Source: Woeseia oceani
GTDB lineage: Bacteria; Pseudomonadota; Gammaproteobacteria; Steroidobacterales; Woeseiaceae
Length of the DNA stretch: 64,000 nt
Assembly (NCBI RefSeq): GCF_001677435.1
Contig: NZ_CP016268.1
Location: forward strand, 1,539,001-1,603,000
Direction: 5' to 3'
Positions 1 to 64,000 of the stretch are shown one piece after another. Below the pieces are notes generated by a model, which saw only the letters and a list, made by a program, of their open reading frames with translations, was not told where the DNA came from and ran no database searches. The position numbers and the translations under genes are program-made. Every line of letters begins with the position of its first letter. Positions within the stretch are counted from its first letter, which is position 1.

Positions 1-62
1 ATTTTCGGAAAATACCCCTAAGTGCGATGCACTAAATTTGAACCCACAGGAAGGCAATCAGC

Positions 63-311
63 ATGGCTTCAGAGCTGCAAAAGAAAGTTAAGGACTTCAT
101 TCTCGAGAACTACTTGTTCACCGACGATCAATCGGCCATTGGCGAGGACGATTCGTTGCTGGAACGCGGTATCGTCGATTCCACTGGCATGCTTGAGATC
201 ATCATGTTCATCGAAGAAGAGCTGGGCGTAAAAGTCGAAGATGAAGAGATGGTTCCGGAAAATCTCGACTCAGTAAACAGAATTGCCGCATTCGTAGCGC
301 GTAAGCAGTAA
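63..311 (+). CDS. Acyl carrier protein
   Basis: An 82-residue acidic protein of acyl-carrier-protein type. Ser40 in the motif VDSTGM is the expected 4'-phosphopantetheine attachment site; the usual DSL is DST here. An AGGAAGG ribosome site at 48-54 lies 8 bases before the ATG, which fixes the start. It is followed 13 bases later by an AMP-forming ligase, so the likely role is to carry an activated acyl or aminoacyl group for polysaccharide decoration rather than to serve bulk fatty acid synthesis. The carried group cannot be read from the sequence. Confidence 0.88.
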   Translation: MASELQKKVKDFILENYLFTDDQSAIGEDDSLLERGIVDSTGMLEIIMFIEEELGVKVEDEEMVPENLDSVNRIAAFVARKQ

Positions 312-324
312 CGACGGAATCCGC

Positions 325-1872
325 ATGCCGCAAAGCATCGCACAATCGTTTCTTCGGTCTGTCGAACGCCAGCTCTCGTCTGACGCTGTCATAGCTCCGC
401 GCGGAACCTGGAGTTACGAGGCGCTGGCCGGATTGGCAGGCGCAGTTGCGAATTATCTGGCGGCGCTGAATCTTGAACGTGGCGACAGAGTTGGCCTGTT
501 GTTGCAAAACAGTGCGGAATACGTAGGCGTGTTCTATGGCACACAGGTGTCGGGTCGAGTGACCGTTCCGCTCAATTTTCAGGAACCAGCCACCGTCATT
601 GCCCACCTTCTTGAGCATTGCGAAGCCCGTGTCCTGTTTGTGCAACGAACTTACCGTGACCTCAAAGCATTGCAGGCCATATTGCAGGAGCGAGGGGTTG
701 AAGTCGTGGTCATACAGCGCGGCGACGTTGAGGCCAATGATCGCAGCACCTGGGCGGATATCCGGCGGGCAGCGACGACGGATTGTCAGCAATACTTTGT
801 TGATACACGCAGCGGTGATCTCGCATCGATCATGTACACCTCCGGCACCACCGGAAACCCGAAAGGGGTGATGTTGAGTCAACGCAACCTGTTTGCGAAC
901 ACGGCCTCCATTCTGGATTATCTCGACCTTAGCTGGATCGATCGTGGCTTTAACATTCTGCCGTTTCACTATTCGTTCGGAAATTCCGTTCTGCACACCC
1001 ACATGACAGCAGGTGCCTGTCTTGTGTTGCAGGATAATGTCGCGTTTCCACGGGTCGTGCTCGCGGCATTACAAGAGCATCGTGCAAGCGGTTTCTACGG
1101 CGTTCCAACAACATTCAGTTTGTTGTTCGGTGCAGGTAGCCTCGCGGAATACGACTTCTCCTCGTTGCGGTACGTGGCACAAGCAGGCGGTCCGATGTCC
1201 GTCGAGCAGACTCGCTACTTGCAGGAGGTATTGCCAGGGGTCGATATATTTGTGATGTACGGTCAGACCGAGGCAACGGCCAGGCTGACCTGTTTGCCGC
1301 CCGGATTTCTGGAGTCAAAAATTGGTTCGGTGGGTACTCCGATTGCTGGCGTCAAGCTGCGGCTCGGTCCCGACGACTCCAATCGTGGCTCGGCAGACGC
1401 ACCGCTCGACGTTTATGTGAGCGGCGACAACATCATGTTGGGGTATTGGAAAGACCCGATCGGAACGGCGGCAGTTCTTCGGGACGGCTGGTTGCGGACC
1501 GGCGATCTCGGTTACATGGATGAGGATGGTTTTCTCTATCTGACGGGTCGCTCTTCGGAGATGATCAAAACAGGTGCGAACCGCGTCAGCCCACAGGAGA
1601 TCGAGGAAGTCATTGCCGGATTTGAGGAAGTAGAGGCCGTTGCCGCGTATCCGGTTCCGGATGTAACGCTGGGCCAGGCGATTGCGGTTGCCATCGTTTG
1701 TAAACCAGGCGTGGACTTGCCTGCAAAATTGGTACAGCGCCGCTGCAGAGCAGCGTTGTCGCCGTACAAAGTACCGAAACATCTAAGATTTGTTGATGCG
1801 CTGCCGCGCACGAGTTCAGGAAAAATAAAGCGGCTCGCTCTTGCCAGGGAATTTGAGGAGAACAAGCAGTGA
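325..1872 (+). CDS. AMP-dependent acyl/aminoacyl ligase (class I adenylate-forming)
   Basis: A 515-residue adenylating enzyme. The ATP-binding loop YTSGTTGNPKG is near residue 171, YGQTEA lies in the middle, the hinge region reads GDLGYMDEDG then GRSSEMIKTGANRVSP, and the catalytic lysine in SSGKIKR is near residue 500. The family activates a carboxylate as acyl-AMP and passes it to CoA or a carrier-protein thiol. The preceding ACP gene makes the carrier route likely. Its stop overlaps the start of the next gene (ATGA type), indicating translational coupling. Substrate unknown. Confidence 0.9.
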   Translation: MPQSIAQSFLRSVERQLSSDAVIAPRGTWSYEALAGLAGAVANYLAALNLERGDRVGLLLQNSAEYVGVFYGTQVSGRVTVPLNFQEPATVIAHLLEHCEARVLFVQRTYRDLKALQAILQERGVEVVVIQRGDVEANDRSTWADIRRAATTDCQQYFVDTRSGDLASIMYTSGTTGNPKGVMLSQRNLFANTASILDYLDLSWIDRGFNILPFHYSFGNSVLHTHMTAGACLVLQDNVAFPRVVLAALQEHRASGFYGVPTTFSLLFGAGSLAEYDFSSLRYVAQAGGPMSVEQTRYLQEVLPGVDIFVMYGQTEATARLTCLPPGFLESKIGSVGTPIAGVKLRLGPDDSNRGSADAPLDVYVSGDNIMLGYWKDPIGTAAVLRDGWLRTGDLGYMDEDGFLYLTGRSSEMIKTGANRVSPQEIEEVIAGFEEVEAVAAYPVPDVTLGQAIAVAIVCKPGVDLPAKLVQRRCRAALSPYKVPKHLRFVDALPRTSSGKIKRLALAREFEENKQ

Positions 1873-2864
1873 ATGACAAGAAACCTACGTTAACGACCGA
1901 GTCCCTGAGCATGGACATGGACGCCGAGATCGAGAAGATCACGGCAAGACTTCGCGAAATTCTCGCGAAGACACTGCGCAAGCGCGGTCTCATCATCGCG
2001 ATGTCTGGCGGCATCGACAGTTCAGTCTCGGCCGCACTGTGCGTGCGTGCACTCGGCAAGAAGAAGGTTTATGGCCTGCTGTTGCCTGAGCAGGATTCGG
2101 CCGATTCCAGTACATCACGCGGCGATATCCTCGCGAAACACCTCGGCATTGACTACGAGTTGTTCAATATTGCGCCGACATTGGCCGCAATCGGTTGCTA
2201 CCAGCAACGCGACGAAGCCATCAGAAGCGTCTTTCCCGATTACGGTGATGGCTGGGCCAACAAAATTGTCATATCGGGTGGCCTGGAAGGCCGGGTCAAT
2301 CACTTCATGCTGGTAGTGCGTTCACCGGATGGGCAAATGCACGAGAAGCGTTTGCCGCTCACCGAATACCTCAAAATTGTCGCAGCGACCAATTACAAAC
2401 AACGTATTCGCAAGACCGTTGAGTACTTCCATGCTGATCGCCTGAATTATGCCGTCGTTGGGACGCCGAATCGCCTTGAGTACGATCAGGGCTTTTTCGT
2501 CAAGAATGGCGACGGCTCGGCGGATGTGAAACCCATTGCGCATCTCTACAAAACGCAAGTCTATGCGTTGGCAAGGCACATGGGATTACCCGAGGAAATT
2601 TGTTCTGCGACCCCGACAACCGATACTTACAGTCTGGATCAGGGCCAGGATGAATTCTATTTTGCCTTGCCGTATCAGCAGATGGACCTGGCATTGTACG
2701 CGTTGAACAATGGATACAGTGCCGCAGAACTCGGACAGGCGCTGGGTATCGATGAGCAACATGCCGCTCATGTTTACAAAGACATTGAGAACAAGCGCTC
2801 AACGACGAGCTACCTGCACGCGGCAGGGGTTCTCGTCGAGAATGTTCCGGAGATCGTCAAATAG
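1869..2864 (+). CDS. NadE-family ammonia-dependent amide synthetase (NAD synthase paralogue)
   Basis: A 331-residue N-type ATP pyrophosphatase. The PP-loop SGGIDSS is near residue 47 and the C-terminal NadE signature KNGDGSADVKPIAHLYKTQV is present. The usual GTGNKSE reads GTPNRLE, and there is an extra segment of about 50 residues after the first third, so it is longer than the roughly 275-residue ammonia-dependent NadE. No glutaminase domain is present. It is coupled to the ACP and ligase genes inside a polysaccharide locus, so I infer amidation of a carboxylate on a sugar or carried acyl group; housekeeping NAD synthesis remains possible. Confidence 0.75.
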   Translation: MNDKKPTLTTESLSMDMDAEIEKITARLREILAKTLRKRGLIIAMSGGIDSSVSAALCVRALGKKKVYGLLLPEQDSADSSTSRGDILAKHLGIDYELFNIAPTLAAIGCYQQRDEAIRSVFPDYGDGWANKIVISGGLEGRVNHFMLVVRSPDGQMHEKRLPLTEYLKIVAATNYKQRIRKTVEYFHADRLNYAVVGTPNRLEYDQGFFVKNGDGSADVKPIAHLYKTQVYALARHMGLPEEICSATPTTDTYSLDQGQDEFYFALPYQQMDLALYALNNGYSAAELGQALGIDEQHAAHVYKDIENKRSTTSYLHAAGVLVENVPEIVK

Positions 2865-2883
2865 CAGGGCAGGCTTTCGGCAA

Positions 2884-3429
2884 GTGATAGTTCGTATCGC
2901 ACGCTCACTGCAACGTCGGTGGCGCCATCGGCGCTACCGACGGCAGGCGGTGGAGGAAAGTCGGCGCAATCTCGCGGCGGCGTCAGGCCGTAATGTGCTG
3001 GTGATGTGTTACGGCAATATTTACCGCAGTCCGTACATTGGTGAAAAGCTGCGGTCACGGCTGCTTGAATCGGAATGGAAGGTGCGCTCGGCTGGTTTTC
3101 ACGACCGGGTCGGCCGGCCTTGCAGTAGCAACCACATTGCGATGGCCGCGGAATTCGGCGTCGATCTTACCCAGCATCGCTCAGCTCGTATTGATCAGTC
3201 GCTTGCTGACTGGGCAGATCTCATCGTGATCATGGACGGTTTTAATCGCGATGCTTTGCGAGCCTACGCTGCCACTGACAACAAGGTGATCTGGGCCGGA
3301 GCGTTTAACGAGGACGAGCAAGCGGACATCGATGATCCTTACGGGCGCTCTCCCGCGCGCATCCGGCAAATTGTTGAACAACTGGACCGATCGGCCGAAA
3401 CGCTGGCCGCAGCCTTGCTGGGGCGTTAG
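2884..3429 (+). CDS. Low-molecular-weight protein tyrosine phosphatase-like
   Basis: The catalytic P-loop reads VMCYGNIYRSP, matching C-X5-R-S of the LMW-PTP family, and the general-acid motif DDPYGRS is near the C-terminus. The frame opens upstream inside nadE, so the realistic start is GTG 2884, giving 181 residues with an arginine-rich extension of about 35 residues before the domain. In polysaccharide loci such enzymes (Wzb type) dephosphorylate the Wzc tyrosine kinase, but no kinase is in this window. Its stop overlaps tail-to-tail with the ATP-grasp gene. The start is uncertain. Confidence 0.8.
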   Translation: MIVRIARSLQRRWRHRRYRRQAVEESRRNLAAASGRNVLVMCYGNIYRSPYIGEKLRSRLLESEWKVRSAGFHDRVGRPCSSNHIAMAAEFGVDLTQHRSARIDQSLADWADLIVIMDGFNRDALRAYAATDNKVIWAGAFNEDEQADIDDPYGRSPARIRQIVEQLDRSAETLAAALLGR

Positions 3430-4607
3430 CGACGAAACCAGTTAAGTGATTCGTGCAGCCAGGGCTTGATGTCACCAAGTCTCAAGATCTCGAGTTTTTG
3501 ACCGGGTACCCAGGGACAGAGAACTGTCAATATCGAGATCAGGCGGTTCGGGTGTCCCGCGGGCAGCTGCAGTTCCTCGCGGGACTTCAGCAAAAACATC
3601 AACAGCAAATCCACGTCGCCCCACAGCCATCTTGAACGTACGCCGTAGCGGTATTGCTCGATTGGAGCGACCGTTTCGCCACTGGCGATGCGCACCAGTA
3701 TGGCCGGGAAGTCCACCCCCGCGTCGATTGCCAGCTGCAGCGACCCCCAAAAGCGCCCATTGATCTCCATCAGTTTGGGCGTATTGTCACGTTCGTCCAG
3801 TTTGAACTCGACCATCGCAACGCCATGCCAGTTCAATGCACCAAGCAACTTCAAACTGTATTCATGTGCCTGCGGATTCAATGGGACGCTTTCACGAAGT
3901 ACGCTGACACCGCCGGACGGTGGTTTCTCGCGCAGCCGCCGATGTGCAAAACTGGCAACTGGCCGACCATTGTCGAAACAGTAGAACAAGCCGATGCCGG
4001 GGCCGCTGACCCGTTCCTGCAGTAGAACCGGATAGGCTGCGGCAGGTATGCCATCCAACTTCCGTTTCAATGACCTGGCTGAGTCCGCATAGTCAACGCC
4101 GGTGTAGAGCCAGCCTTCGGCGGTTCTGACCCGTGAGCGGGCGGGTTTCAGCACAACCGGGTAAGGGATTTGCAAGCTGTCGATATCGAGCTGGCCGGGT
4201 TCCGCAACGGTGAGCGATACCGGTGTTGCAACGCCAAGCTCGGCGGCCAGCGTGGTTATCGCTTGTTTGTCGGCAGCCCGGTCCAGCGAGTCGGCGGCCG
4301 GCAATGGCAAGTGGCAAAGTGCCTCGAAACGCTGGCGTTGTTCCGCGACGGGCAGGACACAAACATCAGTGACCGGCAGCAACACATCAATCTTCAACTG
4401 TTCGACGAGCGATACCAGTGAATCGACAAACTCGGCGCGCGACAGCGCCGGGTCGGGGTAGGTGTGATGTTCGTGGCAGTAACGCGAACACGCTGCAATT
4501 GACTTCGGTGCCTTGCTGGTGACGATTACTTCGTGCCCGGCCTGGCCGAGCGAGCGGGTAATAGCGAGGGTTGAGCGACTATTCCCGTCAGTAACAAGTA
4601 TTCTCAT
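3426..4607 (-). CDS. ATP-grasp ligase
   Basis: A 393-residue ATP-grasp protein. The N-terminal nucleotide-binding-like fold starts MRILVTDGNSRSTLA, the central ATP-binding lysine is in YPVVLKPARSR, and the metal-binding end reads KLMEINGRFWGS. Family members join a carboxylate to an amine or thiol with ATP, often in peptide or amino-acid ligation. Neighbours are a deacetylase and two acyltransferases, so attachment of an amino acid or acid group to the polysaccharide or its precursor is likely. The exact substrate cannot be read. Confidence 0.82.
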   Translation of the reverse strand: MRILVTDGNSRSTLAITRSLGQAGHEVIVTSKAPKSIAACSRYCHEHHTYPDPALSRAEFVDSLVSLVEQLKIDVLLPVTDVCVLPVAEQRQRFEALCHLPLPAADSLDRAADKQAITTLAAELGVATPVSLTVAEPGQLDIDSLQIPYPVVLKPARSRVRTAEGWLYTGVDYADSARSLKRKLDGIPAAAYPVLLQERVSGPGIGLFYCFDNGRPVASFAHRRLREKPPSGGVSVLRESVPLNPQAHEYSLKLLGALNWHGVAMVEFKLDERDNTPKLMEINGRFWGSLQLAIDAGVDFPAILVRIASGETVAPIEQYRYGVRSRWLWGDVDLLLMFLLKSREELQLPAGHPNRLISILTVLCPWVPGQKLEILRLGDIKPWLHESLNWFRR

Positions 4608-4625
4608 AGCGGATTCAGGTACCGG

Positions 4626-5645
4626 CTAAAGCAGGTTGATGGTCGCGCAAAGAAACAAGGCCTTGTCGCGTGAATTGTTCTCATGGACGTTCATGCGCGG
4701 TATCGATAACGGCTCGTCAGCCTGGCTGTACAAGCCGCTGGTCGTGGCGAAGGCCAGAGTGTACCCGGCTTCGCGGGTCTTGCGCATGACCCGTTCGTCG
4801 TGATCGCCGTTGGGATAGGCTATTGCGCGTACCGGCTCGCCCAGTTGCTGCTCGAGCAGAGTACGGCTCTGCTGCAATTCCTCGCGGCAGCGCTCGTCCG
4901 ACATCCGGCAGAGGATACGGTGACTCAAAGCATGTGACGCAAAGTCGATACCAGCGGTACGCATTTCCTTTACCTGTTGCCAGTTCAGGTAGCGATTGTA
5001 ATGTGCCGGCTCGCCATTCTTGCCCAGCTCCTGGCGCAGGGATTGCAGTGCTTCGGTGATCACGTCATCGCTGGAATCTTTCATGGCCACAACGTGTGCC
5101 CGTATATCGTGGATTGTTATCGACGCGGCGGATTCGTGCTTGTTCAGCAGGGAGGCGAGCCGTTGCAGACTGTCGGCATCGCCAGCCGACAGCAAGGTAG
5201 TCAGCCACATGAGCATTTCTTCCTGCCAGAACATAATGTTGTTGTCTATGTAGTCCAGCGGTATGAAGACTACGGCGGGAATCTTGTACTTCTGCAGTAT
5301 GGGAAAGGCGACTTCGTAGTTGTCGAGCCAGCCATCATCAAAAGTGACGAGACAGCTTTTCGGCGGCAGTGGTTTGCCGTGTTCAACGTGAGCGTGAAAA
5401 TCAGCCAGCGAGACGGGGTTCAGGTGGTCACGAAGCGCGCGCATCTGCATATCAAACGTGTCCGCCGATACGATGATTCCGGGGTTTGAATCCGGTCGCG
5501 GTCTTCGTTGTTCATCGATTACCCGGTGATAGGTCAGTACGACCGCCTGATCGCCCAGGCGTCGGCGGGCAAACACCGCCCAGAGGCCGCTGTGGAACAA
5601 GCCTCTGGCTAGTAGTATTTTTATTGTTTTCAGTATCTTACGCAT
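4626..5645 (-). CDS. Polysaccharide deacetylase (NodB/CE4 family)
   Basis: A 339-residue protein with the NodB motif 1 LVTFDDGWLDNY (the two Asp form base and metal ligand), a HALSH metal site (SHALSHRIL) and a late IAYPNGDHDE segment. The N-terminus has a short hydrophobic stretch. The family removes N- or O-acetyl groups from polysaccharides or lipid-linked sugars using a divalent metal. It sits 9 bases downstream of a BioF2-like gene in a minus-strand run, consistent with remodelling of the sugar before acylation. Confidence 0.87.
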   Translation of the reverse strand: MRKILKTIKILLARGLFHSGLWAVFARRRLGDQAVVLTYHRVIDEQRRPRPDSNPGIIVSADTFDMQMRALRDHLNPVSLADFHAHVEHGKPLPPKSCLVTFDDGWLDNYEVAFPILQKYKIPAVVFIPLDYIDNNIMFWQEEMLMWLTTLLSAGDADSLQRLASLLNKHESAASITIHDIRAHVVAMKDSSDDVITEALQSLRQELGKNGEPAHYNRYLNWQQVKEMRTAGIDFASHALSHRILCRMSDERCREELQQSRTLLEQQLGEPVRAIAYPNGDHDERVMRKTREAGYTLAFATTSGLYSQADEPLSIPRMNVHENNSRDKALFLCATINLL

Positions 5646-5653
5646 CTTCGGTG

Positions 5654-6745
5654 TCAGGCTTCCTGGTTGTCGGAGGTTAGCCGGCTGCGTAGCACGCGCA
5701 CAGCATCGTTAAGCAGGAGGGCCGCCCCTGTCAGGTTCTGTGGATAGTGCACAAACGTCGCGTGTGCCCGGACGCGGCTGGTCCAGGCAGCGAGCCAGGG
5801 CTCGAATGACCCCAGGTGTTCGATCCGTGAGGTGCCGTTGTTACAGCAGTGTTCGATGATATACATGAGCTGCAGGATGCCGGGAGAACATTTCGCGTAC
5901 GTGTCGTCATAGCCGATTTTGAGAAACCACAGTGCATCGTATTTTTCCACGCACAGCGCCATAGAAATAGCGACCTCGTCCACGACCAGGAAAAAAACCC
6001 GCAAAGTGCCTTCGGCTGCTGCTGCCGAACTGTAGCCACGAAAAAATGACTCGAGCTGCGGGCGTTTCAGCACCGACGAACCCTGCTTGCCTTTCCAGCT
6101 CCGGTTTTCAATGGCAAACGCTCGCTCGAGCAACCCGGAGACTTCGTCGACTGTTGGCTGGTACGCCTGGAATTGCAGTGTGCCGAAATTGGCAGCTCGT
6201 TTTTGCGCCCGGCGATGGTCATAGCGTCGCCTTGACGACAGCGTGGCATAGAATGCATCCCAGCCGTCTTGCAGGTCGAGAACGGCTGTGGGTGCAGTCA
6301 TGGCCCGCATCCACAGGCCTGACTGCCAGCGTCGTTGGGGCGCGAGACTCTTGTGGTCGGGGTCCGCTGACAAGCGACGCAGCTGCACGGGCCAGCGTGT
6401 CCCGGCGACAGCCTTGTAAAGTGCGGGTAGCGTGGCCGGGTCCCGGTACAGCATGCCCGATGGTTCATAGAGTTGCGCTGAACCCAGGAACTCCAGCCAG
6501 CTGCGGCGCTCGCGCTCGATTCTCACCAACGGCGCGATAGCCGTGACGGTGTTACTGGCGTCGTACTGCACCAATACATGCAGCGTATCGTTCGCATGCA
6601 GGTATTTGGCGCAGGCGTCAAACCACGCATGGTCCAGCAGGGGAGAACGCGCGACATCGGCCAGTGCCTGCCAGTCGCTGCGTAGCTCTCGCAGTGAGTC
6701 GTGGTCCGCGCACAGGCGCGTACTTAATGCGCTGGGAATGGTCAC
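5654..6745 (-). CDS. BioF2-like GNAT acyltransferase
   Basis: A 363-residue protein of the BioF2/CelD-like GNAT group (double GNAT fold related to FemAB). Supporting features are the central DAFYATLSSRRRYDHRRA segment, the LRVFFLVVDEVAISMALCVEK strand pattern and GYDDTYAKCSPGILQLMYI. Such proteins transfer acyl or aminoacyl groups in polysaccharide loci. It overlaps no neighbour but lies 2 bases from the GT2 gene. A second, similar protein is encoded at 7826-8884. Confidence 0.78.
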   Translation of the reverse strand: MTIPSALSTRLCADHDSLRELRSDWQALADVARSPLLDHAWFDACAKYLHANDTLHVLVQYDASNTVTAIAPLVRIERERRSWLEFLGSAQLYEPSGMLYRDPATLPALYKAVAGTRWPVQLRRLSADPDHKSLAPQRRWQSGLWMRAMTAPTAVLDLQDGWDAFYATLSSRRRYDHRRAQKRAANFGTLQFQAYQPTVDEVSGLLERAFAIENRSWKGKQGSSVLKRPQLESFFRGYSSAAAAEGTLRVFFLVVDEVAISMALCVEKYDALWFLKIGYDDTYAKCSPGILQLMYIIEHCCNNGTSRIEHLGSFEPWLAAWTSRVRAHATFVHYPQNLTGAALLLNDAVRVLRSRLTSDNQEA

Positions 6746-6747
6746 GG

Positions 6748-7809
6748 CTAGAGTCGCAGGCGCCGTTTCAGCGCGCGTGCCAGGCTGAGCAAATGACCGG
6801 TTCCAGGAATGGCCGAAGCTGCAATCAACAACCGTTCGCGGCGGCCGAGCGGCACGTCGAGCCTCTTCAGCCGCACGGAGGTTTCTACGGCAGCGTCCTG
6901 GTCTTCTTCCAGAAGCTGCAGTTTGCAGAGTTCGGATAGTCTCGTTTGATGGACACGGTCAACCCGCACTCTGTTCTCCTTGTAAAATTTCTCATCTTTA
7001 CGGTAGACACGTTCCAAAAAGTCGATTCGCAGCTCGATCTGCTGACGCATTCGTGTTTGGGTCAGGCGGCTTTCATCAATGTGACTGCGGTTGTAAGCAA
7101 GCTCGGTGTCGACGAAACACAATGGAGCTAATCGCGAGATGCGGGCGAAAAAATCCCAGTCGCCGCAAATGGGATCGTGTACCGGGAAAAGGCCATCCTC
7201 CGGGAGCATGGATTTTCTGAATACAGCTGTCGACGGCAACACAAAATAGTGTTCAAGCGACGCCGAGTACAAAGAGCCGACATACGCCATTGTGTCGGCT
7301 GGCGCGGGACTGATGTCGTCCAGAATCTTACGCAATGGTACTTTCCGGTCGAAAACTTTTGACCAGTCCATAGGGTTGTCGTACCAGGTCTGAACACCAT
7401 TGGGCGTTGTGTCGTCGTCAGAGCGATAGATAGTAAAGTTGCTATAGGTGCCGGAGACGTCTGGCAGCGCATCCAGCAGCGCCAGCTGCAACCGCAGTTT
7501 GCCGGGCATGAACCAGTCGTCATTGTCGAGCAGGGCAATGTACTCTCCTCGCGCGAGTGCGATGCCATTGTTACGGGCTGTGCTTAGCCCCTGATTCTCC
7601 TGGTAAACGTAACGAATCCGGTCGCCGTATTGCCGCACTCGCACACGAGTGTCGTCAGTGGAGCCATCATCAATGACAATTAATTCCATGTCGTCGATAT
7701 CTTGCGACAACACACTGTCTATGGCTTCGCACAGCATCGGTGCCCGAAGGTAACTTGGGATGATCACCGACAGTTTCACAGCGTGCATTCCTGATCTTGA
7801 GTGTTGCAT
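6748..7809 (-). CDS. Family 2 glycosyltransferase
   Basis: A 353-residue GT-A glycosyltransferase. It shows the N-terminal nucleotide-sugar core KLSVIIPSYLRAPML, VIDDGSTDDT, and the metal-binding ALLDNDDW (DXD type). No membrane segment is evident, so it is probably cytosolic or membrane-associated. A second Met at 7788 directly precedes the core and is an alternative start. It lies between the two BioF2-like acyltransferases, so it probably adds one sugar of the same repeat unit. Confidence 0.88.
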   Translation of the reverse strand: MQHSRSGMHAVKLSVIIPSYLRAPMLCEAIDSVLSQDIDDMELIVIDDGSTDDTRVRVRQYGDRIRYVYQENQGLSTARNNGIALARGEYIALLDNDDWFMPGKLRLQLALLDALPDVSGTYSNFTIYRSDDDTTPNGVQTWYDNPMDWSKVFDRKVPLRKILDDISPAPADTMAYVGSLYSASLEHYFVLPSTAVFRKSMLPEDGLFPVHDPICGDWDFFARISRLAPLCFVDTELAYNRSHIDESRLTQTRMRQQIELRIDFLERVYRKDEKFYKENRVRVDRVHQTRLSELCKLQLLEEDQDAAVETSVRLKRLDVPLGRRERLLIAASAIPGTGHLLSLARALKRRLRL

Positions 7810-7825
7810 CGGTTCTTTGCCGACA

Positions 7826-8884
7826 TCACTTTTTTCCTTTAATCAGTGTTTTTATCCAAGCGCGCGTGCGCCAGTACCCCGCATCGCGCAGATAGCGCAA
7901 CCTTGAGCGGTGTATCCGATAGGTGTCTACGTAGCGAACGCCATTGGAAAAACGTTCTTTAAAGGGTTCTGCGCCGATCGTGAAATCCAGTTCGGTGAGG
8001 TTGTGCTCCAAGGCGTAGTTCGCAAGGCAGCGAATAAGCACAATTCCCGGGGAGCCTTTGGTCAGGGAAGTGTCGAAACTGGGCTTGTACCAAAGCAGAC
8101 GCTGATTCGAAATGAAGCCGAGATGGTAGGCAACGGCTCGGCCGTTGAGCAAAACTGCCGAAAAGTGCAGCGCGTCGCGCAGGTCAGGTGCATCAAATAT
8201 CGCACGCAGAAAGGCGGCATAATTCGGCTCCTCAAAGGGTGACTTGCGATGATCGGCGCGGCAACGTTTTATGTGCTGAGCGGTGAAGTCGTTCCAAAGC
8301 TCATCAGTATGTTGTGTTTCGGAGAACACTTCGTAACGCAGTTCTCCCTGATCAGTCAGTTGACGTTCGGCGCGGCGCACACTGTATTTATTGAGCAGTT
8401 TCTCCGCTTTTGCCCGGTCGGTGCTAAGCGCAAGGTAGGGAGCGACAACTGAATAGTTGCGCCAGGGGATAAGCCCGGCCGCTTCGCAGGCTGCCTTCAA
8501 CTGTCCGTTGCTCTCTGCTCTTGGCAGATTTCGCAAATGCAGCACGCGCCAGGATTTCTGCGCAGCGAGGAATTTCATCAAGTGGCCTGTGACGGCGGTG
8601 TCGCCGGCACGAATAACGAAACCCAGATAGTCGGAGTTTTCGTCCGCGATGAATCTCAAAGTTCGTGAACGGTCCAACATAAGCGGTGCGAAGCCGACGA
8701 TGTCTCCTTTCGAATGAATGGTTATGAAGAACAGTTCTTTGTTGCCGGCGAGATGTTGCCACCACGTATGTATCCACGCGTGGCGGAGAAAAACACCGCC
8801 AATGCCGGAGTCCTCTACCAGTTGATCCCAGGCCGCCGAACTCAGCGGTATGTCAGACAGTCGCTTGTGTATGGCGAACTGCAA
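7826..8884 (-). CDS. BioF2-like GNAT acyltransferase
   Basis: A 352-residue member of the BioF2/FemAB-like GNAT group: LEDSGIGGVFLRHAW-type start, a central LNKYSVRRAERQLTDQG segment, and a C-terminal GFISNQRLLWYKPSFD and GSPGIVLIRCLANYAL that match the coenzyme-side fold. It has the same architecture as the 5654-6745 product. The 2-base gap to the DegT aminotransferase gene suggests that it acylates the amino group that enzyme makes; this is inference. Confidence 0.78.
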   Translation of the reverse strand: MQFAIHKRLSDIPLSSAAWDQLVEDSGIGGVFLRHAWIHTWWQHLAGNKELFFITIHSKGDIVGFAPLMLDRSRTLRFIADENSDYLGFVIRAGDTAVTGHLMKFLAAQKSWRVLHLRNLPRAESNGQLKAACEAAGLIPWRNYSVVAPYLALSTDRAKAEKLLNKYSVRRAERQLTDQGELRYEVFSETQHTDELWNDFTAQHIKRCRADHRKSPFEEPNYAAFLRAIFDAPDLRDALHFSAVLLNGRAVAYHLGFISNQRLLWYKPSFDTSLTKGSPGIVLIRCLANYALEHNLTELDFTIGAEPFKERFSNGVRYVDTYRIHRSRLRYLRDAGYWRTRAWIKTLIKGKK

Positions 8885-8886
8885 GC

Positions 8887-10110
8887 TCAGCTACTCCGGG
8901 TGGCGCAGGCTGGACTGGCAGACAACAGCGTCAGTCCGTCGCAGATGCGTGCAATATCGTTGTCATTGACGTAGCCATGGGTAGGCAAGGTGACGATTTG
9001 GCCAGCAATCGTTCTTCCGCCGTGACTGGTCCCGTTCTGGACGACGATGCGATCACGAATCTCTGGTACGTCAGCGATGGATAATGGGTATGACGCGCTG
9101 CAACCGTTCTTGCGGTTCTTGCTGAGAAAGTCCGTGCGCGCAGCAGCATCGCGTATGCGCAGCGGAAACCGCAGCCAGACCGGTTCACTGTTCGCGACAG
9201 GGGAGATGGTTGCGAGCAACGGCATACGTGGCAGTTGAGCTTCGTAGATTGCGGCACAGGCCCGTCGGCTTGCGTTGATCTCCGCCATGCGGCGAAATTG
9301 CGCCAGTGCCAGCGGTGCGAGTCCGTCGAAATAACGCTGCAATGGATAGTCATCTTCGTAGCGGGTAGCGCCCAGCTTCAGAAACGGCAGATTGGCCGGT
9401 ATGCCATAGAGCCACGGGTTCAGCATTGTGAAATAGACGCCCAGCTTGATGAGCTCGGTAACGCGGGTTGCCAATGGCAATGGCTGCAGTTCGCCGAGTG
9501 CCGCGGCCAGTTTTGCAGCCAGCGCGTCATTGTTGGTAACGATGACGCCACCGTTGATCGAGGTGATGATCTTGCCCTTGTCGAAGCTCAGTATTCCGGC
9601 ATCACCAAAAGTGCCGACCCGGCGACCGGCGACGGTAGCGCCCAAGCACTGGGCAGCGTCGTCAAGCAGGAATACGCCGTGTCGTTGTGCCAGCGTTTCG
9701 AGTTCCGGGAGCCGATCCGGGATGCCGTAAAGGTTGGCGCTGACGATGGCCAGTACGCGACTGAAGTCAATCGACTCCAGTTGTTCGCGGTTGTAGCACA
9801 GCGTGTCTTCGTCGATGTCGCAAACGAGTACTTCCAGACCTGCCATCAGCGCAGAGGCGGCAACCGAGTAGCAGGTATAGGAGGGCACGACGACGTAGCG
9901 CCGTTCACGATCAGCTTGCTGACTGGCCAGGCTGCGTAACAGCAGCGACATCGCGCCGCGACCATTGGCCATAAGGAAGGCATGTTTCACACCCAGCTCG
10001 GCACACAGCGCCTGCCGTAACGTATCTGCCGCCGGTTTGCCGACGGCGGTCGCACAGGCCAGCAGTTCGCGCAGGCGAATCGGGCTACCACTGGGCGCTA
10101 GCGTTCTCAT
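8887..10110 (-). CDS. DegT/DnrJ/EryC1/StrS-family aminotransferase
   Basis: A 407-residue PLP enzyme of the sugar aminotransferase group. It shows MLLRSLAS near the cofactor phosphate site, LLDDAAQCLGA, and the Schiff-base lysine region SFDKGKIITSINGGVIV. The frame is open further upstream, but ATG 10110 gives the expected length. The family aminates keto-sugar nucleotides such as 4-keto-6-deoxy sugars. Next to two acyltransferases, the product is likely an N-acylated amino sugar. Confidence 0.85.
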   Translation of the reverse strand: MRTLAPSGSPIRLRELLACATAVGKPAADTLRQALCAELGVKHAFLMANGRGAMSLLLRSLASQQADRERRYVVVPSYTCYSVAASALMAGLEVLVCDIDEDTLCYNREQLESIDFSRVLAIVSANLYGIPDRLPELETLAQRHGVFLLDDAAQCLGATVAGRRVGTFGDAGILSFDKGKIITSINGGVIVTNNDALAAKLAAALGELQPLPLATRVTELIKLGVYFTMLNPWLYGIPANLPFLKLGATRYEDDYPLQRYFDGLAPLALAQFRRMAEINASRRACAAIYEAQLPRMPLLATISPVANSEPVWLRFPLRIRDAAARTDFLSKNRKNGCSASYPLSIADVPEIRDRIVVQNGTSHGGRTIAGQIVTLPTHGYVNDNDIARICDGLTLLSASPACATRSS

Positions 10111-10453
10111 ATGATGTCGAAGTCTCGTGACGGTGCGGTTGGCGGTTGCAGCCGGGACTGGCGTTGTTTGCCGGGGAAGGCGCATTATACCTGCATTATC
10201 AGTGAGATAGACAGCATCTGGCAGGTCGGGGAACGTGCTTGTGGCGGGTATCCGCAATTCGTGCAGGAATTTGCTGGCCGCCCGCCCTGTCCGGCCACTA
10301 CGGGTATGGGGCGGTCGGCATTATGTTGGGCGAGCTGCGCCGGATCACAGCCGAGTGATGAGTGCATGCATTGCCCGGTTCCGGACTGACCCGGCAGCGT
10401 CGTCAACGGAGGCCCGTCACTAACAAGATTGCCGCAGATTACAGAGCAACCAG
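10111..10453. other. Divergent intergenic region without a gene
   Basis: A spacer of 343 bases between the divergently read aminotransferase and ydcF-like genes. Apart from the candidate -10 box at 10184-10189 I see no gene or clear structured element. Short frames here are extensions of the aminotransferase frame or lack ribosome sites. Confidence 0.5.
10184..10189 (-). promoter_or_regulatory. Candidate -10 box for the aminotransferase-deacetylase run
   Basis: A perfect TATAAT on the minus strand, 74 bases before ATG 10110. No good -35 element is seen at 16-18 bases spacing, so this is only a candidate promoter. Confidence 0.3.
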
Positions 10454-11200
10454 ATGATCGAAATATTCAAGGACATGATGCTGCCGTCTCACGTAATAGC
10501 CTTGCTGCTCCTGCTTGGCAGCGTGTTGCTGTTCATGGCGCAACAGCGGCGCCGGGCGGTATACCCGTATTTGCTGGCAGCAATCCTGTACCTGTTTTTT
10601 TCCAACGGCATCGTCGCGTCGATGCTGATCAGTCCCCTTGAGTACCGATACCCCCCGGTACTGGACGGCGACCGTTACCCGGCGCTGGCTACCGCGGTGG
10701 TTTTGACGGCATACGCCGCCGACGATCCACGCATGCCGCTCAGCAGCCGCGCGGGCAGTTCGGCGCTGTACCGCGTTCTGGAGGCGGGGCGCCTTTTTGC
10801 CGAGGGCCGGATCCGGCGCATAGTCATTTCCGGGGATGCGACGGCCACAGCGATCATGGCGGATCTGCTGGAAAGTGCCGGAGTTCCGGCCACGGCGGTT
10901 ACCGCGGACGGCGGCGCGGTGCACACCTCGGACAGTGCGCAACGGGTCGCGCGCATGCTGGGTGAGCAACGCTTCTATCTGATCACGTCTGCCGGGCACA
11001 TGCCGCGTGCTATGGGGGTATTCGAGGCACAGGGCAGCCGCCCGATACCCGCGCCTACGGATTACCAGTTGCCGCAGGACTCCGGGTCGGCGTCATTGAT
11101 GCCCAGCCCGTTTCACTTGCTCGTGTCAGATCTTGCCGTCAACGAATACGCGGCCCTTGCCTGGTATCGGCTGAGCGGCAAGACCGAGCGCTACTGGTAG
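10454..11200 (+). CDS. YdcF/ElyC/SanA-family membrane protein (DUF218)
   Basis: A 248-residue protein with two N-terminal membrane segments (about residues 10-28 and 38-58), then a DUF218 domain with VVLTAYAADD, IVISGDA and YLITSAGHMPRAMGVFEAQG. Related proteins (ElyC, SanA) act in envelope polysaccharide metabolism at the inner membrane, with unknown chemistry. The gene is isolated on the plus strand between two minus-strand genes and converges on the FemAB gene 7 bases away. Confidence 0.82.
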   Translation: MIEIFKDMMLPSHVIALLLLLGSVLLFMAQQRRRAVYPYLLAAILYLFFSNGIVASMLISPLEYRYPPVLDGDRYPALATAVVLTAYAADDPRMPLSSRAGSSALYRVLEAGRLFAEGRIRRIVISGDATATAIMADLLESAGVPATAVTADGGAVHTSDSAQRVARMLGEQRFYLITSAGHMPRAMGVFEAQGSRPIPAPTDYQLPQDSGSASLMPSPFHLLVSDLAVNEYAALAWYRLSGKTERYW

Positions 11201-11207
11201 CGGTAGC

Positions 11208-12260
11208 TCAAGGTATGCTGCGCGCCAGCAATGGACCGGCTTGCTGGGTCACCCATAACGGCAGCTTGCGCCACACCTTGATGGCGAGTGCGTATTTCGG
11301 GTTGTCCGGATTGAGGCCCGGCAGGTCGCCGCCGTTGGGCAAATAGTATTGCCAGTACAATTGACGCGCTTCGGCGCCCCATTTCTGTTTGAATACCTCG
11401 CCACCGGAGTCTGCCGTTGAGCGCCCGAGGTGATAGTCACGGAAGCCGGCTTCACAGGCGTCCTTGATCATCTCCCAGTACAGAACGTAGTTCACCTGCA
11501 CCTTGCGGAAGTCCGGGTCCATGCCTGCCCACATACCCTCAACAGTGCCACCAAACTGACCGTTGAAAGCGGTGGCCACGGGCTGACCGTTCTGGCTGGC
11601 TACGTAAATTCGGATCTGATCACCCAGTGATTCGATAATCGATTGAAAATACTGCTTCCGGTATATCGGTGTGCCAAGTGCACGCCAGGAACGGCTCATG
11701 ATGGCGTAGAAGGTGTCCAACAGCTCCATGCCACCGGATTGGACGGTTACGCCGTCCTTGTAGACCCGGCGGATGTTGGTGCGGTGTTTGGACTTGTACG
11801 AGTTCCAGATTTCGTCAGGGTCGTTTGCGAGCGCAATGGTCATGGAAACCTTGTGTTCGGACCGGGGCAGGCTCTGGTCGCAGACGCCAAGGCCGCGGAT
11901 CTCGAGGAAGTCGGCCTTCTGCTCTCTGGCAATCTCACAGGCGCGGGCGACCAGCGCATCGTTCGCAGCGCTGTTCACTGCCGACGGACCACCGTAGTTG
12001 ACGAATGGCATCGAGCAAAGAATTCGGCCGAAAATACGGCTCTCTATCAGAACCAGCGGAAATACCCCGTCGATGGCCCCATCGTTGAGCGAGGCAAGGT
12101 ACCAGGTGCGGTGGCCGAATTCGGTTTGGTTGATCTCTTGCCACTCAAACTGATGGTAGAAACCGGCAGTTTCGCTGGTTGCAACAAAGTGGTTCCAGGA
12201 ATCGCGATTTTCAGCACTGGGGTCGAAATGGTGAACGCCGTTTTCTAACAACTTGCTCAT
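11208..12260 (-). CDS. FemAB-like acyltransferase, exosortase-system associated type
   Basis: A 350-residue FemAB/GNAT protein. Evidence: PSAENRDSWNHFV, the conserved HQFEWQEI and FGHRTWYLAS near residues 35-55, SKHRTNIRRVYKDG in the middle, and YYHLGRSTADSGGEVFKQKWGAEARQLYWQYYLPN-like C-terminus. It resembles the FemAB family seen in PEP-CTERM/XrtA exopolysaccharide loci. The upstream in-frame region to 12413 is low-complexity and intergenic, so ATG 12260 is taken as start. It is the third FemAB/BioF2-type enzyme in the locus. Confidence 0.82.
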   Translation of the reverse strand: MSKLLENGVHHFDPSAENRDSWNHFVATSETAGFYHQFEWQEINQTEFGHRTWYLASLNDGAIDGVFPLVLIESRIFGRILCSMPFVNYGGPSAVNSAANDALVARACEIAREQKADFLEIRGLGVCDQSLPRSEHKVSMTIALANDPDEIWNSYKSKHRTNIRRVYKDGVTVQSGGMELLDTFYAIMSRSWRALGTPIYRKQYFQSIIESLGDQIRIYVASQNGQPVATAFNGQFGGTVEGMWAGMDPDFRKVQVNYVLYWEMIKDACEAGFRDYHLGRSTADSGGEVFKQKWGAEARQLYWQYYLPNGGDLPGLNPDNPKYALAIKVWRKLPLWVTQQAGPLLARSIP

Positions 12261-12581
12261 AGATGGGTCTGGGTCTTGTGGGTGGTGGCCGATATCGGAC
12301 GCCAATGGTGCCGTATCTGGCAATGCCTCGGTGGGTGAGCGGTCACAGTACGCCGATTCCGTATCAAATCTGCCCGCATTTTCAACCGGCGGCATTGTAC
12401 CTGAGCGCGGCACCGGCAGTGAGCAACGGCAGACAATTCCGGCGTCTGCCGGGTTGCTACCAGGAAAACCGGAAAGCGCAATGGAATTCCGCTAAAGTGG
12501 CGCCGGTGGTCATGCACCGGTGCTCGTAACTGTGAAGCAATGCCTAGAATTATCAACACTAAATCAATAGTTTAAGCCGCC
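12261..12581. other. Divergent intergenic region
   Basis: 321 bases between the divergent FemAB and GT2 genes. A small hairpin (CCGGTG, 6-base loop, CACCGG) lies near 12503-12520 and a TAGAAT that could serve as a -10 near 12546. No gene is seen. Confidence 0.4.
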
Positions 12582-13721
12582 ATGGAAGCCTTGTTCTGGG
12601 TCAGTTTTCTGGCCGTCTTTTACACGTATTTCGGTTATCCGCTAATCCTCATGCTGCTGGGCGCTGTACTGCGTCGCGGTGCTGATGATGCGGGCGCCGA
12701 TGCAGCTGCTGTGGGCGGGTTTTCGATCACGGTACTCATCCCGGCACACAACGAAGCGTCTGTCATTGGCGCGAAAATCGAAAATACTCTCGCGACCCGG
12801 TACCCCGGTCCTATGCAGCTTGTCGTGGTTTCGGACGGCTCGGTGGACGGTACCGGCGACATCGTTCGACAGTTCGAGACGGATTCGCGGCTGTGCTTCA
12901 TCGACTTGCCCGAGCGTAAAGGCAAAGGCAATGCGCTCAACCAGGGTATCGCGGCTGCCACCGGCGACATCGTGGTGTTCTCTGACGCATCAATCATGCT
13001 GGACGATGATGCATTGATTGAAATCGTCCGGCCGTTCGCCGATGAGCAGATTGGTTGCGTGTCCGGTGAGGACATGATCGAAGGCGGAGCAGGCGAGGGG
13101 CTTTACGGCAGGTACGAATTGTACTTGCGTAATCAGGAGTCGCGGGTCGGCTCGATTGTTGGCGCAAGCGGCTCATTTTACGCGCAACGACGCAGCATTG
13201 TTCCGGAGTTTCCGGAGGGCATCGCACCGGATCTGTTGTCGGTCCTGCACACTGTAACTCAAGGCTATCGGGCGATTTCCTGTCCTGCTGCTCGCGGTTA
13301 CATGACTGCCGTTGCCGATTCACGTGACGAGTTTCAACGCAAGGTTCGCACGGTCATTCGAGGCATGACAGCAATATTCAAGCGCAAGGCATTGCTGAAC
13401 CCGCTGCGTTACCCGGTTTTTTCACTGTTTTTGCTGTCACACAAAGTAATGCGCTGGTGCGTACCCTTTTTTCTGCTCGGCATGTTGCTTGCGAGTGCAT
13501 TATTGTTGCCGTCACCGATATATATGGTAGCGCTGGTCGGGCAATTGATATTCTATGCTGTCGCGTTCATTGCGTGGCAACGCGAAGGCAAGGTTGAACC
13601 GTCGATGCTGAGCAAAGTGGCGCTGTTCTTTACTATTTCCAACGTTGCTATTTTCATAGCATGGGTACGTTACCTGCGCGGTGTACGTCAGGAAATATGG
13701 ACGCCATCGAGGCGCACCTGA
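12582..13721 (+). CDS. Membrane family 2 glycosyltransferase
   Basis: A 379-residue processive-type GT2. It has an N-terminal membrane segment (residues 3-28), a GT-A core with ITVLIPAHNEASVIG, VVVSDGSVDGTGD, VVFSDASIML and GEDM, an RKVRTVIRGM element in place of QXXRW, and at least three C-terminal membrane segments (about 275-375). It probably transfers sugar at the inner membrane face. It opens the 10-kb plus-strand glycosyltransferase/polymerase run. Confidence 0.87.
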   Translation: MEALFWVSFLAVFYTYFGYPLILMLLGAVLRRGADDAGADAAAVGGFSITVLIPAHNEASVIGAKIENTLATRYPGPMQLVVVSDGSVDGTGDIVRQFETDSRLCFIDLPERKGKGNALNQGIAAATGDIVVFSDASIMLDDDALIEIVRPFADEQIGCVSGEDMIEGGAGEGLYGRYELYLRNQESRVGSIVGASGSFYAQRRSIVPEFPEGIAPDLLSVLHTVTQGYRAISCPAARGYMTAVADSRDEFQRKVRTVIRGMTAIFKRKALLNPLRYPVFSLFLLSHKVMRWCVPFFLLGMLLASALLLPSPIYMVALVGQLIFYAVAFIAWQREGKVEPSMLSKVALFFTISNVAIFIAWVRYLRGVRQEIWTPSRRT

Positions 13722-13837
13722 GGTGCAAGGACCATCGTTTACTCACCGCTTGTACGGCCGTGAGACGGAGCTTTTTCCGGCTACCTGTACCCACGGTATT
13801 CCCTGCTCAATCCGGATCACCTGCGTTTTGTTTCAGT

Positions 13838-14974
13838 ATGCATAGACCGATCAATATTCTCGATTTGCGTGATTCGCCCTGGGTTGATGGGCCGGGTCGT
13901 ACTGTGCTGCAAACTGCAGAGAGCCTGGATAGTGAGCGCTTCAAACTGATTGTTGGCGGCTTTTGCGGTGATGACGTCAACGCCAATATTTACTTGAGTG
14001 ATGCAAGCCAGCGCGGACTCGATACCTGCGCGATTGTTGAGCAAGCCGCGTTCGATCTCAATGTGGTTCGGCAGCTCATGGCGACGATTGAAGAGCTGGA
14101 TATTGATATGCTGCATACTCATGATTTCCGCTCGAATCTCGCCGGTCTTTATTGCGCTTGGCGGAAGCAAATCCCGATAGTCTCAACCTGTCACGGCTGG
14201 ATCGCCAATAATTTCAAACGGTCGGTCTACAAGTCGGTGGACATCCGGTTGCTGCGGCGTTTTGACCGGGTAATCACGGTTAGTGAACTAATGAAGCGGC
14301 AATTGCTGGCGGAAGGAGTTCAGGCTCAGAATATAGATGTTGTCGTTAATGCGCTGGTTATTAACGATTACCAACCAAACCACGATGACCGGCGTTTCCG
14401 GAGTGAGCTCGGCATCGCTGACGATTGCGTGCTGCTGCTCAACATTGGCCGTTTGAGCCTTGAGAAAGGGCAAGCCTTGTTGCTGGAAGCGTATGCTGAG
14501 ATCAACAGGACCAACTCAAATACCCGTTTGGCGTTCGTCGGTATCGGGCCGGAAGAATCATCGCTACGGACTCTGACAGCCGAACTCGGGTTGCAGGATC
14601 GGATCCTTTTTGCGGGCTATCAAAGTGACATGCTCGCTGTGTACAACAGTGCGGATCTGGTGATACAGAGCTCGTTTACCGAAGGCATGCCCAACGTAAT
14701 TCTGGAATCGCTGTTGATGGAGACCCCAGTCGTTGCCACAGATGTAGGTGGCACCGGTGAAGTTTTCGTGCACAACGTTAGCGGCACATTGATTGACGCG
14801 CATTCAAAGCAACAGCTGGTTGACGGTGTTGCCGATTATCTTGCTGACCCAGACCGTCATCTGGCAATGGCCCGCCGTGGCAGGCAGACAATTGCCGAGA
14901 AGTTTGATCACGACTCCCGCGTTAAGAAATTTGAAGCGATTTACTCGTCGCTGATGTCAGGGCGGGTCGGCTAA
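13838..14974 (+). CDS. Family 4 glycosyltransferase
   Basis: A 378-residue GT-B enzyme with NILDLRDSPWVDGPGRT at the start, NIGRLSLEKG at the start of the donor domain, and the E-X7-E signature EGMPNVILE near residue 285. ATG 13838 is preferred; the frame is open back to 13661 but that part overlaps the GT2 gene. The stop overlaps the next start by one base (TAATG), so it is translationally coupled with the polymerase gene. Confidence 0.88.
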   Translation: MHRPINILDLRDSPWVDGPGRTVLQTAESLDSERFKLIVGGFCGDDVNANIYLSDASQRGLDTCAIVEQAAFDLNVVRQLMATIEELDIDMLHTHDFRSNLAGLYCAWRKQIPIVSTCHGWIANNFKRSVYKSVDIRLLRRFDRVITVSELMKRQLLAEGVQAQNIDVVVNALVINDYQPNHDDRRFRSELGIADDCVLLLNIGRLSLEKGQALLLEAYAEINRTNSNTRLAFVGIGPEESSLRTLTAELGLQDRILFAGYQSDMLAVYNSADLVIQSSFTEGMPNVILESLLMETPVVATDVGGTGEVFVHNVSGTLIDAHSKQQLVDGVADYLADPDRHLAMARRGRQTIAEKFDHDSRVKKFEAIYSSLMSGRVG

Positions 14975-16266
14975 TGCTGTTTGCGGGACTCCTGCTGTCC
15001 ATTTTCCTGGAGTACGTTTCTCCTGGCAGTTTTATCCCCATTATTGCCGCCATCAAGATTGGCACCATTGTTCCATTGCTGACTTTTGTCTTTGCGGCTT
15101 CATTATCTGAACCGATCAGCAACGGCCGGATGTTCGGCAACGTTACGACAAAATGGTTGTTCTTCTACCTCTTTTTGCTGGCGTTCTCGGTGCTGATTGC
15201 CGATGTTACGCTCTATTCCTGGACGGTTTTCAAGTTCGCGCTGGGCTACGTCTTTTGGTACGTGATGATCGTCAAGTTAGCAACGGACGTTGCGAAACTT
15301 AAACGCTTGTTTGCGGTTCTGATTTTTGTCCACATACTCCTGTTGGGGCTGAACCCGGCCGTTATTCTTCAGCCAGAAACACGTTCCTACTTGCGTGGCG
15401 CTTTTTTCCTGGGTGATGGCAATGATTTTTCGTTGTCGGTGTGCGTTATTTTACCGATGTGCCTCTATCTTCTGCTTGAGGCCAGTTCGAAGATTGCTAA
15501 AGGCGTCTGGCTGGCCGCACTCGGGTTACTGATTCTTGCAATCATTGGAACTCAATCGCGTGGCGCTTCATTGGCGTTGGCGGGTTCGCTGGGCTTTCTT
15601 TGGTGGACCGGCAAACACAAAGTCTTGGGCGTGGTATTACTTGCAATCGTGGGTGTCGTGGTCATGGCTTTCGCACCGCCAGAATACTTCAATCGTATGC
15701 AGACGATCGCGAACTACGAGCAAGAAGGGTCTGCGATGGGTCGGATCATGGCCTGGAAGTCGGGTGTGCGGATGGCGGCGGCGCATCCCTTGACCGGCGT
15801 AGGTAGCGGACATTTTCCGGTCGCCTTGGGCACCGAGTTCAGGCCGCCGGAGTTTGGTGATCAGAACCTGCCCTGGCTGACTGCACATTCCATGTATTTT
15901 CTGGTGATCGGTGAACTGGGTATCCCCGGTTTTGTTTGCCTGATGGCGTTGCTGGTCGGCAATTACCGCCGGTTGAACCGCCTGCGACTCCGGGCACGGG
16001 GCAGTCCCCACCCGGAAGTTGCGTCATTCGAGCGTTTGTTCCTGATGTTGAATGCGGCGCTGGTCAGCTTTTGTATCGGTGGGGCGTTTCTTTCTGTGGC
16101 GTACTACCCACATATCTTTGTGCTATCCGGCATCATCGTGGCGGCGACGTTCGCCTATGAGAACAAGTTTGAAGAGCTTCGGCAGCATGCGACTGTCAAC
16201 GCCGATGGTGCGACTGATGATCGTCCCCTGACTGGAAAAAACGGAGTGAAAAGCCGCAGTGCCTGA
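14974..16266 (+). CDS. O-antigen ligase/polymerase family membrane protein
   Basis: A 430-residue protein with about ten to twelve hydrophobic membrane segments. A large periplasmic loop between late segments carries AMGRIMAWKSGVRMAAAHPLTGVGSGHF, typical of the Wzy_C/O-antigen ligase domain, where an Arg and His are functional. It likely polymerises or ligates lipid-linked repeat units at the periplasmic face. Its tail overlaps the next GT4 gene by 8 bases. Confidence 0.85.
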   Translation: MLFAGLLLSIFLEYVSPGSFIPIIAAIKIGTIVPLLTFVFAASLSEPISNGRMFGNVTTKWLFFYLFLLAFSVLIADVTLYSWTVFKFALGYVFWYVMIVKLATDVAKLKRLFAVLIFVHILLLGLNPAVILQPETRSYLRGAFFLGDGNDFSLSVCVILPMCLYLLLEASSKIAKGVWLAALGLLILAIIGTQSRGASLALAGSLGFLWWTGKHKVLGVVLLAIVGVVVMAFAPPEYFNRMQTIANYEQEGSAMGRIMAWKSGVRMAAAHPLTGVGSGHFPVALGTEFRPPEFGDQNLPWLTAHSMYFLVIGELGIPGFVCLMALLVGNYRRLNRLRLRARGSPHPEVASFERLFLMLNAALVSFCIGGAFLSVAYYPHIFVLSGIIVAATFAYENKFEELRQHATVNADGATDDRPLTGKNGVKSRSA

Positions 16267-17374
16267 TAAGAAGAAAGTATTGTTGGTTCATTCGACGCTG
16301 CATATTGGCGGTGCCGAAGAAGTATCGGCCAATATCTGTCGCCGCATAGACCGCGATCGGTTCGACGTGCACGTCTGTTTTTTGAAAGAAAAAGGTGTGG
16401 TTGCCGAGAAGATCGAGGGGGAGGGGACCGTTGTCCACGCAGTGGCAAGGCCCAATCGCGACAAGCCTGATTATTTTACCTCATGGCGATTGCGGCGTCT
16501 GATTGCCCGCGAGAAGTTTGATCTAATACACTCGCACGACGTGCATTCATTGATGGACGGTTCCGTTTGTCGACTGACCACGCCGGGTCTTCGTCATGTT
16601 CACACGTTTCACTACGGGAACTACCCGGAACGGGCAGCCAACTTCCAACGAATAGAGCGGGCGACGTGGCGCATTCCTGACCGATTGGTCTCCGTGTCGG
16701 AGCATCAGCGCGAAGGCGTTTTGCAGTTGTACGGAATGCCGCCGGATCGGGTGCAGACAGTCTGGAACGGAGTGGATGTGCTGGCCGAACTGCCGGCCGA
16801 GCCGACTATCGGCAAGTACAGAGCCCAAGGCCGGGTCGTCATTGGCAGCGTTAACACCCTGATTGAGCAAAAGGGTATGCCGGATCTGATCAAGGTCGCG
16901 GCGAAGCTGAAAAGCATGGACGTACCACCGTTCGTCTTTCTGATTGCTGGCGGCGGTCCACTGCAAGAGGAACTGGAACGAGAGGTTGAACGACTGGGTT
17001 TGCAGGATGTGGTGGAATTCCTGGGCTGGGTCAAACAGGCACCGCAGTCCGTTATTCCGCATATCGATGTCTTTTTCCAGCCATCGTTGTGGGAGGCAAT
17101 GTCGATGGTGTTGCTGGAGTCGATGGCACTCGGTCGCGCGATCGTCGCCACCGCTGTCGGCGAGACACCGCGAATCCTGGACGATGGGCGCCATGGGCGG
17201 ATGCTCCAGCCGCGCGATATCGACGGTATGACTGCCGCCATGGCATCCCTGTTGCGGGACAAAGAGTTGCGTGAACGACTGGGCGCGGAAGCCCGGCAGC
17301 ACTATCACGATAACTTCACAGCGCGACGGCTCGCGGAACGGCACGAAATTCTTTACGAGGAAGTGTGTTCATAA
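16259..17374 (+). CDS. Family 4 glycosyltransferase
   Basis: A 371-residue GT-B enzyme: VLLVHSTLHIGGAEE glycine-rich start, donor domain GSVNTLIEQKGMPDL, and the E-X7-E motif EAMSMVLLE near residue 280. It starts with GTG/ATG-like overlap inside the polymerase gene, so the two are coupled. It belongs to the same operon as its neighbours on both sides. Confidence 0.88.
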   Translation: MPDKKKVLLVHSTLHIGGAEEVSANICRRIDRDRFDVHVCFLKEKGVVAEKIEGEGTVVHAVARPNRDKPDYFTSWRLRRLIAREKFDLIHSHDVHSLMDGSVCRLTTPGLRHVHTFHYGNYPERAANFQRIERATWRIPDRLVSVSEHQREGVLQLYGMPPDRVQTVWNGVDVLAELPAEPTIGKYRAQGRVVIGSVNTLIEQKGMPDLIKVAAKLKSMDVPPFVFLIAGGGPLQEELEREVERLGLQDVVEFLGWVKQAPQSVIPHIDVFFQPSLWEAMSMVLLESMALGRAIVATAVGETPRILDDGRHGRMLQPRDIDGMTAAMASLLRDKELRERLGAEARQHYHDNFTARRLAERHEILYEEVCS

Positions 17375-17416
17375 GTTGGCTATAGAGGCCGAACAGACGG
17401 TGAACCGAAAATAACA

Positions 17417-18667
17417 ATGAAGATTCTATTTTTATCCCAGATTGTTCCGTACCCGCCTCATGGCGGAGTACTGCAACGTGGTTACAACATCGTTCGCGAA
17501 ATTGCCAAAGAGCATGAGGTTCATCTGCTGGCGTACATTCATCCGGAGATCCTCACGGATCAGACGATGATCGATGAGAGTCGGCGCGTGCTTGAAGGTA
17601 TGTGCACATCGGTACACTACTTCGACCTGTGGCCCAAGAAGTCAAAGCTGCACAAGCTCCTGGCACTGAGCATCGGCACGGTTTATCCCGGCCCGTTCAG
17701 CGCCCTCGCGCATACATCGGCGGCATATCGAAAATGCATGCAGAAGTTATTGACCGAACACGATTTCGACGTTGTTCACTACGACACGATTGGCCTCGCG
17801 CGCTACCTGAAATACGCGCCAAAGGTGCCGTCAGTGTTAACCCATCACAATATAGAATCGAACTTGATGGAGCGGCGATCAAAAGTTGAGCGCACGGCGT
17901 TCGGCCGTTGGTATGTAGCCCGACAAGCGCGATTGTTGCGTGACTACGAAGCCAGCCAGAGCCCGAAGTTCGACGTCAATGTGATGATGTCCAGCACGGA
18001 CGAAAAAGATCTGCTCGCGATGGCACCGGCGGTTCGCACCGCAATTGTTCCGAATGGTGTGGATATCGAATACTTCAAACCGCTGGAGGCCGTTGTCGAG
18101 CCGGCCATTATCTACACCGGCGGCATGAACATGTTCGCCAACGAAGATGCTGTCATGTACATGCTTCGTGACATGTGGTCCGAGATCAAGGCGGCAGTTC
18201 CTGATGTGAAGTTTTACGTAATTGGGCAAGATCCGACCCGGGAAATACTGGACATCGCGAAACAGGATGCATCGGTAATCGTGACGGGCTTCGTCGATGA
18301 CATTCGTCCCTACGTGGCAAAGTCGGCGGTTTATGTCGTGCCGATTCGGGTCGGCGGCGGTACACGGCTGAAGGTGCTTGATGCGCTGGCACAAGGAAAA
18401 GCGATCGTATCGACATCAGTGGGTTGTGAGGGAATCGAAGTGACCAACGGTCTCGATATATGTATTGAAAATGACAGCAAGGGCTTCATTCGTCGAACTG
18501 TCGAATTGCTCAAGAGTCGTGACAGACGCGAGGAGCTTGGCAAGTCAGCGCGTCGACTCGCTGTAGAGCGCTATTCCTGGGCAGGTATTGGTCAGGTGCT
18601 TGACGGTGTGTATGAGGAAGTTGGCAAGCGCGACATGCATTCGGCACGCGGAGAGCAAGGCAGCTAA
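17417..18667 (+). CDS. Family 4 glycosyltransferase
   Basis: A 416-residue GT-B enzyme with MKILFLSQIVPYPPHGG start, LTHHNIESNLMERR in the acceptor half, and a donor half with VDIEYFKP, IIYTGGMNMFANEDAV and RVGGGTRLKVLDALAQGK. It resembles the sugar transferases of PEP-CTERM-linked polysaccharide loci (from memory of that family, not searched). Three GT4 genes in this run imply a repeat unit of several sugars. Confidence 0.86.
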   Translation: MKILFLSQIVPYPPHGGVLQRGYNIVREIAKEHEVHLLAYIHPEILTDQTMIDESRRVLEGMCTSVHYFDLWPKKSKLHKLLALSIGTVYPGPFSALAHTSAAYRKCMQKLLTEHDFDVVHYDTIGLARYLKYAPKVPSVLTHHNIESNLMERRSKVERTAFGRWYVARQARLLRDYEASQSPKFDVNVMMSSTDEKDLLAMAPAVRTAIVPNGVDIEYFKPLEAVVEPAIIYTGGMNMFANEDAVMYMLRDMWSEIKAAVPDVKFYVIGQDPTREILDIAKQDASVIVTGFVDDIRPYVAKSAVYVVPIRVGGGTRLKVLDALAQGKAIVSTSVGCEGIEVTNGLDICIENDSKGFIRRTVELLKSRDRREELGKSARRLAVERYSWAGIGQVLDGVYEEVGKRDMHSARGEQGS

Positions 18668-18669
18668 CT

Positions 18670-20076
18670 ATGGAGACGCCGTACAAAAAACTGTATGACC
18701 GCCTGCCGGCCACGCTGCAGAATCTGGCGGTTACCGCGTTCAGTGTGCTGCTTGACCGTCAGCGTTACGGTGGTCGCTTTCGGGAATTTCAGGCTTTGCT
18801 TGAGAAGAGTCAATGGTACGACGAGCGGCAGCTCGAGGCGTACCAGAACAAGCAATTACAGAGAATTGTCGCCTACGCTTATCAGCATGTTCCGTATTAT
18901 CGGCAAGTCATGGATGAGCGTGGACTCAAGGTGGCGGACATCGCGACCAGTGCGGACCTGCATAAACTGCCCGTATTGACCAAGGACATTATTCGGACAC
19001 GCTTCGCGGACCTCTTGTCAGACGAATTCGACCTCAAAACAGTCGCACGTGGCAATACGAGTGGTACGACCGGTTCGCCGCTCGAAGTGTGTTATGACGA
19101 AGACATGATCCGCATCAACTACGCGATGCTGGATCGTCAGTATCGTTGGGCGGATACGCGCCTAGGTCGCTCCGGCGATAAAGTCGCTGTGATTCGCGGC
19201 AATGTCATTGTGCCTCTCAATCAGAGCAAACCACCGTACTGGCGCTATAATTATTTGCACCGGCAGATGCTGTTATCGTCTTTCCATTTGTCGCAGGACA
19301 ACCTGCCAGCCTACGTCGCTGAGCTACGGAAGTTTAACCCACGCGTGCTCGATGGCTACCCGTCAACACTCTATGTGTTGGCGAAGTACCTCAAGAATAA
19401 AGGCGAGACCTTGCCGCTGCATGCGGTATTGTCATCTTCCGAGACGCTTTATGACTTCCAGCGGGAAACAATAGAGGAAAGCTTCGCTTGCAAGGTGTTT
19501 GACTACTTTGGGGCGGCGGAGCGGGTCTTGTTTGCGACCGAATGCGATCAGCATATGGGGCATCACGTGTGTGCGGAATACGGCATTACCGAACTCCTGG
19601 ACCGCGACCTGAAACCGGTTGCAACAGGTGAGACCGGGACTCTGGTAGCGACATCGCTGCACAATATCGCGATGCCGCTGATACGTTACGTTACCAATGA
19701 CATGTCGGCCCTCAAGGCGGAAAAATGCAGTTGCGGGCGGGGCTTGCCGTTGATGGAAGATGTCGCGACCAAAGCGGAAGATTCTTTGACGCTCAAAGAT
19801 GGCAGGATCATCTCCCCGTCGGTTCTGACCCACCCGTTTAAACCGCTGACCACGATTGAAGAATCGCAGATCATTCAGGAATCACTGGACCTGGTTGTAG
19901 TGAAGCTGGTGCCCGGCAAGGGGTTTAGTGAAGAACACACGGATGCGCTGGTGCACGGCTTGCAGGACCGGCTGGGAGCGGGCATAGAAATTCGTATAGA
20001 GATCGTCGATGAGCTTGAGCGATCGGCATCCGGGAAATTCAAATGGGTGATTTCCCGAGTGGCGCTCGGAATCTGA
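18670..20076 (+). CDS. CapK/PaaK-like adenylate-forming ligase
   Basis: A 468-residue protein of the phenylacetate-CoA ligase group: NTSGTTGSPLEV phosphate loop near residue 128, DYFGAAERV, ELLDRDLKPVATGETG and a C-terminal SASGKFKWV with the probable catalytic lysine. CapK-type homologues occur in capsule loci, where their substrate is usually unknown. The gene begins 2 bases after the GT4 stop and is followed 14 bases on by the asparagine synthase gene, so an activated acid passed to an amidation step is possible. Confidence 0.84.
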   Translation: METPYKKLYDRLPATLQNLAVTAFSVLLDRQRYGGRFREFQALLEKSQWYDERQLEAYQNKQLQRIVAYAYQHVPYYRQVMDERGLKVADIATSADLHKLPVLTKDIIRTRFADLLSDEFDLKTVARGNTSGTTGSPLEVCYDEDMIRINYAMLDRQYRWADTRLGRSGDKVAVIRGNVIVPLNQSKPPYWRYNYLHRQMLLSSFHLSQDNLPAYVAELRKFNPRVLDGYPSTLYVLAKYLKNKGETLPLHAVLSSSETLYDFQRETIEESFACKVFDYFGAAERVLFATECDQHMGHHVCAEYGITELLDRDLKPVATGETGTLVATSLHNIAMPLIRYVTNDMSALKAEKCSCGRGLPLMEDVATKAEDSLTLKDGRIISPSVLTHPFKPLTTIEESQIIQESLDLVVVKLVPGKGFSEEHTDALVHGLQDRLGAGIEIRIEIVDELERSASGKFKWVISRVALGI

Positions 20077-20090
20077 GGAACAAGTAACGC

Positions 20091-21935
20091 ATGTGTGGCA
20101 TTAACGGAATATTTCATAGGGATCGCGATCGGGCCGTGGACGAACGTGCAGTGCTGGCCATGCGTGATTGCATGGTGTATCGCGGGCCGGATGAAGAAGG
20201 CGTGTACGTAGATCGAGACCTCGGGCTCGGGCATCGCCGATTGAGCATCATTGGCTTGACCACGGGTCAACAACCCATGACCGATGCGACCGGGAACCTC
20301 TGTATCGTCTACAACGGCGAAACCTACAACTATGCGGCGTTGCGCGCGTCGCTGCAAAGCAAGGGCTATTCGTTTCGTACCGATTCGGACACGGAGGTAG
20401 TCCTCAACCTCTACGCAGAGTACGGCGCCGATTGCGTTACGCACATGAACGGACTGTTCGCCTTTGCCGTGTGGGACAAGCGCAAGCGTGAACTGTTTAT
20501 CGCGCGTGACCGACTGGGTATCAAACCTCTCTATTACACAAATACGGACAAGGGTTTTGTCTTCGCCTCGGAAATCAAGTCGGTATTGGCCAGTGGACTG
20601 CACGAACCCCGAATCAATACTCAGGCGGTCTATGAGTACTTCATGTTTCGCGCGGTATGCGGCGAGCAAACCTTGTTCGACGGTGTTCAATCCTTGCTGC
20701 CAGGTCACCACATGCTGGTCAGTGACGAGGGCGTCACGATTCAACAGTACTGGAATGAGCACTCCGGTAGCGATACCGGCATTCATACGATGGATGCCGC
20801 GGTTGATCGCCTGGATGAACTGCTGACCGATGCGGTCAATGTGCGGTTGATGAGTGAAGTGCCGCTTGGTACGTTCTGCAGCGGCGGCGTGGACTCAAGC
20901 CTGGTGACGGCCCTTGCGGCGCGTGCGCGTGGCAGTGCGATCAATACCTTCTCGGTAGGCTTTGACGAAGTAGCTTTCGACGAATCCGAGTACGCCCGCA
21001 AGGTGTCCGCCAAGTACGGCACAACGCACCATGAAATCCGGATTACCAGCAAGGATTTTGCGGACTATGTTCCACAGCTGGTTCATTTGAATGATGAACC
21101 GCTAAATTTCGCAAATTCCGTCCACATCTATGCAGTCAGTAAACTGGCGAAGGATTTTGTGACCGTCGTATTGACCGGAGAGGGCGCTGACGAATTGTTC
21201 CTTGGCTATCCGCGCTACCATTTGCCGCGATTCGCCGCGACTTTGGATCGTGTCAGCTGGTTAAGCAAGCCGTTGCTGTCAACAGCGGCAACCGTGCTGC
21301 GGGATCACCGTTTCGCCAAACTGCGCCGTTACCTCGATATTTCACGGGAAGATCGCGTGTTGCTGAATGCGGCAAGTGGACAGGATGAAGAAGTGCGGGC
21401 GGTACTCGATAACGTCATACCGTCAAGTCTCGACTACCGCCGGAAGATCGCTCACGAGCTGGCCGATGGCGGCGATATTATGGCGAGATTGTCTGTAAAT
21501 GATCAGAAAACCTATCTGGTGTCGATCCTGAACCGGCAGGACAAGATGAGCATGGGGGCGAGCATCGAAGCGCGTGTCCCGTTCCTTGATTATCGCGTCG
21601 TGGAGTTCGCCAATCACTTGCAGTCTTCGTGCAAGACCCGTGGCTGGGATACCAAACAGGTGGTCAAGAAGGTCGCGAGTCGGTATCTGCCGGATGATGT
21701 CGTGCATCGGCGGAAATCCGGGTTCGGCGTACCGCTGGCGCAATACTTCCGTGAATCGGACGGACTGGGTGCAACGATCGAACGGCTGATCAACGACACC
21801 GACTACGAAGGACTGCTGGATAAGTCCACGCTACAGGACAGGCTGGCGCAACATCGGGATGGCAAAGCGGATCATTCGGAAATTTTGTGGACCACACTGA
21901 ATTTCCTGACATGGAAAGAACAATACGAACTCTGA
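20091..21935 (+). CDS. asnB: Asparagine synthase (glutamine-hydrolysing) family amidotransferase
   Basis: A 614-residue two-domain protein. Cys2 of MCGINGIF is the glutaminase nucleophile, with RGPDEEG and YNGETYNY downstream; the synthetase half carries the ATP loop FCSGGVDSSLV near residue 264 and LTGEGADELFLGY. This is the full AsnB layout. Inside a polysaccharide operon such proteins often amidate a sugar acid instead of making asparagine; XrtA-type loci carry a related amidotransferase. Function is therefore inferred, the family is certain. Confidence 0.88.
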   Translation: MCGINGIFHRDRDRAVDERAVLAMRDCMVYRGPDEEGVYVDRDLGLGHRRLSIIGLTTGQQPMTDATGNLCIVYNGETYNYAALRASLQSKGYSFRTDSDTEVVLNLYAEYGADCVTHMNGLFAFAVWDKRKRELFIARDRLGIKPLYYTNTDKGFVFASEIKSVLASGLHEPRINTQAVYEYFMFRAVCGEQTLFDGVQSLLPGHHMLVSDEGVTIQQYWNEHSGSDTGIHTMDAAVDRLDELLTDAVNVRLMSEVPLGTFCSGGVDSSLVTALAARARGSAINTFSVGFDEVAFDESEYARKVSAKYGTTHHEIRITSKDFADYVPQLVHLNDEPLNFANSVHIYAVSKLAKDFVTVVLTGEGADELFLGYPRYHLPRFAATLDRVSWLSKPLLSTAATVLRDHRFAKLRRYLDISREDRVLLNAASGQDEEVRAVLDNVIPSSLDYRRKIAHELADGGDIMARLSVNDQKTYLVSILNRQDKMSMGASIEARVPFLDYRVVEFANHLQSSCKTRGWDTKQVVKKVASRYLPDDVVHRRKSGFGVPLAQYFRESDGLGATIERLINDTDYEGLLDKSTLQDRLAQHRDGKADHSEILWTTLNFLTWKEQYEL

Positions 21936-21977
21936 GCGCAGTGCAATTCGCGCGGGAACCATCAACGGAGCAGAACG

Positions 21978-22790
21978 GTGGAAAAAGACGGATCAAAGGC
22001 AGCAGAAAGTACGCTGAGCAAACGCGATATTCATGAGGAATGGCGGGATAACTACCGGACTCCTGACAATGAGCATTTCTACCGCATGGCGTTCTCACAT
22101 ATTGTTAAGGAATTCGGAGCGCCTCCCGGCGCTCAGGTTATGGATGCCGGTTGCGGCAGTTGCGCGAAGTCCAAGCACCTTGTCGATCAGGGCCTGACAG
22201 TACTGGGTACTGACTTGTCCCAGCACGCGCTGGATATGGCAGGAGACGCTTTACGCGGGACCAGGTACGAACAGGCTATCGAACTCCGGCAGGCGAATCT
22301 GACGGCGATAACAATGGATGACGGCGCGATGCAGTATATCGTTTGCTGGGGCGTGCTCATGCATGTTCCGGATGTCACGACCGCTATTGCAGAGCTGAGC
22401 CGGATTCTTGCACCGGGCGGCCGTCTGGCGATTAGTGAAGGCAATAAACGTTCGCTGCAGTCGGTTGTCCTGCGCTTCCTGAAGAAAGTATTGCGTCGCG
22501 AACGAGCCGAGGTAATAGATACACCCGCTGGTATTGAGAACTGGGAAGAGACGGATGAAGGTCGGTTAATGACCCGGCAGGCGGACATTCCGTGGCTGGT
22601 GCGTGAATTCGACAAACACGGTTTGAAGCTGATCAGTCGTCGCGCAGGTCAGTTCTCGGAAATGTACTGGGTCGTGCCGACGCCGGTACTGAAGAAATTA
22701 ATTCACTGGTTTAACTGGTTGTGGTTCCGGGTGTTTCGCTGGGGTGGACCGGCCTTTGGCAATATTCTGGTATTCGAAAAACGCAAGTAA
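21978..22790 (+). CDS. Class I SAM-dependent methyltransferase
   Basis: A 270-residue protein starting with GTG at 21978. SAM-binding motif I reads QVMDAGCGSCAKSKHL (near residue 55), followed by VLGTDLSQHALDMA and the post-I acidic DDGAMQYIVCWGVLMHVPD. The last third has a hydrophobic stretch (LIHWFNWLWFRVFRWGG). It probably methylates a sugar or lipid-linked intermediate. It is the last plus-strand gene of the run and converges on the GT4 gene 6 bases away. Confidence 0.85.
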   Translation: MEKDGSKAAESTLSKRDIHEEWRDNYRTPDNEHFYRMAFSHIVKEFGAPPGAQVMDAGCGSCAKSKHLVDQGLTVLGTDLSQHALDMAGDALRGTRYEQAIELRQANLTAITMDDGAMQYIVCWGVLMHVPDVTTAIAELSRILAPGGRLAISEGNKRSLQSVVLRFLKKVLRRERAEVIDTPAGIENWEETDEGRLMTRQADIPWLVREFDKHGLKLISRRAGQFSEMYWVVPTPVLKKLIHWFNWLWFRVFRWGGPAFGNILVFEKRK

Positions 22791-22796
22791 CGAACG

Positions 22797-24011
22797 TTAG
22801 TCGGCGAGAATATCAGCATACAGTTCCTGGGTGCGTTGAACATTGATGTCGATGTGGAACTTCTGGTGCAGCAAGTCGTAGCCGCGCTTGGCCATTGCGC
22901 TGGCGGCGGCCGGGTCATCCAGCATTCGGATCACTTTATCGGCAAGGTCTTCGCTATTGCCGGGATCGAAGGTATAGCCGGAGACGCCATTGTCTATGAT
23001 TTCCGGTACAGCGCCGGCGGCGGCACCAATCAGTGGCTTGCGCAATGACATGGCTTCGATAAGGACCCGCCCGAACGGCTCCGGGTCGATGGATGTATGC
23101 AGCATGATATCCAGCGCATTCAGGTATTCCGGTACGCGGTTGGTGTAACCCGTGAACACTATTCGGTCGCCGAGTTCTAGTTCCTCGATCAAGGCTTGCA
23201 GCCGCTCATAATAGTAGCTGTCACTCGGGGAAACATCGCCGACCAGCATGCAAACCGTATCCGGATGTTGCCGGAGGATCAATGGCATGGCACGAACCGC
23301 CGTTTCCTGACCTTTCCACTCTTTAATGTTCCCGAGCACGCCGATGAGTTTTGCGTTGGGATCAACCTGATGTGCCGCCCGGATCTCGGCCGGATCACTC
23401 GTGGCTTGCATGATGTCGGGATCAATGCCGTTATAAATGGTTTCCGCACGCCGGATGATCACACCCTTGTCCAGCAAGTTGTCGCGCACGGCATCTGATA
23501 TGCACACGACGCACGACAGACGACGAGCGTAGTAACGGGAAAGTCGGTGGTAACTGTTGTTAATTCCACGCTCATGGGTGATCGCTGGAACACCCGCGAT
23601 TTGAGCGCCGAGCATCCACTCGTTATTGCGAATGATCGAATTGTTCAGGTGTAGTAGATCGATACGCTCTCGCCGTAACAGCCGTGCAAGCTTCAAAGCG
23701 GCGAAGGGCAGGAAACGAAAAAAATTCACAGCTTTCTGAACGATACGCAGGGCGGGGTAGCTCAGACGATAGAGCAGCGATGACTTTTCACCGGGCGGAT
23801 CGAAACTCATTGGCGATGGATGTGGAATCACCATGGTTTGTACACCTGCCTCGTTATAGCGGGCAATGAGTCCATTGTCTTTGCGGAATACAACGACAGG
23901 CTCGTACTTCGAGCGGTCCAGTCCTGCTGTAAGGAACAGCAAGCTGTAGTAGGAACCACCGATGGTTCCGTCGATATTGCCTTCGCAGTACATGATGCGG
24001 ACTTTTTTCAT
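22797..24011 (-). CDS. Family 4 glycosyltransferase
   Basis: A 404-residue GT-B enzyme: MKKVRIMYCEGNIDGTIGGSY start, LLHLNNSIIRNNEW, donor half VLGNIKEWKGQ and E-X7-E motif EPFGRVLIE. The frame stays open upstream to 24152 inside the flippase gene, but ATG 24011 begins the conserved domain. It is the last gene of the long minus-strand run headed by the c-di-GMP riboswitch. Confidence 0.88.
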   Translation of the reverse strand: MKKVRIMYCEGNIDGTIGGSYYSLLFLTAGLDRSKYEPVVVFRKDNGLIARYNEAGVQTMVIPHPSPMSFDPPGEKSSLLYRLSYPALRIVQKAVNFFRFLPFAALKLARLLRRERIDLLHLNNSIIRNNEWMLGAQIAGVPAITHERGINNSYHRLSRYYARRLSCVVCISDAVRDNLLDKGVIIRRAETIYNGIDPDIMQATSDPAEIRAAHQVDPNAKLIGVLGNIKEWKGQETAVRAMPLILRQHPDTVCMLVGDVSPSDSYYYERLQALIEELELGDRIVFTGYTNRVPEYLNALDIMLHTSIDPEPFGRVLIEAMSLRKPLIGAAAGAVPEIIDNGVSGYTFDPGNSEDLADKVIRMLDDPAAASAMAKRGYDLLHQKFHIDINVQRTQELYADILAD

Positions 24012-24039
24012 TGTTATTTGATCGCCTGTTTTGCGGGGT

Positions 24040-25581
24040 TCAGGAGAGGGCAGGGAGGTAACTCCGGAGGACCTGTCCGTACTGTCGTCTTTCCCGGGTA
24101 TGCAATGCAATGAACCAGGCACCAGCCAGATAGACAGGGCCGAGCAACGCAAATTGCACCATGAGTGTCAGCAAGGACGACGCTGGAATATAAGTATTGA
24201 CCGCGTAACAGGCGGCAGCAAACGGTGCGGTTGCGGCAACGGGACGGACGTAGGTTTCGAGTACGTATTTGCCGACAGGTAGTTTGAGCAAACGCAGGAC
24301 CATGAGCGGCAGCACGATCGTCATTATGACAATCTGCGGAATGGCCGTACCGAGGGCGACGCCTATTATGCCGAGCGATTGCACCAGTACAATGCTAATG
24401 GCGAAATTGGCAATAGCTTCTACAATGCGCAGGTTCGCAATTATTTTGTGTCGACTGATACCGTAGAGAATACTGCTGATGGTGTTCTGCGGTGTGGATA
24501 GGGCAACAGACACCGCCAGAATAAAGAGGACGTCGCCAGATAGTGCGGCGTATTCGTAACCCATCCAGTGACCAATGAATTGCCGTCCCATCGTCAGATA
24601 GATCGCCGCAATGGGCAATGCCATCAACATGGAAAGCCTGCCACCCTGCATAAGAACGGTCTGAATGGCCGCTGTGTCCTTCTTGGTTTCCAGCTCGCTG
24701 ACCAGCGGGTTCAATACCGTATTGGAGATCAGGATCAGGCGCCGAAGGTACTCTATCAGGTTGCCGGCAATGGCATAGAAGGTAACCGACGCGGCATTCA
24801 TGAATACACCAATGATCAGTGCATCCGTATAGAAAATGGCTTTCTGCCCCAGATTGTTGACGACTACGTGAACGCTGTAATTGTAGAGTGAACGGAATAC
24901 GGGGATCTGCTCACGCAATGGCCGGTGTTTGTAGCGTAGCTGGTAGCCGTGTTCGCCCAGCAGTATCTTGGAAGCCCGGTAAATCAGCAGGTTGTTGCCG
25001 AGGCCGATCACCAGTTGAATAATGGCCAGCGCCAGTATTCCGTAACCCAGATTGAGAAATACGAGTATCAGTGCAAGACGTATGAAGGCAAAGACAATGC
25101 CGATCTTGTTAAAGATATCGTAGCGCTGCAGACCCATAACTACGCCGGTATAGACGTTGAATGCGAGAGTCTGGCCAATGGTCAGCCCGGCGAGGACAAT
25201 GACGATTTTTGCAACTGGCACAACGTCGGGATCAACGTTGAAAATGCTGGAGAAGCCGAACGCCAGTGCGGTGGATACTGCCAAGGCAATAAAGCCTATT
25301 CCGCTGTAAAAGAGCAGACTGGCACTGAGGATTTCGTCGAGACTTTCGCTTTCTTTGCTGGCAAGGAATTTCGATACATAGCGTATGACCGATTCCCTCA
25401 CGCCGAAATCGAGCAGGTACAAATACCCGGTAAACTGCATCATGATGACCCAGATGCCATACCAGGTATTGCCGAGCGATTTCACAATGAACGGCGCAAG
25501 GAAGAACGAGATGACGATATTGACTGCCAGATTCGCCCAGTTGGAGAAAACGTTCTTGGCGACTCTCTTACCGATTGACAT
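24040..25581 (-). CDS. Wzx-like polysaccharide flippase (MATE/MVF-type)
   Basis: A 513-residue very hydrophobic protein with twelve to fourteen predicted membrane segments, opening with GKRVAKNVFSNWANLAVNIVISFFLAPFIV, typical of the polysaccharide biosynthesis/Wzx family. It should flip lipid-linked repeat units across the inner membrane for the polymerase at 14974-16266. It lies between the acyl-CoA ligase and a GT4. Confidence 0.88.
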   Translation of the reverse strand: MSIGKRVAKNVFSNWANLAVNIVISFFLAPFIVKSLGNTWYGIWVIMMQFTGYLYLLDFGVRESVIRYVSKFLASKESESLDEILSASLLFYSGIGFIALAVSTALAFGFSSIFNVDPDVVPVAKIVIVLAGLTIGQTLAFNVYTGVVMGLQRYDIFNKIGIVFAFIRLALILVFLNLGYGILALAIIQLVIGLGNNLLIYRASKILLGEHGYQLRYKHRPLREQIPVFRSLYNYSVHVVVNNLGQKAIFYTDALIIGVFMNAASVTFYAIAGNLIEYLRRLILISNTVLNPLVSELETKKDTAAIQTVLMQGGRLSMLMALPIAAIYLTMGRQFIGHWMGYEYAALSGDVLFILAVSVALSTPQNTISSILYGISRHKIIANLRIVEAIANFAISIVLVQSLGIIGVALGTAIPQIVIMTIVLPLMVLRLLKLPVGKYVLETYVRPVAATAPFAAACYAVNTYIPASSLLTLMVQFALLGPVYLAGAWFIALHTRERRQYGQVLRSYLPALS

Positions 25582-25589
25582 GGTCAGAC

Positions 25590-27212
25590 TCAGTTCCGCA
25601 AAGGAGCGGCGGAGAACAGGTCGCGGATCCCAGGCCGATCAGGCTTTCCATGGGCAGTAAGCGGCAGCGATTTGAGAATTAATATTTCATCAGGTTGCAT
25701 GTACGGTGGCAGTTCCCGTGCACACACATGGCGGATAGCGAAATCATTGTCCTCATGCAGTGATTTGGGAACGATAGCTACCGCGATTCGTTGACCGACC
25801 CGCTCGTCCGGCAGGCCAACGGCAATGACATGTTCAACGAGGTCGCTCGCATGAATGACCTCTTCGACTTCGGCAGGGCTGATCCGGTAGCCCGAGCTCT
25901 TGAGCATATGATCCGCGCGGTCAACGAAAAACAGGTATCCGTCCTCATCGCGTCTGACCAGGTCGCCAGACCATACGGCGAGCCGATGTGGACTGCCATT
26001 GCTGAGCGCCTTCGGCAAGGGTTTAAATCGTTCAGCAGTCGCCGCAGCGTTCTTCCAGTAACCCATGCTGATGAGTGCGCCACTGTGTACCAGCTCGCCA
26101 GGCTCACCCGGCGCGCAGCTTTCGCCGTTGGCGTTGACGACGTCGATGGTCACACCGGGAATTGCCTTGCCGATTGAGTCCGAGCGGGTATCAAGTTGCG
26201 CCGGATCAAGGTAGGTGGATCGAAATGATTCCGTCAGTCCGTACATCAGGAAAAGCTTAGCGCTGCCGGCTCGCGAGCGCAGGCGTTGCAATACGGACGA
26301 GGGAATGCGCCCGCCGGAGTTGGTCATGTACCGCAAGTGTTCGGTGATTTCTTCCGGCCAGACGACAGTCACCAGCTGGGCCCACATCGTGGGGACGCCG
26401 GCCAGACCAGTGATCCGGTACTTGCGCAGTTCTCCAAGCAGCTGCTGGGGCATTGAATAGTTGGTCAGTACCACCTCTGCATTGGCATAAAACGCAGTGG
26501 TGATCTGGCTGAAGCCGTAGTCGAAGCTCATCGGCAGCGTTGCGAGTATTCGATCCTGTGCCGAGTTATTGAGATAGCCTGAGACGATGCGCACACCGTC
26601 CAGCAAATTTCTGTGGGATACGAGAACGCCCTTTGCCCGACCGGTACTGCCGGAGGTGTAAAAGATCAGCGCGGGATCGTCGAGAGTGGGCGTGTGCGGA
26701 GAAGCGCTGGCCTCACCAGGGCGGCCAGCCAGGGCCTCCTGCCACGTGAGCATTTCGAATTTCGCAGGCGTTTGCACGGCGGCTTCGGTTGCGTCAGACA
26801 GTATCACCGTGTCTATGTTTGGCAGGGCTTCAAGTACGCCTGCGATCGATTGAAACAGGTAGCTCGTGCTAATCAGCACCGAAGCACCGCTGTCTTTCAA
26901 TACGTGTTCGATCTGGCGAGGACGCAATAACGGATTGACCGGTACGTAGATGCCGCCTGTGAGCATGGTAGCGAATGCCGCAATCACTGCTTCCGGGCAA
27001 TTGGGCAACAAGACAGCGACCCTCGTTTGTGACGCGGACTGGCGGGCCGCCAATTGTGCGGCAAGTGCCGCAACGGTGACCGATAAATCGGCGTACGAAT
27101 ACCTGTCATCTTTGAATGTCAGCGCGACTTTGTCGGGGGTCCGTTCGGCTCCGCGGGTCAATATGTCAGGCAACTTCTGCAACGATGATGCCTGATCGGA
27201 TGTGCTGCTCAT
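25590..27212 (-). CDS. Acyl-CoA ligase, exosortase-A-system type
   Basis: A 540-residue AMP-forming ligase. It shows the ATP loop FYTSGSTGRAKGV near residue 190, YGLTESFRST, WSGDLVRRDEDGYLFFVDRADHMLKSSGYRISP, and a C-terminal lysine in TAHGKPDRPG. It resembles the ligases that accompany XrtA loci with hydrolase 1 and 2. Both hydrolase-like genes are present nearby (30255 and 31210), which supports that assignment. Substrate unknown. Confidence 0.86.
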   Translation of the reverse strand: MSSTSDQASSLQKLPDILTRGAERTPDKVALTFKDDRYSYADLSVTVAALAAQLAARQSASQTRVAVLLPNCPEAVIAAFATMLTGGIYVPVNPLLRPRQIEHVLKDSGASVLISTSYLFQSIAGVLEALPNIDTVILSDATEAAVQTPAKFEMLTWQEALAGRPGEASASPHTPTLDDPALIFYTSGSTGRAKGVLVSHRNLLDGVRIVSGYLNNSAQDRILATLPMSFDYGFSQITTAFYANAEVVLTNYSMPQQLLGELRKYRITGLAGVPTMWAQLVTVVWPEEITEHLRYMTNSGGRIPSSVLQRLRSRAGSAKLFLMYGLTESFRSTYLDPAQLDTRSDSIGKAIPGVTIDVVNANGESCAPGEPGELVHSGALISMGYWKNAAATAERFKPLPKALSNGSPHRLAVWSGDLVRRDEDGYLFFVDRADHMLKSSGYRISPAEVEEVIHASDLVEHVIAVGLPDERVGQRIAVAIVPKSLHEDNDFAIRHVCARELPPYMQPDEILILKSLPLTAHGKPDRPGIRDLFSAAPLRN

Positions 27213-27275
27213 GAGAGCACCAGCAGGAGGTAAGCGGGCAAGCGTGAGCTATTCATAGTTGAATTTCGCATCAGC

Positions 27276-28688
27276 TTAGAACTGGAAGTACACGAATACT
27301 TGCGGCGTTAGTGGTGGGAAGACCAGCAACATGAACACGAAATAGGCATAGATGGCGGCCCGGACCATTCGCGGCAGACTCAGTACGTGCAGCAGGTTTC
27401 GCGATCGTTCTATCCAGAATTCCAGCAGCATCATGGGCAAGGCGAAGAAAGCGAGCATACCGAGGATATACGCGGAAAAATCCGTTACGCCAACATTTTG
27501 GAACAATCCGATGACCATTTCGTTCGCCTGAGTCAGTGACTCGGCGCGGAAGTAGATCCAGGTGATGCAAACGATATGGAAAAATATAATAACGCTGAAT
27601 AGTCGCTTCACTCCCGACAGGGCCGTTAGCGCCCGGCCACGGGCTTCCAGGATGTGATAGGCGATCAGGACAGAACCGTGAATGACGCCCCAGACGATGA
27701 AGGTCCAGTTGGCACCGTGCCACAGGCCGCCAAGGGCCATGGTCAGCATCAGGTTTCTGAAAGTGCCGTACACACCGCTGCGGTTGCCGCCCAATGGGAT
27801 GTAGAGGTAGTCGCGCAGCCAGGACGACAGCGTGATGTGCCAACGTTGCCAGAACTCGCTAGGTGTTCTGGAAAAGTACGGCATCTTGAAATTCCAGGAA
27901 AGATTAATGCCTAGCCACTTGGCAATGCCCTGTGCAATCGATGAATAGCCCGAGAAGTCGCAATAGATCTGTATTGCGAACGCGTAGATTCCGAACAGGA
28001 TCTCTGTATTGGCGAGTTCTGCAGTCGGTGTCGAGAAAATCCGGTCCACTACGGGAGCCAGGTTGTCTGCAATCACCACCTTCTTGAACATGCCGAAGAG
28101 CACGTGGTACAGGCCTTCGGCAAACGCGCCTTGTGCCAGTACGCGTGGTTTCAGGATCTGCGGCATCAGGTCTTTCGAGCGTTCGATCGGTCCGGCGACA
28201 AGCTGCGGAAAGAACGACACATAGACAGCGAAATCGAGTAAGCCGCGGGTAGGGCGAGTTACCCGCCGGTATACGTCAATCGTGTAGCTGAGCGTCTGGA
28301 AGGTATAGAAGGAGATGCCGACTGGCAGAATGATATTAAGTGTGGGTATTGATGCGCTGAAACCAGCCGCTTCCAACAGTAGTGCGAATTCATTAACAAA
28401 AAAGCCAAAGTATTTGAAAAAGCCCAGCAGGCCAAGATTGGTGCAGATCGATAGCAGCAGCCAGCGCTTCCGTCGCCCAGGGTCTTCATTGGCATCCACT
28501 TTCTGCGCGACGACGAAGTCGATCGCAGTAGACAGGAGAATCAGCGAAAGAAAACGCCAGTCCCAGTAGCCGTAAAACGTGTAGCTTGCCACGAGGAGCA
28601 GGACGTTCTGACCACGGAGATTCAGCCGCCAGTAAACCGCAATAACGATGGCGAAGAACGCCCAGAATATGAAACTGTTAAACAGCAT
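27276..28688 (-). CDS. MBOAT-family membrane O-acyltransferase
   Basis: A 470-residue protein with about ten membrane segments. The catalytic MBOAT histidine is in LGGLWHGANWTFI (near residue 330), preceded by the family's SEFWQRWHITLSSWLRDY segment. AlgI/DltB-type enzymes move acyl groups across the membrane for O-acylation of polysaccharides. The next gene encodes a single-pass SGNH protein, giving the usual AlgI/AlgJ-like pair. Confidence 0.9.
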   Translation of the reverse strand: MLFNSFIFWAFFAIVIAVYWRLNLRGQNVLLLVASYTFYGYWDWRFLSLILLSTAIDFVVAQKVDANEDPGRRKRWLLLSICTNLGLLGFFKYFGFFVNEFALLLEAAGFSASIPTLNIILPVGISFYTFQTLSYTIDVYRRVTRPTRGLLDFAVYVSFFPQLVAGPIERSKDLMPQILKPRVLAQGAFAEGLYHVLFGMFKKVVIADNLAPVVDRIFSTPTAELANTEILFGIYAFAIQIYCDFSGYSSIAQGIAKWLGINLSWNFKMPYFSRTPSEFWQRWHITLSSWLRDYLYIPLGGNRSGVYGTFRNLMLTMALGGLWHGANWTFIVWGVIHGSVLIAYHILEARGRALTALSGVKRLFSVIIFFHIVCITWIYFRAESLTQANEMVIGLFQNVGVTDFSAYILGMLAFFALPMMLLEFWIERSRNLLHVLSLPRMVRAAIYAYFVFMLLVFPPLTPQVFVYFQF

Positions 28689-28703
28689 GGATGCGTTCGC
28701 CCT

Positions 28704-29654
28704 TTATCGTTCTGCTGCGGGTATTAGTCCGACGAGATCATTCGCCAATCGGGTGGTCAGTACCGTGGCTCCGTCGGGATCCAGGTGCATATCGTCGAGA
28801 AACGAGTCTTCGGCAATACCGCTGAGGTGTCGGTAGTCCAGCAGCGGAACCTGCATGTCGCGCAGCAGGCGCGCAAGGCTATCATCGATCTCGTAGGGGA
28901 GATCGCGCACCGGCATTGCCATGACAACCAATTGCGTACCATTTTGTGACAGGTCGGTAATCAAGTCCTGCAGAACGGTGTAACTGAAAACCTGCGATCC
29001 GGCCGCATCTGCCGCGTTTCGCAACCGGCGGTTGTTTTCCTGAGTCATCTGCTGATAGTGCGGAATCAGAATGCTCAGGACACGGTTGCGAACAGTTTCA
29101 CGGTGCGCATAGGTGCGGAGTGTTCGTGCTGTCAGGAACTCACCAATTTCGGCGCTCGTCAATGTCTTGTGTTCGCGAATATTCAACAGGTCATCCGCTG
29201 AACAGAAGAATGCACCGAGGCGGGTAGGCAAAATTCGGGACTGATCGCTGAGCTGGTTCCAACCGAACCCGAGAACGATAGTGGCCGGATAAACATCCCG
29301 ATCGAGAAACTGGTTGTCAGCAATACAGGACCAGGACCAGATCGTCGTTGCGTCAGGCACGATCTTGTTCATCGTGGTCACGTTGTGCCCACTTTCGTTC
29401 AGGAGCTTGCGCGCAATGTCGGCGTTGACGCCGTTATTGGTGAGCGAATTGCCCATGAACAAGATGGATTCCGGGTCGTCAGCTTTGTAGTCAGCGGCCA
29501 GGTCGTCGATCTCGTTAATGTGCTCGATATTGCCAGACAGGCGGTCCTCTACGGTTCGTAGAACGACATCACTGAACAGGAGGGCACCAAGCACGGCAAG
29601 TACGGTCAGGAATTCGCCGCGGCGCTGGCGAAGAGGCTGACTTATTTGGTCCAT
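28704..29654 (-). CDS. Membrane-anchored SGNH acyltransferase partner (AlgJ/DltD-like)
   Basis: A 316-residue protein with an N-terminal membrane anchor (residues 15-32) and a periplasmic SGNH-like domain: block I ILFMGNSLTNNG carries the candidate Ser, and DDMHLDPDGA near residue 290 supplies the Asp-X-X-His pair. It lies 15 bases upstream of the MBOAT gene, so it probably completes periplasmic O-acyl transfer. It is not close enough to a named family for a symbol. Confidence 0.72.
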   Translation of the reverse strand: MDQISQPLRQRRGEFLTVLAVLGALLFSDVVLRTVEDRLSGNIEHINEIDDLAADYKADDPESILFMGNSLTNNGVNADIARKLLNESGHNVTTMNKIVPDATTIWSWSCIADNQFLDRDVYPATIVLGFGWNQLSDQSRILPTRLGAFFCSADDLLNIREHKTLTSAEIGEFLTARTLRTYAHRETVRNRVLSILIPHYQQMTQENNRRLRNAADAAGSQVFSYTVLQDLITDLSQNGTQLVVMAMPVRDLPYEIDDSLARLLRDMQVPLLDYRHLSGIAEDSFLDDMHLDPDGATVLTTRLANDLVGLIPAAER

Positions 29655-29792
29655 AGGCTACTTATCTTATTGTTTGTTCGATAAATGATAGCGCCTGCAG
29701 GCTCGCTGACGGTATCACGGGGTCCCGGCGTTGTGATCCGGTTCACGAAATTTCGCTGCGCGTTCGTCTCTCGCCGCCGACAAGTCGGCAGG

Positions 29793-30218
29793 TCATGATG
29801 GCGGTGTTATTTCGGCACGCCGTGCATCCGTGTCGATAACTTCTATGTTCAAGCCAAAACCGCAGAAAAGAAAGGCGATCGGGTTGTCGTCGAATGCTTC
29901 ACCGGGCTGCGGCTTGGTTATCAGTCGAGCGCCGGAATTAGTCAGGTGCTGTATCGCTTCGGTGCCATCGTCGGCGCGAAAGCACAAATGGTGCAGGCCA
30001 CCGCCTTTCTTGACGAAATCGACAAGTGGTGAATGCATATCGACAGGTTCAATTAACTTGAGGTTTATTGAGCCGGCTTTCTCCAGAAACTGCACTACCA
30101 CCTGTTGCCGGGTGTTGGTGACTTTTTCAGTTCGCGCGCGGTAGCCAAACATCTGGCAGAGCTTTTCGCGAGCCGGGTCGATTTTCCTGACAGCGATGCA
30201 AACGTGATCCAGATTCAT
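29793..30218 (-). CDS. VOC-family protein, methylmalonyl-CoA epimerase-like
   Basis: A 141-residue vicinal-oxygen-chelate protein. The metal ligands are visible in LDHVCIAV (His5), GGGLHHLCF and GLNIEVID (Glu). The layout matches methylmalonyl-CoA epimerase. Within a run containing an acyl-CoA ligase, two hydrolases and an MBOAT pair, it may epimerise an acyl-CoA used to decorate the polysaccharide; a role in central metabolism is less likely here. Confidence 0.78.
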   Translation of the reverse strand: MNLDHVCIAVRKIDPAREKLCQMFGYRARTEKVTNTRQQVVVQFLEKAGSINLKLIEPVDMHSPLVDFVKKGGGLHHLCFRADDGTEAIQHLTNSGARLITKPQPGEAFDDNPIAFLFCGFGLNIEVIDTDARRAEITPPS

Positions 30219-30254
30219 GTGGCTGTGCCTTTTGATCGTGCGCGGGTGCGGCTA

Positions 30255-31220
30255 TCAAGCCGCTTCATGGGTCGTTGCTTGCTGGAAGTGCCTGTCGAGC
30301 CAGTCGGCTGATACTTGCAGCATGTCCGCTTCCCATTCGCGGAACGAGAATACGTGATTGGCATTCTCCACGACGTGCAATTCGTAGGCATCGGCAACGT
30401 TTCTCAATTCGTTGGCGTAAGGCTGTGCAAATTTTTCGTCAAAATCCCAGTACAGCCGGTCCGCGCCGCTGAAGACCAGCAGAATCTTGCGCCCGCTGTT
30501 CGCCATCTTAAAGAAAGCTTCTGGAAACAGTGGGTTAGCATTTGAATCCGGCTGTTTGGCCGGTTCAACGGCAGTCGCTGCCGGTGTCGCCTTTTTGCGG
30601 GTAAACAGTTGGGCCAGTGCTCGTCCGATGCTGCGGAAGTCACTCTGAAAGGTGAGCAGGCGAAGCCATGATTTCGGATTGAGCAAGCGTTGCACATAGC
30701 CTTTGCGCAGTGCGGCGAGCTCGCCCTGGCTGGCGAAGCGAGTTCTGTCAGCAGCGCCCATGGCCAGCGTTACGGTCATGCCCAGCGACAGCAGGCCGAC
30801 GACACGTTGCTCGTTCTGGGCGAGCAATATACTGCTGATTGCGCCACCACACAGGCCGCCGAGAATAAAGGTGTCAACACCGCGTTCGTTCTGCAGCCAG
30901 TCCAGCGCGTCGATACCGTCATTAACGAACGCGCCGTTCTCGGTATCGTTGTAGACTTCGGCGAGTAATTCCTTCCCCAGTTCGCCTTCGGAATCACCCA
31001 GCCCATAGAAGTCGAACTTGAATACGGCATAGCCCTGCTTGAGGAATGCCTCGGTCATGCGGTTGTACAGCCGGTGTGGACCAACCCGCATTTTTACTCC
31101 CGGCGACAAGAGCACGATCATTGGCCGCTCAGGGTTCTGGCTGACGGGGGAATGCAAGGTTCCAAAGAGGAGCTTGCCATCGCGGTTACGAAAGGTGACT
31201 GCTTCAGCGCTAACTGCCAT
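30255..31220 (-). CDS. Alpha/beta hydrolase with cysteine nucleophile elbow (exosortase hydrolase-1-like)
   Basis: A 321-residue alpha/beta hydrolase. LLSPGVKMRVGPHRLYNRM and FDFYGLGDSEGE fit the fold. The nucleophile elbow reads GGLCGGAIS, so Cys sits where Ser is usual, as in dienelactone hydrolases. The late His is in VENANHVFSF. It overlaps the next upstream gene by 11 bases. It resembles hydrolase 1 of XrtA/PEP-CTERM loci. The substrate is probably an acyl or thioester intermediate. Confidence 0.8.
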   Translation of the reverse strand: MAVSAEAVTFRNRDGKLLFGTLHSPVSQNPERPMIVLLSPGVKMRVGPHRLYNRMTEAFLKQGYAVFKFDFYGLGDSEGELGKELLAEVYNDTENGAFVNDGIDALDWLQNERGVDTFILGGLCGGAISSILLAQNEQRVVGLLSLGMTVTLAMGAADRTRFASQGELAALRKGYVQRLLNPKSWLRLLTFQSDFRSIGRALAQLFTRKKATPAATAVEPAKQPDSNANPLFPEAFFKMANSGRKILLVFSGADRLYWDFDEKFAQPYANELRNVADAYELHVVENANHVFSFREWEADMLQVSADWLDRHFQQATTHEAA

Positions 31221-32046
31221 TGTGTTGCTCCAGCCAACTCAGTGTTTCGGGGACGAGGGTGGTCGTGGTTGAAGTATAGGGCTTAATTTCCCGCCAGAAC
31301 GCCGGTTCTTCGACCTTCAGGAAATCACTGGAAGTAAAGTGCTCGCTGAGTTGGACAAACTCAGGCCGGTCTTTCTGCTTGATGTTGGGTGCTATCTGCA
31401 CGACGAGCGCCTTGCCAGACAGCCTGGATTTTGCCGATGTCAGCAGGTCGATTTTTCCGCATTGATCGTAGAAATCGTGCGAGATCAGGTAGCCATCTAC
31501 GTTGGCAGGTTCGCCGGCAGCGAGCTTTTCGACCAGCTTTTCACGGTTGTCACGGACCTTGCCGTACACCGCAAGCTGCGTACTCAGGTTTATGCGCAGC
31601 AATTCCTGCATGTATTTCTCGCCGGAGACGATCGGCTCCCACAGCATTAAGTGGCGGATGCCATCGTGCCGGGCAGCATACTGGCTGGCGAGCGCGGCGC
31701 CGAAGCGCAAGCCGAGCAGGTCGATACTCTCCAGAGTAGGGCAATCAAGACGCAGTTGCGCTACGGCGGTGTGGATGTCCTCCAGATAACATTCAGCACC
31801 GTAGTCTTCCGAATGGCCGGCGCTATCGCCGTGCCCCCGAAAGTCGAAACGAAGGACTGCCATGCCGAGTTCGGCGGCACGGCGGGCGAAATTGACATAG
31901 ACCCGGTGGCTCCAAAGTTTCTCCTCGCCAAATGGATGGCACAGGACGATGCCTTGCCTGGGTTTGGCGTTTTTCGGCATGTGCAGAACCGCAAACAGTG
32001 CTTCATCCGCGTCAGCAAAGAAAAAAGGTCGTTCAGTATTTTGCAT
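31210..32046 (-). CDS. Alpha/beta hydrolase-fold protein lacking the nucleophile (exosortase hydrolase-2-like)
   Basis: A 278-residue alpha/beta hydrolase-fold protein: IVLCHPFGEEKLWSHRVYVNFA, then VLRFDFRGHGDSAGHSEDY. The elbow reads LLGLRFGAALA, with Arg where the Ser/Cys nucleophile should be. It may therefore be non-hydrolytic or use another mechanism. It resembles hydrolase 2 of XrtA/PEP-CTERM loci, where such an elbow is recalled as common. It is translationally coupled with the hydrolase-1-like gene. Confidence 0.8.
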   Translation of the reverse strand: MQNTERPFFFADADEALFAVLHMPKNAKPRQGIVLCHPFGEEKLWSHRVYVNFARRAAELGMAVLRFDFRGHGDSAGHSEDYGAECYLEDIHTAVAQLRLDCPTLESIDLLGLRFGAALASQYAARHDGIRHLMLWEPIVSGEKYMQELLRINLSTQLAVYGKVRDNREKLVEKLAAGEPANVDGYLISHDFYDQCGKIDLLTSAKSRLSGKALVVQIAPNIKQKDRPEFVQLSEHFTSSDFLKVEEPAFWREIKPYTSTTTTLVPETLSWLEQHNGS

Positions 32047-32193
32047 GTTGTTGATTTTATTGGGGTAGAAGACGGTCTGGTCGGAAAGCCAGCAATTCTT
32101 GCAGAACCCGGGATATCTGCAAGTGCACAGGCCGCAATTTTCGTCTTGACGCAGTTCACAACTGCCGTCGCCGCCGTACGCCTGTGGCCGGAA

Positions 32194-33465
32194 TCAGAGC
32201 CGGTTCAACGCCTGGTCGACAGCGTTGCGGAACGCTTTGTTCATGGAATCCAGGCGGTATTTTGAGTTGGCGGTGAGTTTCGCCTGGGCACCGAGCGTCG
32301 TCGCGAGTTCCGGAGATTCGGCGAGGGTCCGTACTTTGTCGGCAGCATCGGCGACATCACCTGGACGGTAATAGAAGCCGCTCTGCGCATCGTCGATAGC
32401 CTGCGTGACAGAGGCAATGTCCGGCACCAGCGTCGCCAGCCCGGAATTCATGAATTCCAGAATGGCTAACGAGAAGGCTTCGCTGGCGGATGCGTGAATG
32501 GCGAAGGAGCTCGATCGCAAAATATCCGGCACATCGGAGCGTCTGCCGATAAGCCTGAACCACTCGCTGAGGCCCTTGCTTGCCACGAGTTCGGTCAGTC
32601 TTTGGAGGTCTGGCCCATCGCCACAATGCACGAATACCACGTTCTTGCCCTGGAGCTCGTGCACATAGTAATTGGCTACCTCAATCAGGAAATCGATGCG
32701 CTTGCGCCGATCAGCTCGGCCGGACGACACGCAAACCCGGGTGGCCGGGTCTATGCCAAGTAGCTCGTGAATGTAATTCGGGTTCGCGGCTGGTACAGCA
32801 ATGGGTTCGACGCCGTTCTGAATGGTGACCAGCTTGTTGGCCGGTATTCTTGCACTAAGCTCAGCTTTCTCGCTCATGTACGGCGAGACACAGAACTGCA
32901 AATCACAATTGAACGGCGGAATTTTCCGGAGTATCGATTTGACCATCCCCCTGATGCCCGCTGTATTGCGGTTCTCGCCGCCGGAATGAGCATGGTTGAT
33001 GAGGGTCTTGGCGCCGGCCAGCCTAAGTGCGACGTATCGCCAATTGCTGAACGTTCTGTCACTGAAGTAAAGCAAATGCACGCGCTGCTGGCGGATGAAG
33101 CGGCAGGCGCGCCAGAGTTCACTGAAGGTTCTCCCCGGCACACGAAGGAGTACGGGGGTCAATTGAGAAGAGCTTTTGATGTGAGGCGGCAACTTTCCCT
33201 GTACAGGATAAGCGAGCAGGGTGCGCACTCCTCGCTGCTCGGCCAGTTCGCCGAACTGCAGCCAGAAATTCTCCATGAGCCACCACGAGAAGCCTTCGTC
33301 CGGCGCGTAGTTGCCTACCAGCAATACGCTGTTGCCAGCATTATTCGGGTCGACGTTGTTAATGTCTTCTGGGAAATCCTCGTAACCGTGCTCAGGGTTC
33401 TGATCAGTTGGTCCGGGGAGTGGAGGTTGAATGCTTGTATTCAGCACGCGGGATTTGGTGACCAC
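32194..33465 (-). CDS. Family 4 glycosyltransferase
   Basis: A 423-residue GT-B protein. About 40 polar residues precede the domain, which starts near NSVLLVGNYAPDEGFSWW. The donor half shows VCVSSGRADRRKRIDFLIE, VFVHCGDGPD and the E-X7-E motif EAFSLAILE. A start nearer the domain is possible. It follows the beta-helix gene in the same minus-strand run after a spacer carrying a terminator-like hairpin. Confidence 0.83.
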   Translation of the reverse strand: MVTKSRVLNTSIQPPLPGPTDQNPEHGYEDFPEDINNVDPNNAGNSVLLVGNYAPDEGFSWWLMENFWLQFGELAEQRGVRTLLAYPVQGKLPPHIKSSSQLTPVLLRVPGRTFSELWRACRFIRQQRVHLLYFSDRTFSNWRYVALRLAGAKTLINHAHSGGENRNTAGIRGMVKSILRKIPPFNCDLQFCVSPYMSEKAELSARIPANKLVTIQNGVEPIAVPAANPNYIHELLGIDPATRVCVSSGRADRRKRIDFLIEVANYYVHELQGKNVVFVHCGDGPDLQRLTELVASKGLSEWFRLIGRRSDVPDILRSSSFAIHASASEAFSLAILEFMNSGLATLVPDIASVTQAIDDAQSGFYYRPGDVADAADKVRTLAESPELATTLGAQAKLTANSKYRLDSMNKAFRNAVDQALNRL

Positions 33466-33661
33466 TCGTTCATTCTGAATTGTTACTTATGCCAGCTGAT
33501 ACTTGGCAAGAGGCGCCGAATATACAGTGGCGACGGTCCTGCTGATACAGCAAGCTGCTGATTTTACGTACTATTATCTACAAGGATGCGTGTGTTATGT
33601 CTGGTTTGGTGTTTGTAGCTGCATGAACCCTGTCGATGCCACTACCACCCTGCCTGCAAAT

Positions 33662-33689
33662 GACACGCCGCCCTCCCGGGCGGCGTGTC
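33662..33689 (-). terminator. Strong hairpin after the beta-helix gene
   Basis: A perfect 12-bp stem (GACACGCCGCCC with its complement) around a 4-base loop, 6 bases beyond the beta-helix gene stop. On the minus strand only a short ATTT follows, so it may be a weak or partial terminator that lowers expression of the downstream GT4 and acylation genes. Confidence 0.6.
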
Positions 33690-33694
33690 GATGC

Positions 33695-35149
33695 TTATTG
33701 CAGTGTGGGCGGCATTGGGATCTTTGGGGGATCGACAAGCTCCGACGTGACGCCGATGACTTCGTCACCTGTGACGTACGCGCCAAGGTTAATTGCGCCG
33801 CCACCGAACATGTTCAGAATATCAAGGCCCGCGTTCAATGCCGGTGAAGCTCCGCTCAGACGGAAATTGCCGCCCGCTGCATTTACCAGCATTGGATCGG
33901 ATTGCATGCTGCCGACCAGATCCTGATTGAAGTTGCTTTGCCAGCTGGAAAGCGAGTGGTTTGCGTAGGCAATTCTGGCGAGCGTGCCGACGGATGAATA
34001 GATGTTATTCGAGAAGGTGATGTTACTTACGTCAGTAACGTCTTCACCCTGGATACCGTAAGAACTGTCCAGAATAATGTTGTTGCGAATTACGACATCG
34101 CGGTAACCACTCGTGCCCGGCTTGACATGAATGCCAAGGTTGTTCGCGTACAGGGTGTTGTTGGTAACATCAATGTTGGCAGGGCTTGAGCCGTTATAGC
34201 CTATAAATACAATGCCGGACCCGGAATTGTGGACGATGTTCTGATATGTCCGGGCGCCGAACGCAGTGCCAGCGTCATTGACAATGCCGTGCGTAATGCC
34301 AACACCGAGGTTGTACAGCAGGTTATAGCGCACGGTAATTCTATGGTTCGCGGTTCCGCCGTACGCGCCTTTAATAAAGATGCCGCCCTGTGAGTCATGG
34401 ATTTCATTGTGCTCCATGACGATACCGCTTGAATCATAAAGAATGATTGCTGAGCCATTGTACTGGTTCGATGCACCGCGGTTCTCAAACAGGTGGTTGC
34501 TGCGAATCAATGAGTCAGTGGAGTACTCGATTCGAATAGCACTGTGATTGTCACCCCAGTTGACCGTCTTGCCGCGCACAGTCAGGTTCTGAATCGTAAT
34601 GTTGCTGGACCCCCAGACAACGACCGGGCCGGTGTCGGCTTTGGTGTCTACATTGATCTCATCAATATAGAAGCCGTCCCAAACAATGTACTGACGGTTC
34701 AAAGTACCGATAATTGGTTCGCCGATAGTGCTCGTGTTCGATTGCAGACTAACTACGCCTTCTGCCCGAATAGTAATCGGGTCACCAGGACGACCGTCGT
34801 TGACCGGATTGTAGATCGGTTCGTAACGTTCGCCGGTTCCCTGGGTCGTTGCATAGACGCCAGCTCTGACGATGACGGTATCACCGGCCTGTGCAGCTTG
34901 TCCGGCGTTCGGGCTGTTGATGTTTGTGCTGCCCCACATCGCGCGGCCAAGTGTCGACCAAGGACTGCTGGCACTGTTCTGTGCATAGCTCACACTGTCG
35001 TCGCCATTGGCGCCATCGACATAGAGTTCCTTGGATTGAATGCCAGTTGCTCCCAGCATCATTGCGACAAACAGTGCAAATGCGTGGCTGCCGCGGCGTT
35101 TGATACGTCCTGTATCCCCGTGTTTGCGGGTCCATATCCGAGTAGTCAT
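33695..35149 (-). CDS. Secreted right-handed parallel beta-helix protein
   Basis: A 484-residue protein with a basic start, a hydrophobic signal (about residues 22-38, ending near IQSKE) and many short beta-helix rungs such as SSNITIQNLTVRG, NHLFENRG, HNEIHDSQGGIFI and RNNIILDSSYGIQ. Pectate-lyase-like, NosD-like and mannuronan-epimerase-like proteins share this fold. Placed in a polysaccharide locus, it is likely a periplasmic or outer-surface lyase or epimerase acting on the polymer; no catalytic residue set can be assigned. It ends 4 bases before the SGNH gene start in the same run. Confidence 0.8.
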   Translation of the reverse strand: MTTRIWTRKHGDTGRIKRRGSHAFALFVAMMLGATGIQSKELYVDGANGDDSVSYAQNSASSPWSTLGRAMWGSTNINSPNAGQAAQAGDTVIVRAGVYATTQGTGERYEPIYNPVNDGRPGDPITIRAEGVVSLQSNTSTIGEPIIGTLNRQYIVWDGFYIDEINVDTKADTGPVVVWGSSNITIQNLTVRGKTVNWGDNHSAIRIEYSTDSLIRSNHLFENRGASNQYNGSAIILYDSSGIVMEHNEIHDSQGGIFIKGAYGGTANHRITVRYNLLYNLGVGITHGIVNDAGTAFGARTYQNIVHNSGSGIVFIGYNGSSPANIDVTNNTLYANNLGIHVKPGTSGYRDVVIRNNIILDSSYGIQGEDVTDVSNITFSNNIYSSVGTLARIAYANHSLSSWQSNFNQDLVGSMQSDPMLVNAAGGNFRLSGASPALNAGLDILNMFGGGAINLGAYVTGDEVIGVTSELVDPPKIPMPPTLQ

Positions 35150-35152
35150 TTC

Positions 35153-35857
35153 CTATTTAACCTCGTTAGCCGTCCGTCCGGCTTGTAATGCATCTTGTGT
35201 GTACTTGCTCATGGTCGCGTATGCCGCTGCCGTGAGATGACTGCCGTCGTCGACAGCAAACTCGCTCTTCCGTGTTCCATCTGAGTCCGCGAGTAGTGAT
35301 TCAAAATCGAGAACCGTTATGCCTTTGGAGCGAGCGAAGTCTTTGAGCCAGATATTGACCTCTTTCACGTGCCCATTGATCATGCTCTGATAACTGGTCT
35401 TGCCCAGAATGTCGCCGATAACGCTGGCAGCCCAGTTCGCAAACCCGGCTTCACCACGAATTGACACTTCTGTTGCAAGTATGACTTCAATTCCTTCCTT
35501 TTCTGCAGCGGCAACCATTGCTTTGTAACCGCTTTGAATGCGTTGTTTCGTTTCCTCCATCTTCCCTGGTTCTGCACGGAAGATGTCATTGATAAAACCC
35601 CAGATTAAGACCTTGGCAGGTTCGAGCGCGACAACGTCCTCGTCGAATCGCTCGTGCATGTCAAAAGACTCATTGCCTCCTATCCCTCTGTTGACCACCG
35701 GGTGACCGGCCAGTTGTTCAATTGGCCAATGGGCCGCGTACGAGGCTCCAAGTATTACCGCTGGAGCATTCTTGCTTGTCATTGTTTCCTGCTGAGCTCC
35801 AACCGTCGCTGAAAAGAAAAGTACGGCTAATAATAGGTGTCGGACGTGTAATCGCAT
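35153..35857 (-). CDS. Secreted SGNH/GDSL hydrolase
   Basis: A 234-residue protein with a signal peptide (residues 1-21, ending VGAQQ). All SGNH blocks are visible: Ser in ILGASYAAHW, Gly in NRGIGGNE, Asn in WGFINDIF and the Asp/His pair in DDGSHLTAAAY. It probably de-esterifies acylated carbohydrate outside the cytoplasm. It sits 3 bases upstream of the beta-helix gene, so the two are probably made together. Confidence 0.83.
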   Translation of the reverse strand: MRLHVRHLLLAVLFFSATVGAQQETMTSKNAPAVILGASYAAHWPIEQLAGHPVVNRGIGGNESFDMHERFDEDVVALEPAKVLIWGFINDIFRAEPGKMEETKQRIQSGYKAMVAAAEKEGIEVILATEVSIRGEAGFANWAASVIGDILGKTSYQSMINGHVKEVNIWLKDFARSKGITVLDFESLLADSDGTRKSEFAVDDGSHLTAAAYATMSKYTQDALQAGRTANEVK

Positions 35858-35963
35858 TGTCAGTGTGCCGTTGTCGTTCGTTGTCGTGTCTCAGGTCTGG
35901 TCAACTTCAATGGCATATGTTCACAGCTCCTTGATGCCTTTGACCCGCAAATGCAGGGCAGGT

Positions 35964-36638
35964 TTAGTTTACGACTCGCATGACGTCGTTGGAAAAGCTG
36001 CTTTCTATGCCGTACTGATTCACGGCGGTAGCGACAAAGTAATAAGTGCCAGGTGCCAGATTCTCAACTTGATAAGACGACAGGCCCGGATTGTCGATGT
36101 AAACGTCGTTCGGATACTGGCCGCGCGTCATGCCATAGTAGATTTTGAAGGCGGCGTGATCGGTAAACGGTGTACCGTCGGTGTTTACCGACGGGGCAGC
36201 CAGCGACAAAGTTGCGGAGCCCAGGCCTGATTGGGTAACGGTAATCGAGAACTGGCGAAGTACGACGGTTGCCGTGCCATCCGATACGCTAATGGTGATG
36301 TTGCTGTAGGTGCCTTCATTGCCCAGCAATGGCTGTCCCGTTAGCTGCCCGTTGGCGGCATTGAACGTAGCCCAGTTGGGACGATTCTCAATCGAAAACG
36401 TCAACGAATCGCCGTCCGGGTCGGTGGCGTTCGGGGTAAATGTATAGGTCTGCCCGATCGTAATGGCGGAGGCGGGGCTGCCGGATATGACCGGGGCCGT
36501 GTTTCCGTCCTGACCTGGCGGTGGCGAATTGCCGTCGCCGTTATCGACTTCCCCGCCCGCCGTCAGGCAGCCACTCAGTGTCAGCAGCAACGACAGGATG
36601 GCAATAGTGCCGATCGACTTGGACAAAACTAGTTTCAT
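35964..36638 (-). CDS. Lipoprotein with putative Ig and fibronectin-like domains
   Basis: A 224-residue lipoprotein. The signal ends in the lipobox LSGC (Cys near residue 24). A Pro-rich linker is followed by a putative Ig domain (He_PIG type; TDPDGDSLTFSIENRPNWATF and GQLTGQPLLGNEG) and a C-terminal fibronectin-like domain. It may bind polysaccharide at the cell surface. It is the first gene after the GEMM-I riboswitch, and its GAGG ribosome site at 36646-36649 lies in a possible hairpin. Confidence 0.8.
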   Translation of the reverse strand: MKLVLSKSIGTIAILSLLLTLSGCLTAGGEVDNGDGNSPPPGQDGNTAPVISGSPASAITIGQTYTFTPNATDPDGDSLTFSIENRPNWATFNAANGQLTGQPLLGNEGTYSNITISVSDGTATVVLRQFSITVTQSGLGSATLSLAAPSVNTDGTPFTDHAAFKIYYGMTRGQYPNDVYIDNPGLSSYQVENLAPGTYYFVATAVNQYGIESSFSNDVMRVVN

Positions 36639-36797
36639 TACCGTACCTCGTTCGATGTTTCGAGCGTCAGCTGCTGATTTCGTCTATGCAGCTTTGCAAA
36701 CACTCGAGCAACCGTGGTTCTCGAAATCCGGTAAACAGGAACTATTCGGGCAGGTGCCGGTAGATAGCGTCCGATAGTGCGATCGCACTTCAGGCTC
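36639..36797 (-). promoter_or_regulatory. Riboswitch expression platform / leader
   Basis: The 159 bases between the aptamer and ATG 36638. Directly after the aptamer is a perfect 14-bp palindrome (36776-36789). Near the start, CTCG (36661-36664) can pair with CGAG (36647-36650), which contains most of the GAGG ribosome site. No U-run terminator is seen, so control of translation is more likely than termination. This is inference from pairing by eye. Confidence 0.5.
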
Positions 36798-36870
36798 TGG
36801 CAACCCCGCTGTCATAGGTAAAACCCGTAGACCGGAAGCTTTGCGTCCCTGTCTTTCGACAGGTTTGCCA
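36798..36870 (-). ncRNA. Cyclic-di-GMP class I (GEMM-I) riboswitch aptamer
   Basis: Read on the minus strand the RNA has the GEMM-I order: P1 strand UGGCAA, then ACC, a hairpin with GAAA tetraloop closed by CUGUC/GACAG, the diagnostic GGGACGCAAAGC core, a UCCGG element, the P3 arm with GGUUUUACC, and the closing GCGGGGUUGCCA which pairs with P1. This closely matches the Vibrio Vc2 aptamer known from the literature. It lies 159 bases before the lipoprotein gene heading the 14-kb minus-strand polysaccharide run. Confidence 0.9.
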
Positions 36871-36886
36871 TTTACAGTACAGCCAA

Positions 36887-36914
36887 GTTATAGCACTGGA
36901 CCGACTGCAGGCAA
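36887..36914 (-). promoter_or_regulatory. Probable sigma-70 promoter of the riboswitch operon
   Basis: TTGCCT (-35, 36914-36909) and TATAAC (-10, 36892-36887) are separated by 16 bases on the minus strand. Transcription would start near 36880, about 10 bases before the aptamer, as expected for a riboswitch leader. Confidence 0.6.
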
Positions 36915-37445
36915 GGCCCGTACCTGTAAACTTTGAAGTCCATCATGATTTAAGTTCACAGGCCGCTTATGTCACATGGCCAGAACGTCTTTTGTTGTCG
37001 ATACACTGGCATCGCAGAAGTCTGGTGGGCAAGGAACGCTCGCGTTCAATACCCCGTCACATCGGGCTTCAGCTTTATTAGAGCAAGTACCGTGCCACTA
37101 ATTACTAATGTGTTTAGAATCAGAGCAGTTACGTCTAATTCGGTCTCGCTCTATGGGCTTGCATCGTAGCAATTTACGAATTTTCTGTCGCAATTCCCTG
37201 ACGCTGTTTAAGGTCTTTTCTAGCTAACAGGGGCTAAGTCCTCAGCATTCCTGTGGTTTTGTTTCGTCGCTGTTCGGCGACAGGTCCGAAGCGCTTGAAA
37301 AATCTGCGCAAAGTTTCTGACCGCGTAAATGGCCGGGTGAGGAGGTGGGCAAATTTCGTGGGCCGGAACTGCCCGCTGGCGCAGAGCTGGCCTGGCTTTC
37401 TGCTACTATTGCCAGCCTTTTTCACCCGCAGGAACAGACCCTTAA
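36915..37445. other. Intergenic region between the polysaccharide operon and gltX
   Basis: About 530 bases with no convincing gene; part (37080-37200) is more A+T-rich than the surroundings. A small hairpin (GTCGC, 6-base loop, GCGAC) lies near 37266-37281. gltX promoter elements could not be picked out with confidence. Confidence 0.4.
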
Positions 37446-38858
37446 ATGACCGTTCGTACCCGATTCGCTCCGAGCCCAACCGGAGTGCTCCATCTAGGCA
37501 GTATTCGCACTGCGCTTTTTTGCTGGCTGTACGCTCGCCACACCGGCGGTGAGTACCTCGTAAGAATTGAGGACACCGACCGCGAGCGGTCGACGGATGA
37601 AAACGTAACGGCGATTTTCGAAGGGTTGTCGTGGCTTGGCATTACTTCGGATAAGGAGCCGGTCTATCAGACCCGGCGCTTTGACCGGTACCGCGAGGTC
37701 ATTGCGCAGTGGCTGGACAACGGCAAGGCCTATCATTGTTATTGCAGCCGGGAGCGGCTGGCGGCTGTCCGCGAAGAGCAGATGGCAGCCGGGCTAAAAA
37801 CCCGCTACGACGGTCGGTGTCGTGATGGTGCGGAGCCCGTTGATGGAGTAAATCCGGTTGTGCGCTTCCGCAATCCCACGGACGGTGACGTGCTCGTAGA
37901 GGATCTTGTTCGTGGCGAAGTGGTCTTCAGCAATCGGGAGCTGGACGACCTGATTATTTGCCGCTCCGATGGCACGCCGACTTACAACTTCACAGTAGTG
38001 GTTGACGATGCAGACATGGGTATTTCACACGTAATCCGCGGCGACGACCATCTCAACAATACACCGCGGCAGATGAACATGTTTGCGGCACTGGGCGTCA
38101 CGCCGCCCGGTTTCGCGCACCTGCCAATGATACTGGGGCCCGATGGCGCCAAGTTGTCCAAGCGGCACGGTGCTGTCGACATCCGTGACTACCAGCAGCA
38201 GGGCTATTTGCCTGCAGCGCTGCTTAACTACCTGGTACGGCTTGGCTGGTCGCACGCTGATCAGGAGATCTTCTCAGTGGAGGAGATGATCGAGTTGTTC
38301 GATATCGCGAACGTCAACCAATCCGCCTCCGCTTTCAATCCGGAAAAGCTCCGCTGGTTGAATCAGCAGCACATCAAGGCGATGCCAGCTGATGAACTGG
38401 GCACCTTGCTGCGGCCGTTCCTTGAACGGGCTGGATTGGCTGTCGACTCAGGTCCGGAGCCGTCGGCGGTTGCCGACGCCTACCGTGAAAGGGCAGAAAC
38501 CCTGGTGGAGCTGGCCGCGAGCTGCCAGTACCTGTACAACGATTTTGCCGAGATCGATCCCAAGGCGGCGAAGAAGAACCTGCGGCCGGTCGTGCTGGAG
38601 CCTCTGCTGGATGTGCGCGAACGACTGGCGGCATTGCCGGAGTGGCGGGCTAAAGAGCTCATGGAGGCCATTGAAGCCAGCGCAGCGGCATTTGAGCTCA
38701 ACATGGGTAAACTCGGTCAGCCGCTGCGGGTTGCCGTGACCGGCAATGGGGTTTCACCGCCCATCGATATTACATTGGAGTTGATCGGCCGGGAGCGTAG
38801 TCTGCAGCGCCTCGATCGTGCGCTCGAATTGGTTCGTGACAGGGCTGCAGCCAGTTGA
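37446..38858 (+). CDS. gltX: Glutamyl-tRNA synthetase
   Basis: A 470-residue class I aminoacyl-tRNA synthetase. The HIGH motif reads PTGVLHLGS near residue 10, and the KMSKS loop reads AKLSKRHGAV near residue 240. RIEDTDRERS and FRNPTDGDVLVEDLVRGEV are typical of bacterial GluRS. It charges tRNA-Glu with glutamate. A tRNA-Glu gene lies about 190 bases downstream on the same strand. Length is normal. Confidence 0.97.
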   Translation: MTVRTRFAPSPTGVLHLGSIRTALFCWLYARHTGGEYLVRIEDTDRERSTDENVTAIFEGLSWLGITSDKEPVYQTRRFDRYREVIAQWLDNGKAYHCYCSRERLAAVREEQMAAGLKTRYDGRCRDGAEPVDGVNPVVRFRNPTDGDVLVEDLVRGEVVFSNRELDDLIICRSDGTPTYNFTVVVDDADMGISHVIRGDDHLNNTPRQMNMFAALGVTPPGFAHLPMILGPDGAKLSKRHGAVDIRDYQQQGYLPAALLNYLVRLGWSHADQEIFSVEEMIELFDIANVNQSASAFNPEKLRWLNQQHIKAMPADELGTLLRPFLERAGLAVDSGPEPSAVADAYRERAETLVELAASCQYLYNDFAEIDPKAAKKNLRPVVLEPLLDVRERLAALPEWRAKELMEAIEASAAAFELNMGKLGQPLRVAVTGNGVSPPIDITLELIGRERSLQRLDRALELVRDRAAAS

Positions 38859-38890
38859 TAGCAATACGCTCAGGGATTTTCGGTTCTGCC

Positions 38891-38919
38891 TTGACAGCGC
38901 AGGCATGGCTACGTAAAGT
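38891..38919 (+). promoter_or_regulatory. tRNA operon promoter
   Basis: A perfect TTGACA (38891-38896), 17-base spacer and TAAAGT (38914-38919), followed by a GC-rich discriminator (CCCGGCC). The tRNA begins 12 bases after the -10. The GC-rich discriminator is typical of stringently controlled stable-RNA promoters. Confidence 0.75.
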
Positions 38920-38931
38920 CCCGGCCTCCGT

Positions 38932-39007
<76 letters not shown>

Positions 39008-39051
39008 AAAAATCGCGACTGACGACTAGCAACGGCGTTGCAACAGTTTCA

Positions 39052-39127
39052 GTCCCCATCGTCTAGAGGCCTAGGACACCGCCCTTTCACGGCGGTAACA
39101 GGGGTTCGAATCCCCTTGGGGACGCCA
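39052..39127 (+). tRNA. tRNA-Glu (anticodon TTC)
   Basis: A 76-base cloverleaf with encoded CCA. Acceptor GTCCCCA pairs with TGGGGAC, anticodon stem CCGCC/GGCGG with loop CTTTCAC (anticodon TTC), and T-arm AGGGGTTCGAATCCCCT. It follows tRNA-Ala by 44 bases and shares its promoter and terminator. Confidence 0.97.
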
Positions 39128-39135
39128 TAATTATT

Positions 39136-39157
39136 AGCCCGCGCAGCGCGGGCTTTT
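39136..39157 (+). terminator. Intrinsic terminator of the tRNA operon
   Basis: An 8-bp stem AGCCCGCG/CGCGGGCT with a 3-base loop followed by TTTATT, starting 9 bases after tRNA-Glu. Confidence 0.85.
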
Positions 39158-39220
39158 ATTTGCCTGCTGATACCGGGTGCGGGCAAGCGATGGTCGCAGA
39201 TCGGGCATAGTTCGCCGGCT

Positions 39221-39964
39221 TCACTGACGCGCACTGTGACCAGTAACACTGTCAACCCTCGCCATGGGCACAGACGGAGCTCGGGTGGGCTTGAATTGGA
39301 CGAGACCTGATGACGTGGAGTAGCGCTTCAGCGAGAGCATCCCGTCTTCCATTCGTTCGATGACACCGCTGTTGCAGCCGTAGTCGCGCATCATCTTGCG
39401 CACACGCTGATTTGCGGCGGAAATGCGGCCATTAGCAACCAGCTGATCAGCCACTGACGCCAGACAGTCATTAGGCTTGATTGTTCCTGCGTTCCGGAAA
39501 GTGGCTTCAAACTCTTTGTTGACATTGAAATTGGAGTTGATCGTATAGCCTTCGCTTCTGGCAATCTCGTCGCCGGGGAGTTCGCTTGTTGTAGCTGTCA
39601 GTACGTTGGTTGTAACGGTGCAGGAGACGGCAACTGCGCTCAGGCAGCGAGCGTAGTTCTTCGGGTAGCTCAAAAGGTATGCCGCCGTTGCTGGCTCGAT
39701 CAGGCGAATCTGACCAATGGCCCGCTTGCACAGACCACCGGTTTCCCGCAAGGCTTGTATGAAGCGTAACTGATACTCATGCTCTGGCGACGTGTTACCC
39801 GGACCGGAGATTCCATACCGCTGGAGCGACCGATCAAGAAGCGTTGTTTCAAAAGTCGGCAATTTGACCCTACGCACCTCTTGTCGAGTGGTTAAGCGCC
39901 GGGATGCCGATACTCGTGTTGATTCATGCTGCCGAGGTGCAGTCCGGTGATGTGCGCCGCGCAT
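39221..39964 (-). CDS. Hypothetical protein
   Basis: A 247-residue open frame in a region with no competing gene. The first 35 residues are rich in Arg, His and Gln; the conserved-looking part starts near VKLPTFETTLLDRSLQRYG. Five cysteines and a region with YLLSYPKNYARCLSAVAVSCT are visible. No signal peptide, membrane segment or known motif is recognised. No good ribosome site precedes ATG 39964, and a GTG at 39877 is an alternative start. It could be a real but lineage-specific gene. Confidence 0.45.
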   Translation of the reverse strand: MRGAHHRTAPRQHESTRVSASRRLTTRQEVRRVKLPTFETTLLDRSLQRYGISGPGNTSPEHEYQLRFIQALRETGGLCKRAIGQIRLIEPATAAYLLSYPKNYARCLSAVAVSCTVTTNVLTATTSELPGDEIARSEGYTINSNFNVNKEFEATFRNAGTIKPNDCLASVADQLVANGRISAANQRVRKMMRDYGCNSGVIERMEDGMLSLKRYSTSSGLVQFKPTRAPSVPMARVDSVTGHSARQ

Positions 39965-40066
39965 TACATTAGCTCATAAAGTCGTGACGAATCATCGTTT
40001 GTCGTTCTGTGCTGCGGGCGGCAGCATGGCACCGTCTCTCTAACGGATTCCAAATCGGCGACTTTC

Positions 40067-41503
40067 ATGGCTAATCAAGCGAAGTTCCAACCCTCAGCAA
40101 AAGCACAAGCATTCCTGGATACGGTTCAAAAAGGCAAGTATAAGCGTGAAATTATCACCGGACTTGCAAAGTTCCTTGATAAGAAAGTGCCCGAGGATAT
40201 GCAGGGCTTCTATTCAAAAAACGAGTTGCAGACACTCGTCGACCTGCGTGGGACCAATGCCGATGTTGAGTCGCGGATGCCCGTAAAGATTACCCGGCAT
40301 TATTTTGATCTGGCGAAAAAGAGCGCTGCGATCCAGACGCTCGTCAAGGCCAGCCCAAAGGAAACCTACGACCTTGAGGGTGCGCCAGATCCAGGCAAAC
40401 AAATGGATTACAGCCCGGTTGAAGGTCTGATTCACAAATACGAGCTTGGCTTGATCTATGTCGCATCGACCTGTTCGGCGCATTGCCGCTTCTGCTACCG
40501 GGAAGAGCTGATTGCCAAGAAGGAAGTAGCGCGTCCGGATGGCACGATCGCACCGAAAGGGCTCGCGCAAATTCCGGAAATCGTGGCTTATATTGAAGAG
40601 CACAACAAACAGGTCGCTGAGAACGGCGGACGTCATCCCAAGACCGGGCGTGAAAAGCTCCGTGAGATTCTTATGTCTGGCGGTGACCCTATGGTGCTCG
40701 GCAATAACAATATCGCCGAATGGTGGTCGGCTCTTGCAGACGCGGGAATAGAATCCATCCGGCTCGGCACAAAAGAACTGGCGTTCTATCCCGACCGGTT
40801 CGACGAAACGTTTTTTGACATGGTGGACAAGTTCCACGAAGCCTACCCATCGACGCAGATCCGCTTCATGGTGCACTTCAATCATCCGGATGAGTTTTTA
40901 GCCAAGGATGAAGAGGGTAACTACATCGATGATCCTGATGGTGGACTGGAGTGGGTTCCGAGCACGAAGCGCAGCATTAAGGAACTTGGCAAGCGGGAAT
41001 GGCTAAGCATTGACAATCAGGCCCCAATTATCAAAGGCATCAATGGTGATCCGGATGCATTGCGAATCATGCAGCGCGAACTGCGCAGAAACCGGGTTGA
41101 GAATCATTACTTCTTCTGTGGACGGGACATTATCGGGCATAGAGCATTCAACCTGCCAATTGAAGACGTGTGGAATATTCTTAACGAGTCGCAGAAGGGC
41201 TTGTCGGGTGTCGAAAGTCATGCGCGCCTGTCTATCACTCATTATCGAGGCAAGACTGAAGTTGTTGCCGTAACCAACGAGCCACTCGCCGGGATACCTG
41301 GTACAGAAAACGGCGTCGTCATTCTCAAGTTGTTGCGCGGTGCTGCGGATGCTCCGGATCGCGGCAAAGTGGCGATCGTTGGACGTAATCCGGACGCAAT
41401 CTGGTTCAGCGGCTATGAAGACCGGGTGATTTACGACGAGGCCGGACTGTTCGACCAAGTGGAAGAGCAGGTAGTGGAAAAGCCTCTCTTGCAGCAAGCA
41501 TGA
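40067..41503 (+). CDS. Radical SAM aminomutase, divergent lysine-2,3-aminomutase (KamA) family
   Basis: A 478-residue radical SAM, PLP-type enzyme. Cysteines 136, 140 and 143 in CSAHCRFCYR bind the 4Fe-4S/SAM centre; LREILMSGGDP and IRFMVHFNHPDE match the KamA core. The PLP-binding lysine of KamA (GGGGK) seems to be Lys396 in HYRGK. Compared from memory with Clostridium KamA, the Asp that holds the lysine side chain seven residues before (Asp330) is Ser here, so the substrate may not be lysine. The family moves an alpha-amino group to the beta carbon. Ferredoxin and CoA-transferase genes follow in one operon. Confidence 0.82.
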   Translation: MANQAKFQPSAKAQAFLDTVQKGKYKREIITGLAKFLDKKVPEDMQGFYSKNELQTLVDLRGTNADVESRMPVKITRHYFDLAKKSAAIQTLVKASPKETYDLEGAPDPGKQMDYSPVEGLIHKYELGLIYVASTCSAHCRFCYREELIAKKEVARPDGTIAPKGLAQIPEIVAYIEEHNKQVAENGGRHPKTGREKLREILMSGGDPMVLGNNNIAEWWSALADAGIESIRLGTKELAFYPDRFDETFFDMVDKFHEAYPSTQIRFMVHFNHPDEFLAKDEEGNYIDDPDGGLEWVPSTKRSIKELGKREWLSIDNQAPIIKGINGDPDALRIMQRELRRNRVENHYFFCGRDIIGHRAFNLPIEDVWNILNESQKGLSGVESHARLSITHYRGKTEVVAVTNEPLAGIPGTENGVVILKLLRGAADAPDRGKVAIVGRNPDAIWFSGYEDRVIYDEAGLFDQVEEQVVEKPLLQQA

Positions 41504-41521
41504 TCGGAAGGGCGTACTGAA

Positions 41522-41845
41522 ATGACTTTTGTAGTGGGTCAAAACTGCATTCGGTGCAAAGATACGGATTGTGTCGAAGTATGTCCTGTCGATTGCTTCT
41601 ACGAAGGACCGAATTTCCTGGTAATCAACCCGGATGAATGCATCGATTGTGAAGATTGCGTTCCGGCCTGTCCGGAAGATGCGATATACGCAGAGGACGA
41701 CGTTCCGGACGATCAAAAAGCGTTCATCGAACTCAATGCCGAACTCGCGGAAATCTGGCCGAATATCTCGGAGAAAAAAGACAGGCTTCCAGACGCCGAT
41801 AAATGGAGCGGGGTTGCCGATAAGCTCAAGTACCTTGAACGCTAG
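41522..41845 (+). CDS. fdxA: 7Fe ferredoxin (FdxA type)
   Basis: A 107-residue ferredoxin with N-terminal cluster motifs [17 protein letters not shown] and [17 protein letters not shown], giving one 3Fe-4S and one 4Fe-4S cluster as in Azotobacter-type FdxA, plus the usual acidic C-terminal tail. It starts 18 bases after the aminomutase stop, so it may supply electrons for its SAM cleavage; FdxA otherwise has general redox roles. Confidence 0.9.
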
Positions 41846-41868
41846 AGTTGTAACGTCGGTTCACTCCT

Positions 41869-42579
41869 ATGATTAATAAGATCCGAGAATCGGCCGCCGT
41901 AGCGGTGGCCGATGTTCACGATGGCGCTACCGTGTTGATCGGTGGCTTTGGTGAGGCCGGTAGCCCCATTGAGCTGATCCACGCGTTGATCGACCAGGGC
42001 GCACGCGGACTTACTGTGGTGAATAACAACACCGGCAGTGGCCACGTCGGTCTGGCCGCTCTCATCGAGAACGGCCGGGTGGCAAAAATGATTTGTTCCT
42101 TTCCGAGAACGACGAACTCGACGGTATTCCCTGATCTGTATTCGAGGAACGAAATCGAGCTCGAACTGGTTCCACAAGGAACACTGGCGGAAAGGATTCG
42201 TGCGGGCGGCGCAGGAATCCCCGCTTTCTACACGGCTACATCCATCGGGACCTTGCTGGCGGAAGGTAAAGAGGTCAGGCAGTTCGACGGCCGCGATTAC
42301 GTGTTGGAGCCTGCGCTGAAAGCGGATTTTGCCCTGATAAAATGCCGTTGCGCGGACCGATACGGCAATCTCGTGTACAGCAAAACGGCCAGAAACTTTG
42401 CACCCATCATGGCAACAGCGGCGACGACGACCATCGTTCAAGCCAATGAAATCGCCCCCGTTGGCGCATTGGACCCGGAGTCCATTGTTACTCCAGCGAT
42501 CTATGTGAACCGCGTTGTCGAGATTCGATCCCCCCTTCAGGAGTCTGAGCTTGTGGCCAGCCAGGTGCGGTACCCATGA
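41869..42579 (+). CDS. 3-oxoacid/3-oxoadipate CoA-transferase subunit A
   Basis: A 236-residue CoA-transferase alpha subunit: VLIGGFGEAGSPIELIHALID, NNNTGSGHVGLAALIENG, EVRQFDGRDYVLEPALKADFALI. This is the PcaI/ScoA family, which moves CoA from succinyl-CoA (or another donor) to a 3-oxoacid. Its stop overlaps the start of subunit B by four bases (ATGA), showing coupling. The substrate in this operon is inferred, not shown. Confidence 0.88.
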   Translation: MINKIRESAAVAVADVHDGATVLIGGFGEAGSPIELIHALIDQGARGLTVVNNNTGSGHVGLAALIENGRVAKMICSFPRTTNSTVFPDLYSRNEIELELVPQGTLAERIRAGGAGIPAFYTATSIGTLLAEGKEVRQFDGRDYVLEPALKADFALIKCRCADRYGNLVYSKTARNFAPIMATAATTTIVQANEIAPVGALDPESIVTPAIYVNRVVEIRSPLQESELVASQVRYP

Positions 42580-43265
42580 GTACGCATGTTGAGAACGCGG
42601 CTGGATGGAGCCGGCAGGAAATCGCCAGAATGATTGCGCGCGACATTCCGGATGGCTCCTACGTGAACCTGGGTATTGGTATGCCGGAAAGCGTTGTGAA
42701 TCACATTCCGGAAGACCGTGAAGTGATCTTTCATACCGAGAACGGCCTGCTCGGAATGGGGCCCGCGCCGGAGCCGGGCAGAGAGGATCCCGAATTGATA
42801 AACGCCGGCAAGAAGCATGTGACAGCTGTCGCCGGAGCGGCCTATTTTCATCATGCCGACAGCTTCGCGATGATCAGGGGCGGGCACATTGATATTTGCA
42901 TCCTCGGCGCCATGCAGGTTTCGCAATCGGGTGATCTTGCCAACTGGTCGATGGGCGCAGCAGACGCTGCACCCGCGGTTGGCGGTGCAATGGACCTGGT
43001 TGCTGGAGCGAAACAAGTGATCGTGGCCACTCAGCACTGTACAAAATCGGGTGCGCCGAAACTTGTGGACAAGATCAGCCTTCCGGCGACCGGTCTCGGC
43101 GTGGTTACCCGGGTCTACACGGACCTTGCCATTCTCGCTGTTGGCAATGGCGCCTTTGAGCTGCTGGAACTTGCACCGGGCGTTGAGCTGAAAACACTGC
43201 AGGACAAAACAGGGGCGCCAATAGTGATTCCTGCTAAGTACTCTGCCGAACAGGCAGCAGTTTGA
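42576..43265 (+). CDS. 3-oxoacid/3-oxoadipate CoA-transferase subunit B
   Basis: A 229-residue beta subunit. Glu55 in HTENGLLGMGP is the CoA-thioester-forming residue of the family; NLGIGMPESV and GAMDLVAGAKQVIVA are typical of PcaJ/ScoB. It forms a heteromer with subunit A. The stop overlaps the aminotransferase ATG (TGATG), so the three genes are a tightly coupled unit. Confidence 0.89.
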   Translation: MSTHVENAAGWSRQEIARMIARDIPDGSYVNLGIGMPESVVNHIPEDREVIFHTENGLLGMGPAPEPGREDPELINAGKKHVTAVAGAAYFHHADSFAMIRGGHIDICILGAMQVSQSGDLANWSMGAADAAPAVGGAMDLVAGAKQVIVATQHCTKSGAPKLVDKISLPATGLGVVTRVYTDLAILAVGNGAFELLELAPGVELKTLQDKTGAPIVIPAKYSAEQAAV

Positions 43266-44611
43266 TGAGTACCAACAACGACTCAATCGCGAGCGACGAG
43301 CGTTCTCGAAGCGAGCTGCTCTACGATCGCGCTCAACACGTCATGCCCGGCGGCTGTAGCCGAAACACCGTCTTGCGGAAACCGCACCCGTTCTACGTTG
43401 ATTTCGGCAGTGGCTGCTATGTCACCGACCTTGATGGCAACCGCAGAATAGACTTCGCCAACAACATGGCGTCGCTGATCCATGGTCATGCCAACGAGGC
43501 GATAGTTGCTGCGGTTAGTGCGCAATTGCGACGTGGAACCGCATTTACTTTGGCCACGGAGCAAGAGGTTCTCTACGCCGAAGAGATGGTTGATCGCAGC
43601 GACTCGTTTGAAAAGATTCGCTTCGTAAATTCGGGTACCGAAGCGGTTATGAGCTGCTTGAAAGCGGCCCGCGCCTACACAGGGCGGCCAAAAATCGCGA
43701 AGGTGGAGGGCGCCTATCATGGTCTGTACGACTTTGCGGAAGTCAGCCAAACCTCGAACCCGGGCAACTGGGGAGATGCGGCACAGCCAGCCAGCGTCCC
43801 GGTTGCACACGGAACGCCGCAGTCTACCCTGAATGACGTCGTAGTCATTCCGTTCAATGACGCCGCCAGGTCGATCGAGATTCTCGAAAAGCACGTTGCT
43901 GATCTGGCCTGCATTTTGCTGGATCTTGTTCCGCACCGCATCGGCTTGGTTCCGGCTCAAAAAGAGTACGTGCAGGCATTAAGACGGTGGACGAAAAAGA
44001 ATAACGTCCTCCTGGTGTGCGACGAAGTTATTACTTTTCGCTGCGGTTTCGGCGGGGCGCAGGAACATTTGGACGTGAGTCCGGACTTGACTGCCATGGG
44101 CAAAATGATCGGCGGCGGTTTTCCTGTCGGCGCCATTGCAGGCTCGTCCGCGGTCATGGAAGTGATGAACCCGCTTAAGTCACCCGTGTTATTCCCTCAT
44201 TCCGGCACATTCTCAGCGAATCCGGTCACTATGACCGCTGGCCGGGTTGCCATGCAATTGTTCGATCGAAGCGCGGTCGACGCCTTGAACGCGCTTGGGA
44301 GTACGGCGCGGCAACAACTGACAGAAGCAATCTCGGTTGCCGGCGTCGCGGCCTGTGTTACGGGAAGCGGTTCGATGTTCAGAATATTGATGAAGCCGGA
44401 GGCTCCGGCGAATTATCGCAGTGCGTATGCAAGTGCGGCAGAAAACCAGATCTTGCAGTCCTTTCTGGATTACGTAACAGCGAATGGAATTCTACTAATT
44501 GGAACTGGCGCAGGAATGCTGTCAACGGCAATGGGTCAAAAGGAAATAGACCAGCTTTGCGAGACAGCGTTAGCCGGATTTAGACACTTGAAAGCGAACG
44601 GCGGATTGTAA
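43265..44611 (+). CDS. Class III PLP aminotransferase (glutamate-1-semialdehyde aminomutase-like)
   Basis: A 448-residue class III aminotransferase. Evidence: MPGGCSRNT start, GTEAVMSCLKAARA phosphate site, ILLDLVPHR, VCDEVITFRCGFGG, and Lys280 in MGKMIGGGFPVGA as the Schiff-base lysine. It resembles HemL-like enzymes; beta-amino-acid transaminases belong to the same group. In this operon it could deaminate the beta-amino acid made by the aminomutase to a 3-oxoacid. The start is ATG 43265, one codon inside a TTG. Confidence 0.88.
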   Translation: MSTNNDSIASDERSRSELLYDRAQHVMPGGCSRNTVLRKPHPFYVDFGSGCYVTDLDGNRRIDFANNMASLIHGHANEAIVAAVSAQLRRGTAFTLATEQEVLYAEEMVDRSDSFEKIRFVNSGTEAVMSCLKAARAYTGRPKIAKVEGAYHGLYDFAEVSQTSNPGNWGDAAQPASVPVAHGTPQSTLNDVVVIPFNDAARSIEILEKHVADLACILLDLVPHRIGLVPAQKEYVQALRRWTKKNNVLLVCDEVITFRCGFGGAQEHLDVSPDLTAMGKMIGGGFPVGAIAGSSAVMEVMNPLKSPVLFPHSGTFSANPVTMTAGRVAMQLFDRSAVDALNALGSTARQQLTEAISVAGVAACVTGSGSMFRILMKPEAPANYRSAYASAAENQILQSFLDYVTANGILLIGTGAGMLSTAMGQKEIDQLCETALAGFRHLKANGGL

Positions 44612-44612
44612 G

Positions 44613-46124
44613 ATGACGATGAAAACTGAAGTAGCTGAGTTACTGGTGAGATTGGGCGTGCCCGCGTCCCAAATCGATACCGGCACACTAAAAGTCACCA
44701 CGCCGTTGACTGGCGAAGAGATTGGCTCTGTAAAAAAAGCAACTGTCGAAGACGTAAATGCTCAAATTGAGACAGCACACGCGGCCTTCCTGCAGTGGCG
44801 CCTGGTGCCCGCACCGCGGCGTGGCGAACTGGTCCGCCTGTTGGGCGAGGAACTTCGAAAAGCCAAAGACGATCTTGGTCGACTCGTCAGTATTGAGGTT
44901 GGAAAGATTCCTTCAGAAGGTCTGGGCGAAGTTCAGGAGATGATCGACATCTGTGATTTTGCGGTCGGTCTGTCACGGCAGCTATACGGCTTGACGATTG
45001 CCAGTGAACGACCCGGGCACAAGATGACCGAAGTTTGGCACCCACTGGGTGTTACCGGTGTTATCAGCGCGTTTAACTTTCCAGTCGCTGTGTGGTCCTG
45101 GAACACGGCATTGGCGCTGGTTTGCGGCAACAGCGTGGTGTGGAAGCCATCGGAGAAGACACCGCTCACGGCGTTGGCGTGCACAGCGATCATGGATCGC
45201 GCAGTGGAACGATTTGCTGATGCGCCGGCGGGCTTGCATCAGCTGGCGCTGGCGGACCGGGTAGGGGGAGCCGCGCTGGTTGAGAGCCCCCGTGTGCCCT
45301 TGATATCCGCCACCGGGTCCACGGCCATGGGGCGCCAGGTTGGACCGCGGGTTGCGGAGCGCTTCGGCCGCAGCATCCTTGAGCTCGGCGGCAATAATGC
45401 CGGCATAGTCAGCGAGCAGGCGGACCTGGATATTACGCTGCGAGCGGTGGTGTTCAGCGCGGTCGGTACGACCGGACAGCGGTGCACGTCGATGCGGCGC
45501 TTGTTGGCGCATGACACGGTTTATGACGAGTTCGTGGCCAAGGTGAAGAAAGCCTACGCGACGGTCACTGTTGGCAACCCCTTGGCCAGCAACTCCCTGG
45601 TCGGCCCGCTTATCGACAAGTTCGCCTACGAACAGATGCAGAAAGCGCTGGCCGATGCGCGTGCACTTGGGGCAACAGTGACAGGCGGCGAGCGGGTCCT
45701 GGAAGACGAGTACCCGGATGCTTACTACGTGCGACCGGCTTTGGTGGAAATGCCGGAGCAAACCGGTCCAATGCTGGAAGAGACGTTCGCACCGATACTC
45801 TACGCGGTGCGGTATACGAATTTGGCCGATGCTCTGGACACCCACAATGCGGTCGGAGCGGGTTTGTCGTCCGCCATCTTTACGCTGAACATGCGTGAAT
45901 CGGAACAGTTCCTGGGCGCGGCTGGTTCGGACTGCGGTATTGCCAACGTCAATATCGGTACGTCCGGCGCCGAGATCGGTGGCGCGTTTGGTGGCGAGAA
46001 AGAGACCGGTGGCGGCCGTGAGTCCGGCTCAGACTCCTGGAAAGGGTATATGCGACGTGCGACCAACACGATCAATTACTCTACTGAATTGCCGTTGGCG
46101 CAGGGCGTGTCGTTCGACTTTTAA
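44613..46124 (+). CDS. Antiquitin-type aldehyde dehydrogenase (ALDH7, aminoadipate-semialdehyde dehydrogenase-like)
   Basis: A 503-residue aldehyde dehydrogenase. Glu257 in ELGGNN and Cys291 in GQRCTS are the catalytic pair; the ALDH7 signature GVTGVISAFNFPVAVWSWN and the C-terminal GGEKETGGGRESGSDSWKGY are visible. ALDH7/AmaB enzymes oxidise 2-aminoadipate 6-semialdehyde in lysine breakdown. The gene begins one base after the aminotransferase stop. This makes a six-carbon, lysine-like carbon skeleton plausible for the operon. Confidence 0.9.
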   Translation: MTMKTEVAELLVRLGVPASQIDTGTLKVTTPLTGEEIGSVKKATVEDVNAQIETAHAAFLQWRLVPAPRRGELVRLLGEELRKAKDDLGRLVSIEVGKIPSEGLGEVQEMIDICDFAVGLSRQLYGLTIASERPGHKMTEVWHPLGVTGVISAFNFPVAVWSWNTALALVCGNSVVWKPSEKTPLTALACTAIMDRAVERFADAPAGLHQLALADRVGGAALVESPRVPLISATGSTAMGRQVGPRVAERFGRSILELGGNNAGIVSEQADLDITLRAVVFSAVGTTGQRCTSMRRLLAHDTVYDEFVAKVKKAYATVTVGNPLASNSLVGPLIDKFAYEQMQKALADARALGATVTGGERVLEDEYPDAYYVRPALVEMPEQTGPMLEETFAPILYAVRYTNLADALDTHNAVGAGLSSAIFTLNMRESEQFLGAAGSDCGIANVNIGTSGAEIGGAFGGEKETGGGRESGSDSWKGYMRRATNTINYSTELPLAQGVSFDF

Positions 46125-46365
46125 TGACAGTCTGTGAGCAATCCCGTTGCTGTCCTGGCTGCCAGTGACGGGATTCTCGCCAGTTCGGCGAGCTGTTGGC
46201 TTAACTGCAGACACGGCGCGGAGTCTGGCGTTCGTTGCAAGCTGGTGATCCTGCTGAACCGCTCTTAAATCTGTCGCACCGTGCCCGCTACCCCAGCGAC
46301 GGTGCGCCGCGCCTGGGGCAACGCAAGATTGCGCTGTCACGCCAGTACCGAAGCATGCACACAAA
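46125..46365. other. Spacer after the aldehyde dehydrogenase
   Basis: No gene is seen between the dehydrogenase stop and the bidirectional terminator; the short frames here have no ribosome site or recognisable product. Confidence 0.5.
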
Positions 46366-46392
46366 AAAAGCCCTGTTCTCCACAGGGCTTTT
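46366..46392. terminator. Bidirectional intrinsic terminator
   Basis: Stem AAAAGCCCTGT / ACAGGGCTTTT (11 bp) with a 5-base loop, A-run on one side and T-run on the other. It can end both the plus-strand catabolic operon and the minus-strand bacterioferritin transcript. Confidence 0.88.
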
Positions 46393-46462
46393 GTTTGAGC
46401 GTTTTGCCGCTCCCTGGCAGTAAACCGATAGGAAGTGCGATTGCGCGGGCGGGCGTTTCGTT

Positions 46463-46927
46463 CTATGCCTGTGACTGCAGGTAATTCTCCGTGCCCATTT
46501 TGTCCAGCAGGCTGATCTGCGTTTCCAGCCAGTCGACGTGCTCTTCTTCGGATTCGAGGATGCTCGCGAACACTTCCCGGCTGATGTAGTCCTTGTTCGC
46601 CTCGCAATAGGCTATCGCGGCTTGCAGGTCGGGCAGGGCTTCCATTTCCAGCTTCAGGTCGGCGTGCAGGATCTCGGGCACGTCTTCGCCAATGTTGAGT
46701 TTGCCCAGTTCCTGCAGATTAGGCAGGCCTTCGAGGAACAGAATACGGGCGATGAGCTGGTCCGCGTGCTTCATTTCATCGATCGATTCCTCGTATTCCT
46801 TGTCGCCGAGTTTGTCGAAGCCCCAGTCTTTCAGCATTCGGGAATGCAGAAAGTACTGATTGATGGCGGTGAGCTCGTTCTTGAGAACGCGATTGAGGTG
46901 TTCGATGACGGTGCGGTCGCCTTTCAT
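46463..46927 (-). CDS. bfr: Bacterioferritin
   Basis: A 154-residue four-helix ferritin. Ferroxidase Glu in [21 protein letters not shown] with the haem-ligand Met (position 52 of E. coli Bfr), and [12 protein letters not shown] are all present. It stores iron in a 24-mer with haem at dimer interfaces. ATG 46927 has GGAG 7 bases upstream; the frame upstream is not needed. It is next to the bfd gene, which frees iron from it. Confidence 0.95.
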
Positions 46928-46959
46928 ATGGCACTCCGTGTGCTGGGTAGAGAACGCCA

Positions 46960-46965
46960 ATGATA
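46960..46965 (-). promoter_or_regulatory. Candidate -10 of bfr
   Basis: TATCAT on the minus strand with a TTGCAG 16 bases upstream; the match is moderate. It lies about 35 bases before ATG 46927. Confidence 0.35.
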
Positions 46966-47001
46966 GTGGCCGCCCGCGCAACTGCAAGCAGCCATACTGG
47001 C

Positions 47002-47026
47002 AATCAAAGTGAGAATGACTTTGATT
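47002..47026 (-). promoter_or_regulatory. Perfect inverted repeat upstream of bfr, Fur-like
   Basis: AATCAAAGT and its exact complement ACTTTGATT flank a 7-base spacer GAGAATG. The core TGAGAATGA also occurs in the bfd Fur box. Overall match to the 19-base Fur consensus is only about 11 of 19, so it may be a Fur variant or another operator. Confidence 0.5.
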
Positions 47027-47105
47027 TGCGGCACGTTGCTGTGCCCGGACGCGTGGGGATCTGATTTCCAGCTACACGCGTCGGCGCAAGACGCACGGAG
47101 GAGAG

Positions 47106-47315
47106 CTAAGCGTGAACGGGTACGTACAGGGTTGGCGTTGCCCGGTGTTGCTGACCGTGAACTTCATTGAGAATTTCGCGTGCGTGGTCCGCGCAACTGC
47201 CGCAACGGGTAGCTACGCCGAGCTGCTCTTGTAACTCATACAGGTTTCCGGCGCCGGTTGCGGCGGCACGGCGGATGTCCTTGTCGGTTACAGCGTTGCA
47301 GATACAGACATACAT
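47106..47315 (-). CDS. bfd: Bacterioferritin-associated ferredoxin
   Basis: A 69-residue Bfd. Four cysteines in the C-X-C...C-X2-C order (MYVCICNAVTD and TRCGSCADH) bind a 2Fe-2S cluster. It reduces the haem of bacterioferritin to release iron when iron is short. It is upstream of bfr on the same strand but has its own Fur-controlled promoter, fitting induction under iron limitation. Confidence 0.93.
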   Translation of the reverse strand: MYVCICNAVTDKDIRRAAATGAGNLYELQEQLGVATRCGSCADHAREILNEVHGQQHRATPTLYVPVHA

Positions 47316-47346
47316 GCGCGGTTTTCCAGTCGTTCAACGTGAGCTT

Positions 47347-47375
47347 ATTTAAACGCTAATGAGAATGATTGTCAA
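47347..47375 (-). promoter_or_regulatory. bfd promoter
   Basis: Perfect TTGACA (47375-47370) and TTAAAT (47352-47347) with a 17-base spacer, about 32 bases before the start codon. The Fur box lies between and over these elements. Confidence 0.8.
47355..47373. promoter_or_regulatory. Fur box
   Basis: GCTAATGAGAATGATTGTC matches the 19-base Fur consensus at 15 positions (counted by hand). It overlaps the bfd -35 element and spacer, so Fe-Fur should block transcription. Confidence 0.85.
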
Positions 47376-47788
47376 TAAGATTACTGAATACCAAGGGGTG
47401 AGGAAAAATACTGTTAAAACAATTAATTATAAGAGAAAGATAATGTTGATTGTTGGTGAGGTCTAAAGAAAATGCGAGCTAATGCCCCTGCAGCCGCTGA
47501 TTGTTCGGGCACTGCTGCCGGCTGCCTCGCGGTCGGGCAGCAGCCCGGGAGTGCCACAGGACGCCGCGTTCTCTGCTATTCAATGTCGTTGTATACGTCG
47601 ATCCGGCGCGCAGCTGGCAAGCGATACAGACCTGTCGACTCTCCCGGCCGGTGTGGGTATTTGGGCCGAACAAATTTTGTGTATCCAATAGGCAGTAGCT
47701 GATGTGACGCAAGCCATGCCATCGGTCGCGTTAACGTGGCAACATTGCGGGTCGCTGGGTCGCATGTCCAAAGAGAGAAGGGGAAAAA
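47376..47788. other. Intergenic region between bfd and the PrsR gene
   Basis: About 410 bases. The first 80 are A+T-rich with TATAAG that could be a -10. The rest is G+C-rich. Several short frames overlap on both strands, but none has a ribosome site with a recognisable product. Confidence 0.4.
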
Positions 47789-49180
47789 TTGAGCGAATCG
47801 AGCCGCAAGCTTTTGATCGTCGAAGATGATCCGGGTCTGCTGAATCAGCTTAAATGGTGCTTTGAAAGCTATGACGTAGTGACTGCCAGCGATCGATCGT
47901 CGGCCATTGCCGAGCTTCGCCGCCACGAACCGTTGGTCGTACTCCAGGACCTGGGCCTGCCGCCCAATCCCGATGGTGTGGAAGAAGGCCTGGCAACCCT
48001 CCAGGAGACCGTGAAGCTGTCGCCATTCACCAAAGTCATTGTCGTTACCGGCCATGGCGATCAGCAAAACGCATTGCGTGCCATCGCCTTGGGCGCTTAC
48101 GATTTCTATCAGAAGCCAGTTGACACCGACACGCTGCAACTCATTGTTGATCGCGCTTTCAATATTGCAGAGCTGGAAAGCGAGAACCGGCGACTGCAGG
48201 CGGTAGCGACCCAGTCGCCGCTCGAGGGCATTGTGGCGGCCAGTGATGCGATGTTGCAGGTTTGTCGCATGATCGAAAAAGTCGCGCCGACCAACGTAAC
48301 CACCTTGTTGCTGGGTGAGTCAGGTACAGGCAAGGAATTACTATCCCGTGCGATCCACCGTCTTAGCCCGCGGCGCGACAAGCGTTTCGTGGCGATCAAT
48401 TGCGCCGCTATTCCTGAAAACCTGCTCGAATCCGAATTGTTTGGCTACGAAAAAGGGGCGTTCACCGGCGCTGCGAGACAGACGCCAGGCAAAGTCGAAA
48501 TGGCTGACGGGGGCACGTTGTTCCTTGACGAGATCGGCGACATGCCAATGTCACTGCAGGCAAAGATGCTCCGGTTTCTGCAGGAGCGGGTGGTCGAGAG
48601 GGTTGGTGGTCGCGAGGAAATACCGGTTGATGTGCGGGTGGTCTGTGCAACCAACCAGAATCCGGTTGAACTGATCAAACAGGATCTTTTTCGTGAAGAT
48701 CTCTATTACCGCGTGTGCGAGATTACTATCGATATACCACCTTTCCGCGATCGGGAGGAGGGCCGGCTGATACTGGCGCGGGTGCTCTTGAACAAGTACG
48801 CCGAACAGCAGAAGCGGGCGATCAGTGGTTTCTCGGACGACGCGGCAGAAGCCATTGAAGCGTATTCCTGGCCCGGCAACGTTCGGGAGCTGGAGAACAA
48901 GGTCAAGAGCGCCGTGATAATGGCCGACGGCAAGCAGGTCACCGCGGCTGACCTCGGGCTTGCGGGCGTGGATGCCGAAGAAGAGACACTGAACCTTCGC
49001 GAAGTACGGCAGCACGCCGAATCCAAAGCTATCCGCAAGGCGCTGATGAAGAACTTCGGCAATATTTCCCGCACAGCGGAATTGCTTGGGGTTACGCGGC
49101 CGACGCTGTACGACTTGTTAAGCAAGTACGGCCTGTCTGCCGAAGCCTACTCGAAGCGCGCTAACGAAACCAAAGAGTGA
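47789..49180 (+). CDS. prsR: PrsR-type sigma-54-dependent response regulator (PEP-CTERM system)
   Basis: A 463-residue NtrC-family regulator starting at TTG 47789 after AGAAGGGG. Receiver domain with Asp54 in VVLQDLGLPPNPDGVEEG, AAA+ domain with Walker A GESGTGKE near residue 177 and GAFTGA near residue 223, then a Fis-type helix-turn-helix (NISRTAELLGVTRPTLYDLL). The receiver matches the PrsR family that controls exosortase/PEP-CTERM and exopolysaccharide genes in gammaproteobacteria. Its usual partners PrsK and PrsT are not adjacent. Confidence 0.88.
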   Translation: MSESSRKLLIVEDDPGLLNQLKWCFESYDVVTASDRSSAIAELRRHEPLVVLQDLGLPPNPDGVEEGLATLQETVKLSPFTKVIVVTGHGDQQNALRAIALGAYDFYQKPVDTDTLQLIVDRAFNIAELESENRRLQAVATQSPLEGIVAASDAMLQVCRMIEKVAPTNVTTLLLGESGTGKELLSRAIHRLSPRRDKRFVAINCAAIPENLLESELFGYEKGAFTGAARQTPGKVEMADGGTLFLDEIGDMPMSLQAKMLRFLQERVVERVGGREEIPVDVRVVCATNQNPVELIKQDLFREDLYYRVCEITIDIPPFRDREEGRLILARVLLNKYAEQQKRAISGFSDDAAEAIEAYSWPGNVRELENKVKSAVIMADGKQVTAADLGLAGVDAEEETLNLREVRQHAESKAIRKALMKNFGNISRTAELLGVTRPTLYDLLSKYGLSAEAYSKRANETKE

Positions 49181-49265
49181 CAATTGCCGTAACGGTAACG
49201 CCGGTTGCCTAAAACCCTGAACAAGGCATTATTCTGCGCCACCGGGTATTGCTGTACGCGGCTGG

Positions 49266-50624
49266 CTAACGAACCTTAAACGCATCCGGGTTCAGCTCGT
49301 GGCGTGCGAGCAGTTTGTAGAAATCCGTACGATTGCGTTTTGCCAGGCGTGCGGCCTGACTAACGTTGCCACCCGTGATCTGCAAAATTTGCGACAGGTA
49401 ATTGCGGGTGAATTCATCGCGGGCTTCGCTGAATGAGGCGAGCTTACCGGCGTGCTCGCCCAACGATGTTTGTACCAGCTCACCGCTGATTACGGGTGAG
49501 CGAGATAGCGCGACGTTCTGGCGCACGACGTTGTAAAGCTGGCGAATGTTGCCCGGCCATTCAGCGGTTACCAGCAACTCAACAGCTTCCGGGGCATACA
49601 CTTTGCGGTCAGTATCCCCATCCGCGGCCAGTTGCTGCAGAAAGTGCGAGACCAGCAATGGGATGTCTTCGCGCCGCGCATCAAGTTCAGGCAGATTGAT
49701 GTTGACGACGTTCAGTCGGTAATAGAGATCTTCACGAAAACGACCTTCGCGCATCATGTCCTGCAGATCGCGGTGGGTTGCCGAAATTATGCGTACGTCA
49801 ACCTGAATAGCTTCGGTGCTGCCAACCGGGCGCACCTGATTTTCCTGTAACACTCGCAACAATTTGACTTGCAAACGCATCGGCATGTCACCGATTTCGT
49901 CCAGCAACAAGGTGCCACCCTCGGCCGATTGAAAGAGACCTTTGTGGCTGCGCGTAGCGCCGGTGAAAGCTCCTTTTTCGTGGCCGAATAATTCGGATTC
50001 CAGGAGGTTCTCGGCCATCGCGCTGCAGTTGATCGCTACAAAGGGTTTGTTGCGTCGCGGGCTTGCGCGATGTATCGCTTGCGCCAGCAGTTCCTTACCC
50101 GTACCCGATTCACCATTAATGAGTACGCGCGCATCTGTTGCGGCAACCATCTTGGCCTGCGCCAGAATTTCCTTCAGCTTCGGGTTGCGAGTAATGATCT
50201 CCTCGCACCAGTTGTCTTCGACATCGGCCATTGGGGAGCCGGAAATTTTCATCGCGCGTTCCACCGCGCTCATGAGTTCATCTTTGTCGATAGGTTTGGT
50301 CAGGAATCCGAATGCACCGCTTTGGGTGGCAGTCACGGCATCCGGAATGGTTCCGTGAGCGGTGACGATGACAACCCGCAAGCCGGGAGACCGGCTCTGC
50401 AATTCTTTGAGCAGACCGATGCCGTCCATCTTGTCCATGCGCAGGTCGGTAATGACAAGATCCGGTTGGAAGCGATTGACCACTGCCAACGCTTTCTCGG
50501 CACTTTCGACAGCTTCAACATCGTACTCTTCAGCGCGAAGTCGAATGCTTAACAGGCGCAACAGTCCGGGGTCATCATCAACCAGAAGAATTCGGCCTTT
50601 CGTAGTGCTGTTTTTGCTCGCCAT
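49266..50624 (-). CDS. Sigma-54-dependent response regulator (GlrR/QseF-like)
   Basis: A 452-residue NtrC-family regulator. Receiver Asp in DLVITDLRMDKMDG, Walker A GESGTGKE, GAFTGA, and a C-terminal HTH (GGNVSQAARLAKRNRTDFYKLL). Gene order kinase, lipoprotein, regulator on the minus strand matches the GlrK-QseG-GlrR envelope-stress system, so it probably controls small RNAs or envelope genes through sigma-54. Name inferred from order and domains. Confidence 0.85.
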   Translation of the reverse strand: MASKNSTTKGRILLVDDDPGLLRLLSIRLRAEEYDVEAVESAEKALAVVNRFQPDLVITDLRMDKMDGIGLLKELQSRSPGLRVVIVTAHGTIPDAVTATQSGAFGFLTKPIDKDELMSAVERAMKISGSPMADVEDNWCEEIITRNPKLKEILAQAKMVAATDARVLINGESGTGKELLAQAIHRASPRRNKPFVAINCSAMAENLLESELFGHEKGAFTGATRSHKGLFQSAEGGTLLLDEIGDMPMRLQVKLLRVLQENQVRPVGSTEAIQVDVRIISATHRDLQDMMREGRFREDLYYRLNVVNINLPELDARREDIPLLVSHFLQQLAADGDTDRKVYAPEAVELLVTAEWPGNIRQLYNVVRQNVALSRSPVISGELVQTSLGEHAGKLASFSEARDEFTRNYLSQILQITGGNVSQAARLAKRNRTDFYKLLARHELNPDAFKVR

Positions 50625-50740
50625 GGACTTACTTTATGTGAGATCCGGGCCGCTATTATGGCGCGTGTACGATGAATTGTCCTGCCGGGTTTGCACTGTC
50701 GCCGATAGGTGACAGTTGCGGAGCTGTACGAACAACAAGG

Positions 50741-51382
50741 CTATTGCTGATTGTTTCCGTTTTCTGTCTGTTCGCGAATCGAACGTTCGATGGTCGTGAT
50801 GGCCTCGAGTTTCTGTTCTGCCTCTGCCAGTGACTTGCGAAGGTCACGGTTCTCGGCTTCGACCCTGGCCAGCCGCTGTTCCACGGCGCGTTGTTCAGTA
50901 TCCGCAGTGCGTGACGACTGTTCCCGTAACCGGGCCGTTTCCTGGCTCAGCATCAGCCTTTGTTCCACGCTGCGCAGGTGGACGGTCGCAAGCGCAATTT
51001 CACCGCTGGTCAGCAGCTCCGTTTGCGACAGCAAGTCGCGCAAAATATCCTGTGCGCGGTCCTCATCTGTCTCGGCGTGGCCGGGTGTGGCAAGTACCAG
51101 CGCAAGTCGTAATCGGCTTGACGGGTTGGGGGTTAACGCCGCCGTTGTTTCCGCATCGGCAAGTATCTCCGTCTGCGTTGCCGGATCGCCATTGGCCAGT
51201 GCGTAAAGTTCCTGCACGTAAGTATCGGTATCCGGGGCACCGGTAGCGGCGGCCGGGTCATCGCTGACGTTTGCCCGTTGGCCGCGCAACAATTCATCCA
51301 TTTGCGCACAGCCGTTCAGTGCCGTGGTCAGTAAGACGACCGACAGTGCGCGCTGGAGCAATGGGTGTATTGGTCTAGGCAT
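50741..51382 (-). CDS. QseG-like outer-membrane lipoprotein
   Basis: A 213-residue lipoprotein starting at ATG 51382, with a signal ending in the lipobox LNGC. The mature part is helical and has a long coiled-coil tail (LREQSSRTADTEQRAVEQRL onwards). Its start overlaps the kinase stop. QseG in enterobacteria interacts with the paired kinase and stimulates it; the position here is the same. Sequence similarity to QseG is not demonstrated. Confidence 0.7.
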   Translation of the reverse strand: MPRPIHPLLQRALSVVLLTTALNGCAQMDELLRGQRANVSDDPAAATGAPDTDTYVQELYALANGDPATQTEILADAETTAALTPNPSSRLRLALVLATPGHAETDEDRAQDILRDLLSQTELLTSGEIALATVHLRSVEQRLMLSQETARLREQSSRTADTEQRAVEQRLARVEAENRDLRKSLAEAEQKLEAITTIERSIREQTENGNNQQ

Positions 51383-52841
51383 TCGCAGCAATCCTGGGTT
51401 GTGCAGCCGCCTGACTTTGCGGAATGTGTATGCGGAAATACGCGCCGGAAAATTCGTCGGAATCAATAAGCTCGACTGAGCCATCATGAGCCTGAATACA
51501 TTCAAGTACAACTGACAAACCTATACCGGTTCCAGCTACCTGCCCACCTTGTTCACGCTTACCCTGAAAAAAGGCATCGAATATACGCGGTTGTTCATCG
51601 GCGGGTATGCCGGGCCCTGTGTCTCCAAACTCAAGCACAAATTGTCGCTCCTCACGTCGGCCCCGAATAGTAATCAAACCGCCTTTCGGTGTGAACTTAA
51701 TTGCGTTCGAAAGCAGGTTGTCCAGTACGGTGCGAATCTTGTCGCGGTCCGCGTTTATGATTTCGTCCTGCACATCAAGCCGCAACTGAATCTGACCTGC
51801 TTTCAGGGCCAGTCGCTGCGCCTTGGCGACCGCAACGGCAAGCGCGCGTATCGGAAAGTCACTGCGGGTGAGCACTTCATTTTTTGTCTGCCACGCACTG
51901 AAACTGAGCAAGTTCTCTATCAGTTGCTGCAACTTGAGGCCGTTTAAGCGGAGGATGTCAGTGACCTCGCGCTGCGCTGGTTGCAGGTCGCCAACGGTCC
52001 CGTCCAGCAGCAGCTCGGTGCCTTCGCGAATGTTGGCCAGCGGCGTCTTCAGCTCGTGAGACATGTGGCGAAGGAATCGGTTCTTTTCCTGTGCCAGTTC
52101 GAGGAGTCGCAGACGTAGCCAATCGAGTTGGTGGCCCAGCTTCTCCAGGTCGGTCGGGCCGCTGATGCGAATCGGCTTGGAAAAGCCGCTTTGACCCAAT
52201 TGATTTATCGCCTGATCGATTTGGCGAATAGGCCGGGCAACCAATAAGGTAAAAAACAGGACCACTACAATGGTTCCCGGTACGAGCGCGGCGGTTTGCC
52301 ACGCGGAGATTTGTTGAGCGTTGCGGATGTTGTCCTGCAATTCTTCGACCTGACGCTCAATATGATCGCTCAGTTGTACAGTGAGGCGGGTGACGTCTTG
52401 CCGCAATGGCGCGAACTCCGACAGTGCCTGCACGGTGCTCTCGGCATTGGCGACAGGTTGTAACAATGCGGTCACAATACTATCGGCTTTGGCACTGACG
52501 CTGCTGGCCGGCTCCTCAGCGGCGGCCAGTGTAATCATGGGTGACATGATCTCCAGGCGGGCTTGCAGTGATGCGAAATCCTGGCGCAACAATTCCCGGC
52601 TGTCGTCACTCTGTAATACCGCATGCTGCCGCGCAACCCGTTCCAGCGAGCCCACTTGTTCGAACAACAGTCGGTTTTGTTCCGCGGCGGCAACGCCGGT
52701 AATGACGAGTTGTTCACTTTGCTCGGCAAGCCGGTCCAGGCTGAAGAGGGCCCAGATGATTGCCAGCAGGAGAGGTGCCGCTACCAGCCCGAATCCCACC
52801 AGGATCAGGCCATTGAGCGAACGAGGGCGACGAAATTTCAT
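51375..52841 (-). CDS. Sensor histidine kinase (GlrK/QseE-like)
   Basis: A 488-residue membrane kinase. Two N-terminal membrane segments (about residues 12-32 and 180-200) enclose a periplasmic helical domain, then HAMP, H-box His in LRHMSHELKTPLANI, N-box LLSNAIKFTP, and G-box GDTGPGI and GTGIGLSVV. It would phosphorylate the regulator encoded at 49266-50624. It precedes qseG-like and glrR-like genes in one transcription unit. Confidence 0.88.
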   Translation of the reverse strand: MKFRRPRSLNGLILVGFGLVAAPLLLAIIWALFSLDRLAEQSEQLVITGVAAAEQNRLLFEQVGSLERVARQHAVLQSDDSRELLRQDFASLQARLEIMSPMITLAAAEEPASSVSAKADSIVTALLQPVANAESTVQALSEFAPLRQDVTRLTVQLSDHIERQVEELQDNIRNAQQISAWQTAALVPGTIVVVLFFTLLVARPIRQIDQAINQLGQSGFSKPIRISGPTDLEKLGHQLDWLRLRLLELAQEKNRFLRHMSHELKTPLANIREGTELLLDGTVGDLQPAQREVTDILRLNGLKLQQLIENLLSFSAWQTKNEVLTRSDFPIRALAVAVAKAQRLALKAGQIQLRLDVQDEIINADRDKIRTVLDNLLSNAIKFTPKGGLITIRGRREERQFVLEFGDTGPGIPADEQPRIFDAFFQGKREQGGQVAGTGIGLSVVLECIQAHDGSVELIDSDEFSGAYFRIHIPQSQAAAQPRIAANA

Positions 52842-52953
52842 TGGCGGAGTTTAGGGCCTGTCAGCGAGAAATGCAGCCACGCAACCGGACCTGGCCTGTC
52901 GTTACGGGATGCGTCTGGCCGGAACCTCAGCCGCTGAGGGCCGGCCATGCACC

Positions 52954-53964
52954 TTAGGCAGCCCAATAGGCGGACTTGTCGCCAGCGGCAATCTTGCGTT
53001 CCCATGCCAGGCTGGTGCGCACGATGGTATCGAGATCGTCGTATTTGGGCTGCCAACCCAGAACCTTGTGAATCTTGGCAACTTCGGCAACCAGCTCAGG
53101 AGGGTCGCCCAGACGACGGGCTTCTTCGACAATATTGAGCGGTTTGCCGTTGACCCGCGCAACGGCCTCCAGCACCTCGCGCACGCTATAGCCGTGGCCG
53201 TAGCCGCAGTTCAAGGTGGCCGGTTTGCCACCATTGCGCAGGTAGGTCAGTGAATCGACATGGGCTGAGGCCAGGTCTTCGACGTGAATGTAATCCCGCA
53301 GCCCTGTGCCATCGGGCGTCGGATAATCAGTACCGTAAACGTATACCTGGGGTCGGCGACCAACGGCCGCTTCGCAGGCTACCTTGACCAGCAAAGTGGC
53401 TTTCGGCGTTGACTGGCCGATTCTGCCGCCGGGTTCGCAACCCGCAACGTTGAAATAACGCAGGGCAACATAGCTGGGGCCGCCCGCTTGTGAGAGATCC
53501 CGCAGCATCCATTCGGTCATCAGTTTCGACGTGCCGTACGGATTGATCGGTCGGGTCGGGGTCGTTTCAGATGCCTTGCCCGTCTCCGGGACGCCGTAGA
53601 CCGCCGCCGTCGAGGAGAACACCACGTGTTTGACGCCGGCCTTGTGCGCGTGCTCAAGCAGGGTGCGGCTGCTGGCAGTATTGTTGCGATAATATTTCAG
53701 CGGATCGCTGACCGACTCAGGCACAACAGTGTGTGCGGCAAAATGCATCACTGTGTCAATGTCGTTTTTGGCAAACACTTTTTCAAGCAGCGCGTCATCC
53801 CCGGTATCGCCAATGATCAACTTGCCGCTGGTCACCGCTTCCTTGAAGCCGGTCGACAAATTATCCAGAACAATGATGTCTTCACCCTGTTCACCGAGTT
53901 GGCGAACGACGTGGCTGCCGATGTAACCGGCTCCGCCAGTCACGAGTATGCTCTTGTGGCTCAT
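52954..53964 (-). CDS. galE: UDP-glucose 4-epimerase
   Basis: A 336-residue short-chain dehydrogenase-type epimerase. NAD-binding ILVTGGAGYIGSHV, catalytic Ser/Tyr-Lys in SSTAAVYG and YGTSKLMTE, and RDYIHVEDLASAH are all visible. It interconverts UDP-Glc and UDP-Gal (or GlcNAc/GalNAc forms), giving precursors for the polysaccharide locus. ATG 53964 begins the conserved fold. Confidence 0.94.
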   Translation of the reverse strand: MSHKSILVTGGAGYIGSHVVRQLGEQGEDIIVLDNLSTGFKEAVTSGKLIIGDTGDDALLEKVFAKNDIDTVMHFAAHTVVPESVSDPLKYYRNNTASSRTLLEHAHKAGVKHVVFSSTAAVYGVPETGKASETTPTRPINPYGTSKLMTEWMLRDLSQAGGPSYVALRYFNVAGCEPGGRIGQSTPKATLLVKVACEAAVGRRPQVYVYGTDYPTPDGTGLRDYIHVEDLASAHVDSLTYLRNGGKPATLNCGYGHGYSVREVLEAVARVNGKPLNIVEEARRLGDPPELVAEVAKIHKVLGWQPKYDDLDTIVRTSLAWERKIAAGDKSAYWAA

Positions 53965-54237
53965 GCGCTGTTTCCTGCTGTGCACTGGTTGTGGGTTGGC
54001 TACAGTTCACCCTGAAATGAAGTTTTGAACTGTGAACCAGGAACTATTTCCAAGTAGAAATTCTAACAATACTGAATTTATTGGCAGGACCTGAGTCGCA
54101 CTAAAGCACTAAAACCTGTCCTGATCGGCCACCGAGCGTTGATTGGCGCTATAGGCGGAAGTGCTGCCTATAGTATCCTGATCAGCGGTACCGTTTTGAA
54201 CTCCGTTGCACAACTACCAACAAGGGCCCGCGCGATA
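53965..54237. other. Divergent intergenic region with hairpin
   Basis: 273 bases between galE and a lipoprotein gene. An 8-bp perfect hairpin (CTATAGGC/GCCTATAG, 9-base loop) lies at 54149-54173 in the likely leader of the plus-strand gene. No small gene is seen. Confidence 0.4.
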
Positions 54238-55983
54238 ATGACCAGTACGTTTTGCAAATGGAGGGCAGGTCGGGCCCTGTCAGCCGCAGTGTATTGCCTG
54301 ATCCTTGCCGCCTGCGGCGGTGGTGGCAGTGCGTCGCCGTCGGCGAGTTCTGTAGTCACTATTTCCGGCACCATGAATTTTGAGTATGTGCCTACCAACC
54401 CAGGGTGCATCGGGCTGAATTACACTGCCACAGAAACCCGCCCGATTCGCGGAGCAACGGTGCAGGTGATTGACGCCTCGACCAGCACCGTACTGGGTAG
54501 CACGGTGACCGATGACAACGGAGGATATTCATTAAATGTGAGTGCCGGCATTAGTGTATTCCTGAGTGTACGTTCGGAGCTAAAGCGTAGCGGTACGCCG
54601 TCATGGGATGTTGAAGTAAGAGACAATACGAGAAACACAACAGTGCCGCTAGAACAACGCCCGGTTTACGCGCTGGATTCAGGCAACTTTAGCAGCGGCA
54701 GCGCTGACCAGACGCGCAACCTGACGGCGACCACAGGCTGGAACGGGGTGAGATATTCCGGGATACGGGCAGCGGCACCGTTTGCAGTATTGGACAGCAT
54801 CTACGATGCCATGCGGCTGGTGCTGCAAGCGGACAATACGGCAAATTTCGAACCCCTGGATGTGTTCTGGAGTGTCAACAATGTGCCCGATGGTGGCGAT
54901 GGAACCATGGAAGATATTGCAGCCGGTCGTATAGGCACCTCGTACTACAGCTCGGACAACAAGATGTTCCTGCTGGGCGCGGCTGACAGTGACACAGAGG
55001 AATTTGACAGTCACGTCATCGTCCATGAATGGGGGCATTATTTCGAAGATGCATTTTCGCGGTCCGACAGCATCGGCGGGGTGCACGGTCCGGGTGACCG
55101 CCTGGACATGCGACTGGCGTTCGGCGAAGGCTGGGCGACTGCGTTGTCCGGCATGGCGCTGAATAGCTCCTTGTATTGTGATACCTCGGCAGCAGGACAA
55201 TCGAACGGCTTTTCAATCAATATCGAAAATTCCTCGCAAAGCCGTCGCGGCTGGTTCAACGAGTTCTCGGTCATGGAACTGGTTTTCGACCTGTGGGACG
55301 ACAGCGTGGAAGTGGGCCGCGGTGACAGTGGCAGCATAGGCTTCACACCGATCTACGACACCATGGTGAATCGCCAGTCCGTTACATCAGCGCATACCAG
55401 CATCTTCTCGTTCACGACCGAACTAAAAGACGAATCACCGTCCAGCGCTGCACTCGTCGACGAGTTACTTGCTTATCACAATGTCAACGGCAGTGGCGTG
55501 TACGGCGATGGCGAAACCAACGATGCCAACAGTGCTACGCCACAGGATGCATTACCGGTCTACACGCAGATAAACCCGACCGGCGTGCCACTGAATATAT
55601 GCGTGAACAACGAACACGATAACTCGCAATCGAATGGCAACAAGCTGTCGCAACACCGTTTTCTGCGTTTCTCGGTGGCAGCGCCGTCCCGCTATGCATT
55701 TCGCCTGGAGGTTGATGCGGCGACATTGGCCAGCCTGCCGAGCGACGATCCGGCCAATGACTCTGACCAAAGCGATCCGGACGCGGAAGTGTTTCTGAAC
55801 GGGCAGGTCGTTGCTCAGGGCTTTAGCGGAACCGCCAATGTCGAGGCCTTTGAATCCTTCGGTGTACTGGCCGTCGGCAACTACGTCATGGACCTGACGG
55901 ACTGGCGATACGCTGACGAGCAGACTGTTGCCGCTTATCCCAATCGGGTTTGTTTTGATGTTACGGTGCAGCCGACAACCTGA
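54238..55983 (+). CDS. Lipoprotein zinc-metalloprotease-like protein
   Basis: A 581-residue lipoprotein with lipobox LAAC (Cys near residue 25) and Gly/Ser-rich linker. A beta-sandwich region of carboxypeptidase-regulatory type (GATVQVIDASTSTVLGSTVT) precedes the core, where VHEWGHYFED gives the HEXXH zinc motif and GEGWATAL a plausible third ligand Glu. The C-terminus has another beta domain. The start at 54139 would put the lipobox too deep, so ATG 54238 is chosen. Probably an outer-membrane peptidase of unknown target. Confidence 0.72.
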   Translation: MTSTFCKWRAGRALSAAVYCLILAACGGGGSASPSASSVVTISGTMNFEYVPTNPGCIGLNYTATETRPIRGATVQVIDASTSTVLGSTVTDDNGGYSLNVSAGISVFLSVRSELKRSGTPSWDVEVRDNTRNTTVPLEQRPVYALDSGNFSSGSADQTRNLTATTGWNGVRYSGIRAAAPFAVLDSIYDAMRLVLQADNTANFEPLDVFWSVNNVPDGGDGTMEDIAAGRIGTSYYSSDNKMFLLGAADSDTEEFDSHVIVHEWGHYFEDAFSRSDSIGGVHGPGDRLDMRLAFGEGWATALSGMALNSSLYCDTSAAGQSNGFSINIENSSQSRRGWFNEFSVMELVFDLWDDSVEVGRGDSGSIGFTPIYDTMVNRQSVTSAHTSIFSFTTELKDESPSSAALVDELLAYHNVNGSGVYGDGETNDANSATPQDALPVYTQINPTGVPLNICVNNEHDNSQSNGNKLSQHRFLRFSVAAPSRYAFRLEVDAATLASLPSDDPANDSDQSDPDAEVFLNGQVVAQGFSGTANVEAFESFGVLAVGNYVMDLTDWRYADEQTVAAYPNRVCFDVTVQPTT

Positions 55984-56014
55984 TTCTGTCGCTGCTGCGT
56001 CAATGGTGAACTGA

Positions 56015-56584
56015 ATGACCAATAAACTGATGTGTATCTCTCTGCTGCTAGCGCTTGTTGTCGCAGGTTGTAACAGCGCCGATCAAGAATCCGCCCGGAA
56101 AGCAGCCGCGTCACCCGAAATAGCGGCCAAAGTGAACAATGAATTGCCGGTCAGGTCGCCCGGCAAGCCTGGCGCGCCCATTACCATTGCCTACACGGTG
56201 CTCGGCACGCCGGTCGTTGGTCAGCCGGTGGCGATTGAAGTAAGGGTATCGACATCTTTGAGCGAGGCGCCGGTGCGGGTCAGCTATTTCGTCAATGACG
56301 TTGAAAGCATGCGCTTTCCTGAATCGCAAGCAAGAACGACTGAATTGAGTGCGCCGGCGGACGAGGGCTATGCCGCCCGCCAGGTCACGGTCATCCCACT
56401 GCGTGAAGGTCGTTTGTATTTGAACGTCACGGCCGAGGTGGAAACGTCGGCAGGCCGCATGCTGAAGACGATGGCCGTGCCCATCGCCGTGGGACAGGGT
56501 GCTGCTGACCCCGTGCTCAATGGCGAGCTGCGCGAGACAGCTGATGGCGAAACCGTCATCTCGATGCCGGCTGTTGAAAATTAG
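56015..56584 (+). CDS. Small lipoprotein of unknown function
   Basis: A 189-residue lipoprotein with lipobox VAGC (Cys near residue 19) and a beta-rich mature part (ITIAYTVLGTPVVGQPVAIEVRV, LYLNVTAEVETSAG), perhaps an immunoglobulin-like fold. It lies 31 bases after the metalloprotease-like gene and is likely co-transcribed with it, maybe as a partner or inhibitor; that is inference. Confidence 0.7.
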   Translation: MTNKLMCISLLLALVVAGCNSADQESARKAAASPEIAAKVNNELPVRSPGKPGAPITIAYTVLGTPVVGQPVAIEVRVSTSLSEAPVRVSYFVNDVESMRFPESQARTTELSAPADEGYAARQVTVIPLREGRLYLNVTAEVETSAGRMLKTMAVPIAVGQGAADPVLNGELRETADGETVISMPAVEN

Positions 56585-56857
56585 CCACTGGCCTGTGGGT
56601 CCTGCCGCAGACCGGCTCATTATGTTAATGCAGCCTGTCCAAACCAGCCCCAAAGACCCGCTGGGCAGCTCAGATCTGTTGCCAAATGCTCCGCCAGCCC
56701 TTTATCCATAAGGGCTGCAGCGTTCCGGGAATTTATTCCCAGTATTGTTTCCGATTCGAGAGGCGCATCACAGTCGCTGTTCTCTCCTTTGTCTAGATTG
56801 GCTTGGCACATTGCCACAGATCAGCCACGGATAGCGGTCTGTGGGTCATAAGACAAA
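56585..56857. other. Spacer with inverted repeat
   Basis: No gene is seen. An 8-bp inverted repeat (CAGCCCTT/AAGGGCTG) at 56695-56717 lacks a T-run and may be a weak terminator. Confidence 0.4.
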
Positions 56858-56889
56858 CCTTGATTCCGACCACTAATGATCGGTCAAGG
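56858..56889 (+). promoter_or_regulatory. Leader hairpin before the GGDEF/EAL gene
   Basis: CCTTGA-TT-CCGA can pair with TCGG-TCAAGG around a 10-base loop, with a 2-base bulge. It lies 38 bases before the start of the diguanylate cyclase gene. It is not a GEMM element and its role is unknown. Confidence 0.4.
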
Positions 56890-56927
56890 ACAGCGCATAT
56901 AAAGATTGCGGGGAAACCGACGCTCAG

Positions 56928-59900
56928 ATGCAAACGGAAAGCAACGAGCAGCGACCAGACAACAACAAAGAGCATTCCGGGCAACTGGATCTCAATACCC
57001 TGGTCGAGTTACTGAACCAGCATTATGACAAGATGCAGACGACGGTTAGTCGATCACTTGCACAGTCATTGCCGGCCTCGACACCTATTGAAATTATTTT
57101 TGACAGTGTTACCGATGCGCTGCTGTCGGTTAGTGCGTCAGGAATCATTCGAAACTGCAATCGAGTTTGCAGCCGCTATTTTGATCTCGCGAAGGAAGAT
57201 CTGATCGGCTCCGAACTGGGCCGGATACTGCCGTTTGTTGAAGGCAAGACTCTCCCGTGCAGTCTCGAGCCGTTCATGTCCGATCTGGATGACACGCATA
57301 TCGAATTCAACAGCGGTGAAGTCGATGCTGTATCCGGGTCCGGCCGACAGTTTGTCGCCGAGATCAATGCCAGCAAACTAAGTGGCGTCGACGAAGATAT
57401 TTTCGTGATCAGCTTGCGTGACGTGACAGACCGACGAGACGCGGAACGCATCCTGCGGGACAATGAAGAACGTTATCGTGCGTTGGTCGAGAATGCGCCT
57501 GAAGCCATCCTGGTTCTGGATGTAGACAAGAATCGATTCAGCGACGCGAATGACAATGCTTGCCTGCTGTTCAATTTGTCGCGCCGCCGCTTGTTGAGCG
57601 CGGGACCTGAAGCAATCAGCCCGAAAATGCAGCCCGATGGTACGCCGTCTTTCGGCGTGCGTCGTGGTTACATTGACCGTGCTCTGAATGGTGAGCACCC
57701 GACATTCGAATGGCTGCACAAAGATGCGAACGGCAAAGAAATTCCCTGCGAAGTTCGTTTCAGCCGCCTCCCGTCGGGCGACAAGCGGCTCGTTCGTGTA
57801 AGTATCACTGATATCTCCGAACGTAAACGCAATGAAGAACTCTCGTACGCCCAGAACAAAATTCTGGAAATGATTGCGGCGAGCACGCCGTTTGATCGCA
57901 CGATGCGGTCGATCTGTCGATGCACGGAAAAAATTAGCAGCGGCTTGCGCACGGCTGTCATGCTGCTCGATTCCACACAATCCACATTGAGTGTCGAGGA
58001 GGCACCCAGTCTTCCGGACGCGTTTCGTGTCCAGCTCGACCATACGCGTGTAGCTGAAAACGCGATTGCCTGTGGTTTGGCCGTGCATCGCAGTCGCGAA
58101 ACCGTCGTCAGAAACATCAGCACGGAATTGGCATGGAAAGGCCTGCACGCAAGCGCCGAAGAGCACAAGATCCGTGCCTGTTGGTCATTTCCGTTGTACG
58201 CGAGCGCCGGTCACATAATCGGGACGCTTGATGCCTATGTTGACGAGCCGCGAGAACCTACTACGGATGAGCTGGATAAACTCGGACGCATGGCAAAACT
58301 CGCCGGCATTGCCATCAAGCGCGAGATAGATGAAGAAAAGTTGCGCAGCAGTGAAAGTCGCTACCGTGGCCTGTTTGAAAATGTTGTCGATGGCGTCTAC
58401 ATCTCGTCGCGGGAAGGTGAAATCATCACGGTCAATCCTGCACTGGTCGACATGCTCGGCTACGAGAGCGCAGAAGAACTAAAAGGTGCTGGCCGCACAA
58501 CCAAGCTCTACGTGAATCCCATTGATCGTGAACGTGTTTTTGCGAGGCTGGAGGCGCAAGGTTTTGTGAGGAACTTTGAAGCCCGTTTGCGTCGCAAGGA
58601 CGGCCGTGAAATTGTGGTGCTGGAGAACTCGCGTGCCGTCTACAACAAGGACGGTGTCATCGTTGCTCACGAAGGTACGATCACTGACATCACAGATCGC
58701 AAAGTCGCGGAAACCCGCGTGTTTGAAGAGAAGGAGCGTGCCCAGGTAACGCTGCAATCGATCGGCGACGGCGTTATTACGACCGATGCAGCGGGTTGCA
58801 TAGATTATATTAACCCGGTGGCACAAGACCTCAGTGGCTGGGATATACGTTCAGCCCGTGGTCAGCCCATCGAGAAAATTCTGACAATTATCAATGAACA
58901 TACTCGTTCAACGGTTGAGAATCCGGTTACCCGTTGTCTGAAAGAGGGTCGGGTCATAGCGTTGGCTGAGAATTCCGTGTTGATCGCCAAGCAAGGTGTG
59001 GAGATTCCCATTCAGGATTCGGCCGCACCGATTCGCGACCGAATCGGCAATATAATCGGCGCGGTCATGGTCTTCCACGATGTCAGCCGCGAAACGCGAT
59101 TGTTCCGCCAGTTGTCCTACCAGGCGTCACATGACGCGATCACCGGGCTGATAAATCGCAGAGAATTCGAAAACCAGCTGGTGGCAGCGCTTGAGAGTAC
59201 CGCCAGCAACGGTCAACTCACGCACGGCGTGCTCTATGTGGATCTTGATCAGTTCAAGGTGGTCAATGATACGTTTGGCCATACCGCCGGTGATGAGCTG
59301 TTGTCCCAGGTAACCGAGATCATCCAGTCCAACATCCGGTCTACGGATATTCTTGCGCGACTGGGTGGCGATGAATTTGGCGTGCTTCTTGAGCGTTGTG
59401 ACGAAGAGCGTGCAATGGATGTGGCCGAGGCTATTCGGTCTGCGATTGAAGAGCACCGTTTCACCTGGCAAGAAGCGTTCACCAATGTGCGTTGCTCGAT
59501 AGGCGTTGTGGTTGTCACGCAGGAAAGCCCCAGTGTCGCCAGCGTCATGAGTTCCGCCGATGTGGCGTGCTACACAGCCAAGGACATGGGTCGCAACCAA
59601 ACTCACTTGTACCGTGACAGCGATGCGTCTGTCCGCCATGAAGAAATGAAATGGGTCTCACGCATTACCAGTGCGGTTGAGGACAACCGACTTGAGCTTT
59701 TCTATCAGCCGATTATTACAATAGGCACTCAGCATGATAGTGCGCCTGGTCACTACGAGCTCTTGTTGCGTATGCGTGACGAGAATGGCGAGTTGGTTCA
59801 GCCGGATCAGTTCATTCCTGCCGCAGAACGTTACAACATGATGTCGACCCTGGATCGCTGGGTTGTAAAACAATCACTGGAAAAACTTGCTGACCGAAGT

Positions 59901-60440
59901 TCCGATCATGATGTGGCGCGGTTCACACTGGCAATCAATCTCTCCGGGACCTCGCTGAGCGAGGACCGTTTCCTTGAATTTGTCGTCGATGAACTCAAGA
60001 AGCACAAACTGCCGAAAGGCGCGATCTGTTTTGAGATTACGGAAACCGCCGCGATCTCCAATTTGTCGCGCGTTGTGCATTTCATGCAGGCGTTGAAAGC
60101 TCTGGGGTGCAAGTTCTCGCTGGATGATTTCGGCAGTGGACTTTCATCTTTCACGTATCTCAAGAACTTGCCGGTCGACTACATAAAAATTGACGGCCAG
60201 TTTATTCGCAACGTCGTCGATAACAGTGTCGACGAAAGCATGGTCAGGGCTATCAACCAGGTTGGCCAGGCGATGGGTATAGAAACCATCGCAGAGCGGG
60301 TTGAGAACCTCGCGGTGCTGGACAAACTGGCCGAACTGGGCGTTTCCCACGCACAAGGCTATTACATCGCGCGACCCACTTCGGTCGATTCCTTTGCGCC
60401 GTGGTCGGCGACAGCGCATGCGGCGCCCCTGATGGCCTGA
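56928..60440 (+). CDS. PAS-GAF-PAS-GGDEF-EAL sensor for c-di-GMP turnover
   Basis: A 1170-residue cytoplasmic protein, no membrane segment seen. Approximate domains: PAS 50-165, PAS 178-300, GAF 310-465, PAS 475-590, PAS 605-720, GGDEF 730-900, EAL 925-1165. GGDEF is intact (LARLGGDEF near residue 811) with an RSTD inhibitory site five residues before it. The EAL motif reads ELL (YELLLRM near 943), but NLS, EITE, DDFGSG, IKID and the final Glu/Gln are present. Both activities are plausible. It could set the c-di-GMP level sensed by the riboswitch at 36.8 kb. Confidence 0.9.
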   Translation: MQTESNEQRPDNNKEHSGQLDLNTLVELLNQHYDKMQTTVSRSLAQSLPASTPIEIIFDSVTDALLSVSASGIIRNCNRVCSRYFDLAKEDLIGSELGRILPFVEGKTLPCSLEPFMSDLDDTHIEFNSGEVDAVSGSGRQFVAEINASKLSGVDEDIFVISLRDVTDRRDAERILRDNEERYRALVENAPEAILVLDVDKNRFSDANDNACLLFNLSRRRLLSAGPEAISPKMQPDGTPSFGVRRGYIDRALNGEHPTFEWLHKDANGKEIPCEVRFSRLPSGDKRLVRVSITDISERKRNEELSYAQNKILEMIAASTPFDRTMRSICRCTEKISSGLRTAVMLLDSTQSTLSVEEAPSLPDAFRVQLDHTRVAENAIACGLAVHRSRETVVRNISTELAWKGLHASAEEHKIRACWSFPLYASAGHIIGTLDAYVDEPREPTTDELDKLGRMAKLAGIAIKREIDEEKLRSSESRYRGLFENVVDGVYISSREGEIITVNPALVDMLGYESAEELKGAGRTTKLYVNPIDRERVFARLEAQGFVRNFEARLRRKDGREIVVLENSRAVYNKDGVIVAHEGTITDITDRKVAETRVFEEKERAQVTLQSIGDGVITTDAAGCIDYINPVAQDLSGWDIRSARGQPIEKILTIINEHTRSTVENPVTRCLKEGRVIALAENSVLIAKQGVEIPIQDSAAPIRDRIGNIIGAVMVFHDVSRETRLFRQLSYQASHDAITGLINRREFENQLVAALESTASNGQLTHGVLYVDLDQFKVVNDTFGHTAGDELLSQVTEIIQSNIRSTDILARLGGDEFGVLLERCDEERAMDVAEAIRSAIEEHRFTWQEAFTNVRCSIGVVVVTQESPSVASVMSSADVACYTAKDMGRNQTHLYRDSDASVRHEEMKWVSRITSAVEDNRLELFYQPIITIGTQHDSAPGHYELLLRMRDENGELVQPDQFIPAAERYNMMSTLDRWVVKQSLEKLADRSSDHDVARFTLAINLSGTSLSEDRFLEFVVDELKKHKLPKGAICFEITETAAISNLSRVVHFMQALKALGCKFSLDDFGSGLSSFTYLKNLPVDYIKIDGQFIRNVVDNSVDESMVRAINQVGQAMGIETIAERVENLAVLDKLAELGVSHAQGYYIARPTSVDSFAPWSATAHAAPLMA

Positions 60441-60500
60441 TTCCGGTACCCGGATTCCTCCTGTACACTGGACGGGAATTTTTCTCGTCGCAGACAATTA

Positions 60501-61322
60501 ATGGGCAACGAAAGTAAGCCGGCCGCAATGCCGGAGATACAATTGCTGGCTCCCGGCGAGCCGCCTCCATTCCGTGTCCTGAACGAAGACGTGGCCAGTC
60601 CGATCCTGTTGCTGTGCGATCACGCCAGTCGTTACATGCCATCTTCATTGGGCAATCTGGGCCTAGACCCGGTTGCATTGCGCAGCCATCTGGCCTGGGA
60701 CATCGGCGCTGGCGCCACGACGGAACACCTTGCCGAGGCACTTGGCGTGACCGCCGTGTTGGCGGGCTATTCGCGCCTGGTTGTTGACTGCAACCGGAAG
60801 TTACTGGATGCACAGGCATTCCTCGAGTTTGGCGATGGCGTCGTCATCAATGGCAACCGCGGTCTTGACCAGGCGGACAGGCAGGCACGGGCGGACGCAA
60901 TCTACTGGCCCTATCATGCCGCGATCAGCCAGCAGCTGGATCGCTTGCACAGTGCAGGGTGCGCTCCAATCATATTGGCGATGCACAGTTTCACACCGGT
61001 CATGGAGGGCGTGCAGCGACCCTGGGAGATTGGCATCCTGTGGGACAAAGATCCACGGGTGCCCGACGTTCTCATTGCGGAGCTGCGGCGCGCCGGGATC
61101 AATGTGGGTGACAACGAACCCTATTCCGGCCGTGGCCCGCAGGACTTTACAATCGATCATCATGCCGAGTCGCGCGGCTTGCCGCACGCCGGTATTGAGA
61201 TACGTCAGGATCTGATCAGTGACGAGGACGGTGTTGAGCGTATTGCGGGTTTGTTGAAAGAGCTGTTTGCAAAGCTGCCAGAACAACTCGAGATCAGCGG
61301 GACGCCGGCGGCCGTTCGTTAG
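60501..61322 (+). CDS. N-formylglutamate amidohydrolase family protein
   Basis: A 273-residue protein with LLLCDHASRYMPSSLGNLGL, HLAWDIGAGATTEHLAEAL and YSRLVVDCNR, typical of the N-formylglutamate amidohydrolase (HutG-like) family, which uses a metal to release formate from N-formylglutamate. No histidine degradation genes are near, so the substrate may differ. The next gene is a carboxylate-amine ligase, 40 bases on, suggesting related amide chemistry. Confidence 0.85.
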   Translation: MGNESKPAAMPEIQLLAPGEPPPFRVLNEDVASPILLLCDHASRYMPSSLGNLGLDPVALRSHLAWDIGAGATTEHLAEALGVTAVLAGYSRLVVDCNRKLLDAQAFLEFGDGVVINGNRGLDQADRQARADAIYWPYHAAISQQLDRLHSAGCAPIILAMHSFTPVMEGVQRPWEIGILWDKDPRVPDVLIAELRRAGINVGDNEPYSGRGPQDFTIDHHAESRGLPHAGIEIRQDLISDEDGVERIAGLLKELFAKLPEQLEISGTPAAVR

Positions 61323-61349
61323 GCGCATTGCCCGGCGGGCATCTTAAAC

Positions 61350-61358
61350 GGGGGGGGG
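61350..61358 (+). repeat. G9 homopolymer tract at the ribosome site
   Basis: Nine consecutive G bases, 4 bases before the ATG of the YbdK-like gene, so the tract also serves as ribosome binding site. Slippage would change the spacing. Confidence 0.8.
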
Positions 61359-61362
61359 CGGG

Positions 61363-62499
61363 ATGATTCAGCGAGAGCCGGAATTTACGATCGGGGTCGA
61401 AGAAGAATACCTGCTCGTCGACAAGGAATCGCGTGGTCTGGTCGTTGATCCGCCGGACTCCTTTTTGGGGGACTGCGAGGTCGAGTGTGGCAGCCAGGTA
61501 ACGACCGAACTGTTGCGTTCGCAAATCGAAGTTGGCACGAAAGTGTGTAGCAGCGTGCAGGAAGCGCGCGAGGATCTCGCGCGACTTCGACGGGTCATCA
61601 TCGATGTGGCAGACCGTCATGGCCTGGCGCCGATCGCTGCATCGACACACCCGTTCAGTCGCTGGGCTGATCAGAAACACACGGAAAAGGATCGCTACGA
61701 AGCGCTGACCAACGAGATGGCTGGTGCGGCACGGCGCATGGTGATCTGCGGCATGCACGTGCACGTCGGTATTGGTGCCAACGATCTGCGCATCGATCTG
61801 ATGAACCAGATGAGCTATTTTCTGCCGCACTTGCTCGCGCTGTCGTGCTCGTCACCGTTTTGGGAAGGGCGCGATACCGGACTGAAAAGTTACCGCCTCA
61901 CGATATTTGACGCGTTGCCACGAACGGGCTTACCCGAGCGGTTTCAAAGTTATGCCGAATATCAACGGCACGTGGACATTCTGATCAATGCAGGGATGAT
62001 CGAAGACTCAACCAAAATCTGGTGGGATCTTCGGCCGAGTGGCCGCTATCCGACTCTTGAAACGCGCATCATGGATGTGTGTACGCGTCTCGACGACGCC
62101 GTTGCATTGGCCGCATTGCTGTTATGTCTGTTACGCATGTTGTACCGCTTGCGTATTGGCAACCAACGTTGGCGCCAATACACGCCAATGTTGATCCGGG
62201 AGAACCGTTGGCGGGCAACCCGCTACAGCTACGATGAAGGCATGATCGACTTCGCCAAGGGTGAACTGGTGCCGTACTCCGATCTGCTTGAGGAGATTCT
62301 GGAGTTGACCGCGGAGGATGCGGATGCGCTTGGCTGCACCGATGAAGTGGCGAGGGTCCGGGATATCGTCCGGCGGGGAACCAGTGCGCACCGGCAACTC
62401 CAGGTCCATGCCGCGGCAGTCGCAGCCGGCAAGAACCAGGAGGAATGTCTGCGTGCAGTCGTTGATACGCTGATCGAGGACACCCGTAGCGGGCTCTAG
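61363..62499 (+). CDS. YbdK-type carboxylate-amine ligase (GCS2 family)
   Basis: A 378-residue glutamate-cysteine ligase 2 family protein: FTIGVEEEYLLVD start with metal-binding Glu, THPFSRWADQKHTEKDRY and CGMHVHVGI. E. coli YbdK has weak glutamate-cysteine ligase activity; the true substrate is unknown. The start lies after the G9 tract. It is paired with the N-formylglutamate amidohydrolase family gene. Confidence 0.9.
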   Translation: MIQREPEFTIGVEEEYLLVDKESRGLVVDPPDSFLGDCEVECGSQVTTELLRSQIEVGTKVCSSVQEAREDLARLRRVIIDVADRHGLAPIAASTHPFSRWADQKHTEKDRYEALTNEMAGAARRMVICGMHVHVGIGANDLRIDLMNQMSYFLPHLLALSCSSPFWEGRDTGLKSYRLTIFDALPRTGLPERFQSYAEYQRHVDILINAGMIEDSTKIWWDLRPSGRYPTLETRIMDVCTRLDDAVALAALLLCLLRMLYRLRIGNQRWRQYTPMLIRENRWRATRYSYDEGMIDFAKGELVPYSDLLEEILELTAEDADALGCTDEVARVRDIVRRGTSAHRQLQVHAAAVAAGKNQEECLRAVVDTLIEDTRSGL

Positions 62500-62777
62500 A
62501 CTGGGCAGATTCCATGCCCCGCAAAGGCGATGCCAGTGCTTTCGCCCGGCGTGGCTCGGGAGAGCCCGTGCAGGCCGAACGGCCGGAACGGGAAGTGGAG
62601 CCGGTTTCAGCCGGCGTCCGTCTTGCAGGCCTGGCCAGGCCTGCAGCCCGCAGACAGTGAATCGCAGCGCAGAATAGCGCGTGGGAATGCGGCACAGGTC
62701 GCATCATATATGGTCGTAGCTCCGTACTATTACGGTATGTACGTCTCGACTTTATTCTCATCCGCCGGAGTGTCTGC
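62500..62777. other. Spacer before the sensor kinase gene
   Basis: No gene is seen. It contains the 22-bp palindrome listed at 62624. Confidence 0.4.
62624..62645. repeat. 22-bp perfect palindrome
   Basis: TGCAGGCCTGG followed by its exact complement, no spacer. It has no T-run on either side. It could be a regulator site or end the ybdK-like transcript. Confidence 0.5.
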
Positions 62778-64000
62778 ATGTTAGACACTCTGCAACCTCT
62801 ATTGCCTACGACGTTTGGGTTCGCTGGGGTCATGTACCTGTGGCTGGCCATGCGGGTACAGCGGGCGGCGAGCGATTCGAGCAGCAATACGATCAGCTAC
62901 TTCCTGTTCCTGGTCGGCACGATGGTTCTGGGCACTGCGTTCTCTTTGAATACTCAAGACCCGGACCTTTACGGAATAGGGCGAGCATTGACGTATTTCA
63001 GCGCCGGGTTCATTCCCGTCGCTATCTATTATCAGTACCGCGAGTACACGATCGGGCCTCCGCCAGCTTGGTTTATTGGCTTGCTTTGTGTCATTCCGGC
63101 TATCACCACAGTGCTGGCGATAACCAACCCGTTGCATGAGTTGATCTGGACTTACGCGACAACGGCGGACGGACTGCAGTTCACGATCGCCAGGGACAAG
63201 GCCTGGTTCAATCGCGTCCACGCACCGTTTGGATACGGCTTGTTCGCCTACTCTGTTATCGCGCTGAGCAGCCGTTTGCCGAACATAGCGCTCGCTCACC
63301 GGAAGAAAGTGAAGCTCTTTCTGCTGTGTGCAGTGTTGCCGCTCGCCGTCAGCTTTGGCAACACGTACCTGAATATTGGGCCTTATGAGTTTCCGTTTAC
63401 ATCATTGACCGTAACGCTGTTGTTGCCGGTCTACTGGTGGCTGGGCTTGCATTTACGGGTCTACGACTTTAGTCCCGTCGTGTACCAGACGTTGCTCGAC
63501 CACATTCGGGATCCGATCATTGTTCTGGATGATGACCAGTGCATCGTCAGTGCCAACAAACCAGCGCAAGTGTTGCTGGAGGCCAGTGAGACCGATTTGA
63601 TCGGCCGCAATCTTTGGGAGGATTTGCCGGAAGCAAATCTGTTGGCCGAACACGCGACAGGCTCGGACATGGCGCAAACTGTTCGCATGCGCCGTGATCG
63701 CTATTATGAGGTGTACAGCGCACCCTTGAAGGGCCCATCCGGGCAGAAGCAGGGCACGGTATTGGTTTGTCGTGACGTAACGCAAAGAAAGCGCGCTTTA
63801 CGGGCCTTGTCCGACAGTGAGCACCTTATCCGCTCCCTGGTCGAAAATTCGTCGAACGGGATACTGCGTTTCGCGCGTGACGATCGGGACATTGACCGCA
63901 AGTTCCGCTGCACGTTTGCGAACCGCGCGGCAGAACGATTTCTGCGTACTGGCGGTGTCGCAATAGTCGGGATGCCGCTGGAAAAGCTGGAGCTGCTGGA
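62778..64000 (+). CDS. 7TM-PAS sensor protein, N-terminal part (runs off the edge)
   Basis: An open frame from ATG 62778 to the window end, 407 codons seen. About seven membrane segments in residues 8-225 (LPTTFGFAGVMYLWLAM, ISYFLFLVGTMVLG, then PAWFIGLLCVIPAITTV and later ones) match the histidine-kinase 7TM N-terminal type. A PAS domain follows (LLDHIRDPIIVLDDDQCIVSAN near residue 235, ending CRDVTQRKRAL) and a second PAS begins near residue 345. The output domain, kinase or GGDEF, lies outside the window. Confidence 0.8.
   Translation, partial: MLDTLQPLLPTTFGFAGVMYLWLAMRVQRAASDSSSNTISYFLFLVGTMVLGTAFSLNTQDPDLYGIGRALTYFSAGFIPVAIYYQYREYTIGPPPAWFIGLLCVIPAITTVLAITNPLHELIWTYATTADGLQFTIARDKAWFNRVHAPFGYGLFAYSVIALSSRLPNIALAHRKKVKLFLLCAVLPLAVSFGNTYLNIGPYEFPFTSLTVTLLLPVYWWLGLHLRVYDFSPVVYQTLLDHIRDPIIVLDDDQCIVSANKPAQVLLEASETDLIGRNLWEDLPEANLLAEHATGSDMAQTVRMRRDRYYEVYSAPLKGPSGQKQGTVLVCRDVTQRKRALRALSDSEHLIRSLVENSSNGILRFARDDRDIDRKFRCTFANRAAERFLRTGGVAIVGMPLEKLELL

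Follow-up and report, generated by a model that had tools for sequence, protein, structure and literature searches.

According to excerpts of PMC8745638, TGTCN10GACA is the consensus operator of QseF (GlrR), a response regulator known from enterobacteria. PEP-CTERM genes offer a second point of reference: the excerpted text of Haft 2006 (PMC1569441) describes a 17-nt motif upstream of their sigma-54 promoters, and a partial text of PMC9850573 reports that a PEP-CTERM gene of Aquincola is sigma-54-dependent. In Methylophaga nitratireducenticrescens GP59, four c-di-GMP riboswitches flank PEP-CTERM-type genes near exopolysaccharide genes (PMC12530212, 2025, in its excerpted sections), so a link between c-di-GMP riboswitches and exosortase-type loci is already in print. 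Within the open-licence literature, sigma-54, exosortase loci and a c-di-GMP riboswitch were not found together in any paper, nor was ‘exosortase’ with ‘c-di-GMP riboswitch’, and no paper on Woeseia and c-di-GMP was found; the only paper matching riboswitch, sigma54-dependent promoter and c-di-GMP together is a Yersinia review.

The window, analysed here by computation, is a 64,000-nt stretch of the Woeseia oceani genome (positions 1539001-1603000 of 4.06 Mb, one contig) and forms the right part of an exosortase-A (XrtA) exopolysaccharide locus, with XrtA itself at genome positions 1529976-1530749, ~8-9 kb left of the window (241 bits; cut-off 208). We propose, with a probability of roughly 0.6, that a lipoprotein mRNA encoded in it has a long 5' leader with a genuine c-di-GMP-I riboswitch, and that this mRNA is probably made by sigma-54 polymerase under a GlrR-like activator, its expression being gated by c-di-GMP. 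The features discussed below are as follows, in window coordinates.

25590-27212, minus strand: acyl-CoA ligase, exosortase A system-associated (TIGR03098, 626 bits; cut-off 592)
27276-28688, minus strand: MBOAT O-acyltransferase (PF03062, 7.2e-28)
35153-35857, minus strand: SGNH/GDSL hydrolase, next in the run after the lipoprotein (PF13472, 1.9e-17)
35964-36638, minus strand: lipoprotein of 224 aa with lipobox LSGC, a He_PIG Ig-like domain and a C-terminal FN3-like domain
36639-36795, minus strand: leader from aptamer to start codon, 157 nt, with stem-loop AGTGCGATCGCACT directly after the aptamer
36796-36879, minus strand: c-di-GMP-I (GEMM-I) riboswitch aptamer (RF01051, 85.3 bits; gathering score 35; model positions 1-87 of 87)
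37082-37097, minus strand: predicted sigma-54 promoter TGGCACGGTACTTGCT, a -24/-12 site matching TGGCACN5TTGCW exactly
37186-37203, minus strand: putative proximal operator CGTCAGGGAATTGCGACA, TGTC-N10-GACA with one mismatch, 106 nt upstream of the -24 element
37265-37282, minus strand: putative distal operator TGTCGCCGAACAGCGACG, TGTC-N10-GACA with one mismatch, 185 nt upstream of the -24 element
37446-38858, plus strand: gltX, divergent, the shared neighbour of the promoter-riboswitch unit (PF00749, 1.6e-99; synteny)
47789-49180, plus strand: PrsR, PEP-CTERM-box response regulator (TIGR02915, 717.7 bits; cut-off 502.6)
49266-50624, minus strand: GlrR-like sigma-54 response regulator, the candidate activator (NF011695 GlrR, 634.5 bits)
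51375-52841, minus strand: sensor histidine kinase in the GlrK position (best NCBIfam match CreC, 161 bits, with none of the listed cut-offs reached)
56928-60440, plus strand: PAS-GGDEF-EAL protein (Pfam EAL 4.7e-67, GGDEF 2.6e-45)

As a riboswitch, the aptamer is an ordinary, plain member of a known family. A cmscan search of the whole window against Rfam 15 placed RF01051 at 36879-36796 on the minus strand (E = 2.1e-15), full length, not truncated and far over the gathering score. The initial annotation had called a class I c-di-GMP riboswitch at 36798-36870, which lies inside this match, and the GEMM-I landmarks that it listed (the GAAA loop, the GGGACGCAAAGC core, the P3 arm and GGGGUUGCC) were all found. 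Four c-di-GMP-I aptamers occur in the genome, the window copy again scoring 85.3 bits, and the family is present in 77 of the 99 genomes searched within the order, the genome of W. oceani included. From its sequence, the window aptamer is expected to bind c-di-GMP. Another of these aptamers (L003, genome positions 3123835-3123922, minus strand) lies ahead of a gene, MNVVIFGKGFGKPRQ..., that looks M23-peptidase-like by eye and precedes an ORF read by eye as SecA; an M23-peptidase-like first gene, again judged by eye, follows 8 of 31 aptamers. Tandem c-di-GMP-I aptamers stand ahead of lipoprotein genes at L203 4366-4653 (genome G044) and L078 13715-14046 (G083), an arrangement that would sharpen or combine the response.

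The initial annotation overlooked what lies further upstream, a sigma-54 promoter with two operators, as well as the exosortase-A setting. TGGCACGGTACTTGCT is the only exact match to TGGCACN5TTGCW in the window, where 0.07 are expected, and one of two strict sigma-54 matches in the genome; it carries the required -24 GG and -12 GC at consensus spacing. The site lies 218 nt upstream of the aptamer, and transcription from it is predicted to start near position 37071, ~190 nt ahead of the aptamer. Across nine loci, the position-specific mean core score of the operators is 6.67 of 8, compared with a maximum of 4.67 in 300 shuffles, and in seven of the nine the tandem operators begin 104-106 and 183-185 nt before the -24 element. 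The other arrangements are those of G003, where both operators are shifted by ~9 nt and the proximal one is weak (6/8), and of locus L097, with a single operator at 93 nt. An IHF-like site, sought between operators and promoter, has a nine-locus mean of 8 (maximum of 7.56 in 200 shuffles), with a best score of 7/9 in the window. To our knowledge, a sigma-54 promoter with tandem operators ahead of a c-di-GMP-I riboswitch is unusual.

Comparison of gltX loci ties the promoter to the aptamer. At a chosen threshold, gltX homologues were found in 31 of the 62 family genomes, giving 30 loci; some DNA upstream is available for 27 and 1,300 nt or more for 25. An aptamer is present at 6 of these 25 loci (G000, G003, G009, G040, G044 and G050), and at exactly the same six a near-consensus sigma-54 site precedes the aptamer, 320-431 nt from gltX; among the other 19, a weak sigma-54 match occurs in G029 alone and far away (Fisher 4e-5, counting G029 and ignoring phylogeny). 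Related genomes are not independent, and all p-values given here ignore phylogeny. L091 provides a seventh promoter-aptamer case. When seven leaders with both elements are aligned, conservation is, by eye, clearest in the sigma-54 box and in the aptamer. The He_PIG/FN3 lipoprotein is found in five of the six gltX riboswitch loci and at L091. The exception, G003 (L161 8922-10316), has promoter and aptamer at gltX, and the lipoprotein behind them is proline-rich, a search of 3.5 kb finding no He_PIG and no FN3 domain; the same control can thus stand ahead of different output genes. All six gltX riboswitch genomes have an XrtA match of at least 202 bits, G044 falling just under the cut-off of 208, and 7 of the remaining 19 gltX genomes have one of at least 200 bits.

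The promoter pattern can also be followed independently of the RNA and the protein. When 396 genomes of the order were searched with a pattern combining the sigma-54 site and the two operators, 10 matches appeared in 9 genomes, against 1 in the reversed control; four of them are loci from which the pattern had been derived, and the other six had not been seen before. Each of the ten stands ahead of a lipoprotein gene of one family, with FN3, He_PIG or both, so that the DNA pattern alone found six further members of this Ig-like/FN3 target class. FN3 is present in nine, and the tenth match, the second site of G280, has He_PIG repeats up to the end of the stretch. In G043, He_PIG and FN3 lie in different frames, reflecting a frameshift or a sequencing error. 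An aptamer lies downstream in eight of the ten. The distance from the sigma-54 site to its start is 10-34 nt in G233, in G357 and at the first site of G280, and in one of the eight the match is weak (33 bits with our own model). This weak aptamer (L233 1850-1934, G280), behind a matching promoter at the gltX locus, is perhaps a decaying riboswitch. At L225 and L226 (G256 and G294), a tandem-operator sigma-54 promoter and an FN3 lipoprotein occur without an aptamer, so the RNA input has been gained or lost separately; in G294, an exosortase-like ORF, identified by eye, follows. G233, G256, G294 and G357 carry tandem operators outside the family of W. oceani. At L225-L228 in these four genomes (genus g40), the lipoprotein is reduced to signal, linker and FN3, and a He_PIG repeat was not found. 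When the pattern was relaxed to one operator and run over the 62 family genomes, it matched 20 times versus 8 in the control, with an aptamer at 6 of the 20, and newly uncovered G051, which has aptamer, He_PIG and FN3; the other 14 matches are mostly at chance level.

Which activator would act here? The candidate regulator of the window scores below the NF011695 equivalog cut-off (634.5 versus 763 bits), and we therefore call it GlrR-like; the next family follows at 444 bits, 190 lower. The order of kinase, third gene and regulator matches the enterobacterial GlrK-GlrR order, as quoted with PMC8745638 in the excerpt used. We infer from operator sequence and gene content that the activator is the GlrR-like regulator; its signal would come from the envelope. 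An exact TGTC-N10-GACA palindrome also lies at 50697-50714, between the GlrR-like gene and its upstream neighbour. Among 20 genomes picked by hand, the motif, with at most one mismatch, occurs 112-133 nt before the start of the match to the GlrR-like gene in 7 and within 250 nt in 9 (shuffle mean 1.5, maximum 5). The palindrome together with the motif in 7 of 20 genomes suggests that the GlrR-like gene may regulate itself.

The sigma-54 promoter could instead belong to the PrsK-PrsR PEP-CTERM regulon rather than answer to a GlrR-like activator, a possibility that we consider rather unlikely even though PrsR and XrtA are encoded at the same locus, where the GlrR-like regulator and kinase genes adjoin PrsR. 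PrsR is over its cut-off in 38 of the 62 family genomes, including all six with gltX-linked riboswitches. Six ORFs of the genome carry a PEP-CTERM signal, and sigma-54-like sites with up to two mismatches precede five of them by 11-145 nt, within 90 nt in four, in a count made without a control. TGTC, moreover, opens both kinds of operator. The remainder of the operators differs, however. The four sigma-54-like PEP-CTERM promoters examined by eye have the upstream 17-mer TGTCGGCCGGTTTTACA and variants, ending in TTTACA in two and in ATTACA and TTTCCA in the others, a motif of the kind given in the excerpt of PMC1569441, whereas the riboswitch promoter has TGTC-N10-GACA pairs. By eye, TTTACA is absent from the 150 nt upstream of the -24 element of the riboswitch promoter, and the 17-nt motif ending in TTTACA ~63 nt before a sigma-54 site, by which the PrsR regulon would be recognized, was not found there. 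The presence of TGTC-N10-GACA before the GlrR-like gene itself also points away from PrsR.

A further alternative, which we judge unlikely, is that this is an ordinary c-di-GMP-I riboswitch under a nearby sigma-70 promoter, the sigma-54 site being a chance match or a minor second promoter. The initial annotation had placed a promoter about 10 bases upstream of the aptamer. Such a sequence does exist, TTGCCT-16-TATAAC, with 9 of 12 matches and ending 7 nt before the aptamer, but it is weak and fails the rule of the scanner. Adjacent sigma-70 promoters do look common: among lipoprotein-linked aptamers that have no sigma-54 site, 8 of 32 (25%) score at least 9 in the 80 nt upstream, compared with ~8% of shuffles. 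Moreover, the sigma-54 site is absent from most aptamers, being found within 350 nt upstream, with at most one mismatch, at 5 of 39 lipoprotein-linked aptamers and 3 of 31 others (shuffle means 0.44 and 0.37, respectively), so the pairing of riboswitch and lipoprotein is wider than this promoter. At the eight other sigma-54 loci, however, the best sigma-70 scores are 10, 7, 8, 8, 6, 7, 7 and 7; aside from the 10 of G050, the match drops to 6-8, so that the adjacent promoter is not shared by most corresponding loci, whereas the sigma-54 site and its two operators keep their spacing from locus to locus. Judged from these sequences, the sigma-54 site appears to be the better promoter. That the ligand is another dinucleotide such as cGAMP (GEMM-Ib) is highly improbable, for although GEMM-I variants with changed specificity are known, c-di-GMP-I is the best Rfam family of its clan for the window aptamer, and the G before C in GGCAAA, which we take to be the ligand-specificity base corresponding to G20 of Vc2, is present here and invariant in 33 of 33 aligned aptamers.

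The first gene behind the riboswitch is indeed a lipoprotein, as the initial annotation had it, its He_PIG domain matching Pfam at 3.2e-12 and its FN3-like C-terminus emerging from alignments. The AlphaFold2 model (pLDDT 79) has two beta regions with strands throughout residues 50-223, and its best PDB matches are Ig, cadherin and FN3 tandems, with low overall TM-scores; the protein may serve in adhesion or help to organise the matrix. Searching named genomes with the C-terminal FN3 domain, at the protein level only, returned 79 loci, which hold 52 aptamers, 50 of them on the sense strand (33-aptamer model). A sense-strand aptamer lies within 400 nt upstream of 37 of the 79 FN3-domain genes, and of 34 of the 68 untruncated genes with more than 700 nt upstream; start codons were chosen by script and, since all three seed proteins are encoded behind riboswitches, these fractions are biased toward such loci. 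Conversely, He_PIG or FN3 is found within ~1.5 kb behind 11 of the 31 aptamers (of 33 aligned) with enough downstream DNA. From these comparisons, the Ig-like/FN3 lipoprotein appears to be the usual target of the promoter-riboswitch unit.

The exosortase setting was assessed at 17 acyl-CoA ligase places, of which 15 exceed the cut-off; G001 narrowly misses it, and G083, chosen after its riboswitches had been seen, scores far lower. Up to ~60 kb was scanned around each place, within contig ends and chosen regions (4.5 kb for G001 and 6.7 kb for G078), and a 4.6-kb contig of G059 was scanned besides. The model built from 33 aptamers found 10 aptamers in the 736,842 bases covered, and 9 of the 17 places have at least one nearby. 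Because the same 17 genomes hold 69 aptamers in ~69 Mb, ~0.7 would be expected near the ligases (Poisson 7e-9, counting W. oceani itself and G083 and ignoring phylogeny). The He_PIG/FN3 lipoprotein lies directly downstream of the XrtA-locus aptamers of G000, G007, G038, G040 and G050; G083 has its He_PIG/FN3 gene further down, G029 has a different lipoprotein, and He_PIG and FN3 were not found in the 3.2 kb and 3.5 kb behind the aptamers of G064 and G091. Taken together, the comparisons support the predicted aptamer and promoter, the pair of operators, the lipoprotein gene as usual target and the link to exosortase loci.

The minus-strand run begins with the lipoprotein, the SGNH hydrolase, a probable beta-helix protein, a glycosyltransferase, two hydrolases and a glyoxalase-like protein, and continues with one further protein, the MBOAT acyltransferase, the acyl-CoA ligase, a flippase-like protein and a glycosyltransferase. 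The SGNH hydrolase and the acylation genes on the same strand were correctly described in the initial annotation; its beta-helix protein is probable, the DUF5123 match falling below the cut-off. We discarded this gene as a locus marker, as it has matches in just 2 of 98 relatives (G059 and G018). That the riboswitch heads an exopolysaccharide run holds in part: the genes share a strand, and a scan confined to the first gap found no terminator, but four gaps exceed 100 nt, and the target shared among relatives is the lipoprotein, behind which a convergent gene can lie (L091 and L203). Co-transcription of the lipoprotein with the downstream acylation and polysaccharide genes is possible. The PAS-GGDEF-EAL protein 20 kb away is where it was said to be; it says little about this riboswitch, because c-di-GMP is diffusible and domains for making and for degrading it occur in this one protein. 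Elsewhere in the window, at 40067-46124 on the plus strand, a radical SAM aminomutase-like gene, two CoA-transferase subunits, a GSA-aminomutase-like aminotransferase and L-piperidine-6-carboxylate dehydrogenase follow one another and may form a cluster for the degradation of lysine or a beta-amino acid.

How the aptamer would control expression can be approached from the leader. No intrinsic terminator was found in its 157 nt, and we dropped termination of this kind as the expression platform; translational or Rho-dependent control is thus likelier, and c-di-GMP gating most likely acts at translation. When 16 loci (G003 and G050 left out) were folded with the aptamer locked or free, no clear ON or OFF switch emerged; with the aptamer locked, access to the start region was lower in seven, higher in none and unchanged in nine, which leans slightly against ON. 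On biological logic only, we would favour ON with c-di-GMP. A stem-loop after the aptamer is common, with a mean z of -1.27 in the first 45 nt versus -0.26 and 0.05 further on (36 loci, with eight listed loci left out, most of which have start codons close to the aptamer), but it is not diagnostic.

A working model can be outlined from these parts. Upon an envelope signal, the partner kinase would switch on the GlrR-like response regulator, which would bind the two TGTC-N10-GACA operators, and sigma-54 polymerase would then start well ahead of the aptamer. Binding of c-di-GMP in the aptamer would gate expression of the Ig-like/FN3 lipoprotein, so that both an envelope signal and the c-di-GMP level would be needed to place this protein at the surface beside the XrtA exopolysaccharide. 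More broadly, a GlrR-type sigma-54 promoter and a c-di-GMP-I riboswitch may form a conserved two-input module, dedicated to one Ig-like/FN3 lipoprotein family at XrtA loci, in which both signals must coincide; we regard the odds of this wider proposal as even. If true, it would connect three layers usually studied apart: control by a response regulator and sigma-54, control by a c-di-GMP riboswitch, and the exosortase/exopolysaccharide system found in sediment bacteria. It would also name a lipoprotein family as the likely output and would give c-di-GMP a testable role in Woeseiaceae.

Compared with RF01051 in general, the window aptamer is no different, being full length with all landmarks, and the distinguishing features of the locus lie around it. 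With the PrsK-PrsR regulon, as excerpts of PMC1569441 and PMC9850573 portray it, the locus shares a sigma-54 -24/-12 promoter, an upstream activator site, an XrtA-type genome and PrsR; it differs in having paired TGTC-N10-GACA sites instead of the 17-nt TTTACA motif, and a riboswitch in the mRNA. With the GlrR/QseF glmY promoter of enterobacteria, in the part of PMC8745638 that treats it, the locus has in common TGTCN10GACA, its presence in several copies and sigma-54. The product of glmY is a small RNA, whereas here a protein-coding mRNA has a riboswitch leader, and the IHF-like site is poor (7/9). Finally, Methylophaga GP59 and the Woeseia locus both have c-di-GMP riboswitches within an exosortase-type exopolysaccharide neighbourhood. 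In the excerpted account of GP59 (PMC12530212), the targets are PEP-CTERM or VPLPA-CTERM proteins and no sigma-54 promoter is mentioned; the Woeseia target, by contrast, is a lipoprotein without that signal, and its riboswitch lies behind a predicted sigma-54 promoter.
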